Of a stretch of 64,000 nt of DNA, positions 1 through 64,000 are shown piece after piece. Source of the DNA: Branchiostoma floridae (taxonomy: Eukaryota > Chordata > Leptocardii > Amphioxiformes > Branchiostomatidae); the NCBI RefSeq assembly GCF_000003815.2, contig NC_049995.1:12977712-13041711 (forward strand), read 5' to 3'. The notes beneath the pieces were generated by a model. It was not told the origin of the DNA. It was given only the letters and a program-made list of their open reading frames with translations, and did no database searches. The position numbers were made by a program, and so were the translations under genes. Position 1 is the stretch's first letter. Every line of letters begins with the position of its first letter.

Positions 1-358
1 AAAACACAGTGGAAATCAAATTAAATCATGTCATAATGTAGGACTCTAGCACAATAAGAAAAATAATTTTTATAAGTCTTTGATATTAAGAGTATGAATA
101 TCATGTTGATGACCTAGTCTTGTGTTCTCTCGCGTGATTGAGACTAGGTCCATGACCAAGATGTGCTGTCAGACATTGAAAATTTGGAGGTAACGTTATG
201 TACCTTACCATTAAAAACAGTCATTGCTTGAAGAAAATTGGAATAACTGTATTCATACATGACTGATGAACCTCTTCAACCATGTTGAGTGAAATTTTAA
301 TATTTTGTCACACGTCAAAATAAAGTTCCAAGGGATTCCAAACTTTGAAGATGCTTAC

Positions 359-3300
359 CTCGTAGTTGGGCTTGATGTGAGGGGTCAGGAAAGCAACCTT
401 TGGGGCACTGTTCTTGTTGTAAACATATCTGAAAAGAAGAAAATGGCTTGTTTGGACCTTTTAATCACTCTAATAGACCCCTTTAATGGAGGTAATAAGG
501 GAGGAGGTAAGGGTCATAGATTGACAGATACAGATTACAAGCTTGGGCTACCAAAAAATCTACAAACTATACACTGTGCAGTAACAGTTACTGTTAACAC
601 AGTTGGAGAATCTTACAGCACAAAATAATTGACGCAATCTACCCTGAATTTCATCATTACTGTTACATACCTGACTATGGCCACCATGTTGGTCTCATAC
701 AGAGCATGGATGAATGCTGACAAGGCTACAGCTGCAGGCTAAAAGAACAGAAAATCAGTTAACAGTCATACAATATGATGTTACACTTTACACAACAAAG
801 TACTGAAAAATTTCACTAGGCCTCCCCTTGTCTTTCAGAATCTATTGAGTTATAGACTACCGATTGGGTGCATTTACCGGTTATGCTAAAGAAGAAAAAG
901 TCATTCCTCCAGTACAGGGAGTTCCTCTCAACCTTATTTCTTGTTTTCTTCTTGTCAGCCAGCATTAATTAAACCCCTTCTGGAACTTACCTTATGTTGG
1001 CAGACAGAAAGAAAACCTGACAAAATAGAAATCCCAATAAAAACATGTAACATACAACTAAAAAGATGTCAAAAACATTTGATTGGAGAGTGATCCTTAC
1101 CTCATCACCCTCCTCTGCTACAAAACAGCGGACAGAGTCTCCCATGTAGTACTGTCTCTTCACCTGAAAAACAGTTTGTGAGACAAAAACTTCAGTTTAC
1201 CAGCCAGCTTCTAAACAAATATAACGTTAGACACACACTCTGACATGCACAAAATCAATGCATGTATGCACACACTCATCACAATGTCAAACACATGCAG
1301 AAACAGTCTAACATTCACACAAATACAGTCACATAGACAGACACAAACATGGACAGACACACACATGCACTCACAAACACATACACATGAGTACACACAC
1401 ACACACATACACAATGCACACATACACAATGCACATACACACCCACAAACACACACATCCACACACATGAGTCAGTACAAACACAAACACACATTCAAGC
1501 ATACAGACGCATACACAAAATGTCCTGCAAACAGACACACACACACACAGAATGATGAATGTGCATACTCTATGTCAAACAACACATGCATACCATAGAC
1601 AAATACACTTCTGAGTCAGACAAGGAAACAGTCTCCCAAACTTACATTGTCCGCCCTGGTGAATCCCAGGACATCAAAACACTTGGCATCAGTCTTGAAC
1701 TTCATCTGGCTCTCATCGTCTGTGCTGAAGGGCACGATGGTGTTTCCATATCTGTATCCTGGGAAAAAAAGGAAAATAATTATCGTACAATCATGTATCA
1801 CCAGTTCACCTTTATCTGTGGGGTAACCTGTTCATTGTTTTTAGAAACGTGGTATTTGTTATGTCAAGTTGACAGACGGTGGCTTCAACTGATTTGAAAT
1901 ATTGCCACTTGAAACCACCAACCGTTGACTTTAACATCCCAAAGTAATTTCATTTTCACCTTGTTTTTTAAACGGATATAGGTTACTCCGTAGATAAAGG
2001 TGAACTATCGTAATGTCTGATTTCTTGTTCCTTGGGAATAACTCCATTGGGAAAAGTTCAACTTGAAAGCTGAACATTTGTAAATCACTTACATTCAATT
2101 ACACACAAACGCTTCTGAAAAGACAAGCCTTTGTTTACATGGATCTGTCTATAATTTTTATTCAAAGCCTTCTCGTAGAGTTCTACATGTGATTATATTA
2201 TTTTTACATATTTTTTCCATTTAACCAAAATTAAGGAAACTCCATTCAAAGATTCGGACTGTGCACCTTAACTCTTGCCTTTGAGTAAGTGCTGAATCAT
2301 TGCAACAGTTGTTTACTAAATTTGTTGCAATGCACCAGTGCTTATGGGGATCTGCCAGCCATCCGGCATGCAAATTGAATTGATGGTGTTCAAATGTAGT
2401 TCCGGGTCTATAACTTGAAGATTTTTTTGCTTGGAAAATAGGTAGAAATTCTGGCAGTTTTGAGGTCAATGTGACTGGGGAGGGTTTCTACTTTCTGATT
2501 ATGGCCAAAAAGCTGAGTTTTTGTGGTTATCAGGGGATATAAAGTTGGGACTATTTCCTGGTTGTGCAAGGGCCTCTTCCCTTCAAGTTGGTGGTTATGC
2601 GTTTGAGGGGGTGGGAAGGTTTTGGGGTATTTTTCTGCAAATCATGCCGTAAGATTTCTAATGACAATGGGATTTATCACAGCTGAGATGATGGGCTTTC
2701 ATGTGAGGGTAAGTTTGTTTGCCAGTAACGTCAGAAAGGTGAGTCATTGGCACTCATGTCTGTCTTTCTGTGCCTTTTTGAGTCAATGGACCGTGGATTG
2801 CCTGGGGGCTGTTCTTATGATGTCACATCATTAGTCAGGGGAATCCCCTTACTCACAGTTTGGCCACACCTACACAAGAGGTAAGAAAGTGCGATTGTTC
2901 ACCCAATCCATGTTTTTCCCTTTTCCCCCACCTTGTTATCAAGCGCCATTGAATAGAATACTGAAAAAATTGGCTTGAGGGCTTGTGCTATATGTATGCT
3001 GTATCTTAGATAATGCATAAGTTTATAAATAGCACAATAACCTTGGTCATAGTTTGCCCATGACTCATGCATATCCCCCCTCCCCAAAGACACACACAAA
3101 GAAAAGAGTTCTGCTCTCATGATCAGCATCTGGTTGCCATGCAGATTTTACTTGGCGCTACCGCGGATTTAACACTACAGCGAACACTCCATTTTCCGGC
3201 TACCGCGAAAGTAAAGCCCGCAAACTTAAATGCATGTACAGTAATTAGTTTTAGCCATGTATTGACTAACCAAAAGACTTAAAACCACAGTTTTTTTCTG

Positions 3301-6300
3301 ATTGTTATACTTTCTGAGTGCACAGAGATGGAATTTCAGTCTTTTTTTAGTAAGTTAAATAACAGTGTTGTGTGTGTGTGATATGTGTGCGTATGTGTGT
3401 GTCACAAATGTGCTCACATTGAAAGAACATTTTAAAAGCACTTAAGCCACTATACTACTGGAAAGTTGTTGAAAGGCTTCAAGGTAATCTAATGTTGAAA
3501 GTTTTGCTGAATATGGTGAATTTTGTTGTAACACTTAGTTTAAAGTCTTGTAATTGTCATTTTGGGAGGAGAGGGTGTCATTCCAAGAAACAATTGATTG
3601 AAATGGTAACTGTTTAAATGTTTTAATCAATTAGGATTTTACAAAGAAGGCCATAACAACAAAACAACTGTTACATTGTCTAAATGTTTTAACATGTAGG
3701 ATTCCCTTCCATCATGAGGAAAGTTGTTTGGCTACTCCTGCTGCTTCCATGGCGGGTCCAGGGCCAGCTAGAGCCCTCTACATCAACAACTGCCACTGCT
3801 ACAGGGAGTCCCTCTGCAGCTTCTACAGAGAAATGCCCAGAGTTGTATGCATATGATGAATGGGTGCATGACTGTTTACCATGCAGCATATGCATCTCAT
3901 ACCCCAATTCACCATTCTGCCATGCATGTCCAGAGTTTAATAAGGAAACTCCTCAGGCACCTGCACCAGCAGGTCCTGACTCAGAAGTGGACTTAGAGAC
4001 ATCTGATGTAGTTGGACAATCCTCAGGTGAGTACTACATGATTTACAATGTATGTTGTCTTTTTACTTGGTCTACAGTAAACCGTATGAAATTGTACTAT
4101 AATTGTAGACTCTTACAACATTGTATAAGACCTGTAAAAATTCAAACTTGGAATCATCATATGCATTACTTAATTTATGAGGCCAAGATCTAACAACAGG
4201 TGGTCTAGCACTAATGTAAATATATTTTGAAAGGAATTGTAGAATCCAGTCAATTATGTATTTCAGGCCAGAATTATCGAATCATGTTTCCCAGGAAGGA
4301 AACATTCTGATTTTGTCGACGTTCATTTTCATCTTTTTCATCCGGGAGGGATCTAATCAAAACTCAGAAAAAACTGGGAGCTATAATATGCTTTCCGCCT
4401 TACCAGCTTTTTGATTGGCCGAAAATCTGTCTTTCTCGGGGATACGTCACTGGTGGACCTATCAATGGGCAGGACTCAAATAGCTCGCTATCGCCTTCTT
4501 TACCAGGATGCAATGAAAAACCGGGAGGGACGTATGCGAATCGGCCATATGTTCGACCAAAAAGGCGTTCCAGGAGGAAGTTGCCCGCCATGGAACGAAT
4601 GAGATCACAAACTTTTCACACAAAAACATTGTGTTCAGAAGATTAGACATTGGAATCTTGGAATGAACGGACCTATTTAAGCTATGCCCTACATTTCTAT
4701 ACCTGTTAGAACAAGTCAAATATGTTTGTGTTGGAAGCAACGTAGTGGTTAATGCATCATCATTCTTAACCATTTTAGCAGCTTCAACCCGAGTTCGAGT
4801 CCGCGGAGGGTGATTTTTTTTCAATTGTCCTTTTTTTCCTTTTTAAACATGCATTTAATATAAGAATACTTTCATCTTGCGACCAGAACCATCAAAACCC
4901 ACCTTTGGGACTTTCTGTTCTGCATTTGCGTGCATGTTTTGGTAAAGAAACAGGGCTTGATTGTCAACGTATACAAAACACACCAGTATCAGTGCCAAGG
5001 CAAGAGGTAGGGGGGTAGATTTGCGTAATCAATAAGTTGCTCCAATGAAAATTTAGCGATCGATCAGTGTCACCGTTTTATCTGTTCTAGTTAATGGCGG
5101 TGCATGCAGGACACTCCAAGAAATGAAGAAAAAAAACTCAGGCATTCTGTAGTTACTGTAACAAAAATATTCAAGACCTGTAAATCAAGATTGAACATGA
5201 ATCTGAGAACCATTTATTTCATTCGGATCTTTATACAATGTACACTGTAATATTAGTTGGAAGACTTTCTACACAACACTTCCTATTTTCTGTCCTGGTG
5301 CTGATGATAATGTTGAGAACCATGTTTTGCAAAGTACATCATTCTATGTATGTATACTAAAGGCAAGTTTCATACAACTATGAAAATATACACTTTTCTC
5401 CTTTGTCATCTTTATTTGCCACAAAATCAATTTTCAATATCAATTGAACTTCTTTCCACAGACTTCCTACCTATGCTGACTGGAGCTATTGTTGGAATCA
5501 GCATTATGTTTCTGGTTATTTTGGCCCTAATTTTGAGCTTCAAGGTATCATTCATTAGGGCGAAATGGGTCAAATTGGGTTTAATGAACAAGCAGCCACA
5601 GCGAAAAAAGAGGTAAGATAACTTTGATATTGATTAGAGAACTAATGTAAATCAAAATGGTACCCAAAGTGTTCCCACATGAGTCTGTAGTTCACCTAAT
5701 CACTACATTTGTATGTCATTTAAGGTTGTAAAACAGAAGTTATAATTAATTGACCCAAGAAATACTTGACATGTGTGATTGTATCTTGGAAACTGGAATG
5801 CCTTTTGATACAATAAGCATTTAAGTGTTTTTTACGTAATGATTATGCCATCATTGAATAATCAATTAAATCAATGATAATCATTAAAGAAATGATAATC
5901 ATTGAAGAAATGATAATCATTGTTTCTTGCATTGCTTTCAGCAAAAATGGAAGAACTATCGATGCACCAGATCTGCAACTAAGTGAAAGAATGCATGGAG
6001 CCAATTGCAATTTGAATGTACTGATAGCCCAGGCACCAAAGACTTTACCTCCAAAAACACAAAATGCAATTGCACAGATGCAAAAGAAAAGTGTCCAGTT
6101 TGTGCCAGATGGAAACATATTTGACTCTGACTCTGACATAAGTCTTTGTGAGACTAGAACATGTAGTTCTGCAGCAGACAGTGGATATTGTGCTCCCATT
6201 GTATTGACACCATCTAACAGACTCAGTGTGATACAAATGTCTCAATGTGAAGACGAAAGTTGCAATGAGAGCACAGACTCTGTGTGTAGTAAGATCAACA

Positions 6301-9300
6301 TTGCTACATTTGATTGTAACTCAGTTGTTTTCTTTTCGGAGGCTCTTATTGGCAAAGACGGCGGTATCTTAATGCTTCCTAATGCTGCGACTTCTCTACT
6401 ATTCAGTCCACATTCTATCTCAAACCAGATTGACATTACCCTGGAAATACTGCATAACCCAGTTATACTGCCTGACTTAGGGGAAGATGAGACTTTGGTC
6501 AGTCCTTTTGTGTGCTGTGGTCCTCACGGCTGGACCTTCAACAAACCTGTGCTGTTAACATTTCCTCACTGTGGCATGTCTGACACAAATGACTTTACCT
6601 TACTTGTCAGTGAAACAAGTAGTCAGCAGGTTCCAGATTGGGTAGAAGTTAGCAATGCTACCCCAGGTATTGAGTACTTTGTCAGGGACAGCGAATGCCT
6701 TGTGTACACCAAACATTTCACAGGGTTTTCTCTGAAGTCTAGGGGCCCCAAGCAAGTACGTTTACTCGCTTTTTCAAGCGTATCTGATAACTTGTACAGG
6801 CTTAGGGTCTACTGCATCAATGATACAAAAGATGCCATTGATCGCATTAGGAGGGAAGAACAGGAATTTGGGTTCAAGCCAACCGACAGGGGGATTTCGA
6901 TGACCTTCTTGAATAACAAGGAGGACATTCGTCTGAAAGCAAACTTAGAGACACCAGGCTGGAAGTTTCTAAACAGTTCACAAGAGCTTGTGATCAGCTA
7001 CAATTCAGTTCGGGGAAAGAGGGATGGTAATGTGATGTTCAACCTTCAAGCAGAACCAGACCTTAAGGGAGACGCAAGGGTTCTGTCCCTGAGCATACAT
7101 GCTTTTCAGGAAGGCAACTCAGACTCTCCAACATACAGTGTTGCTGAGGAGTTGCCAATTGGAGAGTTTGAAATGACCCCATCTCTGCCTTCCTACCACA
7201 GATGTGATCATAGAGGGGCATGTAACTGTGTGACACAAACGCAGGTCTACACAGTACACACTAACATTACAAACCAGGCAAGGGTGTCTTTTCTGAACAC
7301 TCTAGGAAGCCACAGAAATCTTACCATCCCACATAAGCTTCGCACACATCTTTGCATTAAACTAGACCCCCTAAAAGAGCGTGGTGATGACTGGAGAAGT
7401 CTTGCGAGTGATTTGGGCCTTGACGAGTTGATTGAATACTTTGGTTCAAAGGGAAACCCAACTGAACTGGTGCTCCAAGAGTTTGAGAAGTCTGAGAAGA
7501 CCTTGAAAGATCTTTGGGGTATTCTGATAGGCATGGGGAGGCCAGATGCAGCTTCTTTGGTACAAATGTACATTCAGACAACAAGTTGTAAGCTGCCTTC
7601 TCCTGTTAGTGACAGTGGGGTGGGAAGTCCTGATACAGATCTAGAGGCACCAGGAAGGGATAGCACTCCTTCTCCTGGTTCTGATGTAAGGTTCTTTCCA
7701 AATGGCCCTTCAAGAGTAGGGGAGAGCTTTGAAGCCATATCCGAAACAGACCCACCACAACATGTGCACTGCGGAGGGTCTGTTCCTTCTGAGGATTTGT
7801 ACAATTCTAGTCAAGCTGCTGGTTCTCAGACAAACTCTCCACAGTTCTTGCATTGTGGTGGCTCTGCCCCTTCCCAGGATTTGTACACATCTTCTCAAGA
7901 TGCTACTTCTCAGACAAGCTCTCCACAATATGTGCATTGCGGAGGGGCTGACCCTTCAAAGGATTTGTTCAGTTCTTTATTTGAACATGCTATTTCCCAG
8001 ACAAACACTCCACAGTTCTTGCATTCTGGAGGGCCTGTTCCTTCCCAGGATTTGTACAATTCTTCTCAACATGCACATGTTTCTCAGACAAGCTCTCCAC
8101 AATATGTGCACTGTGGAGTGTCTGTACCCTCACATGAATTGTACAACTCCTGTGAAGAACAAACTGAACCAAAACTGATCCAAGCTATTGAAAATATGCA
8201 GGACTTACCACTTAACGTTAACAGCACAGCCAGGGAGAATGATGAGCCAGGAAATGATGAGGCTCAGGAAATAAACGAGACAGGTACAGATGACTCTGTC
8301 AGCTCCCAAGATATCGAGGTTATGGTTGTTACTAGTCCAGAAGTTAGGCATCTTCCAAATGGGCTCCGTGAGACAGAAGTGTAAACTGATGACACAGTGA
8401 AATTTGTCATTGAAACATACTGAGTTCTTATATCATGACTTCATATATAGTCCAGTTGTTAGCGGCCATGCCTCTGGAACTAGAAGTCGTGAATCCAAGT
8501 GTACACTCCTGTAAGGTGTTCCAGTCCTTAAGACAGGACATCAAGCAGTGGTTCCCTGTCAATTATGCTTGTCAAAAAGACCTATACAAAATTCTTTGCC
8601 CTCCCAAAATGTGACTTAAAAATGAGATGGAATGTGGACTTCAAAAACTGAGAAGATTGCAACAAGGGACAGCATTTGCTTTTGAATAAGGGTAAACCTG
8701 CCTGTCCATCAAATAGTTCATTTCATTGCATGGCCTTTTGCATTGTATATACATGTATTGTTAACTTTTAATTATCTGTTTGGAGTAATTGATTCCCTTT
8801 AATAAGTTAGTGCCTTTTGCGTGATATGTATTAACTTGTTGAAGTGTGTGTGTAATGACTTAATCAGGTTTGTTTTTTTATCGCATCAGTACTTTGGTGT
8901 TAAAGAATTGTACATGTATATCAAGTGGTGATACTTAATTCATACTAGTTTGTTTCTGTATTTTGAAAGACATTTAATTAGTTTTATTAATTTGTATATA
9001 CAAGGGTTGCAGGTAATAAATGGTCATAAATCATAATACTTAGCTTGTACAATAAAGCTTAAATTTGTAGTTATTGATATCAGATACTTGAAAACAAAAC
9101 TGCTACTAACTGTACATTGTAATAGGACAAAGTTTATAAATATGCACGTAAATACTGTGAATCTTTGTGTGAATTGACAAATTGATTAAGAGGGCATAGT
9201 AGAGAAGATGAAGATGGCTTTGTATGGCAGAAAAAGAAGCTTTTATACTATAGCATGATAACCATTAAATTTCCCTGCTTTTTTTACATAATTATGACTT

Positions 9301-12300
9301 ACATTGTGTTACTGAGTTAAACATACATTGTATATTTCTACAGTAACTGCTGTATACATATATACACAATGTACCTCTAGTCTGTAGATTAAAAAAAGGG
9401 CTGTACATGATGCAATTATGATGCTTATCTTGTCTTTGTGCATTTGTGTGAATGTTTATGCATGACAAGTGCATGTGCTTGCGCATATGTGTGTGTTGGT
9501 GTGCGTGTGACGACTAAAAATACAGAGCAGCCATCTATCCCAAACCTGACAGGCTCCCTCAAATCCCCTCCTCCTTCCCAAAGAATGGACAGAAAAAGAT
9601 AGAAAAGGACAGGAAAATTAAGTTTGTCGGTACCATCAATTGTGGACTCCACTGGAGTTTCCTCATCATCGTTAAGTCTGTGTTCATGAGTCGTGTGGAT
9701 GTCGTCTTTGCTCAGCGTGCGGGCATGGACTTTCTTAAAGGAGTTGGGCTTGCACTCCTTAACCTGGTAGGAAGACACAAGAAATACTATTCAAGCAAAG
9801 AAGTTATAATTACTACAAATAGGTATCATCTTAGGAGCCTTTTGATCAAACTTTATTTATCCATGTAAAACTCAAATCTTCCTACTGACTGCTATATTCA
9901 TTGAGGTAATGAGGCGAGAGGTAAGGGTCAGACAAAATACAATTTGAGTTTTAGTCAATTGATAGAGGATGCTCTCCTCTTCAGCATCATCACATCTTTC
10001 TTTCCATCTCAAAAATATGATTTTGATCAGCAAATCTGTTGTAATATATGTATCATTGGATGTAATGAAAAATTAGGGAAAAAAGATCTATAAGTTTGTA
10101 CAGGTATGAACACAAAACCCAGGGCAGGCTAAAAGCAGTATAATGTTTCGTGTGAGAAATTTTTGCCTTACTCTGATGAACCCTCGGACTGGAATCTTGA
10201 GGTTTGTCCCGACCTCTAGCATGACCTTCCAAGGAGCGGCCCGCACGTTTCGCTTCTGGAAGAAACTTAGCATCTGCAGGGCCTCACTGGAACAGTAGAG
10301 GAAACAAAGGTTATAAACTTAATAACCAATGTTACACTGCAGGCCACATTGGTTGTAGCATCAGACTATATATTTGCCTTTATAAACCAATTATTGGCTG
10401 CTTGTTCATCTTGAATTAAAGCCACCTTAGTGCAGACTGACTGGCATGCAAGTTTGTTTCTGTATGCGTTTAAAATTGACAGTTTCCTTCGCATACTGCC
10501 AGACATTTGAGATCCTCCAAACTTACATGATATGCACATCATATACGAGCTAGATGTCCTAATTTTCAATGCTAGTTTCTCAGTTCTGTCTTCTCACTCA
10601 CATATAGAAGCCATTTAATTGTCTATTTGCCAGGATATTTTGTGCAATTATATATAGGTGCAATAATGTGAAGTTATCCAGGTGGAACGCATCGGTTTGG
10701 GATTTTGACATTTCGTGCAGTGTGTGTTAATCCATTGTGCAATTAACTGGCTATTTTATACATGTTCTGTTGTTAAGGAAAGGGATAAACACGAGATGCT
10801 TTCTTCCTGATTATATTTGTAAAAATGGAAATAGGAAAATTTTTGAAGCTTCTGATAGCACCATCTACATCATACTGAAGTAGGTTTGCCCTTAAACTGA
10901 CCTCTCGGAGTACGCAACCCCGTCGACCTCCTCGATAACGTGGCGGATCAGCGCTGTGCCTGCCCGCTGCTGGGGCGTCCGCTCCTTCCTGGGGGGTCCG
11001 GCCCCGTTCTGGTCAGGCATGTCGCCATCTTCATCATCATCATCAAGGGACAGCCCACTGAAGGTCAACAATGGATACAACTTATAACAATGAATGGTTT
11101 TCTGTTTTTGCGATAACCTTATATTTTTTGTTTTTAACTCTCTATTTGACATTTAGGCACTTGATATAATATAAGAAAGCTCTGTTTTACATGTATCTTA
11201 TTTTTCTAGCCTGTTCATACTCATGGAGAGTGAGTGAGTAACTAAGTGAGAGAGAGTGAGAGTGAATGAGTGAGTGTGTGATTGAATGAATGAGTGAATG
11301 AAAACAAGTGAGTAAGCATGAATGAATGAGTGAATGAATGTATGTGTGAGAATGATGAAAGAGTTGGAGTGAATGGTTAAATCAATGAAAGAATAAATAC
11401 ATGTAGAAGAATGAATGAATGATGGGTAAGTTGATGAGTGAGAGAATGGATAAGTGAATGAGAAAATGAGAGTTGATGAGTGATGAATGAGGGAATAAGA
11501 GAGTGAACAAGGGAATGAATGAGTCAGTTCTGACTCACATGAGGTTGAATTCACACTCCAGTGCCTTCATCCCGTTGATGACTCCCTCCAGCTGATCGTC
11601 TGTAAACTCTCCCGCCAGGTTCGAGAACAGGACGATTCGCTTTGTCTCAAACTTCTTTCCCCTGGAACAAACAAACAAACAAACAAACAAACAAGTCCAA
11701 ACAGGAATTGTTATAACAGCCTGGTTTTCCATGAGAAATATTTAACTAAATCAAATAGTGTATGTATCAAATCAGAATTTTTCATACTCACATGGTTTGG
11801 TTCCGCACCAGGTCTAATGCCACCACAATGGCGTCCACAACTGGGAACTGTCAAGGATCATAACAACAATAAACAAAATGATCTGACTATAATAAAAACA
11901 GTTTGCTGTTTCTGTTGCAGGCACGAAATTATTCTGACATTGAATTCTCTACAAATTCCTGGAAAGATACAGTCGGCAGACACAGGAGGTGGAAGAATGT
12001 AGCATTGCAAACATCCTAATGCTTTCATTTCAATGGTAAAATTTGCCAAACAGAAAGGATACAGTCAGCGGACACAGGCCCTGGAACAATGTCGTTCTTT
12101 ACAAACTCAAGCAGGTCGAAGTCTGGCTGTCCTAGCGGCCGCGCAACTGTGATGTTCAGGTAACTCTCGTCGTCTGTTCCTGCCAGCTCATTGGCTGTTT
12201 CCTGGGTACCAAGCAGGATGAGCGCGACCTCATCCTTAGACTGGGAGAACATCTGTGGGAGAAAGGTCAAGGTTAGGTCAAGGTGATAACAGTGAAGATC

Positions 12301-13306
12301 AAAGCAAAGCTGTAGTATAGACTATATAGACATAAGTTCTAGGAGTAGGAGTCCATGGAACTATGCAGAAGACTTTATCCTTGAAGAATTTAAGTAGTCA
12401 AGTACTAGTACTAACATTGGGAAAAATTTCATCATTTGATCACTATGCTGAGACCAGTTAATAAGTAGAACCTTGTACTAAAAAGTCACACGGTCTGGAA
12501 CACCTGTATCAGCCGTTATCGCGGCCCAGGTATGACCAGTGACCACAATCTCAAGTGGTCTTATAATTTCTATTCTAGGATAGCAACCTGTTTCTGATAC
12601 AACAAAAGACCATTGTCTCCTTTAGAAGACAGACCTCTCACCTTTCTCTGCAGCAGCATGGAGATGGCATCCTTGGCGTTTTCCAGGGGGGTGACATGTC
12701 CAGGGGGGGCCTGCGCCATGAGGGGGCCAACGTCAACCACCAGCACCATGGCTTCCTGTAGGGGGGTGGGATGAGGGAGAGCGGTGGTGAAGATCAATGA
12801 GGGTTTAGAAATAAGTACTTACCTGGTCCAAAGAATATTATAAAAGCATAATGATTATCAGGTGGAGGACAGGAGGACCAAGGTGTCATATTTTTGCAAT
12901 TTAAGTTTATTTCTTCTTATTCCCCTTGAGCCCCTTTCATTCAACATGTTTGAATGTGAATGCACAGAAATCATTATCAGTTAGTATCACATATCATAAT
13001 TTATTACAACTTCATAATTTCTCGGTTTGTGTGTGTGTATGGGGGGGGGGGGGGGGTGCGGCGGTGAAGGAATGCACATAATTGTTCCGAAAATGAGTTT
13101 ATATCATTACCTTTCCTTTGTCGCTTGCTACTTGTACAAAGGTGATCATACTGTGCAAAGAACGCTTTAACGTGCTTGATCATGCCATGACACCAAGGCG
13201 TACACATATATATTTGATTGGACTGCATTTTTGTGGTGAAATATACTGCATTTATAGGATCTGACTCAATTCATGGATGCAACATTACCTTCGGACTACC
13301 GGCCAT
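359..13306 (-). CDS. XRCC5: XRCC5 / Ku80, 5' twelve coding exons (3' part outside window)
   Basis: Large subunit of the Ku heterodimer, which binds DNA ends and recruits DNA-PKcs in non-homologous end joining. Exons, in transcription order: 13306-13289, 12755-12642, 12252-12063, 11840-11792, 11661-11539, 11057-10902, 10286-10172, 9763-9634, 1758-1646, 1163-1101, 738-671, 428-359. All have GT-AG borders and phases join without a break (1209 nt, 403 codons). Start MAGSPK; then the vWA-like domain (MVLVVDVGPLMAQ, SADFVDAIVVALDLV across a junction, MGKKFETKRIVLFSNL) and the Ku core (YRYGNTIVPFS, FDVLGF, HIKPNYE), each matching vertebrate Ku80 in order. An Asp-rich insert (DDDDEDGD) sits in exon 6. 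The rest of the core and the C-terminal DNA-PKcs-binding region lie left of the window. Intron 8 (about 7.9 kb) contains another gene on the opposite strand. Confidence 0.97.
1330..1550. repeat. CA-rich simple repeat
   Basis: Degenerate (ACAC)n / ACACAT tract in XRCC5 intron 9. It opens low-complexity frames on both strands that are not genes. Confidence 0.9.
1759..3713. other. Intron sequence without recognisable genes
   Basis: Part of XRCC5 intron 8 upstream of the nested receptor. Apart from the inverted-repeat element remnant at 3148-3243 and a short GT-rich tract near 3370-3400, I see no coding signal, RNA gene or clear repeat. The receptor promoter should lie near its right end but shows no obvious TATA box. 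Confidence 0.5.
3148..3243. mobile_element. Truncated Tc1/mariner-type MITE (same family as 23828-24020)
   Basis: The sequence from CGCTACCGCGG through ATGCATGTACAGTA matches the right half of the complete element at 23.8-24.0 kb, including CTACCGCGAAA, the GCAAACTTAAATGCA block and the terminal CAGTA. The left terminus is missing. Confidence 0.6.
3714..8384 (+). CDS. Fn14-like TNF receptor with ZU5-UPA-death-domain tail
   Basis: Three coding exons, 3714-4026, 5462-5612 and 5942-8384, join in phase to a 968-residue type I membrane protein. Residues 1-18 are a signal peptide (MRKVVWLLLLLPWRVQG). Residues about 40-75 hold one cysteine module with spacing C-x12-C-x2-C-x2-C-x8-C-x2-C, the same as I recall for Fn14 (TNFRSF12A). 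The transmembrane helix lies in exon 2 (about 108-133), followed by basic residues. The tail has a ZU5 domain (about 270-370), a UPA domain (to about 560) with a KHFTGF motif near 412, and a death domain (about 615-700), as in UNC5/UNC5CL/PIDD. Five tandem 28-residue repeats follow. Likely role: ligand-induced death or NF-kB-type signalling. The gene is nested in XRCC5 intron 8, antisense. The family assignment is firm for ZU5/UPA/death, less so for Fn14. Confidence 0.88.
4728..4830 (+). mobile_element. tRNA-like segment, probable SINE head
   Basis: TAGTGGTTAATGC resembles a pol III A box and GAGTTCGAGTCC a B box, about 45 bases apart, followed by a short T run. No clean cloverleaf is visible, so a SINE head or tRNA pseudogene is more likely than a working tRNA. 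Confidence 0.4.
7741..8160 (+). repeat. Five tandem 84-bp coding repeats in receptor tail
   Basis: Residues about 755-895 of the receptor are five copies of a 28-residue unit built as SQTxSPQ(Y/F)(V/L)HCGG, then (V/A)PS(E/Q/K/H)(D/E)L(Y/F)NSS. Copy 1 contains PSEDLY, which fits the TRAF6 consensus PxExx-aromatic. The later copies have Q, K or H in place of E. An overlapping plus-strand frame (7729-8178) is only a shadow of this periodicity. Confidence 0.85.
8455..8620 (+). mobile_element. Degenerate tRNA-derived SINE in receptor 3' UTR
   Basis: AGTTGTTAGCGGCCATGCCT followed by CTGGAACTAGAAGTCGTGAATCC resembles the A-box/B-box arrangement of tRNA-SINE heads, with the B box mutated. It lies just after the receptor stop codon and would be part of the 3' UTR. 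Confidence 0.35.
9015..9056 (+). terminator. Polyadenylation signals of the receptor gene
   Basis: AATAAA at 9015-9020 and again at 9051-9056, about 640 bases after the stop codon, in AT-rich DNA. This is the first plausible 3' end for the receptor transcript. Confidence 0.5.
11221..11535. repeat. Degenerate (GAATGAGT)n low-complexity tract
   Basis: About 300 bases of GAATGAAT/GAGTGAGT variants in XRCC5 intron 5, directly beside the donor of exon 5. A (CAAA)n tract sits at about 11664-11692 beside the acceptor of the same exon. Confidence 0.85.
11966..11987 (-). repeat. Partial duplicate of XRCC5 exon 3 end with its splice donor
   Basis: On the minus strand CCTGTGTCTGCCGACTGTAT repeats, with two changes, the end of exon 3 and its donor at about 12057-12079 (CCTGTGTCCGCTGACTGTAT). 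The copy lies about 100 bases inside intron 3 and keeps the GT. Use of the true donor is supported because GACT joined to exon 4 restores SADFVDA. Confidence 0.6.
13041..13056. repeat. Poly-G tract
   Basis: Sixteen consecutive G on the plus strand in XRCC5 intron 1. A similar run of about 17 G lies at 35729-35745. Confidence 0.95.
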
Positions 13307-13412
13307 TCTGGTACCACCTTCAGACGATCCTGACGATGTCTTAAGGCGTAAGAAATCTCAGAAGTAAGCTGGAGCTCAAACTGCAGATCACCGTCTTCGC
13401 GCCAAGCCCAAC

Positions 13413-13529
13413 CCGGAAGTAAACATGCCTAGGCATGCCCCCTGCTCTCGTATTCAGAGTACCATACGCATGATATCCTGGGAACGACAGGTCACCTCGG
13501 GTTAGATGTTGACCTGTGAACCCGGAAGT
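13413..13529. promoter_or_regulatory. Paired ETS-type sites upstream of XRCC5
   Basis: CCGGAAGT occurs at 13413-13420 and 13522-13529, both inside ACCCGGAAGTAAA-like context, 107 and 216 bases upstream of the XRCC5 start codon. ETS/GABP sites of this form are common in TATA-less housekeeping promoters. PPOX diverges from the same region, so a shared promoter is possible, but its first exon was not located. Confidence 0.45.
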
Positions 13530-13998
13530 AAAACATTAGCTCCGCCCCACACATGTGTTATTCAACACGTATGTGAACTTTGTAGTTGGAAGGAAAACTG
13601 TTGGATTTAATCGGTGATTCATTTGATGAAATATTAGTTTAGCAATTTGGCAACATGTCTAATGTATAGGAAAACGTGGGTCGTTTTTGCTTGTAATTTT
13701 AGACTTTTCTAAGCCGATTTCTGGTTTGTTTCCCACGAAGATTTCATAACTCGGATCCGATACGTTGCGAGTCTGTTTTCCATATGTTACGTCAAGGAGG
13801 TTAAACGGTCCTTGGTTTAAGGCGGTACGTGCTGTCGGACTCGTGAACTTCACAGCGTCTGAAACTTCCTGAGTTTTAAGGTTAGACTTTCTTGTTCGTT
13901 TCCTCTGTGTGTGAAAGTTATTGATGTGATTCGTCTAAAGTTACTTTAGCAACAGTGTTTTGAGACTTGTGTAAAGTTCTTAAGTATCAATGTCATCA

Positions 13999-14896
13999 GG
14001 GTTTTCGGAAAACCCTGTCCAGTCCAGACAGGGAAATGGGGCGGAAAACCCTGTCCAGTCTGAAAAGAGGGTCTACATAGGGGTTCCTGGCAATGCTTAA
14101 GACTATTATTTCATTTTCAGACAGCACTTACACTAAACTGATACACATAACTATAGAATCGGCAGCATAATGAGTGACCCAAAGGTGCAATATGCATGCA
14201 CACAAAGTCAGTTCTGTCAAATGCAAAGTACCCAATTAACACTTATCTGGTAGGACATGAGGGGGAGAGAATTACACCCATTGTCCATCAAACAATGGAT
14301 AGTGAGTGTCCGTCAATTTCGGGTTGTTAAATAATAGCAATACATTACAAAGACAGGCTTTGAAAGGTTTTCTTTAAATGATAAGTGTGCAGCACTCATT
14401 TTGAGAGCTGGTCTGTTTAAATCCTGGTTTAATAGAATGACTGCGAAAGGTTTCAATATCAACACGACTTAAGTACACAATGTTATAAGATTACATATAT
14501 TTTACAATAAAGCCGAGATGGCATTTTTCAAACCCTAGTACAAGTTGTGAGCTATATAGAACTATGTATCCTTTTAAAGATAATGTGTTTTATTTGCAAA
14601 ATTATGCCGTAAGGCTAATAGCATGTTCAGCCTCAAAGACTTAAAGAGTAGAAGTTTTTTATATGATGCACAGAAGTAACAATGATGGATGATTTTTGTT
14701 AAGTTATAATTTTTGTATGACATTGTGTCACACTTCAAGTTGATGTTATTTCTGTGCTTAGCCATATCAAAGATTAAAAAAATGTTGTTGTATACTAGTA
14801 CCTAGTAGCTTACAACGTATACCCCCATGCAGACCCTCTTTTCAGACTGGACAGGGTTTTCCGCATTCTGGACTGGACAGGTTTTTCCGAAAACCC
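13999..14896. mobile_element. Non-autonomous Mutator-like element, 898 bp
   Basis: About 80-base terminal inverted repeats: left GGGTTTTCGGAAAACCCTGT through GAGGGTCTACATAGGGG, right the near-exact reverse complement ending CCGAAAACCC. A 9-base direct repeat ATGTCATCA flanks it (13990-13998 and 14897-14905). Nine-base target duplications are typical of MULE/Mutator elements. The interior has no recognisable protein. Confidence 0.8.
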
Positions 14897-14925
14897 ATGT
14901 CATCAAGGCCTTCACATGACCGTTT

Positions 14926-15000
14926 CAAAACCATATCCAGTTGCTTGAGTAACTATTTTTGGCGTATCTTATTACCTGGATGTCTAACCTACATCGACGT
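14926..15000 (+). mobile_element. Dispersed retroelement tail fragment
   Basis: ATATCCAGTTGCTTGAGTAA, then TTATTACCTGGATGTCTAAC, recurs in altered form at 16275-16340, 27497-27545 and 38166-38240. The 38.1-kb copy has the longest 5' part. I read it as the 3' end of a Penelope-like or similar retroelement; the class is inference. Confidence 0.45.
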
Positions 15001-15267
15001 TTCTTAAGTATTGCAAATCATGACTAAATACATGTATAACTAAATGCATATGCGTTATTTAATTTTGTCCCACACTAGGATGTGACCGGGCACCATGTTT
15101 CTGAGTGCCCCCCACCCCCTTCCCTCAACTGTCTGTACATAATTGTTTTCGTGAGCATGTGTGAGTTCTGATATGCAGAGATCTAAAAATCTTAGAATGG
15201 GTTCATGGAAAACATGGGGCTGGCTAGGAGGTCAGGTTACGAGGCTATAGTAATGTCCACTCTCATG

Positions 15268-15560
15268 ATTCCCCCTACCCTGGGAAACCAGCTTGAAGAA
15301 GCTTCGCAAAGAAGAGTTACCGATTCCCTGTATAACGCGCGGCCTCCCGCGACTATACACCTGCCCCAATACCAGCTGGCCCCACTTACGCCGGCCCCCG
15401 AATAACGCTTGCTTCTCCGAGAGGAGAGGCAAGTGATAGTTGGGGCCAGCTGGTTCGTGGGCCGGCGGGTGTTCCGTGCGCGCGTGTTGTAGGGATCGGT
15501 AAACTTTGCGCGCCTCGTAAGAGTCTGTGTTTTCCCAGGGTAGATTCCCCCAGGTACCTA
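15268..15560. mobile_element. Fold-back (long inverted repeat) element
   Basis: The left arm (CCCCCTACCCTGGGAAA, TTACCGAT, ACCAGCTGGCCCCA) pairs with the right arm (TGGGGCCAGCTGGT, GGGATCGGTA, TTTTCCCAGGGTAG) around a centre near 15415. Arms are imperfect, about 140 bases each. No coding capacity. Confidence 0.6.
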
Positions 15561-15685
15561 TAAGCCTGGCATTTAAAGAAAACAATGTCACCAAGGCCTT
15601 TACAATAAGATTGTTGATACTCAAAACTCATCACCATTATCGGTTAGCTGAGGAGCAGTCGGTCACAAGTCTTGTTCGAGACTTA

Positions 15686-16219
15686 GGCCCCGTTCATGAT
15701 GCAAAAATTCATGCAGATGCATCCGCATTTTTGGCTGATGCGGATAAATTTCTCATCATGAACGCTCCGAAATGGATTTGATGCGGATTTTTCGGTGCCA
15801 CCTCGGGAGGTGGATTTGAAACGGATTTTTTTAATCCGCATTTGCGAATTGTCATCATGAACGCAAATGCGGCGTGAATCCACATTACATCCGGGTACCG
15901 CGGGGTCATATCGCGGGGAATTGGAATCTTTTAGCCGTTACTGTCATCGTAAAACCTTGTTATGACCGATGGCGCTCCCTTCCGCGGGCAAACAGTATTT
16001 TCTAGAAAAACAACACCCAGAAGAGCCGGGGAAGGGAAATTCCCGACATCTTGAGCACTGTTCCCTGACCTATAAATGAGAAATGCAAAATCATCCGAAT
16101 CAAACGGTTTGGTCGTGGGCATCGTGGACGCAAAATGTAAACCGTTTGCACTTGGATCGTGGTCGGATGTAAGCACATGCAGATGCATCCGTATTGATTT
16201 TTGCATCATGAACGGGGCC
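15686..16219. mobile_element. PIF/Harbinger-type MITE, 534 bp
   Basis: Termini GGCCCCGTTCATGATGCAAA and its reverse complement TTTGCATCATGAACGGGGCC are flanked by TTA on both sides. A 3-base TWA duplication with GGSCC-type ends is typical of PIF/Harbinger MITEs. Subterminal copies of CATCATGAACG and GATGCGGAT occur inside. Confidence 0.75.
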
Positions 16220-16380
16220 TTAGTTTTCTTAAGACAGACACTCAGACAAAGATCTCAGATAAGTCGCCATTTACAAAACTTATCCTGTTGCTTGAGTGAG
16301 ATTTTGTATTGAGCACCATATTATCTTGATGCTCCTATGTCAAAATAGTATCATTGATATTTTCCTATCCTTGCCCTTAG

Positions 16381-19300
16381 ATGACGTCTGTGGCCGTGAT
16401 TGGAGGTGGGATCTCAGGACTGTCGGCTGCCTACTACCTCAGTAAGGCTCCACACCTGGTCAACAAGGTCAGATAAACTTCTGAATGTTTTTTTTTTTTT
16501 TTTTAAATCATTCTTTTTATTGTTTTCTTCAAACAAAAATGAAAACAAATGGAGCATGGCATATAAAACAAGTTAACTGAAAGCACATGCGTAACAACAA
16601 AAACTAAATAAAACCAGTGAACAATGTAGATAATATAACAAAGTATTGTCAAGAAAGCAATGCAACCCCAATTGCACACAATTTCTTCATGCAGATAACG
16701 AAAGTAAACCCACAAGTTTTCCCCATTTTCCCATGTGTTTTTTTGTTTTGCCCGTACGGTTAGAGATGATTGATTCTCAGTGTCTGATGGACAGTATAAA
16801 GAACATTTTCCTGAAATAAAACCATCAAACCTCTGCTGTTACTAGAACCGTGATTAAATAAAATCGGGCCCCCCCATTCTGACCTCCATCTTTCTTCATT
16901 CACAGGGGTAGAGTGAGTCTCCTGTATGCAATATATTTTGTAACTTTTATCTTTTAACCATGTAAATATTTGATTTCGCTTTCTATGATCGCCCATTCCA
17001 TTGCAGTTGTAACTGCAAATACTAAGCTTTGGTAACACCATGGGGACCGAGCAAAGAACGAGAAGTAAGAAAATACTCTGGGCGATCACAGAAGGCGAAG
17101 CACAAGTAATAAGGTAAGATTAAAGCAAAAAGAAAAATATGTCTATGAAGGCGGCAATTGGGGTTGCATAAACGAAAATGAATCGTACTAAACGAATCAA
17201 CATATGATCTAAAACATGTACAGACATACAGCACTATGCCATGCAAACATAATAGAAATAATATACAACACAACATCAAGTAAGGTAAAGCATACGGCAA
17301 CTTAACGTCAACAAAACACAAAGTAAGTTGATAAAGGTTGGTGGCTCATTCGCTCAATCCATCATTATTGTCATTCTCGTTTACCCCACAAAAATACTTA
17401 GCCAAAGTAACAAACGAAATGGTACAGTTCATCACTCCTATTAAACAAAAACAGAACTCTAAACTATAAATAGATGAAACAGAAATATAACAATTGGTCC
17501 AACTCAAAAAACTAAGAGTAAGTCATTAGCAAACCAGATTAAAGATTGGTCCAGTTCAGAACATAAAGAATAACCATACATAAAATGGTCAGAAATCAAA
17601 CAAATTGTTGCTCGCAGCTGTCAAGAAATTCTCTTCGGACACGTGTTCAAAGAACAACCGCATTTTAATGTAAATTCCACAAGCACCTACCAGCTGCCCA
17701 CATGAAACAGCAAGTATCATAACAAAATGCATGTATGTGGCTTTACCCCACTGTATCAGAAGAGATAACCTGTTACAATGTCTCCTTTTAACACATCTCA
17801 ATAATATTTAAAACAAGAGGGTTCACAACATATTTCTGATTTCCAGCTCATACCAACACCTCAGGCAAATTATTCGCACATGTCGGGAATTCTTCGGAAC
17901 ATTCCAAAACAACAACAACAGATGTGCACTTGTACCATCTGCACAGACTGAACGACAAATATCATGAGAGCAAAAAATGTAGCAGTGTAACCGTTGTATG
18001 AGAGTAGACTACAGCGTCCTTTTAAATGACACCAATACTAGTTGCACATTGGAATCGAGATATTTCACAACAGAAAGTACAATGTATCCTGTGAACATAA
18101 TCATATCACAAGTTCGTACTACTTCAAGACACAGTCCACAGCATCTACTCGCTTTCTCTCCTTCCTGTCTACCATCAAAACAGCAAAAGTACTTTTGGGT
18201 GGGACCCAGATCGATACGCTCACCTTTGTGTTGCTGTTCTTGGCCTTGTCGATTTCTGTGTTTCTCTCGGGAATGAGTTTAGATCGTGCGGCTTGTAGGG
18301 CGGGAGGCAGGTGCTCGTGTACCACAAACTTGCTACCACGAATCTTCCTTCCGGCCTGTAGTACCCTATCCTTGTCGTGAAAACTGACAAAGCGAACCAG
18401 TAATGGTGGATTTGGCCTGGTAAAAGACGGTTTAGCCAGGCGATGAATGGCAACAGTTGGCATATCCAAAGTAACATCGAAGCCAAGTTCGTTAGTCAAA
18501 AAGTCTGCAAAAACTTGGCCGCAGTCTTCCTCCTTCCTATAAGGAATGCCCCTTATTATCACATCTGCCTTCATTGAATACCTCTCGGTCAGAAGAATCG
18601 CTTTAACTCTCTCTCGACGTTCCTCCTGTAAAGCCTCGTTAAGTCGTTGCACCTCACTCTCCTGGAGCTCTGCGGCAGACTCTAACTCGCGCACCCGACC
18701 ACGTAGCGTGCTCACATCGGTCGTGAGACCTTCCACTTTCGTGTCCAGAGTACGTATTTGCGCTGAAAGCTTCTCTCCCACGGCGTTGAATTCCGCTAAG
18801 ACAGTCTCCTGTTGTTTCTGAACTTGTGCTAAGATCAGTTGAGCCAGTGTCTGCAGCTCTGGTGAGAGGGATGTCATGGTCACCTTTTCTGAACCGGCGT
18901 CGGACCGAGAGGTGGCCATTTTCGGCGTCTTGGGAGGGGGGTTCTTTTGCGACGGACTTTTCCCCTCCGTGCTGGAGCCAGTAGACGTTCGGTTGCGTTT
19001 TTTCATCAGCCAGGCGAAGTCTATAGGTAGTAGAGCAGCAGTTATACTAGTATGGAGACAGTCTGAGCTGTTTTGGGGCACGGACAAGTCAAAAGCTCTA
19101 GAGCCACCAAACTCCCTGTTACTCTATCGCCGCCATGTTGGAAGGAATGAATGATAACTTCTGAATGTTCTCAGTTCTCGGATTCTCCAAAGTATCCATC
19201 TCTGACTGGGCATGAGACTTTTTCTTAGGATATATCCCTTGGTCATATTTGAGACAGTCACTGCATTCTGCAAACTGCAGCAGCGAGCACTTACATGTGT

Positions 19301-22300
19301 TACTTACATTTTACAAGCAGCCCTAGGGCATGTATTTGCAATTATAAAACTTAACATTTATTTTGCAGCACTGTAAAGCAAATAGGTTTTTCCCTGTGGA
19401 ATATGACAGACGGTCACAGAGACTTCAGCAAGGGATAGTGTGCTGTTTATGTGCGAAAAACTTTGTCATCCCGTGATTTAACCGGACTTATTTAAAAATC
19501 AGTGGAAAACTGAAGGACTTATGTTAAAGATTCAAGAATGAGTAGAGGGAAGATATAAAGCACACAATATTCTCAGGTATGTGCCACTTTTTTGTTTGTT
19601 TGGTTTCCACAGGTTGTTCTCCTTGAGGGAAGTTCCCGCCTGGGTGGCTGGCTCCAGTCCACCAGGACAGAAGAAGGAGCGATATTCGAACACGGCCCTC
19701 GCAGTCTCCGGGTGGCGGGAGAACCGGGGGCAAACATCCTTGGGATGGTGAGGACTTTCACTTTTTGTTATCTTAAGAAGATTATCATTTTTGTGGCAGT
19801 TGTAATGTATGTTAATAATATGTATGTTTGTATGTCAGTATGTGGGCAACATAACTTAACTTCAAAGAAGCTATTTATGATAATTGATATAACGTTACAG
19901 TATGTGGGGATGGTAAGGACTTTCACTTTTTATTATTTTTTTGCATTCTATTAAACCATGAATAATTTGTGATGCTTGCATTGTTCTATTTCTAGTTATA
20001 TTACCAGAAGAAAGTTTAGAATGTAGCCTTGGGTAATCATTTTATTCTATTTCCTTAGCATATGACATTCCAAGTTTAGAGTGTGACATTGGGTGCGTGT
20101 TCTATTTCCAGGCGGATGACCTTGGGTTGACAGACCAGATCCTGCCCGTCCTTCCGAGCCACGAGGGAGCGAAGAACCGTTTCATCTACGCTGGCGGGAA
20201 ACTTCACAAACTGCCCAGCAACTTCAGGTGGGTGTCTGTACTATATTGCATTATCAAATGATAGCCTTGTCCTATTGGGCTGAAACAGGAATACAAATCT
20301 ATGAAGTCCAAATAAAGTACACATTGTAACAGGTCTTCTGTTACTCATATAAAACATCCGTTCTAAAACTTAGCTCTAACACATAGGTTTGGATTCTTCT
20401 TGTCTCTTTGTAATGTCAAGAATTTAGGTTGAGATGGTTTATTTGAGCTAGGTTGAGATTCGTGACTGGCATATCATTAATAATTGCACCAGCTGCCTAG
20501 CTAGCAATATGTTTCTCCTGGTGAAATAAATAAATGTATTGTCTATGTGTTTGTCAGCAGGGCTAGCCCTTTGTAATAGCCGTAGGCTAGTTGGGCAGCC
20601 CTGGCTGTGTGTTCGGTACAGCCAAACCAATAAATAGAAAAAAAATAAATAAATATAGAAAACAAAAAACTTCAGGTGGGAGTACAGTGGACAGTATTTA
20701 CACAACAATCACATATACTTTATTTTAGGGCTTGGACTATATAGGTGTAACAATAGGAAGCAAACAAGTTTGTACCACTTGTCAGTGTAAAGAGCATTAA
20801 AATCATAATCAATATTTGCTGCAGCAATATCATTGAACATCTTTTCCAAACATCATGAGTTGATATGTCATGGCAGTAATGGTATACAAAATGATGTACA
20901 TGGTGGCAAATTGATATATAACGGGGGCCGCCCTAAGACGGTTCCCGTCCTAAGACGGTACGGATTTTTTGCTGATCTTATTATCCATAAGTACACCGTG
21001 TTTGTTACCGCTGACTATGCTGATTACAAAGGTAAATAAACTAAGTCCATGCACACAGCTTTAATTTGCATTCCAAGTATACTTTAACATATTTACTTCA
21101 TGTTTTTAAAAAACAGAATTCTAACAGTAATGTTGACAGTGCTGAATCACTGAGGTCACCGGCTCCTGCGTATTGCCGGCTCGTGTCGCTAACTATACGA
21201 ACTCGTCCAAGCAGTCACACAACTGCCATGATACACATAAATAAAGCTCCATAAAACACTATGGATATGGGTCTTCAAATGTTTGTTGAGTAGAAAAGCA
21301 ACCAAAAGGAAGCGACATAAACATTGCCACCATTGTACTCCCAAGGGAGTGTGGCCGTGAAGGTGGCAGACAAGAGAACGCTCCAAAGATTTATTTGACT
21401 GTAACAAATGATTCGTGCTGTCTATGAAAATAAGACTTGATAGAGAGATGTATATGATATTTTCATATAATCACACAGAGTTTTGTTGATGTTGGCGTTG
21501 TCGTTTTTTCGTAATGGTTTTTTTAGTCGGGCATTCACAATCAGTGCATTCGGCCCATTGCCCGTAAAAACATCAGCTGGATTGTTCTAGGTACAGCCTT
21601 CCTCATATGAGACAGAAAGTACATACAGTCACGATTTTACTGTTAAAAGTAATCTAAAATATCATACTATTAATTTTTTTCTGTGTACTTAAATTTACCA
21701 CTTACTTCTGAAGAGAGCAAAATGTAAAAAAGCGTACCGAGTTAGGCACACTGTCCAGCGTAGCACAAAATTGGAAGGTTACATACACGAAATTGTCTCA
21801 CAGTGTTTACCGCTTGTAACACGCAGCGCGAAAGGTTCATGAACCACATGAATGCATTTCTTATCAAGTATGTTGTTCATATCCATGTGTAAAAAATTCA
21901 GTCATCAAACTTTGACCACTCTCAGGCAACTAGCGATGGAGCGCCATGAGTTTGAGCGCAAGAAAAAGCGTACCGTGTTGGGGCACCTCCCGTTACCATT
22001 CAAAATCATCTTATTTTTTATTCTGTATAACTCAAGGAGGAACCTTAGTAACTATGAAAACTACGTGTTTAATGATGTGCAAAATGCAAGTATTAATCGC
22101 AACATGTACTCAGCTCAGCATCCATTTTAGTCTGTTTTAAATTACTTAACGTCATGGAGTAGGTTTGATAAATACAAGGAGGTTGAAGAAACCGCCTTCA
22201 GTTGGTAAACAAGACTCTAAAATAAATTACCATAGGCAAATATTGACCTAGCTGTTGCAATCTGGACTTTGACTTGAGGCGGGGCTGGAAACACTGTAAG

Positions 22301-25300
22301 GCAGCTTCACTGTCTAGATTTGGCACACAAGTCGGTTAAAAGTTGTGCTGTTCACCAGGCTCAAGGTGCAAGCCTTTGAGCACACCTTCCCTTTAAGCTA
22401 TCCTGTCTGTAGAAACTTAGTGCCAGAAGGACTTTAAGGTAGTACCTTGCTGCTATCAAGACATCAGGACCCGAGTTTGCCAGGAATGTAACCAACAGCA
22501 TGTCTGAGAAACGCCAAAAGCAAGAAACACTGCTTTCAAGTCCTGTACAAACCCAGCCTGCTGTATTTCAGCCCACCAACATCCCAGTGCCAGTATGTGG
22601 ACATGTGACAGACCAGTCTCTTCCATCTGCACCAATCCTAGCAGCAAGGGGCACAGACCATCACCATGGTAACCAATGGCAAGTGGAAAATCAGTCTCAG
22701 AGGATGACATTTGGGGGAAAAGGATCAGCAACAGGACAGTTCAGGTATCCACGTGGTGTTGCAATATCAGATGAAGGGGAGATTTTTGTAGCAGACTATT
22801 GGAACTACAGAATCCAAATCTTCACCCTGCAGGGAAAATTTGACCGACAGTTCCCAACAGTCGTTTCAGGTGAAGAGAAAATGAAACCATCTGATGTGGC
22901 CCTGGACAGGGAGGGGAACCTGTGGGTGGTGGGCAAGACAGGGTCTGCTGAATTTGCTGTGCAGTACAATAAACAGGATATACTTAGGAAGTTTGACCTA
23001 CAGAAGACAATTTGGGGAAGAGGGGTTCTTGTGGACACCAGGAGGAACCACATCCTCATCACACAAACCAAAGGAAAGCCCCCCAACCAGTATGGCGAAT
23101 TACAAGTGTTCAGGCCAGATGGGACACTTGTGACAACTGTGGGTGAACAGCAGGGGATGAAAAATCCATGGTACATCACTGTGGACAGGGAAGGGAACAT
23201 TCTTGTATCGGACTGTGTAAATCACTGTGTCTATGTGTACAATGATGATGGAAGTGAGTTTTTGTTTCTGTTTAGAGGTGAGGAAAGTGGTGAAGGTCAG
23301 CTGATATCGCCCCATGGCATCTGCACAGACAGGGCAGGTAACATCATCGTGGCAGACTATGGAAACAGCCGTGTTGAAATGTTTGACAAGAAAGGCAAAT
23401 TCCTTAAACACATCACTACAGACATGGGAAAGCCACAGGCTGTTGCCATGGGGACAGAGGCACAGCTAGTGGTGACTGATTGGGTGGATGACACAGTCTC
23501 CATATTTCACAGCTACTGAATGTTTTAAAGAACTAAACAGTATGTTAAATGTCAAACAATCAGATTCCCCTTACACGTGTACCTGTATGTATTGTAAGCT
23601 GTAAGCTTTATAACTCTTTGTGGACATTCTGATGAGAAAGAGGCCTTGTTACAGATCCACTTCTGCATAATGCAGGGTGCAAAGAAGTTGTATCCTCTGT
23701 TTTTCTCAGCATAGAAAAGGATCCTTAATTTGGTCTGTATGATCATAATGATTATAGTACTTAGAGCCATTGCCATGGCAACACAGGACATGCTAGTAAC
23801 TAAGTATAGGAGATACTAGTAAGGAGATACTGTAAATGCAGAAACTTTTGCGGTGGATTAATGTTTGCGGTTTTCAAATTTAAAACCGCCGCGAACATTT
23901 TTCCATAACAGTAAGAGACTACAGTGTATGGTGCTACCGTGAAATTAAAACCGCCCCGAAAAGTCCATTTTCCCGCTACTGCGAAATTAAATCTCCGCGA
24001 ACTTAAATGCATTTACAGTAATCTTTTATTCAATGAATTACAAAAAATTGAAATGATTATCATTATTGCAGACTGTTGGGTGTATAATTCCAACTTTTTC
24101 ACAAGTATTTCTGAAATCAATCTTTATGTTAGGTTATGATAATGGTCAACAATATTGATGTCGCTAGAAAGTAAATAGAGACATTCGAGAAGTAATGTAG
24201 TAGTCTATGCAGATGTGGAGATATTTTACAAGGTAGTTGAATTGTTTTCCACAAGTTTGGTAATTTGTTGTTTTTTACTGTCAAATAAAGTAACTAACTG
24301 TAACATGCATTGCACTTGTCATTTTATTTTCCAACAACTTGGAATTTTACAAAGTCAGTACATCTGATTCAACACTCTAATAGTGATATATACCATATAT
24401 AGTACACATTTCTTGAGGCTGAAGATTTATTTTTACAGTAAATTGTTATATTTTGTAAGGCCCTGAAGAATTATAGCTTGAAAAAGACAAATTCAAGGTA
24501 AAACCGTCAGGTTTGACTGTAAACAATGCTCCCCCCCCAACCTAGATAATTCTAAGATATGAGCCGATTGATAACCAGCCTTTGATTCATCAGACTCTGT
24601 AAAAAGGTAAGCCAGGGCTTCATAATTATTCAAAAGCCAGCCCTTCGCATGGTAACTGAACAATATGCTATATACATTTACAAATAATCAAAAGGCATGT
24701 ATAAAGGTGTTCACTGCGCAAAGTACAAGACTTGAAGGTATTTTTTACGATCAACCACGTGGAGATGATTGTTCAAAAGGTACAAGCTATTTGATGAGCA
24801 CTGTAGACCCGACTGTTACTAAGACAGAATAAGGCAAAATGAGGTATAAACCAAAGAGTGTAGGTTTGACAGACATTTCGTTCTACTTAGAGGTCTGTTC
24901 CGGAGGTACGAGCTGTTTGCTAACCAGTCTCCTGCCCTGATGGGACTGAGGGAGCCATTTGTGAAGGGGAGGCAGGAGGAGGGGGATGAGAGTGTGCACA
25001 GCTTCTTCTGTAGGAGGCTGGGGAAACAGGTAAGGTTCTCCATCTGTGACTTATCTGTTTCTAACTATGAGAGAAAACAGGTAAGACTGAAGATTCTAAC
25101 TGTTTCTGAGGGAGCCATTTGTGAAGGGGAGGGAAGAGAAGGGGGACAAGGCTGTGCACAGTTTCTTCTGTAGGAGACTGGGGAAACAGGTGAGGTTCTC
25201 CATCTGTGACTTCCAAAGTTTCTAACTGTGTCTGAGGGAAATATGGAAGGTACTGTCTCTGTGACTCCCAAAGTTTCTAACTGTGTCTGAGCGACATGTT

Positions 25301-28300
25301 TGTGAAGGGAGGGAGGAGGAGGGGGATGAGAGTGTGCACAGCTTCTTCTGTAGGAGGCTGGGGAAACAGGTGAAGCATTACAACATTAGTTTATCTATAT
25401 ATTGGTGAATCTATGCAATCAAAAGTCACCTAGAAGCTTAGATCTTACAACAATCTCTATTGAAGTCCACGGCTTAAGTACAAGTAAGTACATTGTATTT
25501 TAAGTCTTTTACAGAATTCCAAGGACCAACAATTTCTATTGCCATCAACATCAGGGCACAACAGCCATAAGTCAACAGAGATATATGATACATGGGTCAG
25601 AGTTATATGACCTTCAACCCGTTGCTGAGTGTATGTGATCTATGACTAGTTGCTTGTATGTTATATGTTTATGTAGTAAGGTTGTGTTCCTACATGATTG
25701 GTCATTTGAATTCTGAAGAAGGCTGCAGTGAGACAGTTGAATGCACAGTCTTGTGTAAAACTAATTCGTAGTTAAAACTGACTCTGCCCCCTTCCCCAGT
25801 TTACAGACAATGCCATTGACCCGATGGTCCGTGGGATCTACGGCGGCGACTGTCGGCAGCTGAGCGTCCAGGCGCTGTTTCCCAGCATACAACAGGCAGA
25901 GAGGCGGAAGGGGTCCATCACAAGAGGGCTGCTGTTTGGGCCGAAGAAAAAAGGTTTGTGAAGAAAATAATCTCTGACCAATTATGGGTCAGCAAATAAT
26001 CTGGTAACACAGCCCATATTCTTGAGAAATAATCAAGCCAAGAAAAATAAATATCCTGTCAGTCACAATCTAGGTATACATATCTGTTATGAAAATAAGG
26101 TAAGGGCTCTGTCTACTGTACGTTATATGTTACATATTACATGTTCTTGAATTGGTACTGATTCTACATTCTACAAAAAAAATAGCCAGGGAATTCCTGC
26201 ATGTCTGTGGTCTTCAGAAACAAATGTCCACAATTTTTACAAAAAAAATAGGCTTATATGAAATATACAATAGTTTCACATGAATTGGATTTGGATATGT
26301 CCATGGTGCTGATTCAAAAATCTACTAAAGAAACAATGGAAATTTAGGAAAGGTAGCCACACAGATTGTGTTCTGTAGAATAACCATAATTTATTGATAC
26401 AAAAATAATAATAATTCATTGATGGGAGTATCAAATGCATGAACGTTTCTCTGTGACTGAACCTGTCCTTGGTGCTGATTCCATTATCTACCAAGGAAAC
26501 AGATAGGATAAAGGAAAGGAGATGCCACAGGCTTAGTCATTTGTAAACCCAATCTGTAGATGGACTATAGACAATATACATGTACAACAATTTCTCGCTA
26601 ATAATCTTATTAATTGGACTTGTCCTTGGTGCTGATTTTCTGTCTAGTTCAAACTAAAATCAATGGAATATTGTCATTAAGATACAGTCCCATGATTGAT
26701 AATCTGATCTTCTCTCTGACTATATCTGTCTACAGAAACACTTTTCAATCTGTCCAAAAGATAGATACATGTAGGTCTATATGAAATATACAATGGTTTC
26801 ACAGGGATTGGACATGTCCTTAGTGCTGATTCCACAATCTACTAGAAATTAATCAGAAAATGTAGGCAGGCTGTATTCTGTAGAACCCAGAAGCTGTACA
26901 CAGGACTAAATAACAAATGTGCAACCGTTCCAGAGTGATTGGACCTGTCCTTGGTGCTGAATTTCTTCTTCCTAAACATCTATAGACATTTCTGTCTTTG
27001 GAACATTCCCTTCATAGGTAACAAGATCTCTTCTTGCACCTACGTACAGAATCACCCCTTAAGGTAGACAGTGAGCTCCTTAAGAAGGCAAGGCAGGAGA
27101 GATGGGCCCTGTGGTCGCTGAAGGACGGTCTTGAGGCACTGTCTAACTCCTTACAGGAATACCTGATGAAAAGTGGGGTGGAACTTCTTACAGACAGGAG
27201 GGTGGAGACGCTGGAGTTTGACACAACCAACCAGGTGGTACAGGTGAGGAAGAGGTAGTAAAGAATGTTTGTTGTTTGGCATTTTCTGGCACTCCTCAAG
27301 TCATCAATCCAGATTTACACCTTTGGTACACTGAAAAACGAACTAACTTCCAGAAAAAGCAAGGGACTTTTGCAACAGCTGGAAAGTTTTGAATTTTGTT
27401 GAGGTGCAGTACGCGCTTAAACAATAATGCATTGGTCAATAAAGGTTAGAATTAGAAGATTTTCAAAAAAGCAGTTTATTCAACCAACTGGATATGATTC
27501 CAGAATCATATCCAGTTGCTTAAGTTGCTGCTTTTAAGAATATAATAATGTATTAGAACTGGTGGTAGCTATAGTGTGCTTTGCTGTATCAACACACACA
27601 CCCTTCCTGCCCAGGTGAACACCCTTGATGAACAGCTGCAGGTGAACCATGTCATATCTGCAGTGCCAAGTCAATGTGAGTACTGTTGTTGTTTATTGTC
27701 TATTTCTTAATTATAGTCAATGCTCAGAAATGCTATATACATGAAAGACAATGCCAGTTTATTTTGTTGGCTCTTGCACATTTTAAGGTAAGAATAAAGC
27801 ATGTCAGTTCAAGATGAAAAGAAATTATGTTCGATTGGACACTTCACAGTGCCCAGTGACACATCGGTCAGTAAGGTTTCTTGCTGTTTCTATGTTGCTA
27901 GGCTGTGGGAATGCGAGAAATTGATTGAATTCTATTATTAAACTGAACTTCAAGCTTTTTTTTTCTAGATATATCCTCATGTCTCACCAAACATTTTGAT
28001 TGGCTAAGTTCAAGACTGCATTTTAACCATAAACTCAACATTTTCCCCAGGTTTGTCTCAGATGTTTGCTGGTAATCATCCCATTCTATCTGAAAACCTG
28101 AGCGTGAATCCGTCCGCCACGATCGGCTTGGTCAACCTGGAGTTCTCAGGATCTGTGCTGCCCTCTGAGGTACGTGTGTTTGGGGGCTGGGGGTGTAGCT
28201 AGTGACGAAACATCATTAATGATGCGTCAGCTCTGTGAATGATTCAGTTTTAATGTTTAGGACCCTTAGCTTTCCACTGGATGGAGGCTGGATGGGGGTA

Positions 28301-30235
28301 TAAGTATGGAAGTCACAATGGTTTTAGGTCAGTTTCAGTTTTATTTTTGTTTCATCGAGTGCTGTTTTCTTAGCTTGTAAAGCTTGAAAAGTTATTTTCC
28401 TTTTAAAGTAAGTCTTACAGGATCCTTATCTGTCCTTAAAACTTTGGTGTCATTAAGAGATTTGGAGAAGACGTCTTAAGTCTTAAGAAACTCTTACAGA
28501 TTCCTTGTCTGTCTTTAAGGGATTTGGTTACCTGGTGCCATCAGGACAGCCAGAGAGGATTCTGGGAGCTGTGTTTGACTCCTCCATCTTCCCACAGCAC
28601 AACCGTCCCAACAGCGCCACCACGAGGCTTACGGTAGGTACTGCAGGGGAGGGGCATTTGCATGATGTACAGTACTACTAAATCAACAGTATACAAAAAG
28701 GCAGATATGCCTAAAAAACAGTACAAAATCCAGAATGATGTGTTACAATGATGTAGGTGAGGCATACGGGGTAAGGTAAAAGTTACTCATCGACGTGGAT
28801 GAAAATATTGTCAGTATTTCAGATAGCATGAAAGGTAGTGGATGCTATCTGATAGATTTTTAATTTAGAGCAGAATTTTTTTACATTTGTCCATTTTCAA
28901 ATTTCATGTAGTTGCTGGAGTTATGTAGTTTTCTGACAAAGCTGGCAGAAATATGATCGAGATGTGCTACGATGGAAAAGTTCAGTAAGCCCTGATTAGT
29001 CCATTCCCTTCACATCATTCTTATCATGAACCTCAGGCCATGTGCGATAACTATGATCTCCTGTTTGCTGAACATTCAAGTCCAAGTGTATTACCAAGTT
29101 CAAGTTTATATTTGTTGTCAAGCTCATGTTTATAGCCAAGTTTAAGCACATGTTTATTGATAAGCTTTCTTATCCCCTAGGTGATGATGGGAGGTACCTG
29201 GTTTTGTGAGCAGTTCGGCGACCCTAACGAGGTCGACACATCCCTTCTCCTGGACGTTGCCTTGGAAACCATGAGCCGACACCTAAACATCACGTCCAGC
29301 CCGCTGCGGTCTTTCACTACTATTCAGAAGGTTGGGATTTATTGTTGAACTCTTTGAACAATACAGTATTAGTACCATAATTATAGGCACAGCTGTAGGG
29401 ATGTTTCATTTATTCACTCATTCATGCCCCTATTGTTTCATTCATTTATTCATACATCCATTCATTCATTTATTGATGCATTCTTTTTACTCATTCATCC
29501 ATTCACTTATTGACATAATTATTGGTTCACTCATTCCTGCATTCATTCATACAGTCTGTCATTCTTTTTTTATCTGTTCTATGCAGTTTATATACTGAGT
29601 ATTACTAAGTGTTAGTGCAAAATTCAGTTTCAAGAAAACAAAACCATACTCATATGATTAAAGAGAGAAACTTTAATGCCTGACAATACCAGGGAAAAGC
29701 AATGACTAATCACGATTAGAATCAACCAAAGAAATAGAAGATTTTGAAAGTTGTATATTAAATACACTATAACTTAAATTACGCTTACCCTTATATCACA
29801 CTACTTATGTTTCCATTACAGGATTGTATACCACAGTACACACTTGGACACACGGACAGATTAGGTAAGGTGGCCAGGAATATTTTTGAGATTCTCAGAA
29901 TGAAATCTGAGAGGTGTGGGCAACAGGATTAGTATGTCCACAAGGCCAACACCTCCTGAGTACAGTTAAAAACAAAATTATATTTGAAAATCATAAATAT
30001 TTCTTATTGAATCACAATTTTTCAGACTTTTAGCCATTCTGATACATGCATAAGTTTTATACAGGTTTGCATTTGCTTGTGTTTATCCACAGAACAAATG
30101 GAGTCATACATAGCAGAGAAGAGACTACCGCTGAGCCTGGTCGGTTGCTCGTACCGAGGGGTTGGGGTGAACGACTGCGTACTTGATGCCAGAAAAGCTG
30201 TTACAAACTTGTTGAAGACTCATGAAAGAGACTGA
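16381..30235 (+). CDS. PPOX: Protoporphyrinogen oxidase, complete
   Basis: FAD enzyme of the inner mitochondrial membrane that oxidises protoporphyrinogen IX to protoporphyrin IX, the step before ferrochelatase. Twelve coding exons: 16381-16467, 19613-19747, 20112-20227, 24891-25029, 25800-25953, 27050-27243, 27615-27675, 28051-28169, 28520-28633, 29181-29330, 29822-29864, 30093-30235. All are GT-AG and phases agree, giving 484 residues (human about 477). The N-terminal dinucleotide-binding loop is VAVIGGGISGLSAAYYLS, followed by LLEGSSRLGGWLQS. Later landmarks are RGIYGGDCRQLSVQALFPS, the HVISAVPSQ segment, GFGYLVPS, IPQYTLGH and the C-terminal FAD motif YRGVGVNDCV. A splice acceptor (CCCTTAG) directly precedes the ATG, so an untranslated first exon lies upstream. 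Introns 1 and 3 host a retrotransposon and another gene. Confidence 0.97.
16760..17058 (-). pseudogene. ORF2 fragment: start of the AP-like endonuclease
   Basis: LSICSYNCNGMGDHRKRNQI, then YCIQETHS and GWGG-type SEWGGPILFNHG, are the first part of an EEP endonuclease domain (catalytic N and E visible). The frame ends after about 75 residues of the domain; no reverse transcriptase follows before the poly(A). The roughly 1 kb between it and ORF1 (17090-18118) shows no coding signal. Confidence 0.7.
18119..19087 (-). CDS. L1-type ORF1 protein
   Basis: Open frame of 322 codons. A basic N-terminus (MKKRNRTSTGSS from an internal Met, which may be the real start) is followed by a long coiled coil (about 75-170, heptads such as LDTKVEGLTTDVSTLRGRV). 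A central RRM-like domain (ADVIIRGIPYRKEEDCGQVF) and a C-terminal domain (LLVRFVSFHDKDRVLQAGRK) come next. This is the layout of the L1 ORF1 RNA chaperone that coats element RNA. The frame is intact in an otherwise defective element. Confidence 0.85.
   Translation of the reverse strand: MSVPQNSSDCLHTSITAALLPIDFAWLMKKRNRTSTGSSTEGKSPSQKNPPPKTPKMATSRSDAGSEKVTMTSLSPELQTLAQLILAQVQKQQETVLAEFNAVGEKLSAQIRTLDTKVEGLTTDVSTLRGRVRELESAAELQESEVQRLNEALQEERRERVKAILLTERYSMKADVIIRGIPYRKEEDCGQVFADFLTNELGFDVTLDMPTVAIHRLAKPSFTRPNPPLLVRFVSFHDKDRVLQAGRKIRGSKFVVHEHLPPALQAARSKLIPERNTEIDKAKNSNTKVSVSIWVPPKSTFAVLMVDRKERKRVDAVDCVLK
20440..20680. mobile_element. Possible LINE/SINE 3' tail
   Basis: In PPOX intron 3, GGCTGTGTGTTCGGTACAGC, then CAAACCAATAAATAG and an A-rich run, looks like the 3' end of a non-LTR element. 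Boundaries and class are uncertain. Confidence 0.3.
22500..23519 (+). CDS. NHL-repeat beta-propeller protein, intronless
   Basis: A 339-residue open frame in PPOX intron 3, same strand. Residues 1-65 are low complexity. From about 68 there are NHL repeats of TRIM-NHL type: FGGKGSATGQFRYPRGVAIS with GEIFVADYWNYRIQIF, then DREGNILVSDCVNHCVYVY, and GQLISPHGICTDRAGNIIVA with DYGNSRVEMF. About six blades are visible, the last closing at VVTDWVDDTVSIF. No RING, B-box or coiled coil is present, unlike TRIM2/3/71. Likely a retrocopy or a stand-alone NHL gene; lancelets have many. Its substrate or RNA target cannot be told. An AATAAA follows at 24284. Confidence 0.85.
   Translation: MSEKRQKQETLLSSPVQTQPAVFQPTNIPVPVCGHVTDQSLPSAPILAARGTDHHHGNQWQVENQSQRMTFGGKGSATGQFRYPRGVAISDEGEIFVADYWNYRIQIFTLQGKFDRQFPTVVSGEEKMKPSDVALDREGNLWVVGKTGSAEFAVQYNKQDILRKFDLQKTIWGRGVLVDTRRNHILITQTKGKPPNQYGELQVFRPDGTLVTTVGEQQGMKNPWYITVDREGNILVSDCVNHCVYVYNDDGSEFLFLFRGEESGEGQLISPHGICTDRAGNIIVADYGNSRVEMFDKKGKFLKHITTDMGKPQAVAMGTEAQLVVTDWVDDTVSIFHSY
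23828..24020. mobile_element. Tc1/mariner-type MITE, about 190 bp
   Basis: Bounded by TA; termini CTGTAAATGCA and TGCATTTACAG are exact inverses. The inside carries several GCGGTTTT/AAAACCGC blocks. It lies in the 3' UTR of the NHL gene. A truncated relative is at 3148-3243. Confidence 0.7.
24284..24289 (+). terminator. Polyadenylation signal of NHL gene
   Basis: AATAAA followed by a T/G-rich region, about 765 bases after the NHL stop. PPOX transcripts read across it, so it must be ignored or weak in that context. Confidence 0.4.
25094..25371 (+). repeat. Two partial tandem copies of PPOX exon 4 with splice donors
   Basis: The end of exon 4 (GAGGGAGCCATTTGTGAAGG through TTCTTCTGTAGGAGGCTGGG, then GAAACAG|GT) recurs with donors at 25189/25190 and 25369/25370, 160 and 180 bases apart. 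The second copy has many changes; the third keeps the coding frame of the last 20 or so residues. Neither copy has the start of the exon with its acceptor. Confidence 0.8.
26270..26965. repeat. Degenerate tandem repeat in PPOX intron 5
   Basis: ATTGGACNTGTCCTTGGTGC, then TGATTC and ATCTAC, occurs near 26285, 26456, 26614, 26805 and 26937. Spacing is 130-190 bases. No coding signal. Confidence 0.7.
29400..29560. repeat. (ATTC)n-like simple repeat
   Basis: Degenerate CATTCATT tract in PPOX intron 10; the frame through it is low complexity only. Confidence 0.85.
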
Positions 30236-30439
30236 GTAAAGATTACAGAAATCTCAATTGACAAAACAAAAGTATAGCAATTTTTGTAAGATCTTTAACT
30301 GTGCACACGCACACATGGATGTAGGTTTGGATGGAACTATCCAATATCTGGGACCGTGTTCCGGACCCTAGTGTAAAATGTTATTTTTTTTCCAAAAGAT
30401 AGTTTTACAGAATAATGATAGTCAAGAGTTATTGAAACT

Positions 30440-31130
30440 CTATGTCAAAACTATATAGTTATAGATCTGATGTACAAATATTTCTTTACTTCCTTAAGTT
30501 GAATTTATCACAATCACAATGTAAAAGAAGGGCAAAACAAGCGTCAAAATTTTTTTGCCAAAAGAAAATTTACAGAGTTATTGAGACTTGATGTCAAGGA
30601 CAAGTGACAACTTTGATATAAAGACTACAACATTCAAATACTTCTCACTTTGAATGAACTAAACTCATGTCGAAAAGAACTTAGCAAACATGCAAGTCAG
30701 ATGCATTTTTATATAGCTTTAAGTTTGTCTTAGCATTTTAACTTAAAGACATTGGTGTCTATTATTCTTGCAGTAGATTTAAAGTAACTTGCCACAAAAT
30801 GTACAACATAAAGTTTGGCTTAGAGTCTTCTCAACTACAAAGTTATAGTGCATTATTTCTTTACTTTCTTAAGTTGAATTTATCACAATCACAACGTAAA
30901 ATGAGAACAAAACAGGTGCATAATACTAAGTTCCTCCCCGCAGACACACTTAAGACAACGTTAACAATTCCATAAAATCTTAGCACGTTTAACTTAGCAC
31001 TGATGTCTATTATTTTTTTCAGTCTGACCTGAAGTTTTCACAACTACATAGTTAAAGAGTTACATTATTGCTTTACTTTTATCACAATTACAATGTAAAA
31101 GGAGGGCAAAACAGGTGCATATTTTCCTTT
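30440..31130. repeat. Degenerate tandem blocks after PPOX stop
   Basis: TTTCTTTACTTNCTTAAGTTG, then AATTTATCACAATCACAANGT, AAAA and GGGCAAAACAGGTGCATA, is seen at about 30480-30545, 30858-30920 and 31070-31115. It is probably in the 3' UTR or just downstream; no clear poly(A) signal before it. Confidence 0.6.
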
Positions 31131-31274
31131 ACAAGTTGCCTCCTCCTCTCTACCACAGGCACACTTAAGAAAACATCAACAATTCTGTAAAAATCAACCA
31201 TGTTTACAAATAAACAATGCTAGAAATATTACATTAAAAGGATAATCCATATAGAATACAACACAGTATATTCC

Positions 31275-31572
31275 TTATGACCAGAGGTACTGACCGGACC
31301 ACAGGTCGTATCACCCTGAAGAGTGTGGTGGGCTCTTTAACGTGCTTGAGGTGTGGCTCTCTTCAAACACAGGACCTCCATTTAACGTCCTATCCGAGGG
31401 ACGGACCTAACCGAAGCTAGGTACTCATTTTCACCCGAGTGAAGTGAGGAAAGTCGTGTTAAGTGCCTTTCCCAAGGGCACAACATCGGGACAAATCAGC
31501 AGTTTCGAACCCATTACCTCTGGGGTCTGGGTTACACACCGATTACGTCACACGACGCCACACAAGGTCCGG
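31275..31572 (-). mobile_element. tRNA-derived SINE
   Basis: Read on the minus strand, the head has a tRNA-like A-box region (TGTGACGTAATCGGTGTG) and the B box GGTTCGAAAC. The body includes GTGCCCTTGGGAAAGGCACT and CCCTCGGATAGGACG, a block found in SINEs of many marine invertebrates. It ends near the CAGTACC/GGTCCGGT region at its 3' end. Confidence 0.65.
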
Positions 31573-32034
31573 GTAATGGGAGATTTGGATTGTATTATGA
31601 TTCATTCTATCCATCTTGATTTTTTGGCAGACATTTTACAAATTGCAGGCAGGTGGGTATTACAAGCCCTGTATGTTTTTGGTGGGTTATTTAGAAAACG
31701 GTATTGCTTATCTGAAACATTTGCACCCTGGTCTGAACCCAGAGACTGAATACAGTCATTTCCTCCTCGGTCACACTTCTTGGTTAACCTGTTGCCGAAT
31801 TTCTATTTTTTTGAAGAAGTCATAACACAGAATCATGGACTAAATATCACAATTGTGTATGGAATTTTTTCTACCAGCCCTCAGTTTTCACCTTTACCTC
31901 TTCCTGATTTTTTTTTTTCATTTTCAAAATTTACAGTTAAAAAAAATAATAATCGGTGTGACCAGAAGCAGCGCCGTTTTGGAGAGAAAAAAAAGAAAAG
32001 GCACATATTTATAACGATTGTCTCTGTTTTGTTG

Positions 32035-32312
32035 TCAAAGTCAAAGACCTTCCTGCACCAGATGGTGCATATGGCGGCGCCCATCTTCGTTTCTGTAGCC
32101 CTGGGTCACACAACTTTTTTAATCACTACAGCAAGGGGCTTATCGACTGGTAGTGGTGTGTGATCAACTTCCATACTCTTTCTCGAATACTGAGTGCTAA
32201 GCATAGAAAGTTGTATGTACCATTTTAAAGCCTTTTGGTATGACTCGGCCGGGGATCAAACTCACGACCTACTGAATGCACGGCGAACATTCTACCCACT
32301 TGGCAATTTTAC
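32035..32312 (-). mobile_element. Second tRNA-derived SINE
   Basis: On the minus strand TTGCCAAGTGGGTAGAATGT is an A-box-type start and GAGTTTGATCCCCGGCC a B box. The body carries GGTACATACAACTTTCTATG, the GCTTAGCACTCAG block and a tail with GGTCTTTGACTTTGAC. It is not a tRNA gene because the arms downstream of the B box do not close. Confidence 0.65.
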
Positions 32313-32625
32313 TCTGTTTAGTAGCTGAACGGCGCTTGCAATGCTATATAGTGGGGATTCCACAGAAGCAAGGTTGTCCAAACATTTAATAAATTTTAAA
32401 AGTAAATGTTTTTTCATACGAATGGTCTGTGATCTCTATGTTTTTCCATTCATCACCAAGACCATGTTGATTTGATTATATGGATGACATGCGCATACAT
32501 TAATTTTCAGCGGTTTCCAAAAAAGTTTTCAAGCAAACTGTAAATCGTGCAAAGTGATGGAGGGCAACTTTTTTTGGGCCAAACTCTTTTTTTTCACGAT
32601 GTTTCCACATTTGGATACAAGGAAT

Positions 32626-35076
32626 TCAGCTCTGAGGCAATCGTTCCCGTGCCGTAAGATAGATTTCTAGCATTGGAGGGTTCATGGGATTGACCCCGCC
32701 CTGTCTGGTCGCTACCAGTGGTAAGTTACCACTGGTAACTACATCAGTCGTGGTGTTGGTGTTGGATTGGGCCTCAGGCCGCCCCACAGGTTTGTATAGA
32801 GAACTCTGCTTTGAGACAGTTGGCCCTGTGCCGTAAGACAAATTTCTAGAATATAAGGACTCATCGACGGTCTGAGACAGGCCCTGCCCTGCTTGGTCAG
32901 TACCAGTGGTCACTACAGCAGCCGCGGTGTTTTGGTTGGATTCAGTATCGGCTTGGGACTGCCCCTGAATGACCTGATCCACAAGAGATTGAGCGCCAGC
33001 CTGAAACTGACTCGGCCCTGTCTTACTGCCCGATGTAGTTGCTGTACATGTGGTGTGTATGTTTGATTCAGTGGTAGTGCGAGGTGCAACCTGCCCTGTC
33101 TCATAACGACCGTGACCACTGGCAATTGTTGTAGATGTTGGGTCTTTTGGTACTGTTTCCACACCTGCATATATTTGATTTGGCTTTAGTGCAACTAGCA
33201 CTCTAGTATTTGAAAGTGGTGCCACTTCGGGCTGACCCTGCCCTGTCTGATCGTGTTGGTTGTCAATATTTTCATACTGATGATCAGGATCACTGGCATT
33301 TACAGAACCTGTGTTTGTGTTGCCACCAACAGCATTAGGTTTTGGTGCTAAAGGAGGATGCATAGTCCTCCTCTTGCACCAGATTGTGAGAATGATTATG
33401 CCAAACAGGGCAATACCAGCTACCGGGCCGCAGATAGCGCTAATGAGAACAGGCAGGGTGGGACTGTGAGCAGATCCATTAGGACCGCTTCTTTTTGGGT
33501 TATCCGGAGTGATTGCAAGGGGTGAAATTTGCGTTGCTTTGATTGTTCCTACAGGACCTGCTGTTAAGGCCACCCTGCCTTTGAAGTACCAGTGATAGCG
33601 AGATATGACAGTGCCATTGTAAACGTTGTGAGAGTTTCCTTGGATATCAACAGGCAGTGTTGATATGGTTGGCTCTTCACATGTCATTTCTTCAGGATTC
33701 ACATGTATAAGCTTCTGTCCCTTAAATCTGAGGGGTTGGTCACATATTATCTGGTTTTGAATTGAAGGACATTCCGTCATATTCAGCCGGAAGGGGGCCA
33801 TCTTACAGTCACACTGCCAGGGGTTCATGGAAAGTTTTAGATCACGAATAGTTGGCAGCAAAGCACAAGCAAAAGGGGTAATAACAGACATCCTGTTGAA
33901 TCGAAGGTCCAAAATTTGGAGGGGTAACGGTAGGTTTTTAAATACAGAATCCAGATTAGTTATGTGGTTGAAGGAAAGGTGTAAATTTTGTAGCCGGGTC
34001 AGATTTGAAAAAACACCAGAATGAATCTTTGATATCTGGTTGTTTGTCAACGACAAGGTTTTGAGTTGGGGCAAATTAACAAATGCACCTGTCTGGATCA
34101 TTGTTATTTGGTTGGAGGACAAGGAAAGGTCATTTAGGCGAGATAGATACAGAAATATATCAGGCTGAATCGTAGTTATTTGGTTGTTGGAAAGGTCCAA
34201 CTCTTGTAGCTGGCTTAGATTTACAAATACAAGAGGGTTAATCACTGTTATCTGGTTGTTGCTCAGGTACAACTTTTCTAGCGCTGGTAGATTGGTAAAT
34301 GATCCAGGCCGAAATGTTGTTATTTGGCCATTGGTCAGGTACAATTTTGGGAGGTTGGGTACATTTGCAAATGTACCTGTTTCGATCTTTGTAATTTTGT
34401 TAACAGAGATACCCAGGTGTTTGAGCTTGGGTAGATTTTGAAATGCACCAGGGCGAATCATTGTTATCTGACAATTGGACAGGTCCAGCATATGCAGCTT
34501 GGTTAGATTGGTAAATGTACCAGACTGAATCATTGTCATTTGGTTCCACCCTAGGAATACAATTTGTAATTGAGGTAGATTTGCAAATGAGCCAGGTTGA
34601 ATCATACTTATCAGGTTGTGAGACAGGTCCAACTTTCTCAGCCGTGGTAGATTTACAAATGTACCAGACTGAATCATTGTAACCTGGTTCGAGTCCAGGT
34701 ATAACTCTTGTAACTTGGGTAGATTTCTAAATGTACCTGGGTGGATTTCAGCTATTTCCTTTTTCATTAAGAACAACGTTTCTATGTGTGTTAGATTAAA
34801 AATATTAAAGCAAAAACTAGGAGTGGTATTGCAATCCGTTACCATATCCAACGAAATCAACTTCCAATACTGTATCAGCTCAGCCCGATTTACAGTTGTG
34901 ATGAGGTTGCCCCCCAAATACAGACCAGAGATGGATGCAGGGAAGTTCTGAGAAATGCTGGTGCTACCAAAGGTGTGGCATTCGCAGTTCCCACAGCTGC
35001 AGTCGGCTTCTGGCATGTTGAGCTCCTTCAGGATGATGAGAAGAAAAATCAGCAGATGCCGCAGTTTTCTTCCCAT
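32626..35076 (-). CDS. LRR single-pass transmembrane receptor
   Basis: One exon, 816 residues from the ATG at 35076 (a GTG four codons upstream is not the start). Signal peptide MGRKLRHLLIFLLIILKEL, short Cys-rich cap (CSCGNCEC), about 14 LRRs of 24 residues with the pattern LxxLxLSxNQIxxIxxGxFxNLP, then an LRRCT cap (NPWQCDCKMAPF through MTCEEP). A membrane-near linker precedes the transmembrane helix (VLISAICGPVAGIALFGIII) and a tail of about 250 residues rich in T, Q, S and G. YENI in the tail fits a GRB2-SH2 site. A TTTAG acceptor just 5' of the ATG implies an untranslated upstream exon. Cell-surface recognition or adhesion is likely; the ligand is unknown. Lancelets carry many such LRR receptors. 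Confidence 0.88.
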   Translation of the reverse strand: MGRKLRHLLIFLLIILKELNMPEADCSCGNCECHTFGSTSISQNFPASISGLYLGGNLITTVNRAELIQYWKLISLDMVTDCNTTPSFCFNIFNLTHIETLFLMKKEIAEIHPGTFRNLPKLQELYLDSNQVTMIQSGTFVNLPRLRKLDLSHNLISMIQPGSFANLPQLQIVFLGWNQMTMIQSGTFTNLTKLHMLDLSNCQITMIRPGAFQNLPKLKHLGISVNKITKIETGTFANVPNLPKLYLTNGQITTFRPGSFTNLPALEKLYLSNNQITVINPLVFVNLSQLQELDLSNNQITTIQPDIFLYLSRLNDLSLSSNQITMIQTGAFVNLPQLKTLSLTNNQISKIHSGVFSNLTRLQNLHLSFNHITNLDSVFKNLPLPLQILDLRFNRMSVITPFACALLPTIRDLKLSMNPWQCDCKMAPFRLNMTECPSIQNQIICDQPLRFKGQKLIHVNPEEMTCEEPTISTLPVDIQGNSHNVYNGTVISRYHWYFKGRVALTAGPVGTIKATQISPLAITPDNPKRSGPNGSAHSPTLPVLISAICGPVAGIALFGIIILTIWCKRRTMHPPLAPKPNAVGGNTNTGSVNASDPDHQYENIDNQHDQTGQGQPEVAPLSNTRVLVALKPNQIYAGVETVPKDPTSTTIASGHGRYETGQVAPRTTTESNIHTTCTATTSGSKTGPSQFQAGAQSLVDQVIQGQSQADTESNQNTAAAVVTTGTDQAGQGLSQTVDESLYSRNLSYGTGPTVSKQSSLYKPVGRPEAQSNTNTTTDVVTSGNLPLVATRQGGVNPMNPPMLEIYLTARERLPQS

Positions 35077-35089
35077 GGTGCCTGCCACC

Positions 35090-37190
35090 TAAATAGAACA
35101 GGAAACTCCTCTGTAAAGTCTGTCCAACTATAGCCTAGTTGGTCTCAACTTTATGTTTGGAATATTGAAAAAAAAGTTATTACCAACATTAGAACATAAT
35201 CAAGTGCAAGACAATGGCTTAAGTATAAAATATGCAAGATCTGGAAGGCATCATGAAAAGCATCATATCACCGATGCTGACTTTGCTGAAGATCTCGTTT
35301 TCTTCAGTGAAAGCCAAAGCAGAAGCTTTTCTCCGTTGCCTAGAAAAAAACGGAAGTCATAGGCCTCCATGTACACCCAGACAAACAGAGTTCATGCCTT
35401 TTAACCAACAGGGTGATATAATCATAGTATTTCTGGACTAAAAGTCCATAAAGCAGGTGGAAAATTTTACATAAATTGGTACAAAAACATAGGCAATCAA
35501 GCTAGGCAGACCTTGTAAAACATTAGCTTTACGAAGACGTTTGCTGCTCAGAGAAAGACCTGCCCTAGGGTTTGTAGGATAGAGATGGGCGGAGACAGAG
35601 AGTCATGTGCATCCGTGCAGCCAATACGGCTAAAATTTGATGACAAGAACCTAAAGTGAGATGAAGTCGTTACCATGCAACACCCAATTGCAGCGGACAG
35701 ATTGATATAAATGACAAGGTTAAAAGACGGGGGGGGGGGGGGGGGCTTTTTTAACAATGTGTCCAAAACATTGAACTGATGTTGTCCTTTTTCATGTTGA
35801 CCTCTTTAAAATCTAAGTCACTGCTTGATGAAAATTCTATTTTCTGTGTACATACGTGACTAATGAATCTCTTCGACGATATAGAACCAAGAATCTAAGT
35901 TGAATACAAAACCCTAAGTCTCAACAGAAAGCCTTGGTTTTCGCAGGAGGAAAATGCCGCAGAATCAAGCTATTTTGTTGATTTTTCTTGCTAAATCTAT
36001 AACTTGAAAACGACATAGAACCAACATTCTAAATTGTTGTAGATATTAAATATTAAAGATTTTGCAACAAATCATTATGTCCAGGGTGTACGATTTAAAG
36101 GCACAAAGTGACCGCCCCCACATCTGTTTTCTAATGTCTGCAAAACTTCAGTACTTAGTCTTTCCTTTATATGGCGCATTACTACTAACAGGCAGTTTTT
36201 AAATTACATTTCGTCTCGATAATATGATTGTCTTAATTGTCTGAAGCTGGCTGTTTGAATATTAATATTAAGGTTGTTTACTATATCTCTAACGTTCTCA
36301 TGACAAGAAAATCGAAAGGATAGAATATTCAATACTCGTTAAAACAAGGTTATTGTGACTTTTTCTGGAATATCATCTTGACAGTCTTTATACGACTGTT
36401 CATCATAATAGGATCATAGTTACTTGGTATCTCACTCTGAATAGTGCAAATTTACAAACCACATAGTTAGCTGTAAACAAATAGACCATTTTCAAGGTAA
36501 ATATCATCAAATAATCTACGACACAGGACGTCGCAAAATGTCGCATGACGTCACAAGACGCAACACTTCTTTTCTTATTCAAACAGGACTAATTTCCGAA
36601 CAGATGTCAGTTTGGAATATTTCTAAACATTTCATGATGGCCTGGCTTCCCTGACAACTACTTGCCCTTAACAACAGTCAGAAAACGTCGCAATTTTCCC
36701 AACATCTGCTTGAAGAATAAAACTCTAGTTAAGGTATCAGAAACTATCCACACAACACATTTACATTTAATCAGTACTCGCTGACAGAAATATATCTTTA
36801 TATTCATAGTTGATAGCTTTTTCCCAGTTTCAACCATTCTTTGGAGCCCATGTTGATTTCCTTGTTAAATCTGACATTTTAAGCTTAGGAAAATACATTT
36901 TCAACAATTCAATTTCATGTCACGAGGTTCAATTTCTTGGATTTGACCGGGTAAAATTCCTTCATTCCAATAACTTTTATGCCCTTGGACGGCGGGATGC
37001 GCCATACAGATAGCCCTGATTCACAAACAGAAACATACCTTTCAAGCCAGTAAGAACAACTTTAGTTGACACATTCTGGGGAGACGGAGGAGCTCGTGAC
37101 GAATGCCTCAGTCGATGTTTCTGTTCAGGGTGTGTCCTACATGTAGCTGATCCGAAGTGCCGAGTGACAAACAACCCAAGCTTAGTCTTG
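35090..37190. other. Intergenic, no gene recognised
   Basis: AT-rich sequence upstream of the LRR gene. It contains a poly-G tract (35729-35745) and scattered short frames without family resemblance. The untranslated exon and promoter of the LRR gene should lie here, but I cannot place them. Confidence 0.5.
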
Positions 37191-37203
37191 CGTAGGCAGT
37201 GGC

Positions 37204-37407
37204 TAGCCTCCATAGCAGGCTCTCTGGGGCCTTCTCTTCGGCTCATAATACACTTTTGCTGGCCATTTCTTGTTCTACTGGGTCGCTGATTGCCGGCCGT
37301 CGCTGATTACTGGCCAATTATCAGCAACCTAGTACAAGAAATGGCCAGCAAAAGTGTATAATGAGCAAAAAAAAAAAGGACCCCAAAGAGCCTGCTATGG
37401 AGGCTAC
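37204..37407. mobile_element. Hairpin MITE with 8-bp target duplication
   Basis: Arms TAGCCTCCATAGCAGGCTCT and AGAGCCTGCTATGGAGGCTA, then ACACTTTTGCTGGCCATTTC and its inverse, form a nearly complete fold-back of about 204 bp. GCAGTGGC flanks it on both sides (37196-37203 and 37408-37415), as for hAT-type insertions. Confidence 0.7.
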
Positions 37408-38099
37408 GCAGTGGCGTTGATTGTCTGAAACTGGCTATTTGAATGATATTAACATTTATGAAAATGAAAAATATATAATCATCATGCAGGTGCAACGTAT
37501 AGCAGAAGGCAAACTAAAACTACATATTCCTAGACACCAAACGATCGGATTAGGCATGAGAATCGGAAAACAAAATACAAACTGCAGACTTGAAATATTT
37601 ATTTGGAACAAATAAATATCTAGGGAAAAGCTGTGACGGGGAGATAGGGTTATAACTTGATGTCCTTCAATATTTTAACGAACTAATCTTAAAATCAAAA
37701 CTAAAATACATAGACTGATAGAGTGGAAGAAAAATACGTTAGTTTGAATTAGTCTGTTTTTATAAATGCTCATATATTATTTATATCATAGGATAGCACG
37801 TCAAATAGGCACAGGACATTAAAATGAACTAGTATATCATTTGACCCTGCACTTCATAGGTTTTCCTGGAGAAAAAAAACTGTTGTAAAATGCCCATACA
37901 TTGGAAATGTGGTACAAAATGTATTACGTATACATAGTAGATACAATTGTTGAGCAATGGAGTTTCATCCATATTAATATTATTTCGATATGAATATATT
38001 AATGGTTCTGGTTACTTTGAAGAAAAAAACTTCTAAACTAATCGCTACCTTTTACAGACCTCTATTAGATACAAATTGCTGTACAATGCCAATAGCGAC

Positions 38100-38240
38100 G
38101 CTGAAATGCCCTAGTGACGCTGAAGAAGAGTGGTGGATGTCACTCGAAACGTCCGGAAGCAAATATCCGTTTTTTATCCAGTTGTAGATATTGAATTGTA
38201 TTTGAATATTGTTTACCTGGATGTCTAACCTCTAACCTTC
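38100..38240 (+). mobile_element. Retroelement tail with hammerhead-like core
   Basis: CTGAAGA, a 5-base stem GAGTG/CACTC with an 8-base loop, then GAAACGTCC, matches the conserved core CUGANGA-stem II-GAAA of hammerhead ribozymes. The dispersed tail TATCCAGTTG through ACCTGGATGTCTAACC follows. Penelope-like elements are known to carry such ribozymes. I found no convincing stem III partner upstream, so activity is doubtful. Confidence 0.4.
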
Positions 38241-38293
38241 ATAAACGTACAGACCTCTTTGTTTTTTCCGGTGATTGATTGAGTCGTTTTTTA

Positions 38294-39931
38294 CTAAACC
38301 GACTCATCTATTTGCTTACATGCTTTGTCATCAGCAGTTTTCTTATATGTGGTAGAACGTTGGTTTAGACGATGTTTTCTCCAATCGAAGGTCACATTGG
38401 CAGGCTTCTCACCGGCATGTTTTCTCTTATGAAGTGTCAGGTTCCAACTTTTATTAGTTGTGTAGCCACACTCCTCGCACAAGTAGGGTTTCTCACCGGT
38501 GTGTATTCTCTTATGTTGGGATAAGACAGACATATGAGCCGTTCTATACCCACACTCCCCACACATGTAGGGCTTCTCGCCTGTGTGTCTTGTCATGACG
38601 TGTATGTCTAACTGGCCTTTCTGTACAGCAGAATAGTCGCACCGGTCACACTTGTATGGTTTTTCACCTGTGTGTGTTTTCATGTGCCGGGACAGGTGGG
38701 ACCTGACAGCCGTCCTGTATCCACACTCCCCACACATGTAGGGTTTTTCACCGGTGTGTTTCAGCATCACGTGTTGGTCTCGATCGCGCCTTCCCGCAGC
38801 AGAGTAGTCACAATGATCACATTTGAAAGGACCCTTCTCATTATTACGTGTTGTCTTATGTTTGGTTACAATTTGCATATCTGCCTTTCTGTATTCACAA
38901 TCTGTAGGTTTCTTATGGGGTTCCACACCAGTGTGAGTTTTGTTATGTCGTGTTAAGGCAGCACTTAGAGCCGTCCTGTAACCACACTCTCCGCACATGT
39001 ACGGTTTCTCATTAGTGTGTTTTGTGACGACGTGTTCATCCAAACGGCCTTTCTGTGCAGCAGAATAGTCACACTGGTCACACTTGAAGGGTTTTGCACC
39101 TGTATGTGTTTTAAGATGCCGAGTTAGACCAGACTTAAACGCCGTCCTGTATTCACACTCCCCACACTTGTAGGGTTTTTCACCAGTATGGTTAGTCTTG
39201 TGACTCTTAAGGTTACTTTTAACTGCTGTAGAATAGTCGCACTGGTCACAGTTATAAGGTTTTTCACCGGTATGTTTTCTCATATGTATTGGTAGACTTG
39301 CCTTTATAGCCGTTCTGAACCCACACTTCCCACACTTATAAGGTTTCTCCCCAGAGTGTTTTAGCATGGCGTGTTGGTCAACTTGAGATTTCTGTGCAGC
39401 AGAATAGTCGCACTGGTCACACTTGAAGGCTTTCCCCTCGGTATGTTGTTCTCTCATATGTTTGAATATAAGATCTCTTTGTTCTGCCCGGTAACCACAC
39501 TTCCAACAAATGTATGTATGTTTTGCCACATGGCTAACCTCCTGTGTGGTATGGCTCTGTACAGCTGTTTGTGGCAAAATTTCCTCCTCAGACCCCGTAC
39601 AGTTCACACCGAAGGTTTCGGCATTTGAAACGTCCTTTTCCTGTACATGCAGATGTGGTGAGACTCCCTCCTCGGGAGTAGTACAGTTTACTCCGCAAAT
39701 TTCCTTGATTAGAACGCCCTGTTGCCGTCTTGTGTCTGCTTTCTGTTCCCCAGTGTTGCCAGTATTGTTCCCTGGGTAACCGTGTGGTAGGTTTACATCG
39801 TATGTTTCCTGGAGTAGCTCGTCTTCTTGTCCATCCTGCTGCCATTTTGTGTCTTCTGTCTTCTCCTCTTTGATGTGCGTTTCGTTCGCAGTTTGTTCCG
39901 CATGAAGAGGCTCACATGTTAACCCTTCCAT
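38294..39931 (-). CDS. C2H2 zinc-finger protein A
   Basis: A 545-residue frame in the 3' exon, beginning MEGLTCEPLHAEQ directly after a TATATAG acceptor. The N-terminal 150 residues are acidic, with one IKEE SUMO-consensus site followed by DTKWQQDGQEDELLQETY and the shared NCTGSEEEILPQTAVQS segment. Then come a first atypical finger (YICWKCGYRAEQRD) and 11 more intact fingers with TGEKPY linkers. CDQCDYSA-type and CGECGYRTA-type fingers alternate. One finger (around HKKPTDCEYRKAD) has lost its zinc ligands. Nuclear DNA-binding regulator, target unknown. An upstream non-coding exon is likely (candidate donor at 41880). Confidence 0.9.
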   Translation of the reverse strand: MEGLTCEPLHAEQTANETHIKEEKTEDTKWQQDGQEDELLQETYDVNLPHGYPGNNTGNTGEQKADTRRQQGVLIKEICGVNCTTPEEGVSPHLHVQEKDVSNAETFGVNCTGSEEEILPQTAVQSHTTQEVSHVAKHTYICWKCGYRAEQRDLIFKHMREQHTEGKAFKCDQCDYSAAQKSQVDQHAMLKHSGEKPYKCGKCGFRTAIKASLPIHMRKHTGEKPYNCDQCDYSTAVKSNLKSHKTNHTGEKPYKCGECEYRTAFKSGLTRHLKTHTGAKPFKCDQCDYSAAQKGRLDEHVVTKHTNEKPYMCGECGYRTALSAALTRHNKTHTGVEPHKKPTDCEYRKADMQIVTKHKTTRNNEKGPFKCDHCDYSAAGRRDRDQHVMLKHTGEKPYMCGECGYRTAVRSHLSRHMKTHTGEKPYKCDRCDYSAVQKGQLDIHVMTRHTGEKPYMCGECGYRTAHMSVLSQHKRIHTGEKPYLCEECGYTTNKSWNLTLHKRKHAGEKPANVTFDWRKHRLNQRSTTYKKTADDKACKQIDESV

Positions 39932-40449
39932 CTATATAATAGAGACAAAGAAATTATTGAAAATACATCACCACTAACTTGCGCCAAGATAAACGAAGCA
40001 AATACGATCTGCATTATGTGAATGACTTCTTTCATCATTTCCTATGTAACATTGACTAACTTACGCAAAAACAAAACATGGGTCCTATTCCACATCTAGC
40101 AGGATTACAATACTGAAGAGACCGCAATGTTTCAATGTTCGTTCCTTTATGGGATTCTCCTAGCCCCGACTGCCCCAAAATAATTTCAAGGCCTTTCTCA
40201 CAACCGGACCTTCTTCCCCTTAATATACAGCATTAAATCTGCTATTTTTGACCCTGCTTCCTGTCAGTTTCTCTGCACGTCGTGATTGAAATATGGACGG
40301 TGCTGCCGGTGCATCCCCTTTTCTATAGAAACACTCAACAAGGGCAAAAAGGAAAACAGACAAGTGCTGTTGAAAACAAACTCGCACCAATAAAGAAAAA
40401 CGAATGGGAAAATTGGTGCTTTTGAGTGATTCGCCCTGAGCCAACTTTT

Positions 40450-40582
40450 GAGTTTGACATTTGAATATATGCATGAACATGAGTTTGACATTTGAATATA
40501 TGCATGAACAACATGAGTTTGACATTTGAATATATGCATGAACAACATGAGTTTGACATTTGAATATATGCATGAACATCAT
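40450..40582. repeat. Minisatellite, four copies of 31-34 bp
   Basis: GAGTTTGACATTTGAATATA, then TGCATGAACA(ACAT), starts at 40450, 40481, 40515 and 40549. The copies are almost identical. Direct, without spacers, so not a CRISPR array. Confidence 0.9.
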
Positions 40583-41178
40583 CACAGGATCACAATGTAT
40601 TCTCCACGCCTTAGCCATTTCCCCAGTCCTTCCCTCCAGGGCTCCCCTCCTGACGACGACCCTCCCCCACTATTAAGTGTACAGTCCCTAAGCTAAATCA
40701 CCAAGTCTGCGATCTTTGACCCCGCTTCCTGCCAGCTTTCCTGAACGACGTGGCAGGAATTAGATGTGGACGGTTCAGCTCTTCTCTAAACGGACTTAAA
40801 ACAAATTCCGTTTTCCGAATCCTTCTCCTAGAAGACATAACACTGCTCTCGGTTTCTATATCATTTAAAGAAAATCTTATATAGATTCTAAGGTACAAAT
40901 CGACCTTTTCCACTAGTCTCTACCAGACCCCCGCGGGCCCCGCCTGGCTGAATAGGAGACTATATGGCCTAGTATATATAATAGGAATAAAAGCCTGGGA
41001 GTGTTGGCCGGCAAACTAAAACTCCTCGGCCATCTATATCCTCTGGCGTGTTTGCTGTCTTATTTGGCCGATTTCTACTATATTTTCAGTGGCATGTGGA
41101 GCCTGGTAGAGGCTACTTTTTCACGTATGACTTGCAGGCGCGCACAACGACCCCCCTCCCATATCCAGCCCCGAACCT

Positions 41179-41792
41179 AATCTCCAAGCAGATCTTGCTG
41201 TGGCAAATNNNNNNNNNNNNNNNNNNNNNNNNNNNNNNNNNNNNNNNNNNNNNNNNNNNNNNNNNNNNNNNNNNNNNNNNNNNNNNNNNNNNNNNNNNNN
41301 NNNNNNNNNNNNNNNNNNNNNNNNNNNNNNNNNNNNNNNNNNNNNNNNNNNNNNNNNNNNNNNNNNNNNNNNNNNNNNNNNNNNNNNNNNNNNNNNNNNN
41401 NNNNNNNNNNNNNNNNNNNNNNNNNNNNNNNNNNNNNNNNNNNNNNNNNNNNNNNNNNNNNNNNNNNNNNNNNNNNNNNNNNNNNNNNNNNNNNNNNNNN
41501 NNNNNNNNNNNNNNNNNNNNNNNNNNNNNNNNNNNNNNNNNNNNNNNNNNNNNNNNNNNNNNNNNNNNNNNNNNNNNNNNNNNNNNNNNNNNNNNNNNNN
41601 NNNNNNNNNNNNNNNNNNNNNNNNNNNNNNNNNNNNNNNNNNNNNNNNNNNNNNNNNNNNNNNNNNNNNNNNNNNNNNNNNNNNNNNNNNNNNNNNNNNN
41701 NNNNNNNNNNNNNNNNNNNNNNNNNNNNNNNNNNNNNNNNNNNNNNNNNNNNNNNNNNNNNCATTTGCCACAGCAAGATCTGCTTGGAGATT
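41179..41792. mobile_element. Assembly gap bracketed by a perfect inverted repeat
   Basis: The 30 bases before the N run (AATCTCCAAGCAGATCTTGC, then TGTGGCAAAT) are the exact reverse complement of the 31 bases after it. The gap (41209-41761) is probably the interior of an inverted-repeat element that could not be assembled. Open frames through the N are artefacts. Confidence 0.7.
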
Positions 41793-41879
41793 ACCCCGAA
41801 CCCACCACACCTCTAATTTCTAATCTACCACGGAAAAAATCAGCAAACGAAAAGAGTTAACGACAATAAATGGTCTTAC

Positions 41880-42110
41880 CTGTAACTGTATAGTGGTTAG
41901 TGATATTCTCGGTTTCTGGAATCAAGGACGTTACATCAACGTTACATATAACGTCCTTGCTGGAATTCAGTAAAATTCGCGTCGGTCTTCGAGATGATAG
42001 AAGAATGACGTAAACAACAGGAGGATGCGCCAGCTCGCAGAAAGCAGGGGCAAAGGTGAAAGGTCAAGTACCTGATACAAACTTCAGACTGGGTCAAACT
42101 ACATATCGCC
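41880..42110 (-). promoter_or_regulatory. Candidate leader exons/promoter of zinc-finger gene A
   Basis: On the minus strand TTACAG|GTAAGACC at 41880 is a strong donor. The sequence upstream (to about 42110) parallels the region 45741-45960 upstream of gene B: both contain a TCGCCGATNT-like stretch followed by AGTTTG and GTATCAGGT, and both end in CAG|GTAAG. I infer a shared untranslated leader and promoter. Confidence 0.4.
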
Positions 42111-42840
42111 GATAAACGCTTTACTCCTTGCTGTTTTGAGCCTATTAGTAAATGTGTCCTTCAATGTCGAGGGAGTTAAAGACGCTGAGACTCACACTTC
42201 TAATATTGTGATAACGTTTCTAATGCGCCTAAGGCCAACCCTTAGGACAGGAAGATTAAAATCGTTGATCTAGAGGATGGTGGTGTTTAAGTCTAGATTA
42301 AAAAAGCCAGGTCGTCATATGAAACCAATCCTAGAATTCAAATCAAATCTGATGGAGACGTTTAAAGAAGAAATAAAAAACACACACTAAAATGTTTTGT
42401 AAATGTTCATTTATTGTGTTCACATATAAATGGATTCGTTGATCCATAAAGGAATATGCATATTGTCGTATTATTGATATTTGTTCACTGTTCCATTTTG
42501 ATTACTAGAATTATCATTTAATTAAGTATAGTGTATTTCCAGGGGTAACCAGCAGGGGTAAGTATGTCTACCCTCTATGTTATCATAGATAATCTAAGTA
42601 AATAAACAAATAAATTTTGATTTTGAAGCAATCATTTTGACATTTTTTTTTTCAATTTTTCAATTTGACTGTACATGTATATAGAGAAATGCAGCTGTTT
42701 TCTTAGTCTCACTGACATTTTAACGGGTTTTGAGTGGGTAGTTTTACTGGTAAACCCATGGATCACTTTCTTTTTTTTTTCACTTGCAAGTTTTACTGTT
42801 TATTGTTTTGTCATTTGTGGGGACTGTGGGGTTTTTCACT

Positions 42841-42985
42841 TTTGTGTTTAGCCATATGTTGTTTTAAAAGATTTTTTCTCAAAGCAGAAAAGTTGCACTG
42901 GTCACACTTTTAAGGTTTCTCACCGGTGTGTTTTGTCCTATGTTTGAATAGGACACGACTGTTAACAGCTCTGTATCAACAGTCC
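42841..42985 (-). pseudogene. Decayed terminal fingers of gene B
   Basis: Past the present stop, finger sequence continues in another frame: C-EDC then an in-frame stop in place of Gly, YRAVNS, later a second stop in PYKCDQCNFSAL and a final HMAKHKSEKP. A two-base deletion in the linker (AAACAC--TGG) caused the frameshift at 42995 or so. Confidence 0.75.
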
Positions 42986-45439
42986 TCACACATGTAGGGT
43001 CTCTAACCAGTGTTTTGTTTTGATGTGTTGGTCTAAAGTTCCTTTCCGTGCAGCAGAATAGTCACACTGGTCACACTTGAAGGGTTTCTCACCGGTATGT
43101 GTTCTCATATGTCGGGACAAGTTAGCATTATGACCTGTCCTATAACCGCACTCAGTACACATGTAAGCTTTTTCACCGGTGTGTTTTGTTTTTACGTGTA
43201 TGTTTAAATTACCTTTTTGTGCAGTAGAATAGTCACAACGGTCACATTTGAAGGGTTTTACGCCTGTGTGTGTTCTCATGTGTTGAGATAAGTTATACCT
43301 AATAGCCGTCCTGAACCCACACTCATCACACATGTAGGGTTTCTCACCGGTGTGTTTTACCATGATGTGTGTGTCTAAAGTTCCTTTTTTTGTGGCAGAA
43401 TAGTCACACTGGTCACACTTGTAGGGTCTCTCACCGGTGTGGTTTACCATGATGTGTTGGTCTAAAGTTCCTTTTTGTGCGGCAGAATAGTCACACTGGT
43501 CACACTTATAGGGTCTCTCGCCAGTGTGTTTCACCATGATGTGTTGGTCCAAAGGGTATTTTTGTGCGGCAGAATAGTCACACAGGTCACATTTGTAGGG
43601 TTTCTCACCGGTATGTGTTCTCATATGTCGGGAGAATGAAGAACTATGAGATGTCCTATAACCGCACTCATCACACATGTAAGCTCTTTCACCGGTGTGT
43701 TTTGTCTTAATGTGTTCACTTAAATGGCATTTTTGTGCAGTAGAATAGTCACAATGGTCACATTTGAAGGGTTTTACGCCTGTGTGTGTTCTCATGTGTT
43801 GAGATAAGTTATACCTAATAGCCGTCCTGAACCCGCACTCTTCACACATGTAGGGTTTCTCACCGGTGTGTTTTGCCATGATGTGTGTGTCTACAGTGCC
43901 TTTTTTTGTGGCAGAATAGTCACACTGGTCACACTTGTAGGGTCTCTCACCGGTGTGGTTTACCATGATGTGTTGGTCTAAAGTTCCTTTTTGTGCGGCA
44001 GAATAGTCACACTGGTCACACTTATAGGGTCTCTCGCCAGTGTGTTTAACCATAATGTGTTGGTCCAAAGGGCATTTTTGTGCGGCAGAATAGTTACACA
44101 GGTCACATTTGTAGGGTTTCTCACCGGTATGTGTTCTCATATGTCGGGAGAATGAAGAACTATGAGATGTCCTATAACCGCACTCAGTACACATGTAAGC
44201 TTTTTCACCGGTGTGTTTTGTCTTCATGTGTTCACTTAAATGGCATTTTTGTGCAGTAGAATAGTCACAACGGTCACATTTGAAGGGTTTTACGCCTGTG
44301 TGTGTTCTCATGTGTTGAGATAAGCTATACCTATTAGATGTCCTGTACCCGCACTCATCACACATGTAGGGTTTCTCACCGGTGTGTTTTCTCCTATGTT
44401 TGAAGAGGGTACGACTGTTAACAGCTCTGTATCCACAGTCCTCACACATGTAGGGTCTCTCACCGGTGTGTTTTACCATGATGTGTTCATCTAAATGGCA
44501 TTTCCGTGTTGCAGAATAGTCACACTGGTCACACTTGTAGGGTCTCTCGCCGGTATGCGTTCTCATATGTCGGGCTAATGCACTACTATAAGCGGCCCTG
44601 TAACCACACTCATCACACATGTAAGCTTTTTCACCAGTGTGTTTTGTTTTCACGTGTTCCTTTAAATGTCTTTTCTGTGCAGCAGAATAGTCACAGCGGT
44701 CACATTTGAAGGGCTTTACGCCTGTATCCGTATGGTTCTTCATGTGTCGAGATAAGTGAGACCTGACAGCAGTCCTGTATCCGCACTCCCCACACATGAA
44801 GGGCTTCTCCCCGGTGTGTTTTAGCATGACATGTTTTTCTAAATGACCTTTCTGAGTTGCAAAATAGTCACACTGGTCGCATTTGTGATTTTTGTCTCCA
44901 ACATGCTTTTTCATATGTTCAAACATGACATCCCTTTGCTCTGCTCTGTAACCACACTTCCAGCAGATGTAGGTGTGTTTTGCCACATGAATTTCCACCT
45001 GTACTGTATGGCTCTGTACAGGTTCCTGTGGCAAGACTTCGTCAGACCCTGAACAGTTTACACCGCTTGTTTCGTCGATTGGAACATCCTTTTCTTCGTC
45101 CTGCTGCCATGGCGTGTCTGTTGTCTGCTCCCCCATGTTATCTGTTTCCATCTGTCCAGTACGGACCTGTTCATGTAGATGTGATGAGACTACCTCCGGA
45201 TCGTCAGGCTGGGTACAGTTTACCCCGGAAGTTTCCTCGCTTAGAACGTCCTGCTGCCGTCCTGTTTCTGTTCTCTGCTCCCCCATGTTGTCCATCCCCA
45301 CCTGTCCTGTACAGACCTGTACATGTAGATTTGAAGAGACTCCCTCCTCGGGTTGGGTACAGTTTACCCCGCACGTTTCCTCACTTAAAACATCCTGCTG
45401 CCATCTCGTGTCTGTTGTATCCTCCTCTTTGACCTCCAT
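42986..45439 (-). CDS. C2H2 zinc-finger protein B, 23 fingers
   Basis: Frame of 817 residues from ATG 45439 (MEVKEEDTTDTRWQQDVL), two bases after a TTTCAG acceptor. The N-terminus has a VKEE SUMO-consensus site and three copies of the segment WQQD-LSEETSGVNCTQPE. Twenty-three fingers follow the atypical first finger YICWKCGYRAEQRD. Fingers 9-14 and 15-20 are a recent tandem duplication of 516 bp. The C-terminus (KTKHWLETLHV) results from a frameshift that removed further fingers. Nuclear, probably DNA-binding; target unknown. Confidence 0.92.
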   Translation of the reverse strand: MEVKEEDTTDTRWQQDVLSEETCGVNCTQPEEGVSSNLHVQVCTGQVGMDNMGEQRTETGRQQDVLSEETSGVNCTQPDDPEVVSSHLHEQVRTGQMETDNMGEQTTDTPWQQDEEKDVPIDETSGVNCSGSDEVLPQEPVQSHTVQVEIHVAKHTYICWKCGYRAEQRDVMFEHMKKHVGDKNHKCDQCDYFATQKGHLEKHVMLKHTGEKPFMCGECGYRTAVRSHLSRHMKNHTDTGVKPFKCDRCDYSAAQKRHLKEHVKTKHTGEKAYMCDECGYRAAYSSALARHMRTHTGERPYKCDQCDYSATRKCHLDEHIMVKHTGERPYMCEDCGYRAVNSRTLFKHRRKHTGEKPYMCDECGYRTSNRYSLSQHMRTHTGVKPFKCDRCDYSTAQKCHLSEHMKTKHTGEKAYMCTECGYRTSHSSSFSRHMRTHTGEKPYKCDLCNYSAAQKCPLDQHIMVKHTGERPYKCDQCDYSAAQKGTLDQHIMVNHTGERPYKCDQCDYSATKKGTVDTHIMAKHTGEKPYMCEECGFRTAIRYNLSQHMRTHTGVKPFKCDHCDYSTAQKCHLSEHIKTKHTGERAYMCDECGYRTSHSSSFSRHMRTHTGEKPYKCDLCDYSAAQKYPLDQHIMVKHTGERPYKCDQCDYSAAQKGTLDQHIMVNHTGERPYKCDQCDYSATKKGTLDTHIMVKHTGEKPYMCDECGFRTAIRYNLSQHMRTHTGVKPFKCDRCDYSTAQKGNLNIHVKTKHTGEKAYMCTECGYRTGHNANLSRHMRTHTGEKPFKCDQCDYSAARKGTLDQHIKTKHWLETLHV

Positions 45440-45740
45440 CACTGAAAGGGAGGTAAGAAAAATATCTTCATTTAGTGTTGAGGCTTATCTATGTCGTTTA
45501 GGAAAAACGGAGGATATTACGCACAATTTAAATCCTCTACTAGGCCCCAAAGGTTTCTGGAAGAAGTAGAATTGTCCAACTAGACAGCACACCAGAGGAG
45601 CCAGCCAAAAGCTACAGCTGGCAATGAAGGACGCCAGAGAATTTCGCCAAATAATTTATGCACATATCGACAACGGAAGCTTTTTATTTGTACATTTTAC
45701 TTCAAGGCTACAGATCCCAACCAACAAGTAAATGCCTTAC

Positions 45741-45960
45741 CTGTGAGTTTTAAGTAGTTAACGATCTCCAAGACTCATGGATTTACGTAAAATAGCCTTA
45801 GTTCTTCGGAGACGACACCAAAGACTAAACGTCGATGTAAACCAAAAATATGGTGGGACCAAGCGAGCTCACCAACAGGGCAACGGTGAGAGGTCAAACA
45901 CCTGATACTTACCTTCGGACAAACTAGAGATCGCCGCCTAACGTTTGACAATCGTGGGTT
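45741..45960 (-). promoter_or_regulatory. Candidate leader exons of zinc-finger gene B
   Basis: Minus-strand donors CTCACAG|GTAAGG (45741) and CCGAAG|GTAAGT (near 45916) lie in sequence that resembles the region upstream of gene A. No ATG-led coding frame is evident, so untranslated exons are suggested. Confidence 0.4.
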
Positions 45961-46192
45961 CGAGTCCAGCAAAGGTAGTATAAGTAATAGATGGCAGACT
46001 TCACATTTTAATCACCCTTTCTCTCCCTTCTATCACAGTCTAACCCAGGAGAACAGCGACTTACATAAGGATTTTAACGTACAAGCAAGCGAATACAAAT
46101 GAATTATACCATTATGCATAAGAGTAATACATTAACGTGTTGAGTTCAACATATCATTTACCGTACTCTAAGTTCTCTATGGCTGTGATATT

Positions 46193-47957
<1,765 letters not shown>

Positions 47958-48160
47958 TGATTTGATAGCGATTTTAAAGCAGTGAACTGAAACCTTAGAT
48001 CGCCAGACAGGGGTTTGGGTTGAAGAATTGAGCAACGTTTTGTTATTTTAACATAGAATTATCATTAGCATTAGTACCAAACTTGACGTTCTGTATCATT
48101 AGCATTAGCACTAAACTAACGTCAGATAATAAACAAAACACTCTTGTGGATTTCAATAAT

Positions 48161-49564
48161 TATATTTCAGCCATACCATAGGTATGGTGAAATATATTGT
48201 ATTCGTAATGTTTCTTTCTTTCTTTCTTTCTCCTGTCAAATTTTCAAAGCGATTCATCTCCGCCGTTTCTGGACCAAATGACTTGAAACTTAGCACAAGG
48301 GTAGAGTGGGCCAATACCCAAATGTGTTTTTTAAATTTTTTTCATATCTGCTCCTTAAATGATTTTATTGAGGTTTTATTGCAACTTTTGGACCAAAACT
48401 GTATATTTTGGCCCCCTGTACCATGGTATTACATCCAAATGACCTGAAATTTGGCACAGAGGTGCTCTAGATACTTATTCAAAGGATCCATGTATAATAT
48501 GTGGTATAAATCACTTCAAAATGGCTCCTTAAGGAGGTTTTTGTGGGAGAGTTTAGGATAGGTAAGGTTGGAGTGCCGAGGTCAACGACCTCTAGGTCAT
48601 TCTGGTGTGTCAGGGCCACAGGTGTGCCAGGTAGATCCAATTATCTACCTACCTACCTAGTCCATAGACATCCAGGTGGTTGGTGGACAAGGTAAATCCA
48701 ATTAATCGCCAGCCAATGAGCGAGCTTATTTTGCTGGAAGAGTCCATTGTTGGACAGGGGGTGTATTTTAAAATTTACTTTTAGACTTTGGTAATAATGC
48801 CAATGTTTTTTTTAGCGAAAGTGTTTTCGCACTGATCCACTTGACATAAGACTACTACTGGGACAGTCCATTTTTGCACATAGGGGGGATTTAAAAAAAT
48901 CAGTTTTGGACATGGGTGATGATTCCGAATTCCATTTGTTAAATGGAAGTTTACCCCCACCTGAAGACATGCGGAGGATTTGGCAGCCAATCAGCAAGCC
49001 TTGTGTTATCTGGAAGAGCCCATTCATGCACGGGGGACTTTTTTAAAATTCAGTTTTGGACTGGGTTGCTTCTTATACAAAAGGCCATGTACTGTGAGTA
49101 TTTCTGGACTTGTCTATTGTGCAATTTCAAACATGGTGAGCTGGGAGATTCCATTCTTCGACGAAGGGGGTATTTTTTTTAAATTCATTTTGTGGACTTT
49201 GCTGACTATTTTAGCTGATATATTTTTGGATCGCTCCACTTTACATAGGGGTATAACAGGAAGAGTCGATTCTTGCACAGAGGGGGGATTTTTTTCAAAT
49301 ATGGTTTTGGACGGCTGATGATTCCAAATTCCATTTCTTAGCGGAAGTGTTTTTGGAGTCGTCTATTTTTTTGAGTCCATTCTTGAAGGGGTTTTTGTAA
49401 GATTCATTTTTGCTCATAAGTGTGATTAGTAGTTAGAAGTCATTTTAAGCAGAAGTGTTCCATTTTTGCACATGAGTGATTTTGGAACAGTCTATTGTTA
49501 CATGAGGAGGGAGATGGCTGAAATATGCTGTATTTGCTCTCAAGCAAATGTCGGCCTTTCTAGT
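48161..49564 (+). mobile_element. Helitron/Helentron-like element, copy 2
   Basis: Same 5' palindrome, same short TTTC tract, same CCTGAAATTTGGCACA and GGAAGAGTCCATT internal blocks. The same 3' end follows: subterminal ATGGCTGAAATAT, hairpin ATTTGCTCTCAAGCAAAT, 10 bases, CTAG at 49560-49563. It is about 360 bases shorter than copy 1 and differs at many sites, so the two are old or from different source copies. Confidence 0.7.
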
Positions 49565-50039
49565 TTACAAGCAGCAGTAGACAGAGAGAAAAAAATGCAA
49601 CAAAGCCATCGGGTCATTTTCAGGTAACTTTATTCCCTGATAGCTATACAAAATTATATTGCATATAAAATGTTTTAAAACCAGTTGCAGTTGGAAGAAA
49701 TTTAAAGCCTTAAATCCTTTACCTTGAAAATCGATGCAAAAGTTAAAACAGACGTACGCACGTTAAAATGCCAACATTCTGTTCTGTAAATGTACATGTA
49801 CCATACATACATTGTTATACCATAAATGTAATGCCATAAATAAGTGCTTCAACATTAGAAAGTTTGTCAAAGACGACTCAAATTGTTTTACCTTTTATAT
49901 TGACAATTTTAAGATGTAAATGTTTTATTCAATGTATCACATGTAACTTGATAAATAAAATGACATTTGCAATACATATTGATAGTATTGGTTATCATGA
50001 AGAAAACATCGCTATAAAAAAATGAAATGAATAAAAATA

Positions 50040-50604
50040 TAATGAAATGAATAAAATGAATTTGTTACCAAAACCATTAATTCCTGTGCAGCAGAATATC
50101 TATCAGTCACATTTATAAGGTTTTGGACCTTTTGTCATATGTTACGATAGGTGAGACCTAACTTCTGTCTTGTATACACATTTTCCACACATTTGTCGTA
50201 GTGTTTCTCATATGTTAGTTCAACTGCAAATTCCCTCATGTTGGTCATCCCCATCTGTCCTGTACGGACCTAGTTATGTAGTTGTTATGGTCTCATTAGT
50301 TAGGTTAACTATATTCATCTCTGTACGTTTCCTCGCTTAGAACGTCCTGAGGTCGTCTTGTGACTCTTGTGTCCTCCTTCTCCTCTTTGATTTTTGTCTT
50401 GTTCCATTGGGTGCTGCTATACGTTTCCTGGTTCTCGCTGTACGTAGCCTGGTCCTTACCCAAATTTTCCTGGGATAGCTCGTCCTCTAGTCCGCCCTGC
50501 TGACATCCTGTGTATTTTGTCTCCTCGTCTTTGATGTGCGTCTTGTTCATAGTCTGTTCCGTTTCAAGGTCTGCAATAGGAGGTCCACATGTAAACTCGT
50601 CCAT
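50040..50604 (-). pseudogene. Zinc-finger gene C, decayed
   Basis: The N-terminal exon is still recognisable: MDEFTCGPPIADLETEQTMN, IKDEETKYTGCQQGG, KIKEEKEDTRV and LSEETYRDEYS, open from 50604 to a stop at 50305. Finger remnants lie further down to about 50040 on the minus strand (degenerate YSAAQE and THMSH-like blocks) with many frame breaks. It has two SUMO-consensus sites but no working fingers. Most likely a dead family member. Confidence 0.75.
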
Positions 50605-50610
50605 CCCTAG

Positions 50611-50637
50611 ATCAATCAATCAATCAATCAATCAATC
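50611..50637. repeat. (ATCA)n tract
   Basis: Seven or so ATCA units directly upstream of the start codon of decayed gene C. Confidence 0.9.
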
Positions 50638-50938
50638 ATACTTATTGCACAACAATTGTACGGGTACAATGTAAGGCGAGTTTAGGTGTAATACATGTAC
50701 AGAACATCAAGACTAATATCTACATAGTTGCATATAGCATATACGTAACAATCATGGTAAAGGGTTCTATGCAACAAATGACTAATCGCTTTGCCACTTA
50801 GAGGCCAGAATTAAAAATCGGCAATAGTTACTCAATGAACACAAGCTAGTGTACAACATAAACACCCAGCTTCAGATGTTATTGAAAATCAAATCTTACA
50901 GTTCTTGTTAAACTTAAACACGTTAAACTATTTCTGTG

Positions 50939-52488
50939 CTACAGAATTATGAATTGTTCCAATTTATAAGGCTTCTCACCTGCATGTTTTCTCATATGTC
51001 GAGATAGGTTAGCCTTATCTGCAGTCCTGTACCCGCACTCCGCACACATGTAAGGTTTCTCACCGGTGTGTTTAGCCATATGTTGGCTTAGATGATGCTT
51101 TCGCGCAGCGGAATAGTCACAGTGGTCACACTTGTAGGGTTTATCACCCGTATGTGTTCTTCTATGTTGGGACAAGTTCCAACGGTTAGCAGTTTTGTAT
51201 CCGCAGTCCTCACACATGTAGGGTTTCTCGTCGTTGTGCTTTACCATGATGTGTTCGTCTAAGTGGCCCTTCTGTGCAGCAGAATAGTCACACTGGTCAC
51301 ATTTGTAAGGTTTCTCACCAGTGTGTTTTCTCTTATGTTGCGACAGGTGGTGCTTGGTAGCAGTCTTGAACCCGCAGTCCTCACACACGTAAGGTTTCTC
51401 ATTTGTGTGTTTCGCTATCACATGTTCATCTAAACGGCCTTTCTGTGCAGCAGAATAGTCGCACTGGTCACACTTGTAGGGTTTCTCACCTGTGTGTGTT
51501 TTTATGTGCCGGGATAGGTGAGACTTAATAGCTGTTCTATATCCACACTCCCTACACTCAAAGGGCTTTTCAACGTCATGTTTTAACACGACGTGTTGGT
51601 CTAGATCACCTTTCTGTTCAGCAGAGAAGTCGCACTGGTCACATTTGTAGGGTTTCTGACCGGTGTGTTCTTTCACATGTTCCAATAGGACATCCTTTTC
51701 TGTTGCTCGGTAGTCGCACTTCCAACAAATGTAGGTGTGTTCTGCCACATGGTTGCCCTCCTGAAATGTTTGGCTCTGTGCAGCTGTCTGTGGCAAGACG
51801 TCTTTATCAGACAAGGTACAGTTTGCACCGAACGTTTCCTTGCCTAGAGCGTCCTGCTGTCGTCCTATGTCTGTTGCCTGCTCTCCGCTGTTGTAAGTCT
51901 TGTTATCAGGACAACTGCATGGTAGGTTTGCGCCATACGTATTTTGAAATGGCTCATCATTTTGTTCATTCTGATTCCATTCTGTGTCTCCTGTCTTCTC
52001 CTGTTTGATCTTCGTCTTGTTTACGGAATGGCCAATTGTTAGAGCTGCGTCGTACGTGTCCATGTCGTCATTGTACGTTTCCTGGCACAGCATGACATTG
52101 TGCTCTTGTCCGTCTTGTTGCCATCGTCTGTCCCCTTTCTCCTCTTCTTTGACTTTTGTCTTGCTCGTTGGATAACCAGTTCCTAGAGTTGCGCTGTGCG
52201 TTCCCTGGTTCTTACAGTACGTTTCCTGACACAGCATCTCCCCTTGTCCGTCCTGTTGCCATCCTGTGTGTCTTGCATCCTCCTCTTTCACGTTTATCTC
52301 GTTCGCAGGATGCCCAGTTGGTAGGTTTGCGCTGTACGTTCCCTGGCTCTCATTGCATGTTTCTTGAAAAAGCTCGTCTTCTTGACCACCTTGCTGCCAT
52401 CTTGTGTCTTCTGTCTCCTCCATTTGGACGTGCGTCTCATTCTTTGATTGCTCCGCATTAAGAGGTTCAAATGTCAACTCGTCCGTCT
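50939..52488 (-). CDS. C2H2 zinc-finger protein D, 9 fingers
   Basis: The exon begins after a TTTTTAG acceptor. The family start MDEL is here TDEL (ACG), so translation must begin in an upstream exon or at a later Met. The N-terminal 230 residues hold four copies of a roughly 40-residue module: a K-E site (NVKEED, KVKEEE, KIKQEK; the first copy is mutated to HVQMEE), then DTxWQQDGQ, and QETY. Nine fingers follow, starting with YICWKCDYRATEKD and alternating CDQCDYSA and CEDCGYKTA types. A last finger is cut short (PYKLEQFIIL). Confidence 0.87.
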
Positions 52489-52610
52489 CTAAAAATAGAG
52501 GCAAGAAAACATATTAGAAATCTCTCGGTAAAGAGGCGTATGTGTTGATATTTTACTGTTTTAAGTATCAGAAAGGGACGCAGATTTTACATTTTTATTT
52601 TTCCAGAAGG

Positions 52611-54082
52611 CTAACTCCTATCAAACTTTCCATTCTGCGAATTGGTAAACTTTATACGATAAAGAATAAAGAAAAACCAAGGATTCTCACCTGTATGTTT
52701 TGCCATATGCCGTGAGAGGTTACACCTATTGGCCGTCCTGTATCCACACTTCCCGCACAAGTAGGGTTTCTCACCAGTGTGTCTCGCCATATGTTGCTTC
52801 AAATGATGTTTTCTCAAAGCCGAATAGTTGCACTGGTCACATTTGTACGGTTTCTCGCCGGTATGTTTTTTCCTGTGTTGGGACAGGTTCCAACTATTAG
52901 CCGTCCTGTATCCGCAAACATCGCACATGAAGGGTTTCTGACAGTTGTGCTTAACCATAACGTGTTCGTCTAAATGCCCTTTCTGTGCAGCTGAATAGTC
53001 ACATTGGTCACATTTGAAGGGTTTCTCTCCGGTATGTTTTCTCTTATGTTGCGATAGGTGGTGCTTGTAAGCCGTCCTGTACTCACAGTCTTCACACATG
53101 TAGGGTTTCTCACCGGTGTGTTTTGTGATAACATGTTCATCTAAATGGCCTTTTTGTGCAGCGGAATAGTCACACTGATCACATTTGTAAGGTTTCTCAC
53201 CTGTATGTTTTCTCTTATGTTGGGATAATCGGTACATAGTAACGGTCCTATATCCGCAGTCCTCACACATGTAAGGTTTCTCCCCAGTGTGTTTTATAAT
53301 TATGTGTTCGTCTAAGTGGCCTTTCTGTGCGGCAGAATAGTCGCACTGGTTGCATTTAAAAGGTTTTTCTCCTGTATGTGTTCGCACATGTAGTGTCAGC
53401 TTGGCTTCGCATGGTGCCCTATATCCACAGTCCTTGCATATGTGAGATGGGGTAGATTTTGCCCCCTGCCTACGTTGTGCTGCGCGAGCAAGGGATTGCA
53501 GAAATGAAGAGGCTTTCCCAGGCTGATCAAACTCTACATCCATTCTCTCCTCATTGTCCTGCTGCCTTGTCGTATCTGTTGTCTGCTCCCCCAAGTTGTT
53601 CATACCCATTTGTTCTGTATGGACCTTTACATGTAGATGTAATGGGACTACCTCTTTAGATTGGGTACAGTTTACACCAAGCGTTGCCCTGCTTCGAACG
53701 TCCTGCTGCCCTCCCGTGTCTGCTGTCTGCTCTCCACTGTTGTAAGTATCGTTATCGGGATAGCGATTTGGTTGGTTGAAGTCGTACATTTCTTGGTCCT
53801 CATTGTACGTTTTCTGGATAATCTTGTCCTCTTGTTTTTCCCGATGCCATCCCGTGTCTCCTGTCTCCTCCTCTCCTGTCTTGTTTGCTGGGAAACCAGT
53901 TGGTTGGGTTGCTACGTACATGTTCTGGTCCGTACTGTACGTTTCCTGGAGTAGCTCGTCCTCTTGGCCGTACTGCTGCAATACCGTGTCTTCTGTCTCA
54001 TCCTCTTTGTTGTACGCTTCGTTCGTAATTTGTTCCGTATGAGGGGTTTGAGCAGGAGGCTCAGATATAAAGCCGTCAACCA
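52611..54082 (-). CDS. C2H2 zinc-finger protein E, 9 fingers
   Basis: The exon starts after a TTTCAG acceptor with TGGTTGAC. It has no in-exon ATG at the family start position (reads VVDGFISEPP), so an upstream exon is needed. The N-terminus has two degraded copies of the module (NKEDETEDTVLQQYGQEDEL and GEEETGDTGWHREKQED) without a good SUMO consensus. The atypical first finger is replaced by SHICKDCGYRAPCEA. Nine fingers end with GYRTANRCNLSRHMAKH, then a non-finger tail. The least conserved N-terminus of the five. Confidence 0.85.
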
Positions 54083-54357
54083 CTGAAAGAGAGAGGCAAC
54101 AAATTATGTAAAATAGGAACCCCAACTAGGAGCTTCGGAAGTTTATTTACATGTTCTAGAAAGCAGAGATTTGTTCGAGATCTACAAATAAAGAAAATGG
54201 AAGCAAAATTGATCGCCATATAAAGAATTGGCATTACAACGGAATAAGAGCGAGTTACGTATCAGTAACAATACTAACATAATGACTATCTTTTTATAGA
54301 TACCACTTGCTTGTTGTATGTATTGATGTATCGAAATAAAGATTTGAAAAAAAAACA

Positions 54358-56274
54358 CTAACATTTATACGGTTGCTCACCTTTGTGTTTTCTCTTATGT
54401 CTTGATATGTTGCCGCTATCACCCGACCTGTACCCGCACTCCCCACACATGTAGGGTTTCTCACCCGTGTGTTTGGCCCTATGTTGGTCTAAATGATGTC
54501 TTCTCGCAGCGGAATAGTCACACAGGTCACATTTGTAAGGTTTCTCACCAGTATGTATTCTTCTGTGATTGGAAAGATTCCCAATTTTTGCAGTTCTGTA
54601 GCCACAATCTTCGCAAACGTATGGTTTCTCGCCTGTGTGTTTAGCCATATGTTGGTCCAAGTGATTTTTCCGTGTAGTGGAGTAGTCACACTGATCACAT
54701 GCGAAGGGTTTATCACCAGTATGTTTTCTTTTATGCATGGATAGATTCCAACTTTTAGCGGTCCTGTACCCGCATTCATCGCAAACGAAGGGTTTCTCAC
54801 CGGTGTGAGTTTTCTTATGGTGGGAAAAGGCAGAGCTAGAAGCCGTCTTGTAATCGCACTGGCCACACTTGTAGGGCTTCTCATCTGTGTGATTTGTCGA
54901 CCCGTTATGGTCTTTATCTGAACTGTGTTTAGTTCTCACGTGTTCGTCTAAGTGGCTTTTCTGTACGGCAGAATAGTCGCACTGGTCGCACTTGTACGGT
55001 TTCTCACCTGTGTGGGTTTTCATGTGACGGGCTAGTGAAGACTTGACGGCCGTTCTGTACCCACACTCCCCACACATGTAGGGCTTCTCTCCGGTATGGT
55101 GTATCATCACATGCCGATCTCGGTTGTGTCTACCCGTAGAAGTGTAGTCACAGTACCCACACTTAAAAGGCCCTCGCTCCCCTTTACACGTTGTCTTATG
55201 TTTGGATAAATGTCTCCTGCTTGCTGTCTTGTATCCGCAGTCTTCGCATAGGTACGGTTTATCCTCGGCGTGTTTCAACATAACGTGTTGATCTAGATTG
55301 CATTTCCATATAGAAGAATAGTCACACTGGTCACATTTGTAGAGTTTCTCGCCAGTGTGTTTTCTCTTATGAATGGTTAGTTGAGCCATGATAGCCGTCC
55401 TATATCCGCACTCCTCACATATGTAGGGTTTTTCACCATTGTGTGTCGTCTTATGTCGGGATAACGCGGCAATATGAGCAGTTCTAAACCCGCACTCCCC
55501 ACACGCAAAGGGTTTGTCACCGGTGTGTTTAGCCATATGCTGTTCTAAGTGGTGTTTTCGCACAGCGGAATAGTCACACTGGTCACACTTGTACGGTTTT
55601 TCACCGGTATGTTCTTTCATATGTTCCAACAGGATGTCCCTTTGTGTTGCACGGTATCCGCACTGCCAGCAAATGAAAGTATGTTGTGTCATATGCCTGC
55701 CCTCCTGTTCTATATGGCTCTGTATAGTTGTCTGTGGCAAGACTTCGTCGTCATACCCGATACAGTTTACATCGCTCATTTCTTCACTTAGAACGTCCTG
55801 CTGCAGTGACGTGTATGTTGTCTGCTCTATGCTACTGTTGCCAAGATAATGAGTGGGTACGTTTGCGCCATATGTTTCATGGAATGGACTGTCTTCTTGT
55901 CGGTCTTGCTGACATTCCATGTCTTCTGTCGCCTCCTCTTTGATGCTTGTCTCATTTGCAGGATAACCAGTTGGTAGGGTGGTGCCATACGTATCCTGGC
56001 CTTCACTGTATTCCTGTAATACCTCATGCTCTTGTCCGTACTGTTGCCATGCCATATCTTCTGTCTCCTCCTTTTTAATTTTCACAGGATACATACTTGG
56101 TACGGTTGTGTGGAACGTTTCCTGCCGGCCATGCCCCTCACTGTATGTTTCCTGGAATAACTCGTCTGTTTGCTCCTCCTGTTGCCACATTGTGTCTCCT
56201 GTCTCCTCCTTTTTGATGTGCGTCTCGTTCGTTGTTTGTTCCTCATGAGGAGGTTTACATAATAATTCGTCCAT
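54358..56274 (-). CDS. C2H2 zinc-finger protein F, 15 fingers
   Basis: Starts MDELLCKPPHEEQTTNETHI two bases after a TTTCTAG acceptor. The N-terminus has three SUMO-consensus modules (HIKKEETGDTMWQQ, KIKKEETEDMAWQQ, SIKEEATEDMECQQ) spaced by about 40 residues. The first finger is FICWQCGYRATQRD. Fourteen more follow; the sixth ends HKTTC, so its last ligand is Cys (C2HC). One linker is expanded (SSDKDHNGSTNHTDEKP). The frame stops just inside a sixteenth finger (EQPYKC, then TAG). Confidence 0.9.
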   Translation of the reverse strand: MDELLCKPPHEEQTTNETHIKKEETGDTMWQQEEQTDELFQETYSEGHGRQETFHTTVPSMYPVKIKKEETEDMAWQQYGQEHEVLQEYSEGQDTYGTTLPTGYPANETSIKEEATEDMECQQDRQEDSPFHETYGANVPTHYLGNSSIEQTTYTSLQQDVLSEEMSDVNCIGYDDEVLPQTTIQSHIEQEGRHMTQHTFICWQCGYRATQRDILLEHMKEHTGEKPYKCDQCDYSAVRKHHLEQHMAKHTGDKPFACGECGFRTAHIAALSRHKTTHNGEKPYICEECGYRTAIMAQLTIHKRKHTGEKLYKCDQCDYSSIWKCNLDQHVMLKHAEDKPYLCEDCGYKTASRRHLSKHKTTCKGERGPFKCGYCDYTSTGRHNRDRHVMIHHTGEKPYMCGECGYRTAVKSSLARHMKTHTGEKPYKCDQCDYSAVQKSHLDEHVRTKHSSDKDHNGSTNHTDEKPYKCGQCDYKTASSSAFSHHKKTHTGEKPFVCDECGYRTAKSWNLSMHKRKHTGDKPFACDQCDYSTTRKNHLDQHMAKHTGEKPYVCEDCGYRTAKIGNLSNHRRIHTGEKPYKCDLCDYSAARRHHLDQHRAKHTGEKPYMCGECGYRSGDSGNISRHKRKHKGEQPYKC

Positions 56275-56582
56275 CTCTAGAAAGGGGCAAGAAAATATTG
56301 GCAATTAGAAAGTGTAGATGCAGATGATTTACGCCTTTACAAAATGCGCAAAATTTACATAAATCTAAAGGCTTAAATAGAGTGGGCCCACCCTTTGAGA
56401 TCACCTTACCTTTTCAGAAACGAGAGTTTAGATAACTGCATTTCGTCTTGAAAGATCCATAGCTTCTAGAATTTGCTGATTAATTTATAGGGACACACAC
56501 AGAAGTACACAGAGACATTGGAATCGATTCAATTAAAGGACTGACTTCAAAGTTCCGTTGTGCAATGAGGGGGTCTCACTAA

Positions 56583-56757
56583 ATACCGAAAACAACCGAA
56601 AACAACCGAAAACAACCGAAAACAACCGAAAACAACCGAAAACAACCGAAAACAACCGAAAACAACCGAAAACAACTTTCACTAAATACCGAAAACAACC
56701 GAAAACAACCGAAAACAACTTTCACTAATTATCGAAAACAACTTGAACTACCACTAC
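56583..56757. repeat. Minisatellite, (CGAAAACAAC)n
   Basis: About a dozen copies of a 10-base unit, interrupted twice by TTTCACTAAATAC or a variant, which gives a higher-order pattern. Upstream of zinc-finger gene F. Confidence 0.93.
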
Positions 56758-57004
56758 CGAAAACAATTCGACACAACTATAGAAATATTCTCATATTATT
56801 TCTACTTTATTTTCGTCTACTTATTTAATGGGCTATATCATTTGTTGACCAGTATTGATTTGACAACTCTGTTATGAATACAATAGTAGGAATAGGATCA
56901 ATCCCTGACGGGGACTGCTTTGTCAACTCGCAAACCCATAAAGTGATTACTTTTTAATTACCACTTGGCATCTATTAAACGAATAACCCTTTTCTTGGCT
57001 CACT

Positions 57005-57097
57005 CTCCAAGCAGAGGTTACAATGGGGGGTACGTGGTAGTGGCCGCCATAAGAAATCGCAGTCACTACTTTCCCCCGACGAAACCTCTGCTTGGAG
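57005..57097. mobile_element. 93-bp mini inverted-repeat element
   Basis: CTCCAAGCAGAGGTT at 57005-57019 and its exact inverse AACCTCTGCTTGGAG at 57083-57097. The same CTCC(A/G)AGCAGA core appears at the gap edges (41179, 41792) and at 63831. Confidence 0.7.
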
Positions 57098-57940
57098 AAA
57101 AGGTTTGCTAACAGCTGGTAGGCAATGTGTGATGTTTTTCTAGCAACCAAAAAAGTGTAGTCTATGTATATTTCTTGCTAAAATATATCGCATTTGCACT
57201 GCCGCAACAAATCGGTCAAGAGATGGATCGTGTAGTATTATCACAGAGGCCACATATTCTTGATTACGCTAAATAATCAAAATAAAAATCTTCCTAGATC
57301 CTCTACAACATGAAGCAGCGTATGATAGGAAGCTGCTGAAAAATCCTTCATTCAGCCGAGGAGAGGTCGGTGACCGAAAAAAGGCTACATCAAACTAGAA
57401 CTGACGGTCTTTAAAAACGCCCTACACCCAACATTGCTAACTTCTAGATAAACAAATATATTTTCAAGTGCAACGTAACGGTTAAACAACCCCAAAGAAA
57501 ACATTAAAACAGTGTCACGATAATGCAGAAAAAACGAAAACAGCATTTAGAACACACAATAATGATCTCAACATCTTTATTTGAAGATCTTCACATCTTG
57601 ATTTGGAAGACTATTGAACGAAAACAATGTCCCCTCATGACGTAATGACACAGTGTGAAGCTACCTGTAAAGGCCACTTACTGTCGTTCATTGCTTTTAA
57701 GTAAACCAGTGCAATATTCGTTTTTAGGTAAGTGTTTTAACAGTTTTATTACAAATGACGTTAACGATAAGTAGACACAGCAATATATATATAACTCTTA
57801 ATTGTGCATATACTAGTTTTTAACAATCGTTTCCTGTTTTTAACAACTGATGTAACACGGCAGCACAATTCAGGGTGTCATAGTGACCCTGCTACCTGTC
57901 CCGTGAAGTGTGTGTCAGAACAAATAAACCAATATGAAAT
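57098..57940. other. Intergenic, no gene recognised
   Basis: AT-rich sequence between gene F and the OTU-MULE gene. It holds two AT-rich repeated words (CATCTTTATTTGAAGATCTT, CACATCTTGATTTGGAAGA) and a short open frame running into the inverted copy at 57943, but nothing I can assign. Confidence 0.45.
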
Positions 57941-57942
57941 GA

Positions 57943-58318
57943 AGAGTGGGAGGGAATGTCATCCGATAGTCGAACCCGACACATGAACAGGTTCCTCAAG
58001 GAGGTCAAGCCAATGATCACTTTCTAAAAAGTATCAGATATATTTGACATAACCTTTAGTCATCGTAAAAGAACACAGTACGTAGGAATCGAACAGGTGT
58101 ATCTATCCTCACTTTTTTTTCTTTTTTTTTGGGAGAGTTTTAGTTTTTGCCATTCTTTTTCGTTTCATTTGTCCTGGTTTTTTGCCACCTGCTGTTGACT
58201 TCCATGCACATGACGTGCCGTCAGTTGAATAAACAATGTGTTGGTCGCGTGGCTTGACCTCCTTAAGGAACCGGTTCATGTGTCGGGTTCGACTCTCGGA
58301 TGACATGCCCTCCCACTC
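57943..58318. repeat. 70-base inverted repeat around the transposase 3' end
   Basis: 57943-58012 is the inverse of 58250-58318 at about 90% identity (GAGTGGGAGG-ATGTCATCCG through GAGGTCAAGCCA). The right arm is coding sequence of the OTU-MULE gene; the left arm keeps the same reading (EWEGMSSDSRTRHMNRFLKE) on the plus strand before a stop. Confidence 0.85.
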
Positions 58319-61300
58319 GTTCCAATGATTTGCGGAATTTTTTTTTGTACTCAGGTGCCAATTCGTAGTCTCCTATGTCGACAAATGCTCTCTTGACTTC
58401 CTCATATTGCAATTGAACTTCTTTGAAAAGAATTTCCATTATGTCGATAAGCGGACGTGGCTTCCATTCGGTGGCTAGCTTTAGTTGGTGGTTGATAGAT
58501 TCGCAGTTATTATTTGTCCATGGTATCTCACTAACTGGAAAAGTAGGATGATTTTGCACCTCAAAATTGTTCTTCATCACGGGGAGAATGTTGTTTTCGA
58601 AGTGGTCGCTAAAGCTTGCCGCTTTAGTGCTAATCAGCGCTCTAGCGTCTTGCACTCGTCTTTCAAATTCTACAATATCAGTAGCGCTCGCTATACCCTT
58701 GACCTTGTCAACGGGTGCACCAAACATGGCTTTAACAATTTTCTGTCGGTCTTGTTTGTCCAGGCCAATTTTGTTCTGCAGACGATCCTTAACATTATTA
58801 CGAAGATGTCGGGAGCAAGTAATATTCTTTCCACGTGGGAATGCAACTCTTATTGCCTTTCGCATGGCATTTTCGTCATCTGAACCGATAATAGGGCTGC
58901 ATGGGGCCTTTGCAAATTCTAGCTGTGAGGCTAAATGACTGAAAAACGCTGAGTATGTGAGAAAGTCACTATTTCCATGTAGAAACATTGGTCCTATGAA
59001 CAAAGGGTGTTCATCTGTTTTCCTACTGATGATACTTAAGTTCTTAAATACTGTCGCCGTTACATGAACATCTGATAAGTTAAAAGTTTTGTCGACACAT
59101 AATACTGCTGCATGTGCCAGATTTCCCGAGCAACAGAATCGTTTGATGTCGTTTATCTGATTTTTTATATATAATATTATTACAGGCTCATGTTGTTTTG
59201 CATATATTACACTTTGTACAAATGGGTGGTCGTTTATGGTGTTGACTATATGTTGTAGATGATCGGCAAAGTTTCCTCGAGGACCAGCGATCTGCTGGTC
59301 CTTTTTCTTTTCAAGGTATTTTATATTTTGGACCTGTTGACTGTTTCTTGGCGAATCGTGAATTGGGTTTTCCAGCACAAGGTTTTTGTACACTGACTTT
59401 GGAGGTGCTGTTTTGACCCCCTCTCGGATTTTTTCCATCACACTACCCTTGGTACGAATGTACCCCCGAGAGTTACTTTTGCTGTTTCCATGCGATGCTA
59501 CCCCAGGATATTTACCTTTGTACTCAACACATGCAATTTGTCTGTCTGAATTTCCTATCCACGTGATCTTTCGTTCATAGGAATCGGATTTCCTGAGCTT
59601 CGCATAATTTCTAAAGATTTCCAGAACAGACTCTGGTTGAGGTTGTGGAACAAGGGGTACAAACGTAGCTTTCTTGTTCTCGTGGCGCTTTGTGCAGATT
59701 TGCCCATTCTTCCTATAGACAGTACGCAACCTTCCCGAATCCTCTCGAATGTACAGTGTTTTGGGTGTACTATTTGCTTTACTACTCCACGATCCACAAT
59801 CATCATGGAATTCTGATCTATTGTTACCAGATCTTTTTGCAATGTTTTGGGAGTTGTCCACAATATAACTCACATTCTGTTTGATGCCCCTTGGTACCGA
59901 TTCGCGAGGCTCGATGTCCCTGTCCAAAAGCTTCCGGACGACCTCCTCTAATGGCAAAAAATCTACTTCTCTCCTGGCATTGCCATTCTCAGTAGCGTCG
60001 ATACAGGCACTGGCCACATCAGTTGGTGACACTGCAGGTGGGTCAACAGTATCCAAAGCGTCAGTTGTTAAATGATGCATAGACGGCGATGGCTCGCGTG
60101 ATCTCGAAGGCGATGATACTGGAGATGCTTCAGACGATGACGAAGCGGATGGCCCAGGAGACCGCGAATAACGCTCGCGTGAATCGTGTCTCGGTTTGCT
60201 ACAAGATGCAACAGTTCCACGTCCAGAGGTAAGCTTTGGCCACTCAATGTCACTGAGGCGGCTGCCCTCGCTGTCGGTCTGGACAGGTGACCAGCCGGGC
60301 GATTTACGCGCACCTGTGTGATGTGTTTTGCGGGAAGACCTCACAGTTCCACGTCCAGAGGTAAGTTTTTGCCACTCGCTGTCACTGAGGCGGCTGTCCT
60401 CGCTGTCGGTATGGACAGATGAACGGCTGACTTTGGCAAAGGTTGAGTGGTCCGCATCAGTCAGATCTATGAAGTTGGCGAGAGACGGCTCCGTCATGTG
60501 CAGCACACAGAAGTGGTTTGGCTTAAAGCCGTCGCGGTAGTCGGGTGGTTCGTAGGTCATGGTCCACATGAGGGTGAACGCTGCGTCCTGCGTGGTGTCC
60601 ACATCGCGTCCACATACCTTCCTGCAGAGGGGTGCAGATACCATGTGGGGACGATTTATGTGGGGACAGAACGTTTCAATAGGTAGGTGAAGTGCGGAAG
60701 AGATGGCATATACGTGGATTGTCTCCCCCCATTCCTGCGGTGTCAGGGCATCTGCAAGGAGTCGGAAATAAATGGGTTTCCCGAAAACATCGCTGCCGAT
60801 TAGGTTCTTGTAGTTTGGACTATTGGCATCGTAGAATTCAGGAAACTTAATCATTTCAAGGCAGGTTAACAGGCGAATGTGTAGGTGCTTCTTCTCGTCA
60901 CCATACAGTGCACGTGACACCGCCCTGTACAGACAGTTCCCGTCTCCTCGGACGAACACTGGACAGTGGTCCATGAGGACGATAGGTTCCATCGCGTCCA
61001 GAATGTGGATGGATACTTCATCCGGAGTGCCAGGCAACGACTCATGGTCGAACTCGATGCGGTCTGGTAGGGCGACCTTGTAGTTCTCAAGGAGAAGCCT
61101 CTCTCTCCTAGCCGTTTCCGCGACATCCTCTCTGGAGATCTCATGGGCCTCCTGCATCCTAATAAGACAAAAAAGTCAGATAGATAGATGAGTAACATTA
61201 AAACATGTATTCACCTCGGTATTAGTGCATCTCTGACCCTTATCTTCCAGCTCCATAACGCACGGTTCAGTTCCATATCGCACTAATTCCAGCTCCGGAC

Positions 61301-62632
61301 CGAACGGCTCAAAATAGGCTAAAAAAGTTTTTAAAAAGTTACCCCATTATAAAGAAAATTTGGAGACGATATTCAAAATCTTATAGCGCAGTATTCGGCT
61401 AAATGTTCGCCCGTGCTCTAAGCGTTAAAACGATCATCTTGTGTGTGGAGCAACCCTATCCCACGTCCCGGGTTCTAACTACATGTAATACGCAACTTGC
61501 AAATGCTGCTAGTATAAAGTTCCCATCATTTAGCGTCAATGAAATTCTACTATTTATCATTGCTAATGTAAATTTTGTCTTCATTTGCATAATCCTTATC
61601 TGCTGTTCCTCCCTATTGGTTCAAATGTTCAATCAATAAACGCATTTGATTTATGAATTTTTCATTCATCATGCAAAACAGATTCCGATTGTCAATCATC
61701 ACTTAGATACCAAAATCACGACGATCCATCAACTCCTTATCCATCGTCTTCCAAACATATTGACAAATACGCCCTTGAGGTTCCAGAAGAAGCTGCTAGG
61801 GGGCCCAAATATACATAGACGCGTAACGTCAAAATCTGCCACCATATCAGAAAGCACAGGTGGCTCAGAACATGACATGTTAAAACCGGACGTTCCACTG
61901 TTGTATTGTTGTAACAATTTCCAGTTTTTGTCCACCTTTTGACACGCAGACAAACGCTATCTAAAATACAACCTTGATGAAGGCGAAAGTTACCTACCTA
62001 TAGAGGGCAGCCTCGAAGTCGTAAGCGCCTTTGCCGTTCCTCGTGTGTGTGCATCGCCGACACAAGAAGGACAGGTCTTCCCAGCTCTGCATCAGAGTCG
62101 GCTCCACGTCGGCCCCACAGTGCCTGAAACAAGACTCATTTAATGAGCAAGATGATTTGTGCTTTGCCAAACCGTACAAAATCAGATTTCCAGGGTAATT
62201 TGTACTGGTGTGCTGGCTGATTTTAACATTAAAAAATAGGTTACTGAAACGGAAGGCATGTTTTTCCGCTGATCGGTGATTTTTGGACCATTCACAGCTA
62301 AGTATACAGCTCTTCAGAAATATGCTACTCTAGAAGGTCACAAGCTCTTCCGTATCGTATGACATCAACAAATATAGCAGGACTTATAAGTTATATGGAA
62401 TAACAGTAACAACTAAATTCCGTACTAGTGGTATCCTTACAGGATATGGTGATTGTTACAAAAATCTATTTGGGCCATACAAGCTGTAAACATGTCATTC
62501 GTGTTAAAATAAAACATCACCACGCAATGCACATAACATATTAAGAAATGTGGAGAGTGCAAACCTGTCGCAGGACGAACACTGTGTTTGGCCATTTCCA
62601 CTGCTAGAGCCACTATGGCACTGGTTAGTTAC
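58263..62632 (-). CDS. OTU-domain / MULE transposase fusion with Cys-rich finger
   Basis: Three exons seen: 62632-62565, 62123-61998 and 61158-58263, all GT-AG and in phase; earlier exons may lie outside. The first two encode QCSSCDRHCGADVE and FLCRRC, a PHD/treble-clef-like finger. In the long exon (964 residues from its first Met) comes an OTU cysteine-protease domain: GDGNC with C75, and KPNHF with H215. A Ser-rich linker with a doubled 42-residue unit follows. Then a MULE DDE domain: VDKTF near 687, SDDEN near 759 with CSRHLRNN, and NNNCESIN near 885. OTU enzymes cut ubiquitin chains; MULE transposases move DNA. Intact catalytic residues and introns leave both transposon and domesticated gene possible. 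The C-terminus may be frameshifted at a T9 run (58338-58346). Confidence 0.88.
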
Positions 62633-62999
62633 CTAAAATGAGGACAATGTTGAAATCTTATTTAACACTCGCACAGATATCATATTCCACATTTCAAGAT
62701 ATAACCAATAGGTGAGAAAAGTCAGATCGAGACGGAAGGCCCTACTCGATTCTTCATAGCAGTCGTAATCAACTGCTTTCCAAAGCCTTATTACACTTAT
62801 CACGCAGGTGTGAATTACATGTAGGTCCCTCCCGACCAGGGAAGCTTGTGGCTCATTCTCAGTGCTATGCGATCGCCCAAAAGCGACAGCTTATTTTATT
62901 TGTAAAACCATCTTGACCAATTTTGAAGTGCGGGTTTTTAGGCGTTTTAATCGGGCTTCCCATTATATGCTGTTTTCTTTGTTTTTCTGTCAAACGTTC

Positions 63000-63451
63000 A
63001 GCAGGCTCACTGTCTTACTAGCTAGTGACGGAACCGTTATGGAACAAGTTAGCGACTTCAAGTAGCTAGGCAGCTACTCCAACAAAGCCTATGATCTCAA
63101 GCACCGAATTGGGCTAGCATGGGAGCATCTCATGCCCTTAGAAAGGTGTGGAAGGCCCCAATTCAAAATGCCACCAAGATCAAAGTCTTCAGATCAAGCG
63201 TTGAGTCAATTCTGCTTTATGGGTCTGATTCTTGCTCCCTAACCAAAACGTTGAAACCCCTTTGTAGAAAACTTGACGGGAATTACATCCGGCTCCTTCA
63301 TGCCACCTTGAATGTTGACTGGAAGAGTCATACCACCAACACACAACTTTACAACGGACTGCCAAGGATTACCAGAGTCATCCGCGACCGACGTCTATCT
63401 CTTACCGGTCACGTGATGCGTAACGACGAGATGGCCGAAAGGGCAGCCTGA
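63000..63451 (+). pseudogene. Reverse transcriptase C-terminal fossil
   Basis: LLASDGTVMEQVSDFK, stop, LGSYSNKAYD, then in another frame HALRKVWKAPIQNATKIKVF, LLYGSDSCSL and RLSLTGHVMRNDE are the usual end of a non-LTR reverse transcriptase and its following finger region. An in-frame stop and a frameshift near 63118 show it is dead. Confidence 0.7.
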
Positions 63452-63830
63452 TGACAAGCGAAGACGTGCTTGCCAGCTTGGAGAGTAGGTCGCGCAGCCA
63501 GGGGGGAATCCATGGCATGGACTGACTCTCCTGGCCAATCTTTCGCCTTTTTTTTTACCTAATTCTACCATCTCCGCCCCGTCAAAAGGCCTGTCAGACA
63601 GTCTGATGTGAAGTCACGTCCGGTTGCTGTGTTTTCAAGGAGGCTATATATACAGGCTTTATCTCTATTTATGTCGTACCTGGGTAGCGATTAGTCTCCA
63701 GGCAGACGTATCAGCTGGACAAAAAAAGGAACTAATAGGCCGGCCCTAATAGGTTGCTATGGGTTTTCAGTCAGGATTTTGCAGTCTTTCCAGGTAGCAC
63801 GTCTGTAATTTCCTGGTGCCAAATGCTACT

Positions 63831-64000
63831 CTCCGAGCAGAGGTAAGGCTCCGTTTGTTTTCTTTACAATACAATACTTCTTTACAATACAATACTTTAG
63901 GCTCCGTCTGTTTTCTTTGCAATCGTTTGACAATACCCAGATGCATACAACATAGAAAGCCCGAAAAACGTTAAGAAAACAGACGGAGCCTAACCTCTGC
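63831..64000. mobile_element. Inverted-repeat element at right edge (incomplete)
   Basis: CTCCGAGCAGAGGTAAGGCT, then CCGTTTGTTTTCTT, on the left pairs with AAGAAAACAGACGGAGCCTA, then ACCTCTGC, at the end of the window. The last few bases should lie outside. Related at the tip to the elements at 41179 and 57005. Confidence 0.7.

What the first reader, a model, noticed from the sequence alone, without database searches (positions are those of the whole stretch)
3714..8384. Fn14-like receptor ectodomain fused to a UNC5-like ZU5-UPA-death tail
Seen: signal peptide, a single cysteine module with spacing 12-2-2-8-2, a transmembrane helix, then ZU5, UPA and death domains in one continuous spliced frame. 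Known: vertebrate Fn14 (TNFRSF12A) has the same spacing as I recall it, but a short TRAF-binding tail and no death domain. UNC5CL and PIDD have ZU5-UPA-death without this ectodomain. Inference: a TWEAK-like ligand could drive a UNC5CL/PIDD-type platform directly, a receptor design not present in vertebrates.
Basis: partly seen in the sequence, partly recalled or inferred. Interest (0 to 1): 0.85.

Follow-up and report, generated by a model that had tools for sequence, protein, structure and literature searches.

The report
Lancelet TNF-type receptor with ZU5-death tail
This looks like a real lancelet gene for a cell-surface receptor that joins a small Fn14-type TNF-receptor head to a ZU5-UPA-death-domain tail of the kind found in UNC5 and PIDD, with a sequence motif suggesting that the tail cuts itself, a combination I did not find described.

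Summary
Three exons (3714-4026, 5462-5612, 5942-8384) join in frame into 968 residues: hydrophobic leader, one 12-2-2-8-2 cysteine module, membrane helix, ZU5, UPA, death domain, repeat tail. The module's only significant PDB match is Fn14 (2.1e-5); a profile of 17 modules from this genome finds Fn14 (2.1e-7) and TACI (8.2e-4). Both splice donors rank top of 263. Of 17 Fn14-like places, only this one lies within 50 kb of a ZU5 match. A C7 gene has the closest tail of those compared (33%) with the same membrane-exon phases.

New here: H-F-T (residues 413-415) sits at the ZU5 strand where PIDD, NLRP1 and CARD8 cut themselves; 16 of 18 readable ZU5 sites in this genome have HF[ST] there. I read it as a two-piece death receptor.

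TWEAK as ligand is not supported: three residues important for TWEAK binding are replaced. Transcripts, cleavage and a second lancelet genome could not be tested; the one structure model was unusable.

The parts
3714..4026 (+). exon 1: leader (about residues 1-17, by eye), Ser/Thr-rich spacer, cysteine module, stalk; ends in phase 1
3834..3929 (+). Fn14-like cysteine-rich module, residues 41-72, spacing 12-2-2-8-2
4027..5461 (+). intron 1 (GT-AG)
5462..5612 (+). exon 2: transmembrane helix (about residues 107-131) and basic stop-transfer segment; phase 1 in, phase 2 out
5613..5941 (+). intron 2 (GT-AG); reading on past the donor meets a stop at once (AGG TAA)
5942..8384 (+). exon 3: whole cytoplasmic tail, 2443 bases, one open frame to the stop
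6342..6611 (+). ZU5 domain, residues 289-378
6714..6722 (+). H-F-T motif, residues 413-415, at the ZU5 autoproteolysis position; predicted scissile bond F414-T415
6750..6965 (+). UPA domain, residues 425-496 (Pfam match, under cut-off)
7347..7568 (+). death domain, residues 624-697
7611..7628 (+). DSGVGS, residues 712-717, fits the beta-TrCP phosphodegron pattern (pattern recalled)
7752..8171 (+). five copies of a 26-29-residue repeat, residues 759-898

Best explanation
It is a single-pass type I receptor of the TNF-receptor superfamily. SHOWN by sequence: an Fn14/TACI/BCMA-class single cysteine-rich head, a membrane helix, and a ZU5-UPA-death tail encoded by one large exon. INFERRED: a trimeric TNF-family ligand of the lancelet clusters the head. 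INFERRED from a conserved motif: after synthesis the ZU5 domain cuts its own chain at F414-T415, so the mature receptor is two pieces held together without a covalent bond: head-membrane-ZU5, and UPA-death-tail. INFERRED: at rest, ZU5 holds the UPA-death piece closed, as I recall it for the UNC5B structure. Clustering or removal of the membrane piece opens or frees the UPA-death fragment, which then assembles death-domain partners (IRAK-, FADD- or RAIDD-type) and drives NF-kB or caspase signalling. Likelihoods: one gene with this architecture 0.9; TNF-family ligand 0.8; TWEAK orthologue as that ligand 0.3; self-cleavage 0.65; release of the fragment rather than signalling in place 0.4.
For: Open frame and splice sites. 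Domains. Head: with the single sequence Fn14 is the best hit and the only TNF receptor among 8 hits at E<=10 (2.1e-5); the family profile hits Xenopus Fn14 2.1e-7, human Fn14 5.4e-4, TACI 8.2e-4, BCMA 0.071 and BAFF-R 0.17; 10 of 17 family members hit PF12191 at E<=1, best 4.9e-4. Gene plan: the best in-frame donor after the module is phase 1 in the window and in 10 of 12 sister module exons; the best membrane-exon acceptor is phase 1 in the window and for 10 of the 11 sister module exons where one was found (three of the 11 share one membrane exon). Tail: the C7 paralogue matches at 33% over 433 residues (tblastn E 5e-62), and its membrane and cytoplasmic exons join in phase 1 in, 2 out, as in the window. 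Motif: HF[ST] in 16 of 18 ZU5 sites that could be read through in one frame (14 HFT, 2 HFS). D'Osualdo 2011 (PMC3210808, passages) puts CARD8 F296 at UNC5b L677, gives the HFS motif for PIDD and Nup98, and says Ser, Thr or Cys can start such cleavage. Candidate ligand exons exist.
Against: No transcript, protein or second lancelet genome was seen. The UPA match is below its Pfam cut-off (24.1 of 27), as are TNFR_c6 and PF12191 for the head. In the profile search a designed protein (0.018) ranks between TACI and BCMA, so BCMA and BAFF-R are not significant. The self-cleaving ZU5 cases that I read about use Ser; Thr here is an extrapolation. 2 of 18 ZU5 sites lack the motif, and UNC5B, the closest solved structure, has Q-L-G there, so ZU5-UPA-death tails also exist without it. 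HMMER's own alignment to UNC5B puts the gap elsewhere and pairs HFTG with VFTG; my placement rests on the Cys six residues before the His and on the ankyrin-2 alignment in the same call. Only 12 of the 16 HF[ST] sites have that Cys. The C7 cytoplasmic exon has no good-scoring acceptor at its start. The structure model of the tail was unusable (mean pLDDT 36.9).
Confidence: 0.6

Rival explanations
1. Same receptor, but the tail is not cut. It signals in place like UNC5 or UNC5CL: ZU5 folds onto UPA and the death domain, and ligand clustering opens the closed form.
For: UNC5B, the closest solved relative, has Q-L-G instead of H-F-S at the cut site (residue equivalence from PMC3210808, passages) and so is not expected to cut itself.
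Against: HF[ST] is kept in 16 of 18 readable ZU5 sites of this genome, including H-F-T in the nearest paralogue compared.
Confidence: 0.27
2. Two genes or two products. Exons 1-2 make a short-tail Fn14-like receptor (reading on past 5612 stops at once) and exon 3 belongs to a separate cytoplasmic ZU5-UPA-death protein from another promoter.
For: No significant ZU5, UPA or death match was found near the sister Fn14-like modules. A short isoform tied to intron-7 reads has been described for C. elegans unc-5B (PMC10464613, passages).
Against: The donor after 5612 ranks 2 of 263. Exon 3 starts in phase 2, which fits exon 2, and the C7 paralogue has a membrane exon that joins its tail exon in the same phase. 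As an extra isoform it is possible; as the only product it is unlikely.
Confidence: 0.1
3. The head is a chance or convergent cysteine module, not a TNF-receptor domain.
For: Single-sequence Pfam matches are below cut-off. No structure model of the head was obtained.
Against: Fn14 is the only TNFR-type hit among PDB chains with the single sequence and is significant. The family profile recovers Fn14 and TACI below E 0.001. Beyond the cysteines one proline column is invariant in the 17 modules and W-D is the majority.
Confidence: 0.04

Closest known systems
Fn14 (TNFRSF12A), with TACI and BCMA as next relatives
   Same: Single six-cysteine module with spacing 12-2-2-8-2, small type I receptor head
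   Different: Fn14 has a 28-residue tail with one TRAF site (PMC5606047, passage) and no death domain (recalled). The lancelet head lacks the equivalents of Asp45, Lys48 and Asp62.
UNC5B (netrin receptor) cytoplasmic part
   Same: ZU5-UPA-death order, 2.9e-22
   Different: UNC5 heads are Ig and thrombospondin domains (PMC10464613, passages on UNC-5). UNC5B has Q-L-G where this has H-F-T.
UNC5CL
   Same: Recalled: membrane anchor followed by ZU5-UPA-death, signals to IRAK/NF-kB (title of Heinz 2012 seen in a reference list; the paper itself is not held)
   Different: Recalled: no cysteine-rich head. This genome has a separate gene of that plan on C2 (12942041), 26% identical over 377 residues to the window tail.
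PIDD1, NLRP1, CARD8 (self-cleaving ZU5-UPA proteins)
   Same: HF[ST]-type motif at the same ZU5 strand, then UPA and a death-fold domain (PMC3210808, passages)
   Different: Recalled: they are cytosolic sensors with no ligand-binding membrane head.
Amphioxus TNFR-caspase hybrid genes (Zhang 2008, PMC2575513, passages)
   Same: Lancelet receptors that attach a TNFR head to a death-pathway domain and so shorten the pathway; cDNA-supported
   Different: A caspase domain instead of ZU5-UPA-death. ZU5 does not occur in that paper's main text (0 hits); its supplements were not seen.

Membership tests
Fn14 (TNFRSF12A) | single CRD with 12-2-2-8-2 cysteines | tested here: met
Fn14 (TNFRSF12A) | sequence relation beyond the cysteines | tested here: met
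   1 of 100,000 shuffles with cysteines fixed (Xenopus), 1,049 of 100,000 (human); profile 2.1e-7
Fn14 (TNFRSF12A) | Pfam PF12191 above its cut-off | tested here: not met
   13.2 bits against 24.9
Fn14 (TNFRSF12A) | TWEAK-binding residues Asp45, Lys48, Asp62 | tested here: not met
   Trp50, Asp53, Pro67
Fn14 (TNFRSF12A) | short TRAF-binding tail without death domain | tested here: not met
   837-residue tail after the membrane helix with a death domain
TNF receptor superfamily | extracellular CRD, single membrane helix, type I | tested here: met
   the signal peptide by eye only
TNF receptor superfamily | TNFR_c6 above its cut-off | tested here: not met
   15.5 bits against 29.4 for the head alone
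TNF receptor superfamily | TNFR fold of the head | not tested
   searches were not accepted; no model of the head was obtained
TNF receptor superfamily | binds a TNF-family ligand | not testable with these tools
   TNF-homology matches exist in the genome
ZU5-UPA-death proteins (UNC5/UNC5CL/PIDD) | ZU5 and Death above cut-off | tested here: met
ZU5-UPA-death proteins (UNC5/UNC5CL/PIDD) | UPA domain between them | tested here: inconclusive
   24.1 bits against 27; UNC5B alignment runs to residue 489
Self-cleaving ZU5 (PIDD, NLRP1, CARD8) | HF[ST]/SFS motif at the terminal ZU5 strand | tested here: met
   HFT 413-415; 16 of 18 readable sites in the genome. Thr instead of Ser.
Self-cleaving ZU5 (PIDD, NLRP1, CARD8) | actual cleavage | not testable with these tools
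   needs a blot

The most novel reading that the evidence does not exclude
Lancelets have a class of TNF-receptor-type receptors that cut their own tail at a ZU5 domain and hold the death domain as a detachable piece, so that ligand binding (or degradation of the membrane piece) releases a soluble UPA-death fragment, in the manner of the NLRP1 C-terminal fragment. The window gene (Fn14-type head) and the C7 gene (a different cysteine-rich head) would be two members, and vertebrate UNC5CL would be a headless descendant or sister of this class.
Probability: 0.25. Interest if true: 0.8.

Novelty: new variant of a known kind. Interest (0 to 1): 0.62.

Why it matters
If right, one protein would join two routes that are separate in the vertebrate systems I know of: TNF-family ligand recognition through an Fn14-type head, and the ZU5-UPA self-cleavage switch of PIDD and the NLRP1/CARD8 inflammasomes. 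That would give a directly testable case of a ligand-gated ZU5 switch. It would also suggest that the Fn14/TACI type of single-CRD head was present in the chordate ancestor and was multiplied in lancelets.

Tried and rejected
Structure: AlphaFold2 on residues 275-705 without an alignment gave mean pLDDT 36.9; not used for any fold search. The head alone was not accepted.

C7 head as a proven TNF receptor: TNFR_c6 covers the whole model but at E 0.023, below cut-off. The PDB search gave three zinc-finger matches and no TNF receptor. A three-exon joined guess gave BRINP at 0.66 in Pfam and, in the PDB, a RING protein at 0.02 with other unrelated chains above that. I call it TNFR-like only. My first C7 splice model was off by one base; with the corrected phases an extra small exon is needed between its cysteine exon and its membrane exon, so its head-tail join is a model. 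The notebook entry states the C7 phases wrongly for the cysteine exon; replace it.

TRAF motifs: three [PSAT]x[QE]E and one PxExx(aromatic/acidic) match in the tail, too common to weigh. DSGVGS degron pattern: 112 of 20,000 shuffles of the tail hold one (the same test for C7 failed there because the tail was not found); kept as a lead only. tRNA-like stretch in intron 1, seen by eye: ARAGORN finds none.

Literature: no held paper turned up for TNFR-ZU5-death receptors. Searches: amphioxus+ZU5+death domain+TNFR (3 papers); amphioxus+Fn14 (1 paper); TNFRSF12A+amphioxus+TNF receptor superfamily, two of three (188 papers, 20 listed); UNC5CL+autoproteolysis (0); lancelet, TNFR, Fn14, TWEAK, Branchiostoma, three of five (541 papers, 20 listed); ZU5+TNFR (19 papers); amphioxus+TNFR+death domain terms (47 papers, 15 listed). 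Of the papers listed I saw passages of nine, with one outline and abstract; the rest I saw as listings only. Huang 2008 (PMC2493400) and Heinz 2012 (PMC3307986) are not held, so prior mention there is possible.

Full report
THE GENE. The window lies at C17:12977712-13041711 of a 513-Mb genome in 431 contigs. The three exons join in frame to 968 residues. The two donors are the best two of 263 GT in the region and the acceptors rank 7 and 4 of 320 (matrix from memory). Pfam gives ZU5 and Death above cut-off and UPA below it. PDB sequence search gives UNC5B at 2.9e-22.

THE HEAD. With the 50-residue head alone, Xenopus Fn14 is the best of 8 PDB sequences at E<=10 (2.1e-5). Human Fn14 follows at 0.16 and 0.4; the other five are DNA primases. 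The genome holds 17 places similar to the head at E<=10, one of them the window itself; four of the others have a stop inside. In 20 fetched regions a motif scan found 16 further modules. Ten of the 16 have exactly 12-2-2-8-2, three have 11 in the first gap, and three have four in the last gap, two of these with 13 in the first. All 16 were aligned with the window. This 17-row profile finds Xenopus Fn14 (2.1e-7), human Fn14 (5.4e-4), TACI (8.2e-4), BCMA (0.071) and BAFF-R (0.17); a designed protein at 0.018 ranks between TACI and BCMA, so only Fn14 and TACI count as significant. Four weaker places seen by tblastn only (on L025, L030, L036 and L037) were left out of the alignment. Two open frames on C5 carry three modules in a row.

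GENE PLAN OF THE FAMILY. I looked at 12 sister module exons. In 10 of 12 the best in-frame donor after the module is phase 1, as in the window. The exceptions are C378c (phase 0, with phase 1 almost equal) and C8d (phase 2). The best membrane-exon acceptor is phase 1 for 10 of the 11 where one was found; C13 is phase 2 and C2 has none. The three C378 module exons point to one membrane exon, so they may be one gene. A tblastn of the full protein against the 20 fetched regions, which cover the sister loci plus the 10 kb upstream of the window, gives head matches except for one 22-residue ZU5-region match at E 4 and two matches of the repeat tail on L029 at E 0.077 and 0.84. By position, 1 of 17 Fn14-like places (the window) lies within 50 kb of any of the 41 ZU5 matches. 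One weak place (C17:12912101, E 0.17, with a stop inside) lies 72 kb from the window's own ZU5. So, as far as these searches reach, the fusion is special to this locus.

THE TAIL AND ITS RELATIVES. The genome has 41 ZU5 matches, the window's being seventh by score. I compared the tail with four of the others. The nearest is on C7 (14557695, minus strand): 33% over 433 residues, tblastn E 5e-62. A C2 gene follows at 26% over 377 residues. C7 has a membrane exon that joins a single cytoplasmic exon with phases 1 in and 2 out, as in the window, although the acceptor of its cytoplasmic exon scores poorly. Upstream lies a cysteine-rich exon that looks like a TNF-receptor domain by eye but reaches only E 0.023 in Pfam, below cut-off. 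Its UPA and Death matches are also below cut-off (26.7 of 27 and 18.5 of 22.6 bits). C2 has a short extracellular start, a membrane helix and ZU5-UPA-death in one exon, like UNC5CL as I recall it.

SELF-CLEAVAGE MOTIF. [quoted passage not shown] UNC5b L677 lies seven residues after C670. The window has C-L-V-Y-T-K-H-F-T, with F seven after the Cys. The C7, C2 and both C4 genes have H-F-T or H-F-S at the same distance from a Cys. I fetched short stretches for 35 of the other 36 ZU5 matches; one partial match on C3 was not fetched. In 13 of the 35 the frame stays open over the stretch (129 residues or more, a criterion set after seeing the output), and 11 of these have HF[ST] (10 HFT, 1 HFS). 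Two on C1 do not (17313980 and 17321778). In 22 of 35 the frame ends first; nine of these show HF[ST] or SFS in some frame of the stretch and 13 do not, and none of the 22 was counted. In all, 16 of 18 readable sites carry HF[ST], 14 of them with Thr; 12 of the 16 have the Cys six residues before the His. These genes are related, so the 18 are not independent. Cleavage itself is a prediction.

LIGAND. Human Fn14 Asp45, Lys48 and Asp62 are reported as important for TWEAK binding (PMC5606047, passage). The window protein has Trp, Asp and Pro there. A TWEAK-like protein is reported for B. floridae as a tree outgroup (PMC8517431, passages), and the genome has 21 exon-level TNF-homology matches, 3 with stops inside. 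The ligand is therefore open.

CONTEXT. Lancelet TNFR-caspase hybrids with cDNA support are known (PMC2575513, passages), so shuffled TNF receptors are expected in this group. I found no held paper that describes TNFR-ZU5-death receptors, but two key papers are not held.

VERDICT.

Noticed in passing
L039 (C4:29775001-29782500) and L040 (C4:30842501-30850000): Two long single-exon frames read LRR - membrane helix - TIR - ZU5 with a D-C-V-V-F-L-D-H-F-T motif: Toll-like receptors with a possible self-cutting ZU5 module (domains other than ZU5 judged by eye).
   Followed up: partly
L020 (C5:19972001-19982000), minus strand 5708-6106 and 8866-9249: Two neighbouring open frames each with three Fn14-like modules in a row, unlike single-module vertebrate Fn14.
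   Followed up: partly
window 7752-8171 (residues 759-898): Five copies of a 26-29-residue Ser-rich repeat around HCGG..PSQDLY.SS, absent from the C7 paralogue in the alignment.
   Followed up: partly
window 7611-7628 and C7 paralogue: DSG motifs after the death domain in both genes (DSGVGS and DSGLGPGS) and before ZU5; could be degron sites.
   Followed up: partly
L079 (C13:1250705-1251105, minus): ZU5 frame ending in THFSWYR, which looks PIDD-like from memory.
   Followed up: no
L043 (C7:14562501-14568500), oriented 1272 and 2174 of the joined stretch: A second cysteine-rich exon and membrane exon upstream of the C7 gene, perhaps another TNF receptor; Pfam gives no match for the cysteine exon.
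   Followed up: partly
window 12028-12321, 19559-19951, 22443-23516, 32629-35088, 58266-61175: Neighbours: a Ku N-terminal exon (Ku80-like by recall), an amine-oxidase exon (PPOX-like by recall), an NHL-repeat frame, a long LRR frame with a membrane helix by eye, and an OTU frame with a below-cut-off MULE transposase match.
   Followed up: partly
window 38294-56304, minus strand: Five long single-frame ORFs with C2H2 zinc fingers by eye.
   Followed up: no
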